Source: Clostridia bacterium (GTDB lineage: Bacteria > Bacillota > Clostridia > UMGS1883). From it: a stretch of 37,977 nt of DNA. The notes beneath the pieces are model-generated. The model was not told the origin of the DNA. It worked only from the letters and a program-made list of their open reading frames with translations, and searched no databases. This document shows, piece by piece, positions 1 to 37,977 of the stretch; the stretch's first letter is position 1, and every line of letters begins with the position of its first letter. The translations under genes and the position numbers were made by a program. The stretch covers positions 1-37,977 of the forward strand of contig JAFVPB010000050.1 of the NCBI GenBank assembly GCA_017505525.1, read 5' to 3'.

Positions 1-839
1 AGGTTGCAGCTAATGCATTTGTAAAAACAGATAATGATGAACTTAAAGTTTTCGACTTTATTAACCATGAGAACAGTATGGAGTATTATGAACTTGTAAC
101 AGAATGGTTCAATAAGGGATACATAAGAAAGGATATTCTTTCTCTTACAGATATAACTCTTGACGAAGGTAAAGAGGATGGCTATGTTCTTTGGGCAGAC
201 AGCTGCTTTAAGGGAGCAAGTGAAACAGATAGTAAGAAATACGGAATGGAAGTTATTTCAACAGCTCTGTTTGACAGATTTATTGTTTCGCACAACAGAC
301 CTTCAACAAATACAGCTATAGCAAAAACATGTGAGAATCCTGAAAAAGCAATGGAATTTCTTAATCTTATGAACTCTACAAAAGGTAAGGACCTTTTCAA
401 CCTTCTTGTATTTGGATTTGAGGGAGAGCACTATAAAAAAATTGACGATACAAAAATTGAATGGTTGCTCGAAAGTCAGCCGGGAACATCAAGCGATATG
501 GCTTATGGATTCAGTGCATGGGCGCTTGGTAACACATTTAATGCGTATACAACACAGTACGAGGTTGATGGTTGGAACGATTATATCTTAAATGAAGTAA
601 ATGCAAATGCGATTGTTTCTCCGCTTGCAGGCTTCTCGCTTGATCGTCAGCCAATTAAACTTGAACTTGCGCAGTATGATGCTATATTTAACGAATATGT
701 TTATCTTGATCTTGGTGCAACGCCTAACTATAAAGAGCTTATTAAAGAAAGAAACGAAAAGATGAAGAAAGCAGGAAGCGATAAGATTCTTAAAGAAACA
801 CAACGTCAGATTGATGAATGGAAAAAAACTAAGAAGTAA
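1..839 (+). CDS. ABC transporter sugar-binding lipoprotein, C-terminal part (DUF3502 type)
   Basis: The reading frame is open from base 3, so the gene starts before the window and only about 278 C-terminal residues are visible. They match the end of family 1 extracellular solute-binding proteins of the LipO type carrying a C-terminal DUF3502 domain. The final part is rich in Lys, Glu and Asn, with a motif like LDLGATPNYKELI and a closing helix ending in WKKTKK. Such proteins sit on the outer face of the membrane and deliver oligosaccharides to an ABC permease pair, which would lie upstream, outside the window. The glycosidase and beta-helix genes that follow suggest the ligand is a plant or host glycan fragment. 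The ATG at position 78 is internal. Family assignment is fairly sure; the ligand is unknown. Confidence 0.85.
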   Translation, partial: VAANAFVKTDNDELKVFDFINHENSMEYYELVTEWFNKGYIRKDILSLTDITLDEGKEDGYVLWADSCFKGASETDSKKYGMEVISTALFDRFIVSHNRPSTNTAIAKTCENPEKAMEFLNLMNSTKGKDLFNLLVFGFEGEHYKKIDDTKIEWLLESQPGTSSDMAYGFSAWALGNTFNAYTTQYEVDGWNDYILNEVNANAIVSPLAGFSLDRQPIKLELAQYDAIFNEYVYLDLGATPNYKELIKERNEKMKKAGSDKILKETQRQIDEWKKTKK

Positions 840-859
840 TTAAATAAATTACAAATAAT

Positions 860-926
860 GCAGGGAAGGGGCTCTGCCCTTACGCAAATATATAAAAAGT
901 CGGGAGGGTGCAGAGTCCACCCCTGC
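860..926. repeat. Imperfect inverted repeat between sugar-binding protein and glycosidase genes
   Basis: Two arms at about 860-880 and 905-926 pair around an AT-rich loop. The left arm begins GCAGGG and contains CTCTGCCCT; the right arm contains AGGGTGCAGAG and ends CCCCTGC. The GC-rich arms stand out against the AT-rich surroundings. No T-run follows, so a classical terminator is unlikely. It may be a dispersed REP/MITE-like repeat or an mRNA-processing hairpin that separates expression of the binding protein from that of the downstream gene. Confidence 0.5.
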
Positions 927-964
927 AAAAATGAAAAGCTTTGATAATAAAGGAGATATGCAAT

Positions 965-2941
965 ATGACAAAACACACAAGAGCAATACACATTGATTTT
1001 CACACTCCCGATGGAGTTTACGATTTTGGAAGCGAATTTTCAGCTGCTGAATTTGCACAGACTTTAAGTGATGCCAAGGTAAAGTATGTTACGGCATTTG
1101 CTCAGTGTAATTTTGGCTATGCATATTTTAAAACAGAGATAGGTATTCCTTATCCTACTATGAAAGGAGATATGCTTCGCGATATCATCAAAGAATGCCA
1201 CGCGCGAGGCATTAAGGTTAACGCCTATATTAACGTTGGCATCAACAATGCGCAGGCAGATAAACATATTGATTGGTGTCGCGTTAATGCAAACGGACAG
1301 ATTTACTCAGGAAATGTAAAAGAAAACTGGCAGCACAGAAGTATGTGCTACAACACCCCATACAGGGAGTTTCTTCTTTCTATGATAGAAGAAATTGCAA
1401 CAAAAACAGATTGCGATGGAATTTTCTGCGATTGTATGGGCTGTTCAAGATGCTACTGCCCCGCGTGTTTGAAGAAAATGCGTGAGCAGGGCATAGATAT
1501 TAAAGATGATGATGCAACTTTAAAATTTTACTATGATTCACTTTTAAGCTTAGGTCGCGATATAAGGGCTGTTGTTCCCAAAAACAAGGACCTCGTTTTA
1601 AGCGGTGTGCCGCAGGATTATTCCGTTCCTGTGGCAGGACAGACTCACTTTGAAATAGAAAGCCTTCCCGGTGGATTTGGTGGATGGAGCCACGATTATA
1701 TAGGTCCTCAGGCTTCGTACCAAAGAAATATTTGCCCAGATAGCCTTTATATGTCGGGCAGATTCCATGCTTCATGGGGAGATTTTGGTGGAATAAAAGA
1801 AAAGGCCTCAATGGAAAATGATCTTTTCGATGCTCTTATATATAATATTGGTTTTTCAATAGGCGACCATATGAATCCGCGAAATGGTCTTATTAAACCT
1901 CTTTATAAAACTATAGGTGAGGTTTTCACAAAAGCCGAATTTTACGAAAAATATACAGAAGGTGCAAAGTATTGTGCCGACATCGGAGTTGTTCGCAATA
2001 AAATTGCGCACAATCTTCCATATTTAGCAGACGAACATTACGGTGCTAACCGAATTCTTACAGAGCTTGGCTACACCTTTGATATAATTAATGAGGATAT
2101 GGATTTCAGCAAATATAAGCTTTTAATCCTTCCCGATAATGTAATTCTTACAGATACACTTAAAGAAAAGATTCAAGAGCATATCAGCAAGAATAAGGGC
2201 TTGATTTCAAGTGCATATTCGCTTTATAATAAAAAAGAAAATAAGTTTATGCTTGATGAATACGATTTTATCACTCCGTGCGGGCTTGATGAAGATACGG
2301 CAACATGCTACAAGTTTACGGATGAAGCTTATGGCGATACTTCTATTGATTTTTCTGATTACGCTCTTGGCGTTCTTATGAAAGCAAAAAATGAAGAAGA
2401 TGTTGTTGCAAAACGTATTGAGCATTATTGCGACGACAGATGGGACAGACCATATTTTGACTACAGATGGATTGACCATCATCTTTATACATATCTTCCG
2501 CCATCGGGAAAGTCGAGCTATGATGCGGTTGTGTTAAATAAAAACATTTGCCATATTGGTTTTGAATTATTTGGAGGATACCACAGACATGCTGCAGTAT
2601 TCCATAAACAGCTTTTAGACAGTATCATTAAAAAGTTTATGCTTGATCCTGTAATCAAAAAAGAGGAATTACCCTCAACATCGAAAGTCAGCTTAACCGA
2701 AACTGATAGTTATAAGCTTTTAAATATTAAAGTTACATATCCTGAACCAAGAGGCAAGTGGTTCAAGATTGTTGAAGAGCATAATTCAATTCTTCCTGGC
2801 AAAAAGGTTAAAGTTTTAGGCAAGTTTTCTGAAATAAAATGTGTGGAAACAGGAAATGATGTTTCCTTTGAATTTGACGGAACATACACAACAATAACGC
2901 TTCCAGAAATTGTTGGCTTTGGAATGTTTATGTTAAAGTAA
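965..2941 (+). CDS. GHL6-type TIM-barrel glycoside hydrolase (GH151/alpha-L-fucosidase-like)
   Basis: This 658-residue protein has no signal peptide, so it should act in the cytoplasm on imported oligosaccharide. The N-terminal half (about residues 5-330) looks like the hypothetical glycosyl-hydrolase 6 barrel: it opens TKHTRAIHIDFHTPDGVYDF and has a Cys-rich strand at residues 155-168 (C155, D156, C157, C160, C163, C165, C168). Residues about 350-570 resemble a beta-galactosidase-trimerisation/flavodoxin-like domain, followed by a beta-sandwich tail. Start chosen at ATG 965 because AGGAG lies at 951-955; an in-frame TTG at 941 lies ahead of that site. Relatives include GH151-type fucosidases, but the substrate is inferred only. 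It follows the sugar-binding protein gene and precedes the beta-helix gene. Confidence 0.7.
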   Translation: MTKHTRAIHIDFHTPDGVYDFGSEFSAAEFAQTLSDAKVKYVTAFAQCNFGYAYFKTEIGIPYPTMKGDMLRDIIKECHARGIKVNAYINVGINNAQADKHIDWCRVNANGQIYSGNVKENWQHRSMCYNTPYREFLLSMIEEIATKTDCDGIFCDCMGCSRCYCPACLKKMREQGIDIKDDDATLKFYYDSLLSLGRDIRAVVPKNKDLVLSGVPQDYSVPVAGQTHFEIESLPGGFGGWSHDYIGPQASYQRNICPDSLYMSGRFHASWGDFGGIKEKASMENDLFDALIYNIGFSIGDHMNPRNGLIKPLYKTIGEVFTKAEFYEKYTEGAKYCADIGVVRNKIAHNLPYLADEHYGANRILTELGYTFDIINEDMDFSKYKLLILPDNVILTDTLKEKIQEHISKNKGLISSAYSLYNKKENKFMLDEYDFITPCGLDEDTATCYKFTDEAYGDTSIDFSDYALGVLMKAKNEEDVVAKRIEHYCDDRWDRPYFDYRWIDHHLYTYLPPSGKSSYDAVVLNKNICHIGFELFGGYHRHAAVFHKQLLDSIIKKFMLDPVIKKEELPSTSKVSLTETDSYKLLNIKVTYPEPRGKWFKIVEEHNSILPGKKVKVLGKFSEIKCVETGNDVSFEFDGTYTTITLPEIVGFGMFMLK

Positions 2942-3013
2942 AAAATGTTGGGAGGGAAATTCCCCTCCTGAAAATTAAACTTTTATTTATGAACAAAAAT
3001 TGGAGGAGATAAT

Positions 3014-6000
3014 ATGATGAAAAAAGTTTTATCACTTTTAATAGTGTTAACTATATTATCCGGAATGTCTGTTTTTGGCTACGAACAGCCAAATTATCCC
3101 TTGAAGGAAAATATTCTTTTAAATGGTGGATTTGAAAGCGGAATCATCCATTGGGACACACAGGCCATTTTGTTTGCGCAGAATGAATGTGTCCGCACAG
3201 GTAGTGGTGCTGCCATTGTCAGGGGCAGAACAAATGTACAGGAGCAATTTTATCAGAGTGTTAGTCTTAAAGCAGGTAAAATATACCTTGTTTCAGCATG
3301 GGTGCGACTTGAAGACGAAAAATATAATGGAGATAAGATTTATATAAATGCTTCAGGAACTAAAAGTATTTCTTCTGATTTTGCGAGCGTTAAAGCCTAC
3401 GCTGAGGATTGGGAATATGTTTATCGTACTGTAACAGTTGAAAATGATACAAGCTCCAGAATTTCTCTTGCAAACTATTCTGATGCAGATTTGAATTTTT
3501 ATTTAGATGATGTAAGTGTTTGTGAAATAGATATAACAGGATTTGAACCTACGTCTATAGAGCTTTTTGCTTCAAATGCAGGTGTTGTTCCGCGAAATGG
3601 AATTAATACAGTTAACATAAGAAGCAATGTATATAACCAGCTTGGTGGACAAGAGGGAGTAAGGCAGACAATGGATTCATACTCAATTGTTGGTTCTCCT
3701 GTTGGCATTAGTATATCAAATAATGGTGTGCTTACAATAGATTCAAGAGCTGAGGCAGGTACTGTTACTGTTGAAGGTATGATTGAAACAACTAATGGTG
3801 AAATTTCTCAAACAATAGATATAGAAGTTCTTCCGATGATTGAAAGTGAAGATTCTAATCTTTTTGCAAACGGAAGCTTTGAAGATGCTGATGATTTATT
3901 GTTTGAGGGAGATTTCAAAGTTCTTTCTGATGAATTTTATGACGGAAATTATGCAGCATTTGTAGATGGTGATATATCACAGAATGTTTACCTTAAACCT
4001 GATAAAACATATATCGTGATGGCTTTTGTCAAGGGAAATGATGAATTTTCTATCACAGCAGAAAATGGTGCGGTATCAGGCGTAAGCACGCGTGAAGATG
4101 GAGAATGGAAAAGAATCTGGGCAACAATCGATACTGCGGGTATACAAGATAATCTTTTAACAAATATTACAATAAGCTCACAAAGTGAATATTACGCCGA
4201 CAATCTTTTTGTTGGAGAATTAACAGAGGGCTTTGAAGACTGTGAATTCTCTGTTTCTTATATTGAAAGTGATAGAGAAATTACTCATTTGGTAAATGGG
4301 GATGTATTTCCTAAAATAGTACTTAAAAACGGAAGTGAGGCAAAATCTCTTCGCTTAATTTGTGGATTATATAATAAAAATAATCCAACAAAGCTTATTG
4401 ATACGGTTTATATTGACAATACAGAACTTGGTTCTTTTGAAGAAAGGGAAATAGAATTTGAAACTTCGATAGAGATAACTGATTATAAGAATCAGATTTT
4501 AAAGTTTTTTGCATGGGATAGTGAACTCTCTCCATTAGGCGAGGCAGATTTAACTGGTGCGAAAGATGAGGTTATATATTATGTTTCGCCCGATGGTATA
4601 CACTCTGACTCGCTTATCAGAAATCCTGCAAGTGTTAAATTCAAAAGTATTGGCAGTGTTCACACACAGTTGCTTTTAAGAGAAACAAATAATATTCCAT
4701 ATCCCAAGGATGGAATTACTATAATCCTTGAAGAAGGAATATACCCATATCAAACCACGTTCTCAACGATTCATGGGGGCACAGAGGATGCTCCTGTAGT
4801 TATAAAGGCTGCAGATGGGGCAGATGTTACTATTACAGGCGATAAGGTAATCGAAGGTCCTTTTGTTGAAGCAGATACAAATATAAGTGAAAAGCTTATT
4901 GATCAGGAAGCAAAAAAACATCTTGTACAAATTAATCTGGTCGAGCAGGGAATTACAGGTTATGATGGTATATACACACCAGGTTACTATAATGTGCCTT
5001 GGTCTATTACCGAGAAAGAAGCTCCGCCAATGGAACTTGTAATAGATGGTAAAATTATGACCTTAGCAAGATACCCCAACACAGGATATATGAATGCGGG
5101 AACTATTGTGGATGAAGGCACTGTTTTTGGGAAAAATTTAAATCCTGAAGCAGATGAAAGTATTCTTACACAAGAGCAGAAAAACGGTGGATTTGTTATC
5201 AGCCCTGATGACGACCGATATAAAAAGTGGGGAAATGCACCTCAAGCACGTATTTATGGTTTCTTTAGGTACCCCTGGGCTGACCAGACGATTGAAATTG
5301 AAAGCATAGATTCACAAAATGAAACTCTTAAGGTTAAACATCCAAGCTATTATGAAATTGAAGATAACGCATATTTTTATGCATTTGATATTCTTGAAGA
5401 AATAGATACTCCCGGGGAGTATTATATAGATAGAAGTAATGGAATGCTCTATCTGTATCCTCCTGAAGATGTTGATTTATCTAAAGCAAGAATAAGCATT
5501 ACCAATAGTAAATCAGCCATATTTTGGTTTGTTAATGAGGCGTCAAACATAGTTTTTGAAAATATTAATTTAAAAAATGCAAGAGGAAAAGCTGTCTGGA
5601 CGGAAAATAACAACAACAATATAAAGTTTATCAACTGTACCTTTGAAAACACAGGAGAAAATGTTGCAACAATTTCAGGCACATCTAAAAATATTGTTTT
5701 TGATGGATGCTCATTTAAACATATAAATGGCGGAATTTTGCTTAACTCTGGAGAAACTTCAACTCTTACAAGAGGAAACTCTATTGTTAAAAACTGCTTG
5801 TTTGAAGATTTCTCGCGCATAACAACAACCTATAACGCTGCAGTAACCCTTGGGGGCGTGGGAAATACTGTAAGCCATAATACAATAAGAAATGCACCAC
5901 AAATGGCAATACAAATTTACGGCGGTACAGACCATGTCATTGAATATAACGATATATACAATGTTCTTAGTGAAGGCGATGATATGTCGGTAATTTATAC

Positions 6001-6616
6001 AGGCAGAACATGGATAAGCCGCGGTATTAAGATAAGATACAACTATATTCACGATATTGCATCTTTTGTAGAAGACAGAGTGGGTATTTATGGAGTATAT
6101 CTTGATGATTTATATAGCGGAATGGAAATAACAGGAAATGTTTTTGCCGATTTTGGCGGATATCCTGTATTTATAAACGGTGGTCGAGATAACACTGTTA
6201 AATCAAATATATTTGCAAACACACTTGGCTCGCTTTATATGACGAGTATTGGAGTCGACGAAGATAAGGATATGTCGGGCTTTTATAATGGTATTAATAA
6301 GGTGAAAGAATACGAAAGCAAAGATTTATGGTACCAGAAATATCCTGAACTTGTTACTGTAATGGATAATGAGCCGAGAAAACCTGTGAATAATGTGTTC
6401 GCGGAAAATCTGATTATCAACAGCGAAAGAGGAAACTACCTCGATATTTGGGCAGAAAAGCTTCTTATAAACGAGAACAACATTGTAAAAACCTATGAAG
6501 AAGCAGGCTTTGATGGTTCTGAAGGAAAAGAATATCAGCTTTTACCTGAATCAGATGTGTTTAACTTCTTTAGGAATTTCCGTCAGATACCAATAAATCA
6601 GATGGGACCAAGATAA
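3014..6616 (+). CDS. Secreted right-handed beta-helix carbohydrate-active enzyme with CBM-like domains (GH141-like)
   Basis: The 1200-residue protein starts with a signal peptide (charged MMKK, hydrophobic core, cleavage near residue 22). Two carbohydrate-binding-like beta-sandwiches follow (about 33-170, opening NILLNGGFESG, and about 283-400, opening NLFANGSFED), separated by a bacterial Ig-like domain at about 175-272. A linker domain leads to a parallel beta-helix from about residue 525 to the end, with repeats such as IVFENINLKN, NIKFINCTFEN and NIVFDGCSFKH. The segment around MELVIDGKIMTLARYPN is typical of beta-helix proteins related to GH141 (fucosidase/xylanase). GGAGGAG at 3002-3008 serves ATG 3014 or 3017. 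No sortase or SLH anchor is visible, so it is probably released. Export with this architecture suggests action on a complex polysaccharide, feeding the adjacent uptake system. Confidence 0.7.
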   Translation: MMKKVLSLLIVLTILSGMSVFGYEQPNYPLKENILLNGGFESGIIHWDTQAILFAQNECVRTGSGAAIVRGRTNVQEQFYQSVSLKAGKIYLVSAWVRLEDEKYNGDKIYINASGTKSISSDFASVKAYAEDWEYVYRTVTVENDTSSRISLANYSDADLNFYLDDVSVCEIDITGFEPTSIELFASNAGVVPRNGINTVNIRSNVYNQLGGQEGVRQTMDSYSIVGSPVGISISNNGVLTIDSRAEAGTVTVEGMIETTNGEISQTIDIEVLPMIESEDSNLFANGSFEDADDLLFEGDFKVLSDEFYDGNYAAFVDGDISQNVYLKPDKTYIVMAFVKGNDEFSITAENGAVSGVSTREDGEWKRIWATIDTAGIQDNLLTNITISSQSEYYADNLFVGELTEGFEDCEFSVSYIESDREITHLVNGDVFPKIVLKNGSEAKSLRLICGLYNKNNPTKLIDTVYIDNTELGSFEEREIEFETSIEITDYKNQILKFFAWDSELSPLGEADLTGAKDEVIYYVSPDGIHSDSLIRNPASVKFKSIGSVHTQLLLRETNNIPYPKDGITIILEEGIYPYQTTFSTIHGGTEDAPVVIKAADGADVTITGDKVIEGPFVEADTNISEKLIDQEAKKHLVQINLVEQGITGYDGIYTPGYYNVPWSITEKEAPPMELVIDGKIMTLARYPNTGYMNAGTIVDEGTVFGKNLNPEADESILTQEQKNGGFVISPDDDRYKKWGNAPQARIYGFFRYPWADQTIEIESIDSQNETLKVKHPSYYEIEDNAYFYAFDILEEIDTPGEYYIDRSNGMLYLYPPEDVDLSKARISITNSKSAIFWFVNEASNIVFENINLKNARGKAVWTENNNNNIKFINCTFENTGENVATISGTSKNIVFDGCSFKHINGGILLNSGETSTLTRGNSIVKNCLFEDFSRITTTYNAAVTLGGVGNTVSHNTIRNAPQMAIQIYGGTDHVIEYNDIYNVLSEGDDMSVIYTGRTWISRGIKIRYNYIHDIASFVEDRVGIYGVYLDDLYSGMEITGNVFADFGGYPVFINGGRDNTVKSNIFANTLGSLYMTSIGVDEDKDMSGFYNGINKVKEYESKDLWYQKYPELVTVMDNEPRKPVNNVFAENLIINSERGNYLDIWAEKLLINENNIVKTYEEAGFDGSEGKEYQLLPESDVFNFFRNFRQIPINQMGPR

Positions 6617-6642
6617 AGTAAAAGCATACAAGGAGGAAGGAT

Positions 6643-8169
6643 ATGTACAGCATTATCATTATTGATGATGAAATTAATATAAGAAACGGAATTTCTAAAT
6701 ATATTGAGAATAATCATTCTGATGTTAAAGTAGTAGCTACATTTGAAGACGGGTATGATGCTATAGAGTATCTTAAATTCCGCAGTGTTGATATTATTAT
6801 CACAGATGTGAAGATGATTACGGTTTCAGGTATTGAAGTTGCAAAATATGTTTATAATAATCTTCCTTCCTCCAAGGTTATCATTTTAAGTGGATACCGT
6901 GAGTTTGAATATGCCAGAGAAGCGCTTACATATAATGTTAAACACTATCTTACAAAACCTACTGATTTTGAAGAGCTTTCCGCGGTTATTAATTCAACAA
7001 CAGATGAACTTTCGAAAGAAAGAAAGCAAAATAAACGAGTTTCCTACTACGAAAAATACAGGCCAATGTTTAAAGATGAACTTCTTTCAGATATTCTGAT
7101 GGGAGCAGTAAATGATGTTGAAACACTTGAATCCAAGTTTGAATTGCTTGAAACAACGATGCCACTTTCAGAGTGCAGATTTGCTATAGTAAATCTTTAT
7201 ATGGATAACTATAGCGATTATCTTGAAAACAACTGGATGTATGGAAAAGATCAGCTTAATGAAGCTACAGAAAACTTTATAGAATCGCAAAATACCGATA
7301 AGATTTATTTCTTTATGGTGTTTAGTGATAAAGGTGAAGCAAAGCTTTTGGGTGTTATTTCTTCTTCTTATACGGAAAATTTTGAAGAAGTGATATCTGC
7401 ACACCTTAAAAAGGTTTCCGATTTTGCAAGAGAAAATTTAAAACTGCATTTTAATTTCCTTGTTGAGAGTACATATAACAATGCAAAAGAGCTTTTAGCA
7501 GGAAAAACACAATTAAATAATTTTGATGATCTTGAAGAACAAATCAGGCTTCTGGTAACTCATATTAATATGGGTAATGACAGCTGCAGTGAAAGCATTA
7601 TACAAAGTATATCAGATAAATTAAATTCTCTTGAGCTGGAAAAGGCAAAAGAAATAGGCCTTTATGTGATTTCGACTATGGCAAATATACTTGACAATAA
7701 AGAATATATCCCTTATTATGAAAAAGGTGTTGCTCTGCAGAATAATACTGATTCATTAACTGAATATATCATTTCAGAGATAACTAAGCTTTCAACTCTG
7801 CTTTTGGGAAATAAAGATAATTTCATGGTTATTGAAAAAGCCAAAGAATATATCGAAGCCAATTTTGGAAACGATATTTCTCTTGCAGATGTTGCAGATT
7901 TTGTTTTTCTTAACCCGGCATATTTTTCACGTTATTTTAAGCAGTATACGGGAATGAATTTCATAGCGTATCTTCTTGATGTGAGGATGAATCATGCAAA
8001 AAAGCTTCTCAGCGAAGATGTTTCAATTGAAGAAGTTACAAAAATATGCGGTTATTCATCTGTAAGATATTTTTCGCAGAGCTTTAAAAAGCATATGGGA
8101 GTAACTCCAAAAGCTTACAGATTAAATCTATCGAGGAAACAAAAGTATGAAGTTTCAAAAGAGAATTGA
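6643..8169 (+). CDS. AraC-type response regulator (YesN-like)
   Basis: The 508-residue protein has an N-terminal receiver domain (about 1-125) with the acidic pair D8/D9, phospho-acceptor D55 in IITDVKM, S83 and K105 in LTKP. A poorly conserved middle region (about 130-390) is followed by a two-helix-turn-helix AraC DNA-binding domain at about 400-500, containing the typical NPAYFSRYFKQYTGMNF and GYSSVRYFSQSFKKHMG segments. The RBS AAGGAGGAAGG is excellent. The kinase gene overlaps its 3' end by 23 bp, so the two are probably translationally coupled. In Bacillota, YesN-type regulators paired with YesM-type kinases usually control neighbouring sugar ABC transporters and glycosidases, which fits the three upstream genes. 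Confidence 0.93.
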   Translation: MYSIIIIDDEINIRNGISKYIENNHSDVKVVATFEDGYDAIEYLKFRSVDIIITDVKMITVSGIEVAKYVYNNLPSSKVIILSGYREFEYAREALTYNVKHYLTKPTDFEELSAVINSTTDELSKERKQNKRVSYYEKYRPMFKDELLSDILMGAVNDVETLESKFELLETTMPLSECRFAIVNLYMDNYSDYLENNWMYGKDQLNEATENFIESQNTDKIYFFMVFSDKGEAKLLGVISSSYTENFEEVISAHLKKVSDFARENLKLHFNFLVESTYNNAKELLAGKTQLNNFDDLEEQIRLLVTHINMGNDSCSESIIQSISDKLNSLELEKAKEIGLYVISTMANILDNKEYIPYYEKGVALQNNTDSLTEYIISEITKLSTLLLGNKDNFMVIEKAKEYIEANFGNDISLADVADFVFLNPAYFSRYFKQYTGMNFIAYLLDVRMNHAKKLLSEDVSIEEVTKICGYSSVRYFSQSFKKHMGVTPKAYRLNLSRKQKYEVSKEN

Positions 8170-10000
8170 AATTTATAGCTTAATTAAAAATACTAAATAT
8201 TTATTTGCACAGGTAAAGCAATATGGGCGTAACAGTTTGTTTATTAGAAATTTAAAAATTGTTATCAGCCTTTTACTTGTTGTGCTTATGATCAATGGTG
8301 TTAATTATTATACTACTATTCAAAAGAACATTAATAAGGAAATAGAAAGTAACAATATATATCTTTTAGAGCGCGTAAAAGATATGGGTGTTAATGTTTT
8401 GAAAACGGCAGAAACAATTGCTACTAATATGGCTATACAATCTTCTTCTATGCAGTATTGTATTTCAGAACACGAAGATGTTGCAAAATCGTATGAAGAA
8501 GCACTAAGCAAATTTATAAGGTCGTATACACTTGTGTATGATTACATAGATTCTGTCTATCTTGTTTCAAAAAATGGAAACCGAGTTACAGACGGAGATT
8601 TATTTACCACAATAGATAGTTTTTATGATTCTGAATTCATCCAAAGCATTGTTGCTTTGGATGATATAGCTTGTATTCCAAGATATAAGCAGGGATATTA
8701 CCCCGAGCTTATTACAATAGTAAGACCTGTAAATATAAATGGTTATATAGATGAAACGCCCGACAATATAGTTGGGTATGTTTGCGTTAATATAAAAGCA
8801 AAGGAATTCGGAAAAATTTTAAATAGCATGGATAAAACCGATGAAAAGTTTTTTAATATAATTCTTATTAACGAAGGAAAAATTCTCTATAGCGGAGATT
8901 CAGAGGATTTTGGTAAGAATACAAGTGAAGTTGATGTTATTAAAGATATTGAGTCCTTTGAAGAAAAACGTACATATCAAACAAAATCAGAAAATGAAAA
9001 ATTGATTGTTTCGTCTGTAAGCTCCGTGTTCGGAGGATACGCTTTTGTTTCTATAACGCCTGCAGCCGACAGATTTGATATATTTCTCCAGACTCTTCGT
9101 TATATTGGCCTGGGAATGCTTTTGATTCTTCTTATAAGTATAATTGCTGCAATGTTTATCGCATACGTATCATATCAGCCTATTATAGATATTTCTAATC
9201 TGCTTGGAAATGATGAGGAATTAACAAAAGGTATTCTTCCTTTCAAAGAAAGAACGGGAGAAATGAAATATATATCAGAAAATATTGCTAAAAATCTTAG
9301 AAGAAATGAAGAAATGGCAAAGGAATTGCAAGACAGAGTGCTTCTTTTCAGACGTGCTATGTTTACGGCACTGCAGGTGCAGATAAATCCCCATTTTCTT
9401 TATAATACTCTTGAAAATATCAACTGGCTTGCAGTAAATCTTTCTGGTGGACCAAACGAGGTTTCTTCTTCGGTGCTTGCACTTTCAAAACTTATGAGAT
9501 ATTCCTCTGAAACAGAGGGTTATCTTGTTACTATAGATGAAGAAATCAGGCACGCAAAACAATATATCGAGCTTTTAGAATTAAGATATCCCGATTTATT
9601 TACTGTTGAATGGAACGTAGAAGAAACTACACTCCAGTCGGGAATAATCCGACTTACTCTACAGCCTCTTATTGAAAATGCTGTGCGACATGGGATAAGG
9701 CCAAAGCGATCTAAGGGTAAAATTACGATTTCCATTAATAAAATAGGGGATAATATATCTATTATCATAAAAGATGATGGCGTTGGAATGACGAAGGAAG
9801 AAGTTGAGCTGCTTAATAAAAATCTTTTAACCAATTATTTATTGGAAAGTAAGCACGTTGGTCTGAGAAATGTTAACCAGAGGTTTAAAATTATTTTTGG
9901 TGAAAAATATGGGGTTCATGTCGAAGAGTCGGCAGAAGGGTTTACACTTAAAATCGTAGTTCCTGATTTTAATCCACATGAATTTGAACTTGGTATATAA
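8147..10000 (+). CDS. YesM-type sensor histidine kinase
   Basis: The 617-residue membrane kinase has a first transmembrane helix at about 38-55, an extracellular sensor of some 270 residues (Cache-like) and a second helix at about 325-349. A HAMP-like linker and the His_kinase module follow, with the phospho-acceptor in INPHFLYNTLENINWLA (His416). The ATPase N-box is PLIENAVRHGI and the G-box is IIIKDDGVGM. It would phosphorylate the response regulator encoded by the overlapping upstream gene. The start at 8147 has GAGGA about nine bases upstream, inside the regulator's 3' end. A saccharide or a ligand-bound binding protein is the likely extracellular signal; this is inferred from the family and the neighbours. 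Confidence 0.93.
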   Translation: MKFQKRIEIYSLIKNTKYLFAQVKQYGRNSLFIRNLKIVISLLLVVLMINGVNYYTTIQKNINKEIESNNIYLLERVKDMGVNVLKTAETIATNMAIQSSSMQYCISEHEDVAKSYEEALSKFIRSYTLVYDYIDSVYLVSKNGNRVTDGDLFTTIDSFYDSEFIQSIVALDDIACIPRYKQGYYPELITIVRPVNINGYIDETPDNIVGYVCVNIKAKEFGKILNSMDKTDEKFFNIILINEGKILYSGDSEDFGKNTSEVDVIKDIESFEEKRTYQTKSENEKLIVSSVSSVFGGYAFVSITPAADRFDIFLQTLRYIGLGMLLILLISIIAAMFIAYVSYQPIIDISNLLGNDEELTKGILPFKERTGEMKYISENIAKNLRRNEEMAKELQDRVLLFRRAMFTALQVQINPHFLYNTLENINWLAVNLSGGPNEVSSSVLALSKLMRYSSETEGYLVTIDEEIRHAKQYIELLELRYPDLFTVEWNVEETTLQSGIIRLTLQPLIENAVRHGIRPKRSKGKITISINKIGDNISIIIKDDGVGMTKEEVELLNKNLLTNYLLESKHVGLRNVNQRFKIIFGEKYGVHVEESAEGFTLKIVVPDFNPHEFELGI

Positions 10001-10016
10001 TTTTTGAGGTATAATA

Positions 10017-11432
10017 ATGAAATTTAACGAATTGTTTTTTGATAGAAAATTCTGGAGAAGTGTGTTGACGCTTGCAGTGCCGATTGCGGTGCAAAATTTA
10101 CTGACAGGTTCGTTTGCGCTTGTAGATACACTTATGGTAAGTCAACTCGGAGATATCAGTTTGGCTTCTGTTGGAATGGCGGGGCAGTGGACGTTTCTTT
10201 TCAATCTTTTAACTTTTGGCGTTGCTTCAGGTGCCGCAGTGTTTTTCGCTCAGTTTTATGGAGAGGGAAATAAAAAAGGGATAGTTCACACATATAGCGT
10301 AGCACTTTTATCAGGACTTTTATTTTCATTTGTGTTTTTACTGGCAGGAATATTATGTCCTGAATATATTATTCGCATTTTCAACAGAGATCCTCAGGTT
10401 GTTCAAAATGGAGTTGTTTATTTAAGAATAGCGGCGCTTTCATATCCTGCTATTATTATAAATATGATTTGTAATACGGCACTTCGTTCAACTGGAAGAG
10501 TGAAGGTTCCCGTTTGTGTTTCGCTTTTCACAACGGTTTTAAATGCTGTTTTGGATTATGTTTTAATTTTTGGTGCATTCGGACTGCCGGAACTTGGAAT
10601 AAAAGGAGCTGCAATTGCAACAGTTTTATCGGCGTGGATTGGTCCAATTCTTATTTATATAATAATGGCATTTAAAAAAGATGGGATATTCTTTGCTCCT
10701 ATAAAAGAATTTTTCGGCTTTGATTTTGATTTCTTCAAAAATTTTTATTACAAAGCAACCCCGGTTATATTCAACGAAACAATGTGGGGCATGGGAACAG
10801 TTTTCTTCAGTGCCATATTTTCAAATATGGGTTATGAATACACTGCAGCAGTTTCAATACTCAGAACTTTTGAAACAATTTCTACCTGCTTTTTCGTTGG
10901 AATGATTAATGCTTCCTCGGTAGTTGTAGGAAAAGATATAGGAAGTGGCGAAATAGAAACAGGAATAAATAATTCAAAGCGATTTATGATTTTTGTTCCT
11001 CTTGCATCGCTGTTTGTTGGTATTCTTGTTGTAATATTCAGAAGTGAGCTTATCAGTATCTTTAATATGGGAAATACTATATCCGAAAAAACATTAACAT
11101 CGGCGCGGGCAATACTCATTGTTTACGGAATAGAACTTGCAATAAGAAATATACCGTATGTTTCAATTGTGGGAATATTTCGTTCGGGCGGAGATACAAT
11201 GAAAGGGGTAAAATACGATTTAGTTTGTCTTTGGTGTGTTTCAGCACCGATAACGCTTTTTGCAGCCACTGTGTTAAAATTTCCTTTTGTAGCGGTTTTT
11301 GCCTGCAGTTATTTTTGTGAGGATTATATTAAAGCATTTTTGTGCTTGCGTTACTTTAAGTCTATGAAATGGATAAAACCTGTTACCGAAACAGGAAAAG
11401 AAGCTCTTAAAAAATATTTAGCCAATCGATAA
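10017..11432 (+). CDS. MATE family efflux transporter
   Basis: The 471-residue protein has about 12 hydrophobic segments in the two-times-six layout of MATE (multidrug and toxin extrusion) exporters. The N-terminal signature AVPIAVQNLLTGSFALVDTL is visible, and the second half repeats the fold. Such carriers export organic cations, drugs or metabolites using Na+ or H+ gradients. It starts 16 bases after the kinase stop, with GAGGT upstream and no terminator between, so it is probably the last gene of the regulator-kinase operon. The substrate is unknown, and it may not belong functionally to sugar use. A second, different MATE gene lies at 30631-31983. Confidence 0.92.
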   Translation: MKFNELFFDRKFWRSVLTLAVPIAVQNLLTGSFALVDTLMVSQLGDISLASVGMAGQWTFLFNLLTFGVASGAAVFFAQFYGEGNKKGIVHTYSVALLSGLLFSFVFLLAGILCPEYIIRIFNRDPQVVQNGVVYLRIAALSYPAIIINMICNTALRSTGRVKVPVCVSLFTTVLNAVLDYVLIFGAFGLPELGIKGAAIATVLSAWIGPILIYIIMAFKKDGIFFAPIKEFFGFDFDFFKNFYYKATPVIFNETMWGMGTVFFSAIFSNMGYEYTAAVSILRTFETISTCFFVGMINASSVVVGKDIGSGEIETGINNSKRFMIFVPLASLFVGILVVIFRSELISIFNMGNTISEKTLTSARAILIVYGIELAIRNIPYVSIVGIFRSGGDTMKGVKYDLVCLWCVSAPITLFAATVLKFPFVAVFACSYFCEDYIKAFLCLRYFKSMKWIKPVTETGKEALKKYLANR

Positions 11433-11441
11433 CGCTTTTTC

Positions 11442-11470
11442 TTGACGATAAATATATTAAATGATAAAAT
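11442..11470 (+). promoter_or_regulatory. Sigma-A type promoter for the small membrane protein gene
   Basis: TTGACG (11442-11447) and TAAAAT (11465-11470) are separated by exactly 17 bp. Transcription would begin near 11477, which excludes the in-frame ATG at 11461 as the start of the following gene. Confidence 0.65.
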
Positions 11471-11499
11471 TTAATAAAACATATGTGGGAGTGATTGAT

Positions 11500-11928
11500 G
11501 TGGCTATTATTATTATGGTGGCTTTTAATTATTTTGTAGGAAGATATCTATATAAAACTATTATGGATAATCCTAAAAAAATTTACTGGTGTTTTATTCT
11601 ATTTTTTGTGGCTCCGTTTGGTGTTATCGGTACATTTATCTGTGCAACTTATAAAGAATCAAAAAACAGGCAGGCTTTATACGAAACTCTCAGAAGAGAA
11701 CCGAATGACGAAAAGGTTGATGAATTTATTCATTACATAGAAAAGTTTAACACTACCAACACGCCTGAAGCATGGCAGCATTTAAGAACTGTATGGCTAA
11801 GGGTTAACGAAAGTTCTGATGTTACAACTAATAAAAAACGCGAATTAATCGAGTTTTTAAAGGTTAAAGGGCTTTATATACATAACGAAGAAGCCAGAGT
11901 GATTGATAACTACAGAACAAAAGACTAA
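11500..11928 (+). CDS. Small membrane protein of unknown function
   Basis: The product is 142 residues if started at GTG 11500, preceded by GGGAG at 11487-11491. An ATG at 11461 is in frame but overlaps the -10 box of the promoter, so it is rejected. The first half is hydrophobic, with two likely transmembrane segments (around AIIIMVAFNYFVGRY and CFILFFVAPFGVIGTFICA). The second half is soluble and charged, with helical character and a conserved-looking WQHLRTVWLRVNESSDV stretch. The layout suggests an integral membrane anchor with a cytoplasmic helical tail. I do not recognise the family. The gene has its own promoter and terminator and is therefore monocistronic. Confidence 0.7.
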   Translation: MAIIIMVAFNYFVGRYLYKTIMDNPKKIYWCFILFFVAPFGVIGTFICATYKESKNRQALYETLRREPNDEKVDEFIHYIEKFNTTNTPEAWQHLRTVWLRVNESSDVTTNKKRELIEFLKVKGLYIHNEEARVIDNYRTKD

Positions 11929-11933
11929 ATGAA

Positions 11934-11957
11934 AAAAGCAACCTCCGGGTTGCTTTT
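11934..11957 (+). terminator. Intrinsic terminator after the small membrane protein gene
   Basis: A perfect 10-bp stem AAAAGCAACC / GGTTGCTTTT closes a TCCG loop and ends in T residues, five bases after the stop codon. Confidence 0.85.
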
Positions 11958-11986
11958 CTGTATATTATATTAAATCTGTTTTTTTA

Positions 11987-12015
11987 TTGCATATATAAGA
12001 AAAAAGTGCTATAAT
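11987..12015 (+). promoter_or_regulatory. Promoter of the glycerol-1-phosphate dehydrogenase gene
   Basis: TTGCAT (11987-11992), a 17-bp spacer and a perfect TATAAT (12010-12015) lie just before GGGGGTG and the ATG at 12036. The predicted 5' leader is very short, about 15 bases. Confidence 0.75.
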
Positions 12016-12035
12016 CCTGTGGGGGTGTTAATAAT

Positions 12036-13355
12036 ATGAATATAAAAATTTTAGAAGACAATGTTTGCTCCTGCGGAAAATTTCATACTGCGGAAATTAA
12101 AAGTGTTTTAACGGGGAGCGGTGTGGTGAACAATCTGCCCGAGGAATTAAAAAAACTTAACACAAAGAAAGTTTTTCTTTTATCGGATATAAATACAAAC
12201 CTTGTGGCAGGAGATGTAGTGAAAAACATTCTTAAATTATCAAATATTCCTTTCAGTGAGTATGTTTTCAAGGAAAAGCATATTATGCCTGATGAAAAAT
12301 CGGTTGGTTCGGCTTTTATGCATTTCGATAAAGGCTGCGATTGCTTGATAACGGTGGGGTCAGGTGTACTGAATGATATAAGTAAAATGGTTTCTGTTGT
12401 AGCTGGAATACCATATGTTATAATAGCTACTGCACCTTCTATGGACGGATATGCTTCCGATAGCTCTTCAATGGAGCTTGATGGTGTAAAGGTAACCTTG
12501 CCCTCGAAAAGTCCTGATGTGATAATCGGAGATACAGATATTCTTAAAACTGCACCTGATAGAATGATTCTTTCAGGCCTTGGAGATATGCTTGCAAAAT
12601 ACATTAGCGTGTGCGAGTGGAGAATATCAAACATTGTAAATGGAGAATATTATTGTGAAAAGGTAGCACAGCTTGTTCGTGAATCTCTTAAAAAGTGTAT
12701 GTCTGATACAGAAAGTCTTTTAAAAAGAGAAGACGAGGCAATAAAAAACGTTTTTGAGGGACTTGTGTTAAGCGGATTAGCTATGAAATATGCCGGTGTT
12801 TCAAGACCTGCATCGGGGGTAGAGCATTATTTTTCACATATATGGGATATGCGTGCACTTGAAAAGAACACCCCTTCAGACCTTCACGGCATTCAATGTG
12901 GAATTGGCACAGTTTATGCTTTGAAATTATATGAAAAGCTTTTAAAAATTGTTCCTGATAAAGAACAGGCGATTGAAAATGTTAAAAACTTTGATTATGA
13001 AAAATGGTGTGTTACTCTTCGTGAAATGCTTGGAAAAGCCGGAGAAACACTTGTTGAACAAGAAAACCAGGAAAAAAAGTATGACATTGATAAACATAAG
13101 AAACGCCTTAATGTTATTGTTGAGCAATGGGAGCGTATTATCGGCATTATAAAAGAGGAGCTCCCGTCATCAAAAGAAATAGAAGCTCTTATGAAAAATC
13201 TTGGAATGCCCACTAAGTGCAGTGATATAGGGATAGAAGAAAATATGATTCCTGTATATTTTAAAATTACAAAGGATATTCGTAATAAATATATTCTTTC
13301 GCATCTTGCATGGGATATTGGTGTTCTTGATTTTATGGCAGAAAGTTTGCTATAG
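12036..13355 (+). CDS. egsA: sn-glycerol-1-phosphate dehydrogenase (EgsA/AraM family)
   Basis: The 439-residue protein belongs to the iron-containing alcohol dehydrogenase/dehydroquinate synthase fold. The nucleotide-binding segment is DCLITVGSGVLNDISKMVS, followed by the family hallmark TAPSMDGYASDSSSM. Probable metal ligands are D184 (GLGDMLAKY), H264 (VEHYFSHIWDM) and H284 (LHGIQCGIG). The enzyme reduces dihydroxyacetone phosphate to sn-glycerol-1-phosphate, the archaeal-type glycerophosphate enantiomer; the Bacillus relative AraM feeds PcrB to make heptaprenylglyceryl phosphate. The protein is longer than archaeal EgsA (about 350 residues), mostly through a C-terminal helical extension. 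It stands alone between its own promoter and terminator, and no PcrB-like partner is visible here, so its downstream use is open. Confidence 0.88.
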   Translation: MNIKILEDNVCSCGKFHTAEIKSVLTGSGVVNNLPEELKKLNTKKVFLLSDINTNLVAGDVVKNILKLSNIPFSEYVFKEKHIMPDEKSVGSAFMHFDKGCDCLITVGSGVLNDISKMVSVVAGIPYVIIATAPSMDGYASDSSSMELDGVKVTLPSKSPDVIIGDTDILKTAPDRMILSGLGDMLAKYISVCEWRISNIVNGEYYCEKVAQLVRESLKKCMSDTESLLKREDEAIKNVFEGLVLSGLAMKYAGVSRPASGVEHYFSHIWDMRALEKNTPSDLHGIQCGIGTVYALKLYEKLLKIVPDKEQAIENVKNFDYEKWCVTLREMLGKAGETLVEQENQEKKYDIDKHKKRLNVIVEQWERIIGIIKEELPSSKEIEALMKNLGMPTKCSDIGIEENMIPVYFKITKDIRNKYILSHLAWDIGVLDFMAESLL

Positions 13356-13364
13356 AGTATAACG

Positions 13365-13394
13365 AAAAAACAGATCTTCATGATCTGTTTTTTT
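13365..13394. terminator. Bidirectional terminator between egsA and the AraC gene
   Basis: A 12-bp stem AAAAAACAGATC / GATCTGTTTTTT with a TTCAT loop is flanked by A-runs and T-runs. It lies between two convergent stop codons and can serve both strands. Confidence 0.88.
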
Positions 13395-13404
13395 ATATAA
13401 ATCA

Positions 13405-14256
13405 TTAATTGTTTGTTTGTATTTTTGAGATTTTCATATATTCTCCGGGAGTAAGGCCTATATATTTTTTAAATAGCCGATAGCCGTATGTAGTTTCTGT
13501 TAATCCAACACATTCACAGGCATCTCTGAAAGATAATCCATTATTTTGCATCAAAAAGGCAATTTTTTTCGTTTTTTGCATATTTATGTATTGTGTTACA
13601 CTGATATTATATACTTTTTTAAATATATATCCGGTGTAATTCGGAGTTTTTCCAATATAATTTGATAAAGCCTCTAAAGATATAGGCTTATCAAGATTAT
13701 TATCTATATAATCAGAAATCAAGGTTGCTGATTTTATAGATGTGCGCGACGTATTTGCGTTTTGTTTGTATCTTTCATTGGATATTTCGCAAAGGATAGA
13801 TAAAAAATTAATAGCACAGGAAAGTGCGTTCTTCTCTCCGTCATCCTCCATAGAAACAGCAATAGCACAAATTTTTTTTCTTATGATTTCGGTTAAAGGA
13901 GATGGTGGAGTAATGAATGGGATTACAAGACAGTCTTTTTCGCTGCTAGTATCATTTTCGAAAAGTTCGAAATCGTAATTCTCAAATTCAGCAAGAACTG
14001 TATAGTGAGAGTTGATTTTATTTCCTATGGTACAAGTGCTGATAGGGAGCTGGCGAAAAAGAACTACCACACTGCCCTCAGAAGCTATAAATTCTTTGCC
14101 GTACAGTTTAAGCTTTACTTCACCGGAGTTTATGTATGCTATTTCTACAGTTTTTTTCTTGTTCTTACCATAGTCAGCCCTGTAAGTTTTACTATAATGT
14201 GCCATAGCAAAGCCAATATCGGGAATTTGGTTGAATTTTAACATTCCAAGATACAT
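13405..14256 (-). CDS. AraC family transcriptional regulator with N-terminal cupin domain
   Basis: The 283-residue protein has a cupin-like sensor at about 1-150 (SGEVKLKLYGKEFIASEGSVVVLFRQLP, here described only by its features) and a C-terminal pair of helix-turn-helices at about 180-280. The second HTH carries the family pattern FRDACECVGLTETTYGYRLF and ends near GLTPGEYM. ATG 14256 is preferred because AAGGG lies eight bases upstream; the alternative GTG 14265 overlaps that RBS. The gene diverges from the deacetylase-like gene at 14374 across a 117-bp region containing a short palindrome, so it probably controls that gene and the AEC transporter behind it. The ligand is unknown. Confidence 0.85.
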   Translation of the reverse strand: MYLGMLKFNQIPDIGFAMAHYSKTYRADYGKNKKKTVEIAYINSGEVKLKLYGKEFIASEGSVVVLFRQLPISTCTIGNKINSHYTVLAEFENYDFELFENDTSSEKDCLVIPFITPPSPLTEIIRKKICAIAVSMEDDGEKNALSCAINFLSILCEISNERYKQNANTSRTSIKSATLISDYIDNNLDKPISLEALSNYIGKTPNYTGYIFKKVYNISVTQYINMQKTKKIAFLMQNNGLSFRDACECVGLTETTYGYRLFKKYIGLTPGEYMKISKIQTNN

Positions 14257-14278
14257 TTTTATCACCCTTAATAATTAT

Positions 14279-14304
14279 ACTATAAAATCGTTGTTTTGTA
14301 TAGT
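14279..14304. promoter_or_regulatory. Candidate operator palindrome in the AraC/deacetylase divergent region
   Basis: ACTATA and TATAGT form inverted arms around a 14-base centre. The left arm abuts the probable minus-strand -10 box (TATAAT on that strand, 14279-14274). This is a plausible autoregulatory site but a weak signal in AT-rich DNA. Confidence 0.35.
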
Positions 14305-14321
14305 GAAAGTTGAAAAATTCA

Positions 14322-14350
14322 TTGATTGTTAAGTTTTTGAGGGTTATATT
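14322..14350 (+). promoter_or_regulatory. Promoter for the deacetylase-like / AEC transporter pair
   Basis: TTGATT (14322-14327) and TATATT (14345-14350) are spaced by 17 bp, 24 bases before the ATG at 14374. Confidence 0.55.
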
Positions 14351-14373
14351 ACTTGTGAAAGGAATGATAACTT

Positions 14374-15300
14374 ATGAAAAGAGCTTATTTTTACATTGAC
14401 GACACAATCTGGGTGCTTCGAGATATTACAAGGCAAAACCCGAAAACACTTTTTGACAACCCATTTATGAATATGCTTAAGACGGCACACGATAAGTATG
14501 GTCTTAAAACTCAGCTTAATCTTTTTTATAGAACAGACTATTTCTATGGGAATGATGAATTCTCGCTTGCAGATGTAACAGATAAATATAAAGCTGAATT
14601 CGAAGAAAATTCCGACTGGCTTAAAATGGCGTTTCATGCTAAACAGGAATATCCCGACTATCCGCACGTTAATGCCACTTATAATGATATAAAAGACATT
14701 TTTAAAAACATTGAAAAAGAAGTTTTCCGTTTTGCAGGAAAAAACAGCTTTGCATATACAGTATGCCCGCACTGGGTACCGATGAGTAAAGACGGAGTCA
14801 GAGCTTTAAAGGATTGCGGTGTTAAAATTTTAGATGTTACTTATGGCGACACAAAAGAATTTGAGGAGGCTCCTGATTCTCTGCCTTATGGACATAATTT
14901 AAGGCTTTTAAATAACCGTCAGCCGGAAACTAAATTATTTACCAGAAACATAAAGAATGCCGCTATAAAAAATTCAATCTGCGGGTATAATCATCTTTCG
15001 TTTGAAGAAGGGGAGAAAATAAAAAGAACAAACGAAATCCTCTGGAATGATGAAATTGGATTATATTTTAAAAAATTCTGCTCGGCAGGGCTTAATCTTA
15101 CGCCTTATGATGGGATTGAAGAAGAGTATACCGAGCTGTCTGAAAATAATTACATAGGAATTTGTGATCACGAACAATACTTTTATTCGGATTATTTTGC
15201 ATATCAACCCGATTATGCAGATAAAATTTATAAAATGTGCGAAATTCTTACCTCAAAAGGATTTACATTTATTTGCGGAGAAGATTTACTAAAGAAATAA
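14374..15300 (+). CDS. Polysaccharide deacetylase-fold (NodB-like) protein, divergent
   Basis: The 308-residue cytoplasmic protein opens MKRAYFYIDDTIWVLRDITR, where the DD pair could correspond to the NodB metal/catalytic motif. MAFHAKQEYPDYPH may replace the usual HxxxH motif. A later VCPHWVPMSKDGVRALKDCGVKIL segment resembles the end of the barrel, where deacetylases judge side-chain position. A C-terminal ICDHEQYFYSDYF stretch adds further His and acidic residues. There is no signal peptide, so an intracellular carbohydrate ester or amide, not cell-wall glycan, is the likely substrate if it is active. AAAGGA precedes the ATG. It is followed after 13 bases by a transporter gene, suggesting co-transcription. 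The fold is moderately sure; the reaction is not known. Confidence 0.6.
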   Translation: MKRAYFYIDDTIWVLRDITRQNPKTLFDNPFMNMLKTAHDKYGLKTQLNLFYRTDYFYGNDEFSLADVTDKYKAEFEENSDWLKMAFHAKQEYPDYPHVNATYNDIKDIFKNIEKEVFRFAGKNSFAYTVCPHWVPMSKDGVRALKDCGVKILDVTYGDTKEFEEAPDSLPYGHNLRLLNNRQPETKLFTRNIKNAAIKNSICGYNHLSFEEGEKIKRTNEILWNDEIGLYFKKFCSAGLNLTPYDGIEEEYTELSENNYIGICDHEQYFYSDYFAYQPDYADKIYKMCEILTSKGFTFICGEDLLKK

Positions 15301-15313
15301 AGAGGTGCTCTGA

Positions 15314-16285
15314 ATGGAAATTTTTAACCTTACACTTGTTCAAATGATGAATATGTTTTTTCTGATGCTTGTTGGTTTTATTCTTGTAAAGTGCAAAATT
15401 TTGCCCGAAGGCAGCGACAGGGTTATATCAAGGCTTGAAACATATGCGCTTGTACCGGCACTTACGCTATGTAATCAAATGAAAAATTGTACTGTAAAGA
15501 ACTTTGCCGAGAATTTACCAAACATGATTTCCGGTCTTATAGTTGTATTGATTGCTATAGGTCTTGCGTACCCGCTTTCATGTCTTTTTGTTAAAGCAGA
15601 TGCATCAGACAGTAAATTACTGTATAAAAAACAAATATACAAATACGCATTAGCATTTGGAAATTACGGATATGTGGGGAATTTCCTTGTTCTTAGTATC
15701 TGGGGGCAGGAGATGCTTTTTAAATACATGATGTTCACCTTTTTCCCTGCAATAATGTGTTCAGCGTGGGGGGTATACACCCTTATACCTAAATCAGAAA
15801 ATTCGCCCGGACTTTTATCTAATCTTAAAAATGGTCTTATAAAACCACCGTTTATTTCCCTTTTAGTAGGTATGTTCCTTGGCCTTACAAAACTTGGAAA
15901 CTATTTTCCATCATTTGTACATACTGCATTTGAAAACGCAGGAAACTGTATGGGGCCGCTAGCTATGATACTTGCCGGAATAGTAATAGGAGAATTTAAT
16001 TTTAAAGAGCTTATTACAAATAAAAAGGTATATATAGTTTCATTGGCAAGGCTTATTTTAATTCCTTCATTATTCATATTAATTCTTAAAATGATTGGCG
16101 TAAATAAAGATGTAATTACTTTTACCCTTATTGCATTTGCGGCTCCGCTTGGATTAAATACTATCGTCTATCCTTCAGCATTTGGAGGGGATACCAAAAC
16201 AGGTGCATCGATGACAATGGTTTCGCAGACTTTGTCAGTTATTACTATTCCGCTTATGTATCTATTGTTTATAGATAAAATGTAG
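15314..16285 (+). CDS. AEC family transporter (auxin efflux carrier type)
   Basis: The 323-residue protein shows about ten hydrophobic segments and the N-terminal signature MFFLMLVGFILVKCKILP of AEC permeases, with two five-helix halves. Bacterial members carry malate, other organic acids or unknown anions across the inner membrane, often as electrogenic carriers. The start has GAGGTG ten bases upstream. It lies 13 bases after the deacetylase-like gene, with no terminator between. The downstream gap of 86 bases to the convergent LysR gene holds only a weak hairpin. The substrate cannot be read from the sequence; the neighbour suggests a deacetylated sugar acid or a released organic acid as one possibility. 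Confidence 0.88.
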   Translation: MEIFNLTLVQMMNMFFLMLVGFILVKCKILPEGSDRVISRLETYALVPALTLCNQMKNCTVKNFAENLPNMISGLIVVLIAIGLAYPLSCLFVKADASDSKLLYKKQIYKYALAFGNYGYVGNFLVLSIWGQEMLFKYMMFTFFPAIMCSAWGVYTLIPKSENSPGLLSNLKNGLIKPPFISLLVGMFLGLTKLGNYFPSFVHTAFENAGNCMGPLAMILAGIVIGEFNFKELITNKKVYIVSLARLILIPSLFILILKMIGVNKDVITFTLIAFAAPLGLNTIVYPSAFGGDTKTGASMTMVSQTLSVITIPLMYLLFIDKM

Positions 16286-16371
16286 TTAAACTCCGGCAGG
16301 CTGAATAAAAAAAGAGTTTAGAAAGTATCGTTGCCAATTAGCAGTAGGATAAAAGGCATTTCTTTTTATGT

Positions 16372-17340
16372 CTACATAGTATTGACTACTTTTTTATTTG
16401 CAGTATTATAAAGTATATTTATAAATTCATTCATACTGTCAGACAAGATAAAATCTTTTTTATGAATAATATAGGATTGGCGGAATGTTTTTGGTGTGTT
16501 GATATAAAAGTAATAAACATCTTCTGTGGGAGGATGATATGACACAACACTATCTGTTACAATACATGCCCCTAGGCCATGAAGCATCATATCGTAGGAA
16601 ACATCTATATTACGGCAGTTGTCAAACATGCAGGGGGAAACAGGGCAGTGCATTAAAAAGTTTTCCATATCACGCCAAAGTATTCCCTGACTGTTAATTT
16701 TTAAAAATTCTATGTTTTTAAAAAGACTGTAATCAGATATAAGCTTCTTTGAAAAAGATTTGCCTGTTACTATATCAGTATAACTGAGGGCATAATTTTT
16801 CAGTGATTCTGCGCCCGGGTAATCTTTTCTGAGGCAGATTACATATCTTTCTTTCATAAGAGGAATGCCCGTATATCTTTTTTCATCAAAGGTAAATCCT
16901 ATTACAAAATGAAGTGTTTCGGAATCTAATTTTTCAAATAAACTTAAATATGTAGCTGTTTCTCCCATAGAAAGCTTTAATTCTACGTTTGGGTATTTTT
17001 CCTGAAAATGCTTACAAGCCTTTGGAAGAAGCGTTCTTGAAATAAAAAAAGGATTTCCAATCGAAATCTGCTCTGATATCGGGCGTGATACAGAGTTGAT
17101 GCGCGAGTACATATTTTTTTCGTTTTCGATAATTTCTTCCAGATATTCAACGTAAATTTTCCCCTCACGTGTTAATGAAACGGGGGATTTAGAACGGTCG
17201 AAAATACTAAAACCAAGTTTGGATTCTAAATTTTTTATGGTTAAGCTTAATGAAGATTGAGTGATATATAATTTTTTAGCTGCATTGGAAAAGCTATGCT
17301 CTTTGTATATTTCGTAAGCATATTTTTCGGCTAAGTTCAT
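16372..17340 (-). CDS. LysR family transcriptional regulator
   Basis: The 322-residue protein begins with a LysR winged helix-turn-helix at about 1-60 (NAAKKLYITQSSLSLTIKNLESKLG), a linker helix and a periplasmic-binding-protein-like effector domain at about 90-295. AGGTG precedes the ATG. The gene diverges from the MFS transporter at 17461 across 120 bases of very AT-rich DNA, the classical LysR arrangement in which the regulator represses itself and activates the divergent gene when the transported compound or a metabolite binds. Effector unknown. Confidence in family is high. Confidence 0.92.
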   Translation of the reverse strand: MNLAEKYAYEIYKEHSFSNAAKKLYITQSSLSLTIKNLESKLGFSIFDRSKSPVSLTREGKIYVEYLEEIIENEKNMYSRINSVSRPISEQISIGNPFFISRTLLPKACKHFQEKYPNVELKLSMGETATYLSLFEKLDSETLHFVIGFTFDEKRYTGIPLMKERYVICLRKDYPGAESLKNYALSYTDIVTGKSFSKKLISDYSLFKNIEFLKINSQGILWRDMENFLMHCPVSPCMFDNCRNIDVSYDMMLHGLGACIVTDSVVSYHPPTEDVYYFYINTPKTFRQSYIIHKKDFILSDSMNEFINILYNTANKKVVNTM

Positions 17341-17390
17341 AACAACACCTCATTTATAATAATAAATAATATCTATTTATATATTTGTAT

Positions 17391-17419
17391 TTGATTATAA
17401 CATATTAAAGGTGTATAAT
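17391..17419 (+). promoter_or_regulatory. Promoter of the MFS transporter
   Basis: TTGATT (17391-17396), a 17-bp spacer and a perfect TATAAT (17414-17419) lie about 40 bases before the GTG start. The AT-rich stretch at 17350-17390 upstream is where a LysR protein would bind. Confidence 0.7.
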
Positions 17420-17460
17420 CAACTGGAATTAAAAAATTTATAGAAAAAAGGTGTTTTTGC

Positions 17461-18717
17461 GTGAAGAAAAAATTTGAGTACAAGTGGATTATTGCAATTT
17501 CTTGTTTCTTGATGATTTTTACGGTGCTTGGATTTTGTTCATCAGGAAGAGGGCTTTATATTGCGGCAGTTACAGAAGCACTTGGAATATCAAGAAGTGC
17601 ATTTTCTGTTAACGATAGCCTCAGATTTATAACAACTGCTATTGTAAATCTGTTTTTCGGCTCACTTATTATGAGATTTGGTGCACGAAAACTGATTGCT
17701 GCAGGGTTTATTTCGCTTACTATTGCCTGCATTTTATATGCTATAGGAACAAATGTATTTGTTTTTTATATAGGAGGTATATTCCTTGGAATTGGTTTCT
17801 CGTGGACGGGTACAACAATGATTGGAGCTATCATTGGCAGATGGTTTAAAGAAAACAGGGGCACTGTAATGGGAGCAATTCTTGCAGCTAATGGAGTAGG
17901 TGCGGCTCTTTCAATACAGATAGTTTCCCCTATAATATATCAGGAAGGCAACAAATTCGGTTATCAGGATTCATATAAATTAGTTGCTTTAATACTTGTT
18001 GTTGTGGGAATACTTGTTGTAAGCTTAATAAGAAATAACCCCAAGGAAGATAATCTTAGTGTTCCTCAGACAGGAAAGAAGAAGCCAAAAGGCAATGTTT
18101 GGCCGGGTAAATCATTTGATGAAATACTTAAGAAAAAATATTTCTATGCTGATTTATTCTGTGTTTTTGTAATGGGAATGGTGCTTCAGGGTATTTCAGG
18201 AGTTGCAGCTCCTCTTCTAAGAGATGTTGGCCTTAAAGAAAGCTATGTGGCATTGGTTCTCAGTGCGAGCTCAATTGCGTTAACAGTTTTCAAATTCGGT
18301 GTTGGTTTTTCTTACGACAGGTTCGGAATCAGAACAACATCAAATATCTGCTGTATTACAGCGATATTTATTATGATTATTCTTACGCAAATTACAAATT
18401 CATACGTAGGTATGGTTCTTGCAATGCTTTATGGTATCTTTTCTTCGCTTGCACTGCCACTTGAAACAATTATGCTTCCAATTTTTGCGGGAGAATTGTT
18501 TGGAGAAAAATCTTATGATAAAGTGCTTGGTATTATTTGCTCTGTGAATACTGCGGGCTATGCCGTTGGTATTCCGCTTGCAAACCTTTGCTATGATATA
18601 TTCGGTACTTATAATATTGCTCTTTACATATCAGCTGGACTTATGCTTGTAGCAACAATTATCAAGCAGTTTGTTATAACAGAGAGCAAAAAGGAAAGAT
18701 TAAGCTTAGAAGTATAA
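17461..18717 (+). CDS. MFS transporter, oxalate/formate antiporter-like
   Basis: The 418-residue permease has 12 predicted transmembrane helices in two halves separated by a charged loop at about residues 195-225. The helix 2-3 loop carries the MFS motif-A-like FGARKLIAAG, with a matching FSYDRFGIRTTSN in the second half. The sequence pattern (GRGLYIAAVTEALGISRS) resembles the OFA and related monocarboxylate carriers, so a small carboxylate is a reasonable guess. Translation starts at GTG 17461 with AAAGGTG at 17448-17453. Its own promoter and terminator make it monocistronic. Control by the divergent LysR protein is inferred. Confidence 0.88.
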   Translation: MKKKFEYKWIIAISCFLMIFTVLGFCSSGRGLYIAAVTEALGISRSAFSVNDSLRFITTAIVNLFFGSLIMRFGARKLIAAGFISLTIACILYAIGTNVFVFYIGGIFLGIGFSWTGTTMIGAIIGRWFKENRGTVMGAILAANGVGAALSIQIVSPIIYQEGNKFGYQDSYKLVALILVVVGILVVSLIRNNPKEDNLSVPQTGKKKPKGNVWPGKSFDEILKKKYFYADLFCVFVMGMVLQGISGVAAPLLRDVGLKESYVALVLSASSIALTVFKFGVGFSYDRFGIRTTSNICCITAIFIMIILTQITNSYVGMVLAMLYGIFSSLALPLETIMLPIFAGELFGEKSYDKVLGIICSVNTAGYAVGIPLANLCYDIFGTYNIALYISAGLMLVATIIKQFVITESKKERLSLEV

Positions 18718-18747
18718 AAAATGCTTCCCATTTGGGAAGCATTTTTT
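18717..18747. terminator. Bidirectional terminator after the MFS gene
   Basis: A perfect stem (AATGCTTCCC / GGGAAGCATT, extended by A/T pairs) with loop ATTT lies between convergent stop codons. A-run and T-run flanks allow use on both strands. Confidence 0.9.
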
Positions 18748-19621
18748 ATGTGTTTAATTCGGAAGTTTGAAATTGAAGTTTTTTATATGCACTGGGAGAA
18801 TAACCAAAAAATTTTTTAAAGGCTTCCGCAAAGTAGCTGGCTCCGCTGAAGCCGCATTCGAAACCAATTTGTGTTAAAGTTAAATTGGTGGTGTTCATAA
18901 GTTCAATGCTCTTTTTTAAACGGTGTTTTGTAAGGTAGTTAACGGGAGAACTACCTGTGTAAACATTAAAGATTTTATTGCAGGTGGTTTTTCCTACATT
19001 GCCTGAAGAAGCTATTTCTTCAAGTGTTATTTTTTCCTTGTAATGAAGATGGATATGTGAAACCATTTTTTTAAAAGCATCTGTCATTTCCGTATTTGAA
19101 AAAGTATATTTTTCTTTTTTGCCAAGATTTTTATAGATGCTTGCCCATATACTGAAAAATGCCGAATACAGTTCGGGCTCAAAATTCTCGTCAGATTTAT
19201 AATCATATATTTTTTCAATGTAATCTAAAATATTTTTTTCCCACTGTGTGTCTGTTTTTAATATATAGTGTGAAAGTGTTTGATTTGTTAAAACAGGCAA
19301 AATATATTTTTCCTCGTAGTGTTTTTTTGTGCAAAGGAAAGCGGGGTCGAAGATAACGCACAAAAAACAGCAGTCATTATTATTGGAAGAGAAGTTGTAA
19401 TGAACCTGATTGGCGTTGATATATAAACCATCTCCTTCGGAAAGCTCGATGACTTCGCCGTCGATACAATAGTTTATTCTGCCTGATAATATCTTAACAA
19501 ACTCAATATCATTGTGCCAGTTTATGTGTGATGTAAACGGAGTGGAAAGTATGTTTTCTTTTTTAATGAATATTGGGAATTTCGGATGATTGTAAGGAAC
19601 GTTTTCAAAAAAGTTATTCAT
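18746..19621 (-). CDS. AraC family regulator with cupin sensor, divergent from the GH3/GH94 operon
   Basis: The 291-residue protein has an N-terminal cupin-2-like sensor (about 1-150; HINWHNDIEFVKILSG is the typical first sheet with its His residues) and a C-terminal AraC DNA-binding domain (about 195-285; CGFSGASYFAEAFKKFFG). ATG 19621 is chosen because AGAGGG lies just upstream; an in-frame ATG at 19702 would add 27 untypical residues and invade the divergent promoter. The sensor type usually binds sugars. Its position suggests it regulates the glycosidase-phosphorylase operon starting at 19763. Confidence 0.88.
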   Translation of the reverse strand: MNNFFENVPYNHPKFPIFIKKENILSTPFTSHINWHNDIEFVKILSGRINYCIDGEVIELSEGDGLYINANQVHYNFSSNNNDCCFLCVIFDPAFLCTKKHYEEKYILPVLTNQTLSHYILKTDTQWEKNILDYIEKIYDYKSDENFEPELYSAFFSIWASIYKNLGKKEKYTFSNTEMTDAFKKMVSHIHLHYKEKITLEEIASSGNVGKTTCNKIFNVYTGSSPVNYLTKHRLKKSIELMNTTNLTLTQIGFECGFSGASYFAEAFKKFFGYSPSAYKKLQFQTSELNT

Positions 19622-19674
19622 AATAAAATTTACCCTCTGACGAAAGATTGTTATATATTTGCGTAATAATGTGA

Positions 19675-19703
19675 TTGAAAAATATTTTATAATAAAGTAC
19701 AAT
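19675..19703 (+). promoter_or_regulatory. Promoter of the GH3/GH94 operon
   Basis: TTGAAA (19675-19680) and TACAAT (19698-19703) are 17 bp apart. The leader of about 55 bases contains GGAGG before the ATG at 19763. Confidence 0.6.
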
Positions 19704-19762
19704 TATTATAATGAATTATGCGGATATTGTCAATAAAAACATAAAAGTATGGAGGTTATATA

Positions 19763-21298
19763 ATGACATTAAGAGAAAAAATTTTAAAAACTTTTGTTGT
19801 AACAATTCGCGAAATAAACACCCATGGCGGTGCAGAAGAATTCTTTAAAAAATATCCTGTGGGTGGCTTATATTATGGTGAAGAACCGGCGCATGTTATT
19901 AACGGAAAATATATGGGAACACAGTTTGATTTTGAAACTCTTAACGAAATCAAAAAACATTCTCCCAAGAAACTTCTGGTTTGTGCTGATGGTTGTGCCA
20001 TAAGAAACCAAACCGTGATGATTGGAAGTCAAAAATCTCTTGGTGCATCAAGAAATTTAAAAGATGCATATAACTGGGGTAAAGTATTGGGTATGCAGAT
20101 GAATGATAAGGGCGTTGACTGGATTCTTGGCCCAAGTATTGATATGTGTTTTGACCCTCTTATGTATTTGATGGCAATAGGAAATGATCCTAAAGTGATT
20201 GCAGATATTTACCGTGAAGTTGTAAGAGGAATTCAGGACCAGGGCGTGTGCGCAACAGTAAAGCATTTTCCCGGACTTGGAACAAACTTTGTAAATATGC
20301 ATATAGCACCCGGTAAAAACGTTCTTTCATATGATGAATGGATGAAAACATATGGGTATACATATAAGGAAATGTTCAAGGCAAACGTACACAGCGTTAT
20401 GACGACTCATGTAACGCTCAGGTCGTATGATAATGAGGGAGATAACGGATTCTATCCCATTGCAACATTCTCAAAGAAGCTTACAACCGACCTTTTAAAA
20501 GGAGAACTCGGATTTGATGGGGCAGTGGTTACTGATGCACTTATAATGGGCGGTAACGGAGTTGGCGATTATGTGGCTGAAACCGTTCAGGCATTTAAAG
20601 CGGGTGCAGATTTGCTTTTGTGGCCCCCTGTTGAAGCGGCTGAAGTTATAGAAGAAAAGATTAATAGCGGAGAAATTCCGATGAGCCGTCTTGAAGATGC
20701 ACTCGTGCGCATAGAAAGAATGGAAAAATTCAGAAATGATGCTCTCGAAAATAATTCCTATGATGAGCCTGATGCAAGATTTGTTGATGAAACAAAGATA
20801 GAAATTTCAAAGAATGGAATGTGCCTTTTAAGAAATGATTTAAACTTAATTCCATTAAACACAAAACAGTGTAAAAAGGCTTTGATAGTTGATATAACGG
20901 ATGACGATGATTTTTCTTCAAATCTTCTTTGCAGTGAACTTATAAACCGTGGTATACAAGCAGAGGTCAAACGCGATATTTATGATAAGGAATCGCTTGT
21001 TTGCTGGCAATCCGATATAGAAGAAATTCAATCCCACTACGACTTTGTGATAATGAATCTCAATGCGCATTTTGTAGCACAGTGGAGTGATGCACATGTG
21101 CTTATTTGGGCATCGCATCACTTTGATAAGAAAAAGAAGATTATTATTAACTATGGCTCGCCATATTTTGCAAGTGAGTATTTCCCGGAAGATCCCACAT
21201 ATATTGAAGCCAACACAACTCCCACAAAGGAAACGGTTGGATTAATAGTTGACGGGCTTTTAGGGAAAATGGAATTTACAGGAAGAAGTTTATTGTAA
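19763..21298 (+). CDS. Glycoside hydrolase family 3, beta-N-acetylhexosaminidase-like
   Basis: The 511-residue protein lacks a signal peptide. The GH3 N-terminal barrel (about 1-330) carries ATVKHFPGLGTNFVNMH, the KHFPG loop typical of NagZ-type hexosaminidases, and the nucleophile Asp258 in AVVTDALIMGG. A smaller C-terminal alpha/beta domain (about 350-500) resembles the GH3-C region. NagZ-type GH3 enzymes use a His/Asp dyad on a flexible loop; MTTHVTLRSYDNEGDNG could carry it, but the assignment is uncertain. The substrate may be a beta-linked N-acetylhexosaminide or a beta-glucoside. The next gene is a GH94-like phosphorylase only 15 bases on, so the two probably share a substrate pool in the cytoplasm. 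Confidence 0.82.
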   Translation: MTLREKILKTFVVTIREINTHGGAEEFFKKYPVGGLYYGEEPAHVINGKYMGTQFDFETLNEIKKHSPKKLLVCADGCAIRNQTVMIGSQKSLGASRNLKDAYNWGKVLGMQMNDKGVDWILGPSIDMCFDPLMYLMAIGNDPKVIADIYREVVRGIQDQGVCATVKHFPGLGTNFVNMHIAPGKNVLSYDEWMKTYGYTYKEMFKANVHSVMTTHVTLRSYDNEGDNGFYPIATFSKKLTTDLLKGELGFDGAVVTDALIMGGNGVGDYVAETVQAFKAGADLLLWPPVEAAEVIEEKINSGEIPMSRLEDALVRIERMEKFRNDALENNSYDEPDARFVDETKIEISKNGMCLLRNDLNLIPLNTKQCKKALIVDITDDDDFSSNLLCSELINRGIQAEVKRDIYDKESLVCWQSDIEEIQSHYDFVIMNLNAHFVAQWSDAHVLIWASHHFDKKKKIIINYGSPYFASEYFPEDPTYIEANTTPTKETVGLIVDGLLGKMEFTGRSLL

Positions 21299-21313
21299 TT
21301 AAGGAGATTGAAT

Positions 21314-23590
21314 ATGTATATCTTTAATAACGAGAAAAAAGAGATAACAATTAAAAAATATAATATGCCTACGCCATGGATGAACTACCTTTCAAACGGA
21401 ACATTCCATACAATGATGTCGCAGGCAGGTGGCGGTGTGGCATTTTATAAATCACCGCAGATATGGAGAATTAACCACTATCGTTTCTTCCATATCCCAA
21501 CCGACAGAAGCGGTTTCTACACATACATAAAGGATGGCAATTCTGTATGGTGCCCCACATCGGAGCCTATGCGCGAAAAACCCGATGCGTGGAGTGCCAC
21601 TCACGGAATGGGATACACAAGATTTGAAGCAGCTAAAAACGGACTTAGCACAGTAGCAACATATTTTGTTGGTCCATATGAAAACTGCCTTATATGGAAT
21701 TTAAAGTTAAAATCAGATGCCGACAGAAAAATTACAATTTTCCCATACGTTGAGCTTGGTATGATGGAATTTATGCGCGAGCTTCAGTGGCAGTGCTACA
21801 GTAAGCATCAGCTCGAGTGTTACAATCTTGATGACATACTGGTTTATGAATATGGTTGCGAAGATCAGCCAAAGCCTGATGAAACTCCGCTTATATATTT
21901 TGCAAGCAGCGCACCTGTTTCTGCATTTGAATGCGACAGAGATGAGTTTATCGGTGGCTATCGCAGTGAAGAAAATCCGCAGAGAGTGGAAGAGGGGCAT
22001 TTATCAAACAGCACAATGTGCGGTGGCGACCCTTGTTTTGCACTTGAGCTTAATATTGATTTAAAAGCAGGAGAAGAAAAAATAGTTAATATTTTCCTTG
22101 GTGCCGCTATGACGGAGGAAGACATTAAAAAGAGTGTGGCGCACTGTAGAGAAAATGATTTTGTATCAAAATCTTTTGAGGCTCTTAATAAGCACTGGGA
22201 AAACCATTTTTCTCATTTTGTGGCAGAGCTTCCCGATAAAGATGCTGAAACAATGATTAACATATGGAATCCCTATCAGGCAGAGCGTAATTTCCAGTTT
22301 TCTCGCAATATAAGCTACTATGCTACAGGCACGTTCCGCGGAACGGGCGTGCGTGATACTGCGCAGGATATTCTTTCTATGGTACCTTTTGATTTAAGAA
22401 GAGCTAAAGATAAGCTTAATCTTCTTTTAAATCAGCAGTATAATGACGGACATACAAACCACTACTGCTTCCCGAACGAAGGATGGGAACCTCTTAAGAG
22501 AATTCATTCAGATAACCACCTCTGGCTTATTATGACGGCGTATCATATTGTTATGGAAGAGGGAAAATTAGATTATTTAGACGAGGTTGTTCCTTTTTAC
22601 GATGGTGGAGAAGCTACTGTTTGGGAGCATATTAAAAAATCGGTTGAATATACTAAGTCGCACTGCGGAGAAAACGGATTTCCGCTTATGCTTGCATCCG
22701 ACTGGAACGATATGCTTTCAAGAGTTTGCCGTGAGGGAAAAGGCGAAAGCATCTGGACTTCTATGCAGTATGGCACAGTGCTCCGCCAGATTGCAGAACT
22801 TGCAAAGCTTAAGGGAGAAAGCGACGAGCTTTATGTAAAACTCTATAACGAACAGAAAGAATTAATTAATACCGTTGCATGGGACGGAGAATGGTTTATA
22901 AGATGCATTACCGATAACGGCAGATTTATCGGAAGCGATAAGGAAAGCCAGGCAAAGGTATGGCTCAACAGCCAGACATGGGCAGTACTTTCAGACCTTG
23001 GAGATAAAGAAAAGCAGATTAAAGCTATGGACAGTGTGAGAAAATATCTTAACACTGAAATTGGTATCAAGAAAATACATCCTTCAATGAAAGACTATCC
23101 ATCAAAGGAAGATCCGCTTACATATGATAAACCTGGTTGCAGTGAAAACGGCTCAATTTTCTGCCACGCAAACACATGGGCGATTATAGCGGAATGTATG
23201 CTTGGAAGAGCAGAAAATGCATACGAATACTATCATCAGCTTCTTCCGATGATTGCACAGAAGAAAGTGGGAGAGTGGCGCTATAAGGCAGAGCCTTATG
23301 TTTATTCTTCAAATATTTTCGGGCCTGAAAGCGATAAATTCGGTCTTGCCAATGTTAGCTGGCTTTCGGGAACTGCATCGTGGATGTATATAGCTGCAAC
23401 GCAGTATATGCTTGGAATTAAACCAAAGTACAACGGACTCGAAATCAGCCCTTGTCTTTCAAAAGAAATGCTTCCGTGTAAGGTAACAAGAATGTTCCGC
23501 GGAACAAAATATGAAATCACAATTACTTCCAATAATAGAGTATTTATTCCTCACGAAGATGGGAAAGGAGTTGTAAAAATAACGGTTTGA
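21314..23590 (+). CDS. GH94-like glycoside phosphorylase
   Basis: The 758-residue protein has the architecture of inverting disaccharide phosphorylases: an N-terminal beta-sandwich (about 1-270), a helical linker, an (alpha/alpha)6 barrel (about 300-680) and a short C-terminal jelly-roll. GVRDTAQDILSMVPFD and ASDWNDMLSRV (D463-D466, DWND) are the hallmark segments; in GH94 the DWND region holds the general acid. Such enzymes split a beta-linked disaccharide with phosphate into a sugar 1-phosphate and free sugar, saving ATP. Candidates include cellobiose, chitobiose, laminaribiose or beta-1,2-linked substrates; sequence alone does not decide. ATG 21314 has AAGGAG seven bases upstream; the in-frame TTG 21308 is rejected. 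There is no signal peptide, so the reaction is intracellular. Confidence 0.85.
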   Translation: MYIFNNEKKEITIKKYNMPTPWMNYLSNGTFHTMMSQAGGGVAFYKSPQIWRINHYRFFHIPTDRSGFYTYIKDGNSVWCPTSEPMREKPDAWSATHGMGYTRFEAAKNGLSTVATYFVGPYENCLIWNLKLKSDADRKITIFPYVELGMMEFMRELQWQCYSKHQLECYNLDDILVYEYGCEDQPKPDETPLIYFASSAPVSAFECDRDEFIGGYRSEENPQRVEEGHLSNSTMCGGDPCFALELNIDLKAGEEKIVNIFLGAAMTEEDIKKSVAHCRENDFVSKSFEALNKHWENHFSHFVAELPDKDAETMINIWNPYQAERNFQFSRNISYYATGTFRGTGVRDTAQDILSMVPFDLRRAKDKLNLLLNQQYNDGHTNHYCFPNEGWEPLKRIHSDNHLWLIMTAYHIVMEEGKLDYLDEVVPFYDGGEATVWEHIKKSVEYTKSHCGENGFPLMLASDWNDMLSRVCREGKGESIWTSMQYGTVLRQIAELAKLKGESDELYVKLYNEQKELINTVAWDGEWFIRCITDNGRFIGSDKESQAKVWLNSQTWAVLSDLGDKEKQIKAMDSVRKYLNTEIGIKKIHPSMKDYPSKEDPLTYDKPGCSENGSIFCHANTWAIIAECMLGRAENAYEYYHQLLPMIAQKKVGEWRYKAEPYVYSSNIFGPESDKFGLANVSWLSGTASWMYIAATQYMLGIKPKYNGLEISPCLSKEMLPCKVTRMFRGTKYEITITSNNRVFIPHEDGKGVVKITV

Positions 23591-23676
23591 TTATAAACTA
23601 TCTCCGTTGGTAAAAATGTTTGCCATTGGGGTGGTGAAGAAACGAGGATATTAAATAAAATATAAGAGGTGGTAGT

Positions 23677-24789
23677 ATGAATAATGTTTTAAAATATCAT
23701 CCAACAGTTTGTGCGGTAGGAAACACGTATCAGATTATGATTACGACGTGGTGCAACGCACTTTTGAGCGTTCGTGTGGGCAATAAGGTTTATTATAATC
23801 ATAGTAATGGCATACGTATATCAAGTGCCGGAGTTCAGAGATTTGTAATACCTATGGAAAAACTTGATAAGGAATGTTCATATACAGTTATATCACAGGG
23901 GATGATGGAAAGATGTCCTTATTTTCCAAAAACAAGAGAAAAGGTAGAAACTACATACAGCTTCAAACCTCTTGAGAAAACTGAAAATATAAATATATGT
24001 CATCTTGCTGATGTTCATGGTTATTCAGAGCAAGCTGTAAAAGTTGCAGAATATACAGGAAAAGAAATTGATTTGCTGATTTTGAACGGAGATATTTCAA
24101 GTTCTTCAAATACAGTTGATGATATAACTCTTTGTTACGAAATCACAGGAAATATTGCTAAAGGAGAAATACCATGCATTATTTCAAGAGGAAATCATGA
24201 TTTAAGAGGATATTTGGCAGAAACTGTTACAAATTACATGCCTACCCAAAACGGAAAGTCTTATTATACTTTTAAAGTAGGGTGTATTTGGGGAATTGTT
24301 ATAGATACAGGTGAGGATAAGCTTGATAGCGAACCTGCATACGGAGAGACTATATGTTGCCACGAATTTCGCCTTGAAGAAGACGAAATGATAAAAGAAG
24401 TTATAAAAAATTCTGCTTCAGAATATGAAAGGGAAGATATTAAATATAAAATTATAGTATCACATGTTCCGTTCACATTCCCGAGAAGTCCGCTTTTTGA
24501 TATTGAGCGTGATTTATATACAAACTGGAGTAATTTGCTTAAAGAGAATGTTAAACCGCAGCTTATGCTTTGTGGACACACCCACAAAGCGTGCATTAGT
24601 GAAGCTGGAAGTGAATATGATAAATACGGACAACCATGCACTATAATTGTTGGCTCTGAGATGGATGACACAAAAACTGAACTCAATAAATTGGTAATCG
24701 GTGCTTTAATAAACCTAAATGATACATATGCAGATGTTGTTTTTAATAATATGAATGAAATTACAGGTGGAGGAAAGGTCGAGTTTTAG
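23677..24789 (+). CDS. Calcineurin-like metallophosphoesterase
   Basis: The 370-residue protein has a beta-rich N-terminal domain (about 1-100) of fibronectin-like look and a metallophosphoesterase domain. Its motifs are in order: LADVHGY (D112, H114), LNGDISS, SRGNHDLRG, VSHVPF and CGHTHKA, which together hold the bimetal centre. Enzymes of this group cleave phosphomonoesters or diesters. There is no clear signal peptide. An 86-base gap separates it from the phosphorylase, without a terminator, and AGAGGTGG precedes the ATG. In this setting it could dephosphorylate a sugar phosphate produced by the phosphorylase pathway, but this is inferred from position only. Confidence 0.88.
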   Translation: MNNVLKYHPTVCAVGNTYQIMITTWCNALLSVRVGNKVYYNHSNGIRISSAGVQRFVIPMEKLDKECSYTVISQGMMERCPYFPKTREKVETTYSFKPLEKTENINICHLADVHGYSEQAVKVAEYTGKEIDLLILNGDISSSSNTVDDITLCYEITGNIAKGEIPCIISRGNHDLRGYLAETVTNYMPTQNGKSYYTFKVGCIWGIVIDTGEDKLDSEPAYGETICCHEFRLEEDEMIKEVIKNSASEYEREDIKYKIIVSHVPFTFPRSPLFDIERDLYTNWSNLLKENVKPQLMLCGHTHKACISEAGSEYDKYGQPCTIIVGSEMDDTKTELNKLVIGALINLNDTYADVVFNNMNEITGGGKVEF

Positions 24790-24798
24790 GAGTGGCTT

Positions 24799-25686
24799 AT
24801 GAAGATTTCTATTTGTGATAAAGGTATATTATATTCATATCTTAGAGAGCTTGGATATTCTGGTTTGGATATTTCCTTCAATAGATTTAATGAAAGGGAT
24901 TATATTCTTAATAATGAATACACAGAATATATAAAAAGAAAATTTGAAGAAATTACAAAGGCTGGGTTAAATGTAAGTCAAACGCATTTAACATATTATC
25001 CCGGACACTTAAAGCCGATAGGGAACGGAACATATCAGGAATTTGAAGATTATATGCTTCCAATGTTTATTAAAGAAATAGAATTAACAAAAATGATGAA
25101 TTGTAAAGTTTGTGTTATTCATCTCTATTTTGAAAAAGATAAACTGGCAAGCAGAGAGGGAAATATTAAACTTATTTCAAAAATGATTCCCTATGCTGAA
25201 AGAAACAATGTTGTTATTGCAATTGAAAATATATATGGAAATGATTATAATGATGTGCATCTTACAACTAAAGATGATTTATTGTTCTATATAGAGTATT
25301 TCAAGAGTAAATTTCTGGGAGTTTGCCTTGATACGGGTCATTCTATTGTTTTAAAGCAAAATCCGGTAAAATTATTTGAAGAATTAAAGGAGCATATTGT
25401 CGCATTACATCTTCACACCACAGTGGAGAATGTTGATTTGCATGCAATTCCATATACTGTTTCCTATTGCGAAAGTATAGAATGGGACACTTTATATAAG
25501 TTGATTCTTTCATCAAACTACTCAGGAACTCTTAATTTTGAATTAAGGCCACCTGATAACCTGAGCGAAGGGGCAAAGAAAGCTTATTATATGTTTGCAT
25601 ATGAGACTGCAAAGACGATTATTGATAATTATGTACAACGGGAAAAAGCCTACCGATTTACAACCCGAAGCACCGAAGAGGAATGA
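24799..25686 (+). CDS. Sugar phosphate isomerase/epimerase-like TIM-barrel protein
   Basis: The protein is 295 residues, with the xylose-isomerase-like TIM-barrel fold. Likely metal ligands sit in VVIAIENIYG (Glu), GVCLDTGHSI (Asp, His), ALHLHTTVENVDLHAIP (His) and GTLNFELRP (Glu), the usual order for this superfamily. It starts nine bases after the phosphoesterase gene, so they are surely co-transcribed. It probably isomerises or epimerises a sugar released by the GH3/GH94 enzymes. The last ten or so residues (after about 25633) may be unreliable, because the DNA beyond reads well in other frames (see the fragment at 25634-25797). Confidence 0.85.
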   Translation: MKISICDKGILYSYLRELGYSGLDISFNRFNERDYILNNEYTEYIKRKFEEITKAGLNVSQTHLTYYPGHLKPIGNGTYQEFEDYMLPMFIKEIELTKMMNCKVCVIHLYFEKDKLASREGNIKLISKMIPYAERNNVVIAIENIYGNDYNDVHLTTKDDLLFYIEYFKSKFLGVCLDTGHSIVLKQNPVKLFEELKEHIVALHLHTTVENVDLHAIPYTVSYCESIEWDTLYKLILSSNYSGTLNFELRPPDNLSEGAKKAYYMFAYETAKTIIDNYVQREKAYRFTTRSTEEE

Positions 25687-25797
25687 GCCTGAAAGATGAA
25701 CAAAAAGGAATGTTAAAATATCCGCTTGTCAGGAGCGATGATAAAAAAGCCATTTCAAATTGAAGAGGGTAAAGATATTGTAGAAGTAACAATATAA
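25634..25797 (+). pseudogene. Decayed C-terminal coding sequence spread over three frames
   Basis: Three short open stretches follow each other in successive frames. Frame 25634 gives a Pro-rich tail ending KPTDLQPEAPKRNEPER. The next frame gives DEQKGMLKYPLVRSDDKK. The frame with ATG 25738 gives KKPFQIEEGKDIVEVTI and a stop at 25795. Each looks protein-like, and in series they could be the end of one protein interrupted by two or three +1 shifts. The source could be the isomerase gene itself or an unrelated lost gene. I do not recognise the family. Chance readings cannot be ruled out. Confidence 0.4.
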
Positions 25798-25802
25798 TTT
25801 TT

Positions 25803-25890
25803 AAAAGAGGATGTTTAAAAATGAACTGCCCCAGTTTGTGCTGTCTGCACAAACTGGGGCAGTTCAAAACTTATTTTTACATCCCCTTTT
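25803..25890. repeat. Nested 88-base palindrome at the end of the isomerase operon
   Basis: An inner perfect 20-bp stem (25822-25841 with 25847-25866, five-base loop TGTCT, core CTGCCCCAG) is enclosed by an outer 12-bp stem (25803-25814 with 25879-25890, AAAAGAGGATGT with ACATCCCCTTTT, one mismatch). Six T residues close the structure, so it may act as a terminator. Its length and nested form also fit a small miniature mobile palindrome. The next promoter starts immediately after it. Confidence 0.75.
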
Positions 25891-25893
25891 TTA

Positions 25894-25922
25894 TTGATTT
25901 TCTTGCTGGAATTGTGTATAAT
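25894..25922 (+). promoter_or_regulatory. Promoter of the PocR-regulator/dipeptidase pair
   Basis: TTGATT (25894-25899), 17 bp and a perfect TATAAT (25917-25922) lie 32 bases before ATG 25954. This shows that the longer open frame starting at TTG 25894 is not the real gene start. Confidence 0.75.
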
Positions 25923-25953
25923 TACTATTAATTGGTTTTTTTCGGAGGATAAA

Positions 25954-26802
25954 ATGGATATATTTATTGATACTAATGAAATAAGGCAGTTAATGAATGA
26001 TTTTTATCTGCTTACACAAATTAAAATTGTGCTTTTTGATATGAATTTTAATACCGTTGTGGCAGTTCCCGAAGAAGAAAGTATGATTTGCAGCGCCGTT
26101 AAAAATAACCCGAATGGAAAGCTCAAATGCGATAAATGCACAGTTGATGCAAGCAGATTTTGTAATCTTAACGACGGAGTCAATATCTATAAATGCCATC
26201 TCGGACTATACGAAGCCGTTAAACCGCTTAAAATAAATGATGTTATAGTTGGCTATATAATGTTTGGACAGATTCTGGATTCTGAGAATAAAGAAGAGAA
26301 AATTTGTAGCATACTGGCGAATATAAAGCAATACTACGATGGAGATGTCCGCGAATTACTTGAAGGCCACACTGCAAAGAGCCAGGATGAAATTCACGCA
26401 GCGGCAAAAATAATGGAAACATGCATAGCCTATATTCTTATGAAAAAGCTGGTTCGTGAGGAAAAGGTGGGTTTGTCATTTAAAATTGCAGCATATATTG
26501 AAGAAAATCTAAGCAGGAATTTTTCTGCCGAAGATTTATGTAAGGTGTTTAATATATCGCGAAATACCCTTTACAGAATTTTCAGCAAGCATTTTGGTGT
26601 GCCGACGGCTGAATATATAAGAAAGAAACGTATTGCTAAGGCTTATGAAATGCTGATGGATGGCAAAAGTATTAAAGAAACGGCAACAAGCCTGGGATTT
26701 TCAGACTACAGCTATTTCACTAAAGTTTTCAAGAACGAGATTGGAATTATACCAAGCAAAGTAATAAAAAAGAAATTTATACAAGGAGAATATGATGAAT
26801 AA
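25954..26802 (+). CDS. PocR-domain AraC family regulator
   Basis: The 282-residue protein combines an N-terminal PocR ligand-binding domain (about 1-165) with an AraC helix-turn-helix pair (about 185-280; CKVFNISRNTLYRIFSKHFG and LGFSDYSYFTKVFKNEIG). The sensor shows the conserved Cys pattern of PocR: KCDKC, then FC, then YKCHLGLYEAVKPL, and ends VGYIMFGQIL. PocR domains sense small hydrocarbon-like ligands such as diols, and the cysteines may bind metal. ATG 25954 follows CGGAGG. Its stop overlaps the dipeptidase start by eight bases, so both are made together; it may also control the OPT operon at 28326. Confidence 0.9.
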   Translation: MDIFIDTNEIRQLMNDFYLLTQIKIVLFDMNFNTVVAVPEEESMICSAVKNNPNGKLKCDKCTVDASRFCNLNDGVNIYKCHLGLYEAVKPLKINDVIVGYIMFGQILDSENKEEKICSILANIKQYYDGDVRELLEGHTAKSQDEIHAAAKIMETCIAYILMKKLVREEKVGLSFKIAAYIEENLSRNFSAEDLCKVFNISRNTLYRIFSKHFGVPTAEYIRKKRIAKAYEMLMDGKSIKETATSLGFSDYSYFTKVFKNEIGIIPSKVIKKKFIQGEYDE

Positions 26803-28237
26803 GATTGAAGCACTTAAACCTGAAAGCGTTTTTAAATATTTTAAAGATATTTGTGCAATTCCTCACGGTTCTGGAAATATGGATAAAATTTCGGAGTATT
26901 GCGTTCAGTTTGCAAAGAAAAATAACCTTAAATATGTGTGTGATGAAGCAAAAAATGTTGTGATTTATAAAGATGGAAGCAAAGGATACGAAAACAGCGA
27001 ACCGATAATATTGCAGGGCCATATAGATATGGTTTGCCAGAAAACGGAAGATTGTGAAATTGATTTTGAGAAAGACGGACTCGATGTATATTTTGAAAAT
27101 GGATTTCTTAAAGCCAAAGGCACAACTCTTGGGGCAGATAACGCAATAGCAGTTGCGATGATTATGGCAATACTAGAAAGCAGTGAAATTTCTCATCCGC
27201 CTATTGAAGCTGTTTTCACAACTGATGAAGAAATTGGGATGATTGGAGCAACGAAGCTTGATTTCAGTCTTTTAAAAAGCAAAAGAATGATAAATATTGA
27301 TTCCGAGGAAAAAAATGTTGTAACAGTTTCTTGTGCCGGGGGAAGTGAAGTTAAAATTGCTGCTCAAATCACAAGAAAAATAGTGGAAAAGACTGAAGTT
27401 ACACTTAAAATTGAAGATTTAAAGGGCGGACATTCTGGCGTTGAAATTCATAAAGGAAGAGTGAATGCAAATATTCTTGCCGGCAGAATTTTAATGAAAT
27501 TAAGAGAAAAAGTAGATTTTGATATTATTGAAGTTAGTGGCGGAGATAAATCAAATGCAATCCCCGTTTTATTCAAAGCTACTCTTGCAGTAGAAGATAA
27601 AGAATCTTTTGTGAATGCAACAGAGGAATGCTACAGAGTTATTAAAAAAGAAATAAAAGCAAGAGAAGATGATGCATCTATAAGAATCCACTATGGTGAA
27701 AAGAGCGAGCTTAAGGCGTTTTCTGATTGCGACACACAAAGAATAATCGATATGCTTGTTTTAACTCCCAACGGAGTAATAGATATGAGTGCTGAAATAG
27801 AGAATCTTGTTGAAACCTCGCTGAATCTGGGAATATTAAAAACAGAAGGAAACACTGTTATAATGCAGTATGCTTTAAGAAGCAACAAGAAAACGGCACT
27901 TGATTATCTTGAAGACAGAATGGGTGCGTTTGCAAGAAACTTTAACTGCGAAAGCAGCATCTTTGGCAGATATGAGCCCTGGGAATACAAGGAAGATTCA
28001 TATTTAAGGGAATTATATGCACAGTGTTATGAAAATAAATTTTCTGAAAAACCCGTTGTGGAAGCTATACACGCAGGGCTTGAATGCGCAGTCTTTTCAG
28101 GCAAAATAGAAGGTATCGATTGTATATCAATAGGTCCTGATATGTTCGATGTTCATACTGTTAAGGAAAGACTTGATGTTGAATCAGTAAAAAGTGTATT
28201 TGAGGTTTTGTGTGATACACTCGCTAAATGTAAATAA
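26795..28237 (+). CDS. pepD: Aminoacyl-histidine dipeptidase (M20 family, PepD)
   Basis: The 480-residue cytosolic dipeptidase has the M20 zinc motifs in order: LQGHIDMVCQK (H76, D78), GTTLGADNAIAVA, TTDEEIGMIGA and, near the end, AIHAGLECAVF. The middle part is the lid/dimerisation domain. PepD enzymes split dipeptides such as carnosine or Cys-Gly. ATG 26795 is preferred over 26792 because AAGGAG at 26783-26788 is then six bases away. The gene overlaps the PocR regulator and precedes a promoter and a peptide transporter, which fits uptake followed by hydrolysis of small peptides. Confidence 0.93.
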   Translation: MNKIEALKPESVFKYFKDICAIPHGSGNMDKISEYCVQFAKKNNLKYVCDEAKNVVIYKDGSKGYENSEPIILQGHIDMVCQKTEDCEIDFEKDGLDVYFENGFLKAKGTTLGADNAIAVAMIMAILESSEISHPPIEAVFTTDEEIGMIGATKLDFSLLKSKRMINIDSEEKNVVTVSCAGGSEVKIAAQITRKIVEKTEVTLKIEDLKGGHSGVEIHKGRVNANILAGRILMKLREKVDFDIIEVSGGDKSNAIPVLFKATLAVEDKESFVNATEECYRVIKKEIKAREDDASIRIHYGEKSELKAFSDCDTQRIIDMLVLTPNGVIDMSAEIENLVETSLNLGILKTEGNTVIMQYALRSNKKTALDYLEDRMGAFARNFNCESSIFGRYEPWEYKEDSYLRELYAQCYENKFSEKPVVEAIHAGLECAVFSGKIEGIDCISIGPDMFDVHTVKERLDVESVKSVFEVLCDTLAKCK

Positions 28238-28240
28238 TTA

Positions 28241-28269
28241 TTGCAATTTGTATTAATTTATGTTATATT
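28241..28269 (+). promoter_or_regulatory. Promoter of the OPT/PqqD-like pair
   Basis: TTGCAA (28241-28246) and TATATT (28264-28269) are 17 bp apart, in the 88-base gap between the dipeptidase and the OPT gene. Confidence 0.65.
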
Positions 28270-28325
28270 GAGAGAAGTGTATTAAAAGGGTTGCAATATA
28301 TTTTTTGCAACAGAATGGAGAAAGT

Positions 28326-30233
28326 ATGGATAAGAAAGAATTCAAACCGTATATTCCGGCAGATAGAATCACTCCGGAAATTACAGTAACATCAATTATT
28401 ATAGGTGTTTTACTTGCAGTTATATTTGGTGCTGCAAATGCTTACCTTGGATTAAGAGTTGGTATGACGGTATCTGCTTCAATTCCCGCAGCGGTTATTG
28501 CTATGGGTGTTATCAGAGTTTTAATGCGTAAAAACTCTATCCTTGAAAGTAATATTGTACAAACAATTGGCTCTGCAGGTGAATCACTTGCGGCAGGTGC
28601 TATCTTCACTCTTCCTGCTCTTTTCCTTTGGGCGGCAGAGGGTAAGGCAGACAAGCCCGGCCTTATAGAGATTACTCTTATTGCTCTTTTAGGCGGTCTT
28701 TTAGGTGTATTCTTTATGATTCCCTTAAGAAATGCGCTTATAGTTAAAGAGCACGGCGAGCTTCCATATCCCGAGGGCGCAGCTTGTGCTGAGGTTTTGC
28801 TTGCAGGTGAAGAGGGCGGAAGCAATGCTTCAACTGTATTTATGGGTATGGGCTTTGCGGCACTCTTTAAGTTTATCATCGATGGATTAAAGCTTGTTGC
28901 AGGTGAGGTTTCAACAAGCATCAAAGGATATGCCGGAGAAATCGGTACGCAGATTTACCCTGCAGTAATGAGTGTTGGCTACATCTGCGGTGCAAGAATA
29001 TCATCTTATATGTTTGCCGGTGGTGTTCTCAGCTGGCTTGTTATAATTCCTTTGATTGTTCTTTTTGGCGAGAACATTGTTATTTATCCAGGTAGCGTTC
29101 CCGTTGGAGAATTGTTCGCATCAGGCGGTGCAAGTGCAATCTGGAGTACTTATATCAGATATATCGGTGCAGGAGCACTTGCTGCAGGCGGTATTATAAG
29201 CCTTATTAAATCTCTTCCGCTTATTATTAAAACATTTGGCGGAGCAATGAAGAGCTTACAGGGTGGAAAGAATACATCTCAGGAACGTACAGCTCAGGAT
29301 ATAAATATGAAGGTAGTTCTTATTGCAATTGCAATTTTAACTCTTCTTGTATGGCTTGTTCCTGCAATTCCTGTTAGTCTTTTAGGTGCTGTTATTATAG
29401 TTGTGTTTGGATTTTTCTTTGCTGCCGTATCTTCGCGTATGGTTGGTATTGTTGGAAGCAGTAACAACCCCGTTTCAGGTATGGCTATAGCAACTCTTCT
29501 TATAGCAACTGTTATCCTTAAGGCAACAGGGGCAGAGGGTGTAGCAGGAATGTGCAGTGCAATTGCGATTGGTTCAATAATCTGTATTATATCTGCCATA
29601 GCAGGTGATACCTCGCAGGACCTTAAAACAGGATATATTTTAGGTGCAACACCTAAAAAACAGCAGTTTGGCGAAGTTTTAGGCGTTGTTGCAGCATCAC
29701 TTGCAATCGGAGGAACACTTTATCTTTTAGACGCTGCATGGGGATTTGGCACAGAAGAACTTGCGGCACCTCAGGCAACTCTTATGAAGCTTATTATTGA
29801 GGGCGTTATGGATGGAAATCTTCCGTGGGCACTTGTTTTTGTTGGAGTGTTTATAGCGATTGTTGTTGAACTTATTGGTATTCCCGTTCTTCCTTTTGCA
29901 ATCGGTGTTTATCTTCCTGTTCAGCTTAATGCGTGTATTATGGTTGGTGGACTCATCCGTCTTGCGCTTGATAAACTCAAGAGAGCAAAAGAGGAGAAAG
30001 AAAAGATTATCAGCGACGGTATTCTCTTTTGCTCAGGTATGATAGCAGGCGAGGGCTTAGTTGGTATACTTCTTGCTCTCTTCGCTGTGTTTGGAATTGA
30101 TAAAGCAATTGACTTTTCTTCAAAGTTTAATATAACTCCTGCATTCCAGAATATCGGCGGACTTGTGCTCTTTGGCATAATTATTTTAACAGTGCTTAAG
30201 TTCTCTGTTTGGAAAAAAGAAAGTAAAAAATGA
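28326..30233 (+). CDS. OPT family oligopeptide transporter
   Basis: The 635-residue protein has about 14-16 hydrophobic segments. It opens KPYIPADRITPEITVTSIIIG and carries NAYLGLRVGMTVSASIPAAV and the family element LPYPEGAACAEVL. These mark bacterial members of the OPT (oligopeptide/YSL) family, which carry peptides or peptide-metal chelates with protons. Start ATG 28326 follows TGGAGAAAG; the in-frame TTG at 28305 adds seven residues without a good RBS and is rejected. The final ATGA overlaps the start of the next gene, so the two are translationally coupled. With the upstream dipeptidase it makes a peptide uptake-and-hydrolysis unit. Confidence 0.93.
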   Translation: MDKKEFKPYIPADRITPEITVTSIIIGVLLAVIFGAANAYLGLRVGMTVSASIPAAVIAMGVIRVLMRKNSILESNIVQTIGSAGESLAAGAIFTLPALFLWAAEGKADKPGLIEITLIALLGGLLGVFFMIPLRNALIVKEHGELPYPEGAACAEVLLAGEEGGSNASTVFMGMGFAALFKFIIDGLKLVAGEVSTSIKGYAGEIGTQIYPAVMSVGYICGARISSYMFAGGVLSWLVIIPLIVLFGENIVIYPGSVPVGELFASGGASAIWSTYIRYIGAGALAAGGIISLIKSLPLIIKTFGGAMKSLQGGKNTSQERTAQDINMKVVLIAIAILTLLVWLVPAIPVSLLGAVIIVVFGFFFAAVSSRMVGIVGSSNNPVSGMAIATLLIATVILKATGAEGVAGMCSAIAIGSIICIISAIAGDTSQDLKTGYILGATPKKQQFGEVLGVVAASLAIGGTLYLLDAAWGFGTEELAAPQATLMKLIIEGVMDGNLPWALVFVGVFIAIVVELIGIPVLPFAIGVYLPVQLNACIMVGGLIRLALDKLKRAKEEKEKIISDGILFCSGMIAGEGLVGILLALFAVFGIDKAIDFSSKFNITPAFQNIGGLVLFGIIILTVLKFSVWKKESKK

Positions 30234-30562
30234 AAAAGGAAAATTATTTAGATAAAATACCCGTGAAATCTTCTCGTATTTCGTGGAAAACAGAAGAAGA
30301 AAAAGTTACTCTTGTAATTGAAAACAAGGGAATTTACAACAGACTTTTTCAAAAATTATTAAAAAAACCAAAAGTAAGCTTTGTGCATCTTGATGAAATC
30401 GGAAGCATGGTTTGGCCCCTCATTGATGGAGAGAAAACTGTTTTTGAAATAGGTTCACTTTTGAAAGATGAATTGGGAGATAAAATAGAGCCTTTATACG
30501 AAAGACTTTCAATGTATTTTAATTCTCTTGATAGTTGCAGGTTTATAACTTGGAAAAAATAA
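30230..30562 (+). CDS. Stand-alone PqqD-like protein coupled to the OPT transporter
   Basis: This is a 110-residue protein with the winged-helix pattern of PqqD/RRE proteins: FVHLDEIGSMVWPLIDGEKTVFEIGSLL followed by a helix with LYERLSMYFNSLDSCRFI. PqqD-type domains bind leader peptides for RiPP-modifying radical SAM enzymes. No radical SAM, precursor peptide or protease of such a system is visible in this window. Its ATG overlaps the OPT stop (ATGA), so the two proteins are made in step and may work together. It could bind peptides delivered by, or regulating, the transporter. The N-terminal 30 residues are basic and not part of the fold. Family is fairly sure; function is open. Confidence 0.8.
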   Translation: MKKENYLDKIPVKSSRISWKTEEEKVTLVIENKGIYNRLFQKLLKKPKVSFVHLDEIGSMVWPLIDGEKTVFEIGSLLKDELGDKIEPLYERLSMYFNSLDSCRFITWKK

Positions 30563-30568
30563 TAAAAT

Positions 30569-30606
30569 AAAAATCGATAAGCCTTATATAAGGCTTGTCG
30601 ATTTTT
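30569..30606 (+). terminator. Intrinsic terminator after the PqqD-like gene
   Basis: A stem AAAAATCGATAAGCCTT / AAGGCTTGTCGATTTTT (one mismatch) ends in T residues. It overlaps the 5' extension of the following long open frame, supporting the later ATG for the MATE gene. Confidence 0.88.
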
Positions 30607-30630
30607 ATGTGTTTATACGGATGTGATTTT

Positions 30631-31983
30631 ATGAGTAAAACAATAGTTAAAGACCTTACAAAGGGAAGCGTGGTTAAGCTGTTACTGGTTTTTGCTTTCC
30701 CTCTTTTCCTTTCTAATGCACTTCAGGCAATTTATAACATAGTGGATATGATTGTGGTAGGTCAGTGCCTTGGGGAAAATGGTATGTCTGCCGTTTCGAT
30801 CGGTGGAGATATGCTTCATTTACTTACATTTGTCGCAATGGGATTTTCTTCTGCAGGGCAAGTCCTTATATCGCAGGATGTGGGAGCAAATCGTATGGAT
30901 AGGGTAAAGAAAACTATAGGGACAATGTTTTCTTTTTTACTTATAGCCTCTATCGTAATGTCTATTGTATGTTATTTTTTAAGAAACAATATTCTTTCAT
31001 GGCTTAACACGCCAGAAGAATCTTACAAATATACGCTTGATTATACTGTAACGTGTATTGTAGGTCTTGTATTTATTTACGGTTATAATATTGTGAGTGC
31101 CATTCTTCGCGGAATGGGGGATAGCAAACGTCCCTTTACTTTTATTGCCATTGCTGCAGTGCTGAACATTATTTTAGATATATGGTTTGTTAAGTATCTT
31201 AACCTTGAAGTTTTTGGAGCAGCACTTGCTACCGTTATAGGACAGGGAGTAAGCTTTGTAGTTTCGATTGTTTATCTTTATATCAAGCGGGATAGTTTTT
31301 GCTTTGATTTTAAACCTAAAAGCTTTTTGATGGAAAAAAATGCACTTTCAAGAATTATAAAACTTGGCGTACCAATGGCAATTCAGTCTGCCGCTATTAA
31401 CCTTTCAAAGATAGTGCTTATGTCGTGGATTAATATGTTTGGCGTTACATACTCGGCATTGGCAGGTATATACAATAAGATAAATGTTATGAGTGGCGTT
31501 GTTTCTAATTCATTTACAACGGCAGGAAGTGCTATGGTCGGGCAGAACCTTGGTGCGGAAAAAGATGAAAGAATTTCTTCAATTCTTAAAACAGTTGCAG
31601 TTTGTGGAGGTTTGGTTGCGGTAGTATTCTCGTTTATAATATTTACCTTCCCAAATCAAACATTTTCTGCTTTTACAAGCGATGCTAAAGTTCTATCTAT
31701 TGCTTCAATCCTTATTTCACCAATCATTCTTAATTTCTTTGGTGCGGCAACAAGGAGCATAAGTTTTTCTCTTATAAACGGCTCGGGAAATACAAAGCTT
31801 AATCTTGCAGTTGCAATTATAGATGGCGTAATAAGCAGAGTTGGAATATCGGCTCTTTTAGGTTTTGCGCTTAATATGGAATGCCTTGGTTTCTGGTATG
31901 GCGATGCTCTTGCAGGTTTTGTGCCAATAATTATAGGCTTAACTTTCCTCGTATCAGGTAAGTGGAGAACAAAAACCTCCTGA
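30631..31983 (+). CDS. MATE family efflux transporter (second copy)
   Basis: The 450-residue MATE carrier begins MSKTIVKDLTKGSVVKLLLV, a typical start for the DinF/NorM-like group in Clostridia. It has about 12 transmembrane helices, with ALQAIYNIVDMIVVGQCLG as helix 1. ATG 30631 is chosen because the upstream in-frame TTG 30595 lies inside a terminator; the RBS is weak (GGATG). It is only distantly similar to the MATE protein at 10017. Its own terminator follows at 32010. The substrate is unknown. The C-terminus GKWRTKTS is complete, so the mobile element next to it did not cut the gene. Confidence 0.92.
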   Translation: MSKTIVKDLTKGSVVKLLLVFAFPLFLSNALQAIYNIVDMIVVGQCLGENGMSAVSIGGDMLHLLTFVAMGFSSAGQVLISQDVGANRMDRVKKTIGTMFSFLLIASIVMSIVCYFLRNNILSWLNTPEESYKYTLDYTVTCIVGLVFIYGYNIVSAILRGMGDSKRPFTFIAIAAVLNIILDIWFVKYLNLEVFGAALATVIGQGVSFVVSIVYLYIKRDSFCFDFKPKSFLMEKNALSRIIKLGVPMAIQSAAINLSKIVLMSWINMFGVTYSALAGIYNKINVMSGVVSNSFTTAGSAMVGQNLGAEKDERISSILKTVAVCGGLVAVVFSFIIFTFPNQTFSAFTSDAKVLSIASILISPIILNFFGAATRSISFSLINGSGNTKLNLAVAIIDGVISRVGISALLGFALNMECLGFWYGDALAGFVPIIIGLTFLVSGKWRTKTS

Positions 31984-33717
31984 TAAAAAGTGAAAAATTA
32001 AGAAACAACAAAAATCCGAACCCTTCACCGATTGGTACAAGGTTCGGATTTTTTCTGTTTGGTGCGAGTGTTCATAACGTGTCAAAACTAAACTCGCAAA
32101 AAGTTGATAGCGACAGCGAACCGTTGTGAGGGCGTTTACAACCGAGCAGGTAAGCCGAGCGTGACTTTTTGCGAAGGAGGAGAAGCAAGGAAGCGAGCGG
32201 ATGACTTTTTTGCATAAAAAAGTCGAAGCAAAGCGAACTTTGCTTCGACGTGGTGCACCGAGTAATGTTAAATCCGAACTTAAGGCAGAATTTTCTATTT
32301 CCTCTAAAGTAATAGTTTCTGTGCCGTCCTTGTAGTTGCAATCAATTATGATTTTATCATCATATAAGTAAACAGAGTTAAGAAAACTGTCCACAAGTCT
32401 TCTACGATGTTCCAATCTTTTAGGATTGAGCTTTCTGAATCTGTATATCCAGAAAAGAATCTGCTCTTTTGTAAGATTAGGTCTGCTCATTTCTTCTTTC
32501 ATTATCTGTATGGATAATTCGCTCTTTTCTCGTTCAAGAGTTTCAAGCCGTTCTTTGGTAGAAGGTGTAAAAATACCCTGTTGAATGGCGTTGAGCATAT
32601 TATCAATGCTTTTCTGAGTTTCAGCATATTGTTTCTGTAAAATCGGCAAAGTGGTATTTTCTTTATGCAGGTGTTCAAGGAGTGCATCTGCCAATTTATC
32701 CATCAAGTCATCATCAAAGAGTATCTTCATAAGGTGAGAAATCACGATATTCTCAATCCATTCCTTGCGGACAGTCTTTTTATCGCATCCTCTGTGGTAT
32801 TTTACGCTGACACACTTATAGTAGCGGTGAACGTGCTTTGTATGGCTTGTACCGCTTTCACCAACCATAAGACAGTTGCATTTTCCGCAAAACAACTTGG
32901 TTGTAAGTAAATAGTCGTCTTCAGCTTTATGCTTTGCAGGAGCCTTTTTATTTGCTTTCATTTTTTCTTGCACCCTTTCAAATAAATCTACCGGAACTAT
33001 CGGAGGTATTCCGTTCGGAGTAGTTATATCGCTGTATTTGTATTCTCCAATATATCTTCTGTTGTGTAACATTCGGGTTACTGTGTTTAATGTAATCCGA
33101 GTGTTCTTTTTAGTACGGACACCTTTTAAATTTAATTCATCGGTAATTTGTTGCATCGTTGCACCTTCTGCATAATGCTTAAATGCATCCAATATCGCCG
33201 GTGCAGTAAGTGAGTCTATGACAAAATGTTGGTTCTTATCAGTAGAATAACCTATTGGCAAAGTACCACCATTGTATTTGCATTTAAGAGCGTTTTCCTT
33301 AAGCCCTCGGGTGACCTTTTCGGATAATTCTGCCGAGTAGTATTCAGCCATACCTTCAAGTAAGGATTCGAGTAAAATACCTTCGGAGTTTTGAGAAATT
33401 TTCTCTGTCGCGGAAACAACTTTAACTCCATTTTTCTGTAATATTGCTTTATAGTGTGCGGAGTCATATCGGTTTCGTGCAAAGCGATCTAATTTCCAGA
33501 CTATAATCATCTCAAAATTGCCTTTTGAACTTTCCTTAATCATTCTCTGAAAGTCCGGTCGGTTATCGGTTTTTGTCGATAAAGCTCGGTCTATGTATGT
33601 ATCAACTATTGTGATGTCGTTTGCTTCGGCAAAGGCTTTGCATTCCCGAAGCTGACCGTCAATAGATTCTTCGCGTTGACTGTCTGAAGAATATCTTGCA
33701 TAAATTACTGCGTTCAT
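31954..33717 (-). CDS. Large serine recombinase (resolvase/Recombinase family)
   Basis: The open frame of 587 residues starts at ATG 33717 with AGAGG upstream; the product begins MNAVIYARYSSDSQREESID. An N-terminal resolvase catalytic domain (about 1-145; nucleophile Ser10, the Arg pair in WKLDRFARNRYD) is followed by the Recombinase domain (about 160-270), a zinc ribbon (FCGKCNCLM ... YYKC, about 285-320) and a coiled-coil region (about 355-420). Such enzymes integrate and excise mobile elements. Sequence after about residue 485 looks unlike the family: it runs through structured repeats and over the MATE terminator. The native stop may have been lost at the element boundary, or the tail may be a common readthrough artefact. 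Activity cannot be judged. Confidence 0.85.
   Translation of the reverse strand: MNAVIYARYSSDSQREESIDGQLRECKAFAEANDITIVDTYIDRALSTKTDNRPDFQRMIKESSKGNFEMIIVWKLDRFARNRYDSAHYKAILQKNGVKVVSATEKISQNSEGILLESLLEGMAEYYSAELSEKVTRGLKENALKCKYNGGTLPIGYSTDKNQHFVIDSLTAPAILDAFKHYAEGATMQQITDELNLKGVRTKKNTRITLNTVTRMLHNRRYIGEYKYSDITTPNGIPPIVPVDLFERVQEKMKANKKAPAKHKAEDDYLLTTKLFCGKCNCLMVGESGTSHTKHVHRYYKCVSVKYHRGCDKKTVRKEWIENIVISHLMKILFDDDLMDKLADALLEHLHKENTTLPILQKQYAETQKSIDNMLNAIQQGIFTPSTKERLETLEREKSELSIQIMKEEMSRPNLTKEQILFWIYRFRKLNPKRLEHRRRLVDSFLNSVYLYDDKIIIDCNYKDGTETITLEEIENSALSSDLTLLGAPRRSKVRFASTFLCKKVIRSLPCFSSFAKSHARLTCSVVNALTTVRCRYQLFASLVLTRYEHSHQTEKIRTLYQSVKGSDFCCFLIFHFLSGGFCSPLT
32010..32054 (+). terminator. 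Intrinsic terminator after the second MATE gene
   Basis: A 13-bp stem AAAAATCCGAACC / GGTTCGGATTTTT encloses an 18-base loop that can form a small inner hairpin (ACC GATT GGT). T-run follows. The recombinase frame on the other strand reads through it. Confidence 0.88.
32096..32252. repeat. Structured repeat region at the 3' end of the recombinase gene
   Basis: The region holds several palindromes. GCAAAAAGT (32096-32104) is inverted at ACTTTTTGC (32164-32172). GACTTTTTT / AAAAAAGTC (32203-32211 with 32216-32224) is a hairpin. A perfect 12-bp stem with loop CGAA lies at 32222-32249 (GTCGAAGCAAAG / CTTTGCTTCGAC). The last two share GTC and exclude each other. GTGACTTTTTGCG and ATGACTTTTTTGCA are near direct repeats. 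It may be the recombinase attachment or end region of the element. Confidence 0.55.
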
Positions 33718-33791
33718 ATATTCACGTCCTCTCATATTTTTATATATCTTTTATAACATTAGCTTTATAGTTATACAAATGTGTGAACTAA

Positions 33792-33821
33792 AAAGGGGCA
33801 TTGCTTTTTCAACGCCCCTTT
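33792..33821 (-). terminator. Terminator or attenuator between the small gene and the recombinase
   Basis: AAAGGGGC-TTG pairs with CAA-GCCCCTTT around a CTTTTT loop (one mismatch). On the minus strand it is followed by TTTTT. It lies between the stop of the 51-residue gene and the recombinase start and may limit recombinase expression. Confidence 0.65.
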
Positions 33822-33832
33822 GGTAAGTTGTA

Positions 33833-33988
33833 TTATTTTTCTTTAGTTTTAAGGCCCTTTTTCCATTGTTCAAATTCTCTTTGCCCTTCTTTACTTTCGA
33901 AGAAAGCGATAAGGTCAGGCAACAAACAGCGAGCAAGTGAATCAATCTCGTGTTGCGGAATTTGAACTGTGTTGTTTATTTTACTCAC
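33833..33988 (-). CDS. Small 51-residue protein upstream of the recombinase
   Basis: A GTG start at 33988 has AAGGAG nine bases upstream. The product begins MSKINNTVQIPQHEIDSLAR, continues CLLPDLIAFFES and ends EQWKKGLKTKEK. The arrangement is a short N-terminal strand, an amphipathic helix and a charged C-terminal helix. It is shorter than common ORF cut-offs. Small genes of this kind often sit just upstream of serine recombinases in Clostridia elements. I do not recognise a named family; it may be a regulator or helper of excision. Confidence 0.7.
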   Translation of the reverse strand: MSKINNTVQIPQHEIDSLARCLLPDLIAFFESKEGQREFEQWKKGLKTKEK

Positions 33989-34172
33989 TGTTTCATTCTC
34001 CTTCCATCAAGATTTTTATTAAATTTATCTTTCTTGCTGCTGTCGTTGCTTGCGCTTATAGTAGGCTTCGCAAAGTTTTACAAAGTATCGCATAACACAC
34101 CAAAGTCAAAAAACGCAACACACTAAAAACCTTGTATTTATGCGGTTTGCAATTTGTTTTAATATATACATC

Positions 34173-34201
34173 TTGTATTTCGCAACAAAATATATTATAA
34201 T
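34173..34201 (+). promoter_or_regulatory. Promoter of the DUF6076-like/sigma-like pair
   Basis: TTGTAT (34173-34178), 17 bp and TATAAT (34196-34201) end 20 bases before ATG 34222. A CTTGTATTT segment at the -35 box is repeated upstream near 34131, perhaps an operator. Confidence 0.65.
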
Positions 34202-34221
34202 TTTCTTGGGTGGTGGTAAAG

Positions 34222-35355
34222 ATGCCTGATAAAATTAAATTTTTTACTGCCGATTACAGAGATAAATATGTATATATCAAAGGCAATAAGTTTCTTATAG
34301 GCAGTTTTGCAGTAGATTTTCTTAATCAGTATGAAGAAAATGACAACGGAGCAAGAATAGCATCAATGCGTTATGATAATTTGATATTATCCTCCCAAAT
34401 GGAAAAAGGATATATAAACGATTATGATTTTGTAAAAGCAGGAAAAGAAATATTAAATATCCTCGATGTTCTCCCGTGTATTAGTCCATTTCAGTATTTA
34501 GATATCGAAGCCGAGAAAAAACTGATTGCGGAAACTTTTACAAAAGAAAATGCAAATTATATTTTGGAATATTATCAGCAAAGAGCAAAGGTTTCTTTAA
34601 AAGATAAGGGGGCAATGGCTCTTGACATACTCCCGAAAGGATATGCAGATTTATCTAAAGCAGCAAATAAACTTTTAACTCGTGTAAAAGCACTTTTACA
34701 GTTCTATGAAAACATTGGAAACGATGTGATAAAGGCTTTCGAAAAACTAACCGAGTTTGTATGGGGATTAGAGGATTTATCCGAGCATTACAATGAAAAC
34801 GAACTTATAACCCACGCATACGAAACATTCGGTATTGACAGATTCAGCATAGCAACGGAATATGCCACTATGACAAAAGGTAAAAAGAAAATGATTGTGA
34901 AAAGGCTCCATTTCAGAACCTTTTACAGCTTTATACTTACAGACTTTTTTGAAGGTCTTGCATTAGGGCATTATCCCCGTCAATGCGAAGTGTGTGAAAC
35001 TTACTTCCTTATGGAAAGCCTGCGAAAACAAAAATACTGCACGGGATTTGCTCCACTTGATATGACAGACGGAAAAGAACTCGCCTGCAGACAGTATGCG
35101 GCTATGGTAGGCAGAAAAGAACTTGCAGGAAATGATCCGGTAAAAGACATTTATACCAAACGCTGTGCCTGCATCCGTTCCGAAGTTTCAAGAGGAAAAA
35201 TAAGCGAAGATTTTGCGGAGGTAGCAAAGGAATTGGCAAAAGAACTTAAAACCCGTTACGATTACAACGAAAAATATACTTTCGAGGAGTATCAGAAGGA
35301 TATGGAAAGAGATAATTTATATCAAGAAGTAAATAACAGAATCAAAAAAGAGTAA
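34222..35355 (+). CDS. DUF6076-like protein with C-terminal zinc-finger motif
   Basis: The protein is 377 residues from ATG 34222; in-frame GTGs at 34210 and 34213 overlap the GGTGGTGG that seems to serve as RBS. The N-terminal half is alpha-helical without clear motifs. The C-terminal region (about 250-330) carries a CxxC pair (CEVCETYFLMESLRKQKYC), then a later Cys (LACRQYA) and RCACIRSEVSRGK, a pattern close to CGNR-type zinc fingers that bind DNA. It resembles proteins annotated as DUF6076 in Clostridia integrative elements. It is followed by a sigma-like gene after 23 bases. It is probably part of the element's control or maintenance; the role is not known. Confidence 0.65.
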   Translation: MPDKIKFFTADYRDKYVYIKGNKFLIGSFAVDFLNQYEENDNGARIASMRYDNLILSSQMEKGYINDYDFVKAGKEILNILDVLPCISPFQYLDIEAEKKLIAETFTKENANYILEYYQQRAKVSLKDKGAMALDILPKGYADLSKAANKLLTRVKALLQFYENIGNDVIKAFEKLTEFVWGLEDLSEHYNENELITHAYETFGIDRFSIATEYATMTKGKKKMIVKRLHFRTFYSFILTDFFEGLALGHYPRQCEVCETYFLMESLRKQKYCTGFAPLDMTDGKELACRQYAAMVGRKELAGNDPVKDIYTKRCACIRSEVSRGKISEDFAEVAKELAKELKTRYDYNEKYTFEEYQKDMERDNLYQEVNNRIKKE

Positions 35356-35378
35356 CGCGGCGAATGGAGGTGAGTGCC

Positions 35379-35912
35379 GTGAAAAAATGGGAACAGGATT
35401 TATGCATTTATCAGATACATCCGGTGCCACCTAAAAAAGATGATTTGCAGGAATATATTGATTTATATATATCCGAGCAGGATGACAAATACTTAATGTG
35501 GTTTCTACACTACTACGAACCCGTACTGAACGATACCACAAGAGAAGCTATTGAAAGATATTCAATGAAAGGTCATTTTGAAGATATAAAGCAGGCATGT
35601 GTAACGGGAATTTTCAAAGTACTACAAAACTATGATAAAGATACGCACGGTAACTTTATAAGCTATAAGGTGCGTATTGAGTGGAATGAAATTCACGAAT
35701 ACATACGGCAGATGCGTACCGGATTGACAGTTCCGAGCGAAAACAAATATCGTACTCTCCGTCAGATTATGAGATTGTATGGAGAATATGGCTATTCAAC
35801 AGAAGCTATCCGAAAAATATCCAAAGAGGTTAATTTATCGGTAAAGAATGTAAAGGAAATTCATTTAAGCGGTATTGAAAATATGAACATTGCGGATTTC
35901 TATGTAAGCTAA
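35379..35912 (+). CDS. Sigma-factor-like DNA-binding protein of the element
   Basis: The 177-residue protein starts at GTG 35379 with GGAGGTGA eight bases upstream; an in-frame ATG at 35364 lies before this site. The core (about 45-120) resembles sigma-70 region 2 (EDIKQACVTGIFKVLQNYDKD, then FISYKVRIEWNEIHEYIRQMR), and the C-terminal part (about 125-175) looks like a helix-turn-helix (YSTEAIRKISKEVNLSVKNVKEI). Such small sigma-like proteins are common in conjugative and integrative elements of Bacillota, often without further homology. It is probably co-transcribed with the DUF6076-like gene. Whether it works with RNA polymerase is not known. Confidence 0.65.
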   Translation: MKKWEQDLCIYQIHPVPPKKDDLQEYIDLYISEQDDKYLMWFLHYYEPVLNDTTREAIERYSMKGHFEDIKQACVTGIFKVLQNYDKDTHGNFISYKVRIEWNEIHEYIRQMRTGLTVPSENKYRTLRQIMRLYGEYGYSTEAIRKISKEVNLSVKNVKEIHLSGIENMNIADFYVS

Positions 35913-36069
35913 GTGTTTTGAACATCCATGCTATCGTGATGAGTGGAGATATCAAGACCCGATTTATACTTACTACTTCTATAGAGATTTAAGTAAAGAA
36001 TCTTCTTCTAAACCTTCTGGTAGTAATATAAGCAACATTCAAGAATATGTTAAGTACAGAGAAAAATAA
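35908..36069 (+). pseudogene. C-terminal remnant of a surface protein
   Basis: A frame without start codon reads CFEHPCYRDEWRYQDPIYT, continues with aromatic residues and Lys/Ser, and ends QEYVKYREK before a stop at 36067. This Tyr/Trp-rich ending with YxYxFYRD is typical of C-termini of large secreted repeat proteins in gut Clostridia. It begins exactly where the sigma-like gene ends. The rest of the protein is missing, so a large gene was cut off here, perhaps by insertion of the mobile element or by recombination. A terminator follows at once. Confidence 0.55.
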
Positions 36070-36081
36070 TTAAATCTAATG

Positions 36082-36108
36082 ACAGCCCACATTAGTAATG
36101 TGGGCTGT
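36082..36108 (+). terminator. Hairpin after the surface-protein remnant
   Basis: A perfect 12-bp stem ACAGCCCACATT / AATGTGGGCTGT with loop AGT. The T-run is weak (TGTTGTTAAT), so termination may be partial. Confidence 0.65.
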
Positions 36109-36129
36109 TGTTAATAGGAGTGAACAAAA

Positions 36130-37605
36130 ATGAAGAAAAAATTAATAGGTTTAATGCTTCTTTTAACAATCCTACTATCTAACATAACAGTGTCTTTTGC
36201 TGCTCCATTTTCTGATATTAGTGGTCATTGGGCTGAAGATGCTATTACTAAATGGAGTGGATATAATGTAATAAATGGTTATGATGGTTGCTTTAATCCT
36301 GATGGCGAATTAACAAGAGCTCAAATGGCTATAATCCTCTCTAACTTATTGGGATTGACAACAAAGAGTGAAAATAAGTATGCAGATGTTAAAGAGTCTG
36401 ATTGGTACTATGATGCTATTTTAAAGTGTACCCATGCAGGAATTATGAGTGGCGATGGTACTAATGCATCTCCAAATGCTCCAATAACACGTGAAGCTGC
36501 GATGGTTATGATTGCAAGAGCATTAGATATAGAAGATTCATTTACTGCAAGAAGAACAATTACAGATATGGCTGATATTTCTGATTGGGCAAGACCTAAA
36601 GTATATGCTATGGTAAATAATGGCTATGTAAATGGTGTTGGCGATAATATGATTAAACCTAAAGATAATATCTCACGTGCTGCTATTATAACTATACTGA
36701 ACAATGTAATAAAGAAATATATTACAACACCAGGCGAATATACTATTGATGATGATTTTGTGGGAATTATTGTATTAAAAGGAAATGATATTGTATTAAA
36801 CGCTAATCATAATCTCTTTAATGTTATTATTGCAGAAGAGTATACCTACAAACTTATGATAAAAAATCATATAGAAACAGAAGATGAAGATAAAGAAACT
36901 TCTAATTCTACATCGAGCTCGACATCAAATTCTACCCAGATCTCTGGCTCATCTTCCTCTTCTGGTAATAGTACAGGCGGCGGAGGATTTTCAGGGAATT
37001 CACCCGACCCTAATGTAAAAATATATGAAATAGCTTTTTCTGATGGTAGTGGGTCATTGCTTTCTCAACAGACATTATTTCCAGGCGAAAAAGTTAATCC
37101 GCCAGAAGAACCTAAGAAGATAGGGCATATATTTAGTGGATGGGATACCGATTTGAGAAATATCGATACAACCAAAATTATAAAAGCATTATGGACTAAA
37201 ACAGATGGAGAATCAAACTATTTTACCTTGCCTGTTAAATATACTTTGAATGAAAATACAATTGATTTGCCAATAGCTTTGTGTGGTAAAGTAGACTTAT
37301 GTGCATTTGATATTGAAATTCAATATGATAAAAATTGTTTGGAGTTTATTGAAATTTCCGAAGAAGATGATGATGTAGTATCAAATCATATTTTTGATGA
37401 AGGTGTAATAAAGCTAAATTTTATGAATAGCAAAAATATTACTGGCGAAATTGATATTTGTAATATGCAATTTAAAGTATTAAATAATACTCCTTCTTCT
37501 GAAATTAAGATAATTGTAAAAGAAGTTGTAAAATTAGACGAAAACGGTGAATTCGTAAATCCAGAGTATAATGTGCATAATGGAGAGGTTTATGTTTTAG
37601 ATTAA
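36130..37605 (+). CDS. SLH-anchored surface protein with InlB repeat and cohesin-like domain
   Basis: The 491-residue protein has a signal peptide (cleavage near SFA/APF, residue 24), three S-layer-homology domains (about 26-70, 85-130, 145-195; FSDISGHWAEDAI is the first), a beta-rich stretch, a Ser/Thr/Gly linker (about 257-293), an InlB-type B repeat (about 297-355; PPEEPKKIGHIFSGWDT) and a C-terminal cohesin-like sandwich (about 358-491; FDIEIQYDKNCLEFIEIS, then GEIDICNMQFKV). SLH domains bind pyruvylated cell-wall polymer, so the protein sits at the surface. A cohesin-like domain may hold a dockerin-bearing partner or just act as an adhesion module. RBS GGAGTGA; own terminator downstream. 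Confidence 0.88.
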   Translation: MKKKLIGLMLLLTILLSNITVSFAAPFSDISGHWAEDAITKWSGYNVINGYDGCFNPDGELTRAQMAIILSNLLGLTTKSENKYADVKESDWYYDAILKCTHAGIMSGDGTNASPNAPITREAAMVMIARALDIEDSFTARRTITDMADISDWARPKVYAMVNNGYVNGVGDNMIKPKDNISRAAIITILNNVIKKYITTPGEYTIDDDFVGIIVLKGNDIVLNANHNLFNVIIAEEYTYKLMIKNHIETEDEDKETSNSTSSSTSNSTQISGSSSSSGNSTGGGGFSGNSPDPNVKIYEIAFSDGSGSLLSQQTLFPGEKVNPPEEPKKIGHIFSGWDTDLRNIDTTKIIKALWTKTDGESNYFTLPVKYTLNENTIDLPIALCGKVDLCAFDIEIQYDKNCLEFIEISEEDDDVVSNHIFDEGVIKLNFMNSKNITGEIDICNMQFKVLNNTPSSEIKIIVKEVVKLDENGEFVNPEYNVHNGEVYVLD

Positions 37606-37609
37606 ATTT

Positions 37610-37647
37610 AAAAACACTCTTTGCCATTATTGGCAAAGAGTGTTTTT
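37610..37647. terminator. Bidirectional terminator after the SLH gene
   Basis: A perfect 16-bp stem AAAAACACTCTTTGCC / GGCAAAGAGTGTTTTT with loop ATTATT. A-run and T-run on both sides suit convergent transcripts. Confidence 0.9.
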
Positions 37648-37649
37648 AG

Positions 37650-37841
37650 TTAGGAAAGTAATAGTTTTCTTGTGAGTATAAATAAGCTGTTGTTTACCGC
37701 CGGAATATCTCTCGCTAAAGGATCTTTCATATATTCAACATCGGGATCGAAGTTAGGATTTACGGATTGATAAATTCTTACACGAGCATTAAACTCAGAT
37801 TCTGCATAAGTAGTTTTACTGGATTTATAATCTTCAATGCT
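37650..37841 (-). pseudogene. C-terminal remnant of an unknown protein fused to an IS110 end
   Basis: The minus strand is open for 63 codons without a start. It reads IEDYKSSKTTYAESEFNARV, then YQSVNPNFDPDVEYMKDPLA and ends TRKLLLS with a stop at 37652-37650. The composition looks like a real protein end, but I do not recognise the family. It meets the beginning of an IS110 transposase at about 37838, in another frame, so the upstream part of the gene has been replaced. Confidence 0.5.
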
Positions 37842-37977
37842 TATCCTTTGCTACATCAATACCAATAAAAATCATGACGACACCTCCAAAAAATAATATG
37901 ACGCTGTTTAGATCCACAGGGGCTCATTGCTCTTGTAACCTCGTTCTAAATAAACCGTCAAGCGGTATCTAACTGAT
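37834..37977 (-). mobile_element. IS110-family element, 5' end only (transposase start and upstream noncoding region)
   Basis: On the minus strand GGAGGTG precedes ATG 37875, and the product begins MIFIGIDVAKDKH, the invariant start of IS110-family DEDD transposases with the first catalytic Asp in GIDVAKDK. After 13 codons a TGA (37836-37834) ends the frame, at the junction with an unrelated coding remnant. About 100 bases of upstream sequence (37876-37977) run off the window. In the IS110 group this noncoding end encodes the bridge RNA that guides target and donor recognition; whether it does here cannot be shown. The element is dead as a transposase source. Confidence 0.75.

Follow-up and report, generated by a model that had tools for sequence, protein, structure and literature searches.

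This locus raises the question of whether the genes of a small carbohydrate operon in a member of the Clostridia form a single pathway and, if they do not, which of them belong together and on what kind of sugar they might act. GH94 enzymes serve to make defined oligosaccharides, and few specificities are known in the family. The initial annotation of the window (the whole stretch of 37,977 nucleotides that was analysed) had described an AraC/cupin regulator together with GH3, GH94-like, metallophosphoesterase (MPE) and isomerase-like genes, and this gene set proved to be real, each gene being supported by Pfam above the cut-off.

Layout and control of the operon

All five open reading frames were recovered at their stated positions (Table 1, where the start of the regulator is revised), with gaps of 9 nt between the GH3 and GH94 genes, 86 nt between the GH94 and MPE genes and 9 nt between the MPE and TIM-barrel genes. 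The enzymes were said to be without signal peptides, with which we agree from inspection of their N termini by eye.

Table 1. Features of the window and their positions
Feature	Coordinates	Strand	Remarks
ABC solute-binding protein, C-terminal part (DUF3502)	78..839	+	Pfam PF12010; open frame to base 3, cut by contig start
GHL6 protein	941..2941	+	sole GHL6 over Pfam cut-off in the window's genome
MFS gene	17461..18717		Pfam MFS_1; beyond the AraC gene
AraC/cupin regulator	18746..19621	-	probable extent; divergent from operon; Pfam HTH_18, Cupin_2, AraC_binding
Divergent promoter-like sites	19675..19733	both	19733-19705 on -, 12/12; 19675-19703 on +, 10/12; consensus matches only
GH3 enzyme, 511 aa	19763..21298	+	Pfam PF00933 Glyco_hydro_3, 1.8e-42
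GH94 phosphorylase, 760 aa	21308..23590	+	Pfam PF17167, PF06165; catalytic D468
Calcineurin-like metallophosphoesterase (MPE), 370 aa	23677..24789	+	Pfam PF00149 Metallophos, 3.3e-14, residues 106-304
Xylose-isomerase-like TIM barrel, 295 aa	24799..25686	+	Pfam PF01261 AP_endonuc_2, 2.8e-22
Terminator-like inverted repeat, 20 pairs	25822..25866	both	better T run on - strand

The Pfam scores of the regulator all lie above the cut-off (HTH_18 8e-19, Cupin_2 8.7e-10). Its true start is probably the ATG at 19621 (18746-19621) and not the TTG at 19702 given in the list of open reading frames (18746-19702), which is doubted because the 12/12 promoter-like site ends at 19705 and a downstream ATG is available. 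Across the region 31 promoter-like sites were counted versus 29.4 in shuffled sequences, so that the case for these two promoters rests on their placement beside both starts.

The GH94 enzyme and its clade

The label "GH94-like" can be tightened to GH94, since the Pfam models of both the supersandwich domain (1.3e-64) and the catalytic (alpha/alpha)6 domain (5e-111, with positions 1-420 of 420 covered) are passed above the cut-off. Residues R349, D350, W466, D468, E613, F618, H620 and T689 are invariant in the 52 distinct clade rows of at least 700 aa (56 with copies) and coincide with positions assigned to donor and phosphate in PMC5309861 and PMC8741936. All the phosphate and donor residues that were checked are present, and as the catalytic, phosphate and donor residues are kept, the objection that a missing phosphate site would have raised to the phosphorylase does not apply. 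From its sequence we read the enzyme as a putative inverting phosphorylase. The predicted structure is moderate (mean pLDDT 74.1) and was used for fold ranking only, because confidence is low in segments round the active site (333-346, 463-469, 588-619 and 667-687); in this ranking 1v7v came first (Z 39.1), level with 3s4c (38.6) and 8ho8 (38.4).

Eighty GH94 loci were kept, 55 of them at 60–84% best-segment identity, which constitute the clade, and the other 25 at 26–37%. Phylogenetic placement had been proposed as a check, and in a tree of the C-terminal half the clade is monophyletic with 100/100 support, is set apart by a branch of 1.16 changes per column and lies outside the cellobiose and chitobiose references; the tree is without the laminaribiose, cellobionate, 1,2-oligoglucan, solabiose and acholetin enzymes and without the nearest outside relative seen (G102:C18, 40% identical). 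In the MAFFT alignment, position 668, opposite a Gln of cellobiose phosphorylase, is Ser in 56/56 clade rows versus Gln in 40/44 outside rows, and position 612 is Gly or Ser in 56/56 versus Lys in 40/44. Trp161 and Cys163 are likewise found in all 56 clade rows, where outside rows have Asn (39/44) and Gln (33/44), and the segment 149-168 is invariant at 19 of its 20 positions in the clade, versus 234/760 over the whole protein, with outside rows matching 1 to 6 of the 20 letters. Judged from the alignment, the donor side of the clade is unchanged and the acceptor side is remodelled and strongly conserved; the acceptor is predicted to be contacted by segment 149-168 and by residues 603-612 and 668.

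The clade is not uniform on that side. At place 607 the window's nine-row subclade has Asp or Glu and the other 47 rows have Tyr, as does cellobiose phosphorylase; place 612 is Ser in the subclade and Gly in those 47 rows. The acceptor therefore need not be the same throughout, and the idea of one acceptor for the whole clade was weakened by this split.

Compared with cellobiose phosphorylase (3qde, 2cqs), the enzyme shows full-length homology (423.6 bits to 3qde), the same domains and the same catalytic and donor set, but identity in structural alignments is only 27–29%, the long loop after DWND is absent, most of the compared acceptor-side residues are changed in the clade, and the two do not group in the C-terminal-half tree. 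Chitobiose phosphorylase (1v7v) shares the short loop after DWND and ranks first by structure, level with cellobiose phosphorylases, yet falls outside the clade in that tree (one reference) and keeps Gln 668 and Lys 612. The solabiose phosphorylase PBOR_28850 is of similar length (768 aa) and has the same general donor-side set; its acceptor residues as proposed in PMC8741936, Thr337, Trp603 and Phe672, would correspond to R344, S612 and W685 here if mapped by hand from their distances to Arg, His and Thr. The Blautia producta GH16/GH94/ABC locus for mixed-linkage glucan likewise combines a GH94 gene with an AraC regulator and is described in PMC10318527 as a gut Firmicute system with an ABC importer. 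Its enzyme BpGH94MLG (8bou), which cuts cellotriose and G4G3G, lies outside the clade, and the window's operon is without a GH16 match in Pfam.

With an apparently intact phosphorolytic set and a rebuilt acceptor side, the clade is a promising place to look for a new linkage. We know of no enzymatic activity for any of its members, and no paper judged to concern the operon or the clade was found among the titles and abstract openings covered by a search of an open-access collection. The clade is widespread and strongly conserved in Clostridia, many members coming from ruminant gut samples according to record titles, and its specificity would point to the glycan that these bacteria have in common. 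Cultured carriers include Ructibacterium gallinarum (locus L040) and Clostridium sp. KNHs205 (L035).

A conserved gene pair and two probable accessory genes

The conserved part of the operon is the GH3 and GH94 pair, a point that the initial annotation had missed, and thanks to this partnership two proteins would suffice to test the route. In 10 of the 55 loci, as well as in the window, a clade GH3 directly adjoins GH94 and shares its strand, and in these 11 pairs GH3 comes first in 8 and GH94 in 3. No clade GH3 stands beside GH94 in the remaining 45; a GH94 frame was called in 54 loci, of which 8 extend less than 2 kb upstream of it, 9 less than 2 kb downstream and 26 at least 5 kb to either side, so that counts of absence are soft. 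Only 5 of 391 genomes carry a GH3 at 57% or above (G000, which is the window's genome, G036, G104, G153 and G337), and all five have a clade GH94, which was found in 5 of 147 genomes in a different draw from the GH3 search, G153 and G337 being searched separately. Of the five clade-GH94 genomes among those 147, two (G073 and G102) show no close GH3 among the candidates scored, which were at most 3 per genome. In all four pair-carrying genomes besides the window's the two genes lie on different contigs; the GH3 of G036 is a partial frame and the GH94 of G337 has one internal stop.

The GH3 enzyme carries the Glyco_hydro_3 domain, the nucleophile Asp and a KHFPG motif, from which we take D258 to be the nucleophile, H180 the acid/base and Asn178 its dyad partner. 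Its best PDB match is the GH3 glycoside phosphorylase 5vqd (1.1e-30, 109.9 bits, residues 87-509), a beta-glucoside phosphorylase (BglP/BglX) that shares the His in the acid/base motif but has Asp at the dyad position, which is Asn in 10/10 rows of the GH3's own alignment. Asn in the dyad was dropped as a mark of the clade, as six outside GH3 in a set of 26 rows have it too (another two rows were read as Arg through a parsing error). The best NCBIfam match is a beta-N-acetylhexosaminidase model (1.6e-24, 86.7 bits versus a cut-off of 207), and the predicted structure (mean pLDDT 63.2) was too poor for a structural search. The chemistry may be either hydrolysis or phosphorolysis. That this GH3 is of the His acid/base type, with a phosphorylase as nearest solved relative by sequence, had escaped the initial annotation.

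The MPE has about 105 residues before its Metallophos domain and a complete set of motifs (DVHG 112, NGDI 137, GNHD 172, SHVPF 262, GHTH 300), and this set (DxH, GD, GNHD, H, GHTH) is presumably a calcineurin-like metal site; no PDB match was found at 0.001. The TIM-barrel protein contains IENIY, LDTGH, ALHLH and NFELRP, an E / DxGH / H / E pattern which we take to be the AP_endonuc_2 metal site, and has six weak NCBIfam matches far below the cut-off, led by CbiR, a phosphodiesterase. The MPE family lies near only 1 of the 55 clade GH94 loci and the window's TIM-barrel family near none. MPE matches occur in 18 genomes, 15 of which were also searched for GH94 (13 + 2), and a clade GH94 is present in two of these, namely the genome of the window and G104, whose MPE and GH94 genes are on different contigs. 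Conservation of the four genes was rejected on the neighbour counts, the set being rare elsewhere, an outcome that the initial annotation had itself named as speaking against its proposal. Its picture of a cytoplasmic set round an intact GH94 stood, that of four genes in a single conserved pathway did not, and the MPE and TIM-barrel genes seem to be local add-ons.

Possible routes and the likely glycan

On balance we consider it probable that the operon, under AraC control, completes the breakdown of an imported beta-linked oligosaccharide in the cytoplasm by means of the conserved GH3 and GH94, with MPE and TIM barrel as accessory genes. GH94 would cleave a beta-linkage phosphorolytically with inversion, to yield an alpha-sugar 1-phosphate (by family default of glucose) and an acceptor that would differ from that of cellobiose or chitobiose phosphorylase and may vary between the window's subclade and the others. 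GH3 would take off an adjacent beta-linked unit, acting as a hydrolase or as a retaining phosphorylase, and the two accessory proteins, recruited in the lineage, may act on some product or side group.

The route proposed earlier, in which a disaccharide is phosphorolysed, the sugar 1-phosphate dephosphorylated by the MPE and the free sugar isomerised or epimerised, would make all four genes one pathway. This would suit four co-oriented genes with gaps of 9, 86 and 9 nt followed by a single terminator-like repeat, as well as locus L006, which repeats MPE-GH3-GH94, L008, which has a row of GH94, another AP_endonuc_2 protein, a GFO/IDH/MocA oxidoreductase and a distant GH3, and L183, which groups an AP_endonuc_2 protein, a GH3, a GH36 and an MPE relative. 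However, the counts of 1/55 and 0/55 and the occurrence of clade GH94 in only 2 of the 15 GH94-searched MPE genomes make it rather unlikely, and dephosphorylation of the product would waste the energy saved by phosphorolysis. A different role for the MPE follows if both glycosidase-family enzymes are phosphorylases, GH94 forming an alpha- and GH3 a beta-sugar 1-phosphate, the latter being cleared by the MPE because the genome is without a clear beta-phosphoglucomutase: none in G000 passes the TIGR01990 cut-off (best 59.9 versus 189.4 bits). The match to 5vqd over residues 87-509 and the formation of beta-sugar phosphates by GH3 phosphorylases (PMC8950772) are consistent with this; but hydrolases also occur among His-type GH3, Asn178 stands in place of the dyad Asp of 5vqd (although other GH3 groups have Asn too), the pair occurs with an MPE besides the window in L006 only, and a phosphatase or mutase may exist elsewhere in the genome, so that we regard it as quite improbable.

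Equally improbable is a NagZ-like GH3 and a chitobiose-type GH94 serving N-acetylglucosamine glycans (chitobiose, host glycans or cell-wall recycling). The hexosaminidase model as best NCBIfam match of GH3, the short loop and first structural rank (tied as above) of 1v7v, and a GH20 gene two genes upstream of GH94 in L008, in the window's own subclade, point to it. Yet 1v7v is outside the clade and keeps Lys at 612 and Gln at 668, positions occupied in the clade by Gly/Ser and Ser, the short loop is found in many outside rows, and no chitin gene was noticed among the annotated loci, where few neighbours were put to Pfam. Finally, the clade might have a specificity outside all those described, possibly with a non-glucose donor such as galactose, and work with a GH3 phosphorylase, a single oligosaccharide being dismantled by two phosphorylases that form opposite anomers, which we hold to be unlikely. 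According to PMC4336185, changes at N667 and T508 turned cellobiose phosphorylase into a lactose phosphorylase; the clade has Ala at the N667 place in 56/56 rows and no loop at T508. The hint is weak because Ala is also found there in 7/44 outside rows, and a lactose-phosphorylase-like donor was dropped as the main reading, this Ala not being special to the clade. A GH88-like neighbour, described below, also hints at galactose.

For the favoured two-enzyme route, the substrate would come in nature from a glycan that is probably of plant-wall type or fucosylated; this step, the weakest of the reading, draws on genes beside other clade members. As stated earlier, the operon itself contains no transporter; an MFS gene lies beyond the regulator, its nearest NCBIfam models (bile-salt, L-lactate and galactonate/oxalate-formate transporters) all being below the cut-off, and an ABC solute-binding gene lies at the contig start. 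The cluster of the latter protein is also found in 16 of the 55 GH94 loci, and it is a candidate importer for the operon. Neighbours of the GH94 relatives include ABC importers, GH28-like and fucosidase-like genes and L-fucose isomerase, which suggest plant-type or fucosylated glycans; the fucose genes and most pectinase-type neighbours belong to the 47-row group, and the window's subclade has one GH28-like and one GH20 neighbour. The GHL6 of the window is 24.8–27.8% identical to ten GHL6 of GH94 loci, which weakened the idea that it is the same enzyme, and 40% identical to one in L186 that stands next to an MPE relative. In L035 the GHL6 closely resembles the alpha-L-fucosidase 6tvk (3e-258), a likeness not transferable to the window's protein. 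A GH88-like neighbour is present in 5 of the 55 loci, none of them in the window's subclade, and its representative passes a model named beta-galactosidase BglB (428.4 versus 420 bits).

The GH3-GH94 pair and its distribution

The operon described in the initial annotation is real and was correctly described, as its five open reading frames were confirmed in the families named, from ORF positions and Pfam (see table). Judged from sequence, its core is the GH3-GH94 pair, with a GH94 enzyme of a putatively uncharacterised acceptor type. The operon is no new kind of system; it is of relevance to specialists in glycoside phosphorylases.

Positions of the operon genes and of other features discussed
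Feature	Position	Strand	Remarks
Solute-binding protein to sensor kinase	78-10000		DUF3502 binding protein cut by contig start, GHL6, beta-helix/CBM protein, response regulator, sensor kinase
GHL6	941-2941	+	
AraC/cupin regulator	18746-19621	-	oriented away from the operon (divergent); start at ATG 19621 probable
GH3	19763-21298	+	
GH94	21308-23590	+	
Metallophosphoesterase	23677-24789	+	calcineurin-like
TIM-barrel protein	24799-25686	+	isomerase-like, AP_endonuc_2
Terminator-like inverted repeat	25822-25866	both	20 pairs; region scan
Large serine recombinase	31954-33735		Resolvase, Recombinase and zinc ribbon domains; DUF6076 gene nearby
Cohesin-domain protein	36130-37605		three S-layer homology stretches
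Second TIM-barrel gene copy (L191)	G000:C50:849-1676		80% identical; GH4 enzyme (Pfam) one gene off; AraC-like gene on contig

Among the best 80 of 89 confirmed GH94 relatives from named genomes, 55 show a best-segment identity of 60–84% to the window GH94 and the other 25 one of 26–37%, with none between 37% and 60%. The carriers of the 55 are by title nearly all Clostridia, Lachnospiraceae, Oscillospiraceae or Bacillota, many of them MAGs from the gut of goat, deer, buffalo, yak, sheep or cattle. Twenty genomes from the window's genus or family (G001–G020) yielded no GH94 match, so the locus is patchy within its own family.

In a tree of the C-terminal half with 104 rows, the 56 clade rows (55 loci and the window) form one group (support 100/100, branch length 1.16 changes per column) separate from the cellobiose phosphorylases 3qde and 3s4c, the chitobiose phosphorylase 1v7v and the glucan phosphorylase 8bou. 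One further match in the genome search, G102:C18, which is 40% identical across the full length of the enzyme, is not among the rows of this tree. As the tree program flags long branches among the outside rows adjoining the clade, the sister group is unsure. The AlphaFold model of the window GH94 (mean pLDDT 74.1) ranks 1v7v (Z 39.1), 3s4c (Z 38.6) and 8ho8 (Z 38.4) so closely together that structure picks none of the three. The PDB molecule name of 8bou is N,N'-diacetylchitobiose phosphorylase; unlike this name, an excerpt of PMC10318527 describes the enzyme as a phosphorylase for cellotriose and G4G3G.

A clade GH3 adjoins GH94 on the same strand in 10 of the 55 loci, in addition to the window, with GH3 first in L006, L007, L009, L011, L012, L013 and L023 and GH94 first in L037, L038 and L055. 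The window's subclade (the window and L006–L013, one supported group in the tree) has eight further members, of which six carry the adjacent pair; in L008 a GH3 of 32% identity, left out of the count, lies 2.2 kb from GH94, and no clade GH3 was found at the L010 locus. With at most three candidates scored per genome, a GH3 of at least 57% identity occurs in 5 of 391 genomes of the class, and all five also carry the clade GH94, the frequency of which is 5 in the 147 genomes of another draw. In the four besides the window's own, GH3 and GH94 are on separate contigs, so they are linked there by genome and not by place. The reverse association is weaker: among the at most three GH3 candidates scored per genome, no close GH3 was found in G073 and G102, two of the five clade-GH94 genomes of the 147. 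Genes of the dnaK/dnaJ type were seen near GH94 in L007 (by Pfam) and in L011, L012, L013 and L045 (by cluster); GH3 accompanies GH94 in all of these except L045.

Catalytic and acceptor-side residues

According to an excerpt of PMC8950772, a His acid/base underlies the activity of GH3 phosphorylases. The operon GH3 has the nucleophile Asp258 and a KHFPG...NMH motif carrying His180, and among solved structures its best match is 5vqd, a beta-glucoside phosphorylase (1.1e-30 over residues 87–509). NagZ-type GH3 hydrolases also have a His acid/base, so His180 does not settle the chemistry. The Asp partner of the dyad is Asn178 here; Asn was rejected as a mark of the GH3 clade because six GH3 proteins outside it share it. 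The G036 copy has KYFPG instead of KHFPG and keeps NMH.

For GH94, excerpts of two papers name as donor and phosphate residues R630, D631, W758, D760 and E917, with Y922 and S1005 at the phosphate (PMC5309861), and Arg342, Asp343, Trp454, Asp456, Tyr609, His611 and Thr676 (PMC8741936). The counterparts mapped by motif (R349, D350, W466, D468, E613, F618, H620 and T689) do not vary across 52 distinct clade rows, and thus the loss of phosphate-binding residues that the initial annotation named as refuting its reading was not found. Phe stands where the papers name Tyr, as it does in the four reference enzymes.

As read from the alignment, the clade differs on its predicted acceptor side from nearly all other GH94 rows compared. 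Position 668 is Ser in 56/56 clade rows versus Gln in 40/44 outside rows, and position 612 is Gly or Ser in 56/56 versus Lys in 40/44; we take this Lys and this Gln to act on the acceptor side. Position 161 is Trp in the clade versus Asn in 39/44 outside rows, and position 163 Cys versus Gln in 33/44. Counted along the 3qde line, Cys163 is opposite Q165, which in CgCBP is an acceptor-side residue according to an excerpt of PMC5309861. Within segment 149–168, 19 of 20 positions are invariant in the clade (234/760 overall), and the 44 outside rows match 1 to 6 of the 20 letters. At place 607 the nine rows of the window's subclade carry Asp (or Glu) versus Tyr in the remaining 47, and at place 612 Ser versus Gly, a split which counts against a single acceptor clade-wide.

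Neighbouring genes and possible glycan source

The neighbours of the clade GH94 point to plant-wall or fucosylated glycans, most weakly for the window. Clusters (single linkage) were counted anywhere in the 55 loci, which are not independent, and the family was read on one representative each, except for the binding protein, which was assigned by its link to the window's. They comprise DUF3502-type solute-binding proteins (16/55), GDSL-type and heparinase II/III-like proteins (12/55 each), GH28-like proteins (11/55, and a second cluster in 6/55), GHL6 (10/55), FAD oxidoreductase (9/55), and GH88-like proteins and L-fucose isomerase (5/55 each). The isomerase is firmly identified (TIGR01089, 909.6 bits versus a cut-off of 850) and accompanied by GHL6 in 5/5 loci; in L035 the GHL6 protein hits the structure of an alpha-L-fucosidase (3e-258). 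For the second GH28 cluster the nearest models are rhamnogalacturonidase and polygalacturonase, under their cut-offs, and the GH88-like representative is over the cut-off of the beta-galactosidase BglB model.

These genes are found mostly in the 47-row group; in the window's subclade, L007 has a GH28-like gene directly 3' of GH94, and L008 has GH20, GH16 and a heparinase-like gene (the last under the Pfam cut-off). The only GHL6 over the cut-off in the window genome follows the end of the DUF3502 binding protein, 18 kb from GH94. Both proteins resemble their counterparts at other GH94 loci modestly, with identities of 24.8–27.8% (GHL6) and 28.6–45.5% (binding protein). The gene kinds at the window's start also flank GH94 in other genomes; here they lie at least 8.7 kb upstream of the operon.

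Phosphoesterase, isomerase-like gene and flanks

The four-step phosphorylase-phosphatase-isomerase route which had been proposed for the operon is unsupported by conservation. The metallophosphoesterase family is matched in 18/391 genomes, in some weakly, and the clade GH94 occurs in two of the 15 of these examined for it, the window's own and G104. Its neighbours vary: AP_endonuc_2 protein, GH3 and GH36 in L183; an endonuclease/exonuclease/phosphatase-family gene and GH3 in L190; and two ABC permeases and a GHL6 40% identical to the window's in L186 (G022), so that another genome links the two ends of the window. In G104 the relatives (66 and 67%) are at the extreme ends of C8 and C16 (L189, L190) with their first 55 residues identical and different genes following, which is a repeated or assembly-broken region.

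The TIM-barrel protein has a sole close relative, the L191 copy in the same genome. The next best are 46% and 38% identical, and weak matches occur widely (127/391 genomes). The L191 copy may show its real pathway. As the metal-site motifs are complete in both proteins, the metallophosphoesterase and the TIM-barrel protein are probably active enzymes.

If AraC begins at ATG 19621, 141 nt separate its start from that of the operon, and this gap holds promoter-like sites of 12/12 on the minus and 10/12 on the plus strand. Across the region such sites show no excess (31 versus 29.4 in shuffles), so position is the sole argument for both. Terminator-like sites of all qualities number 12 versus 4.7 in shuffles; the repeat downstream of the operon is long for a terminator. 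The genes past this repeat encode a PocR-type AraC regulator, an M20 peptidase and an OPT transporter and look unrelated to the operon; the serine recombinase possibly marks the edge of a mobile element.
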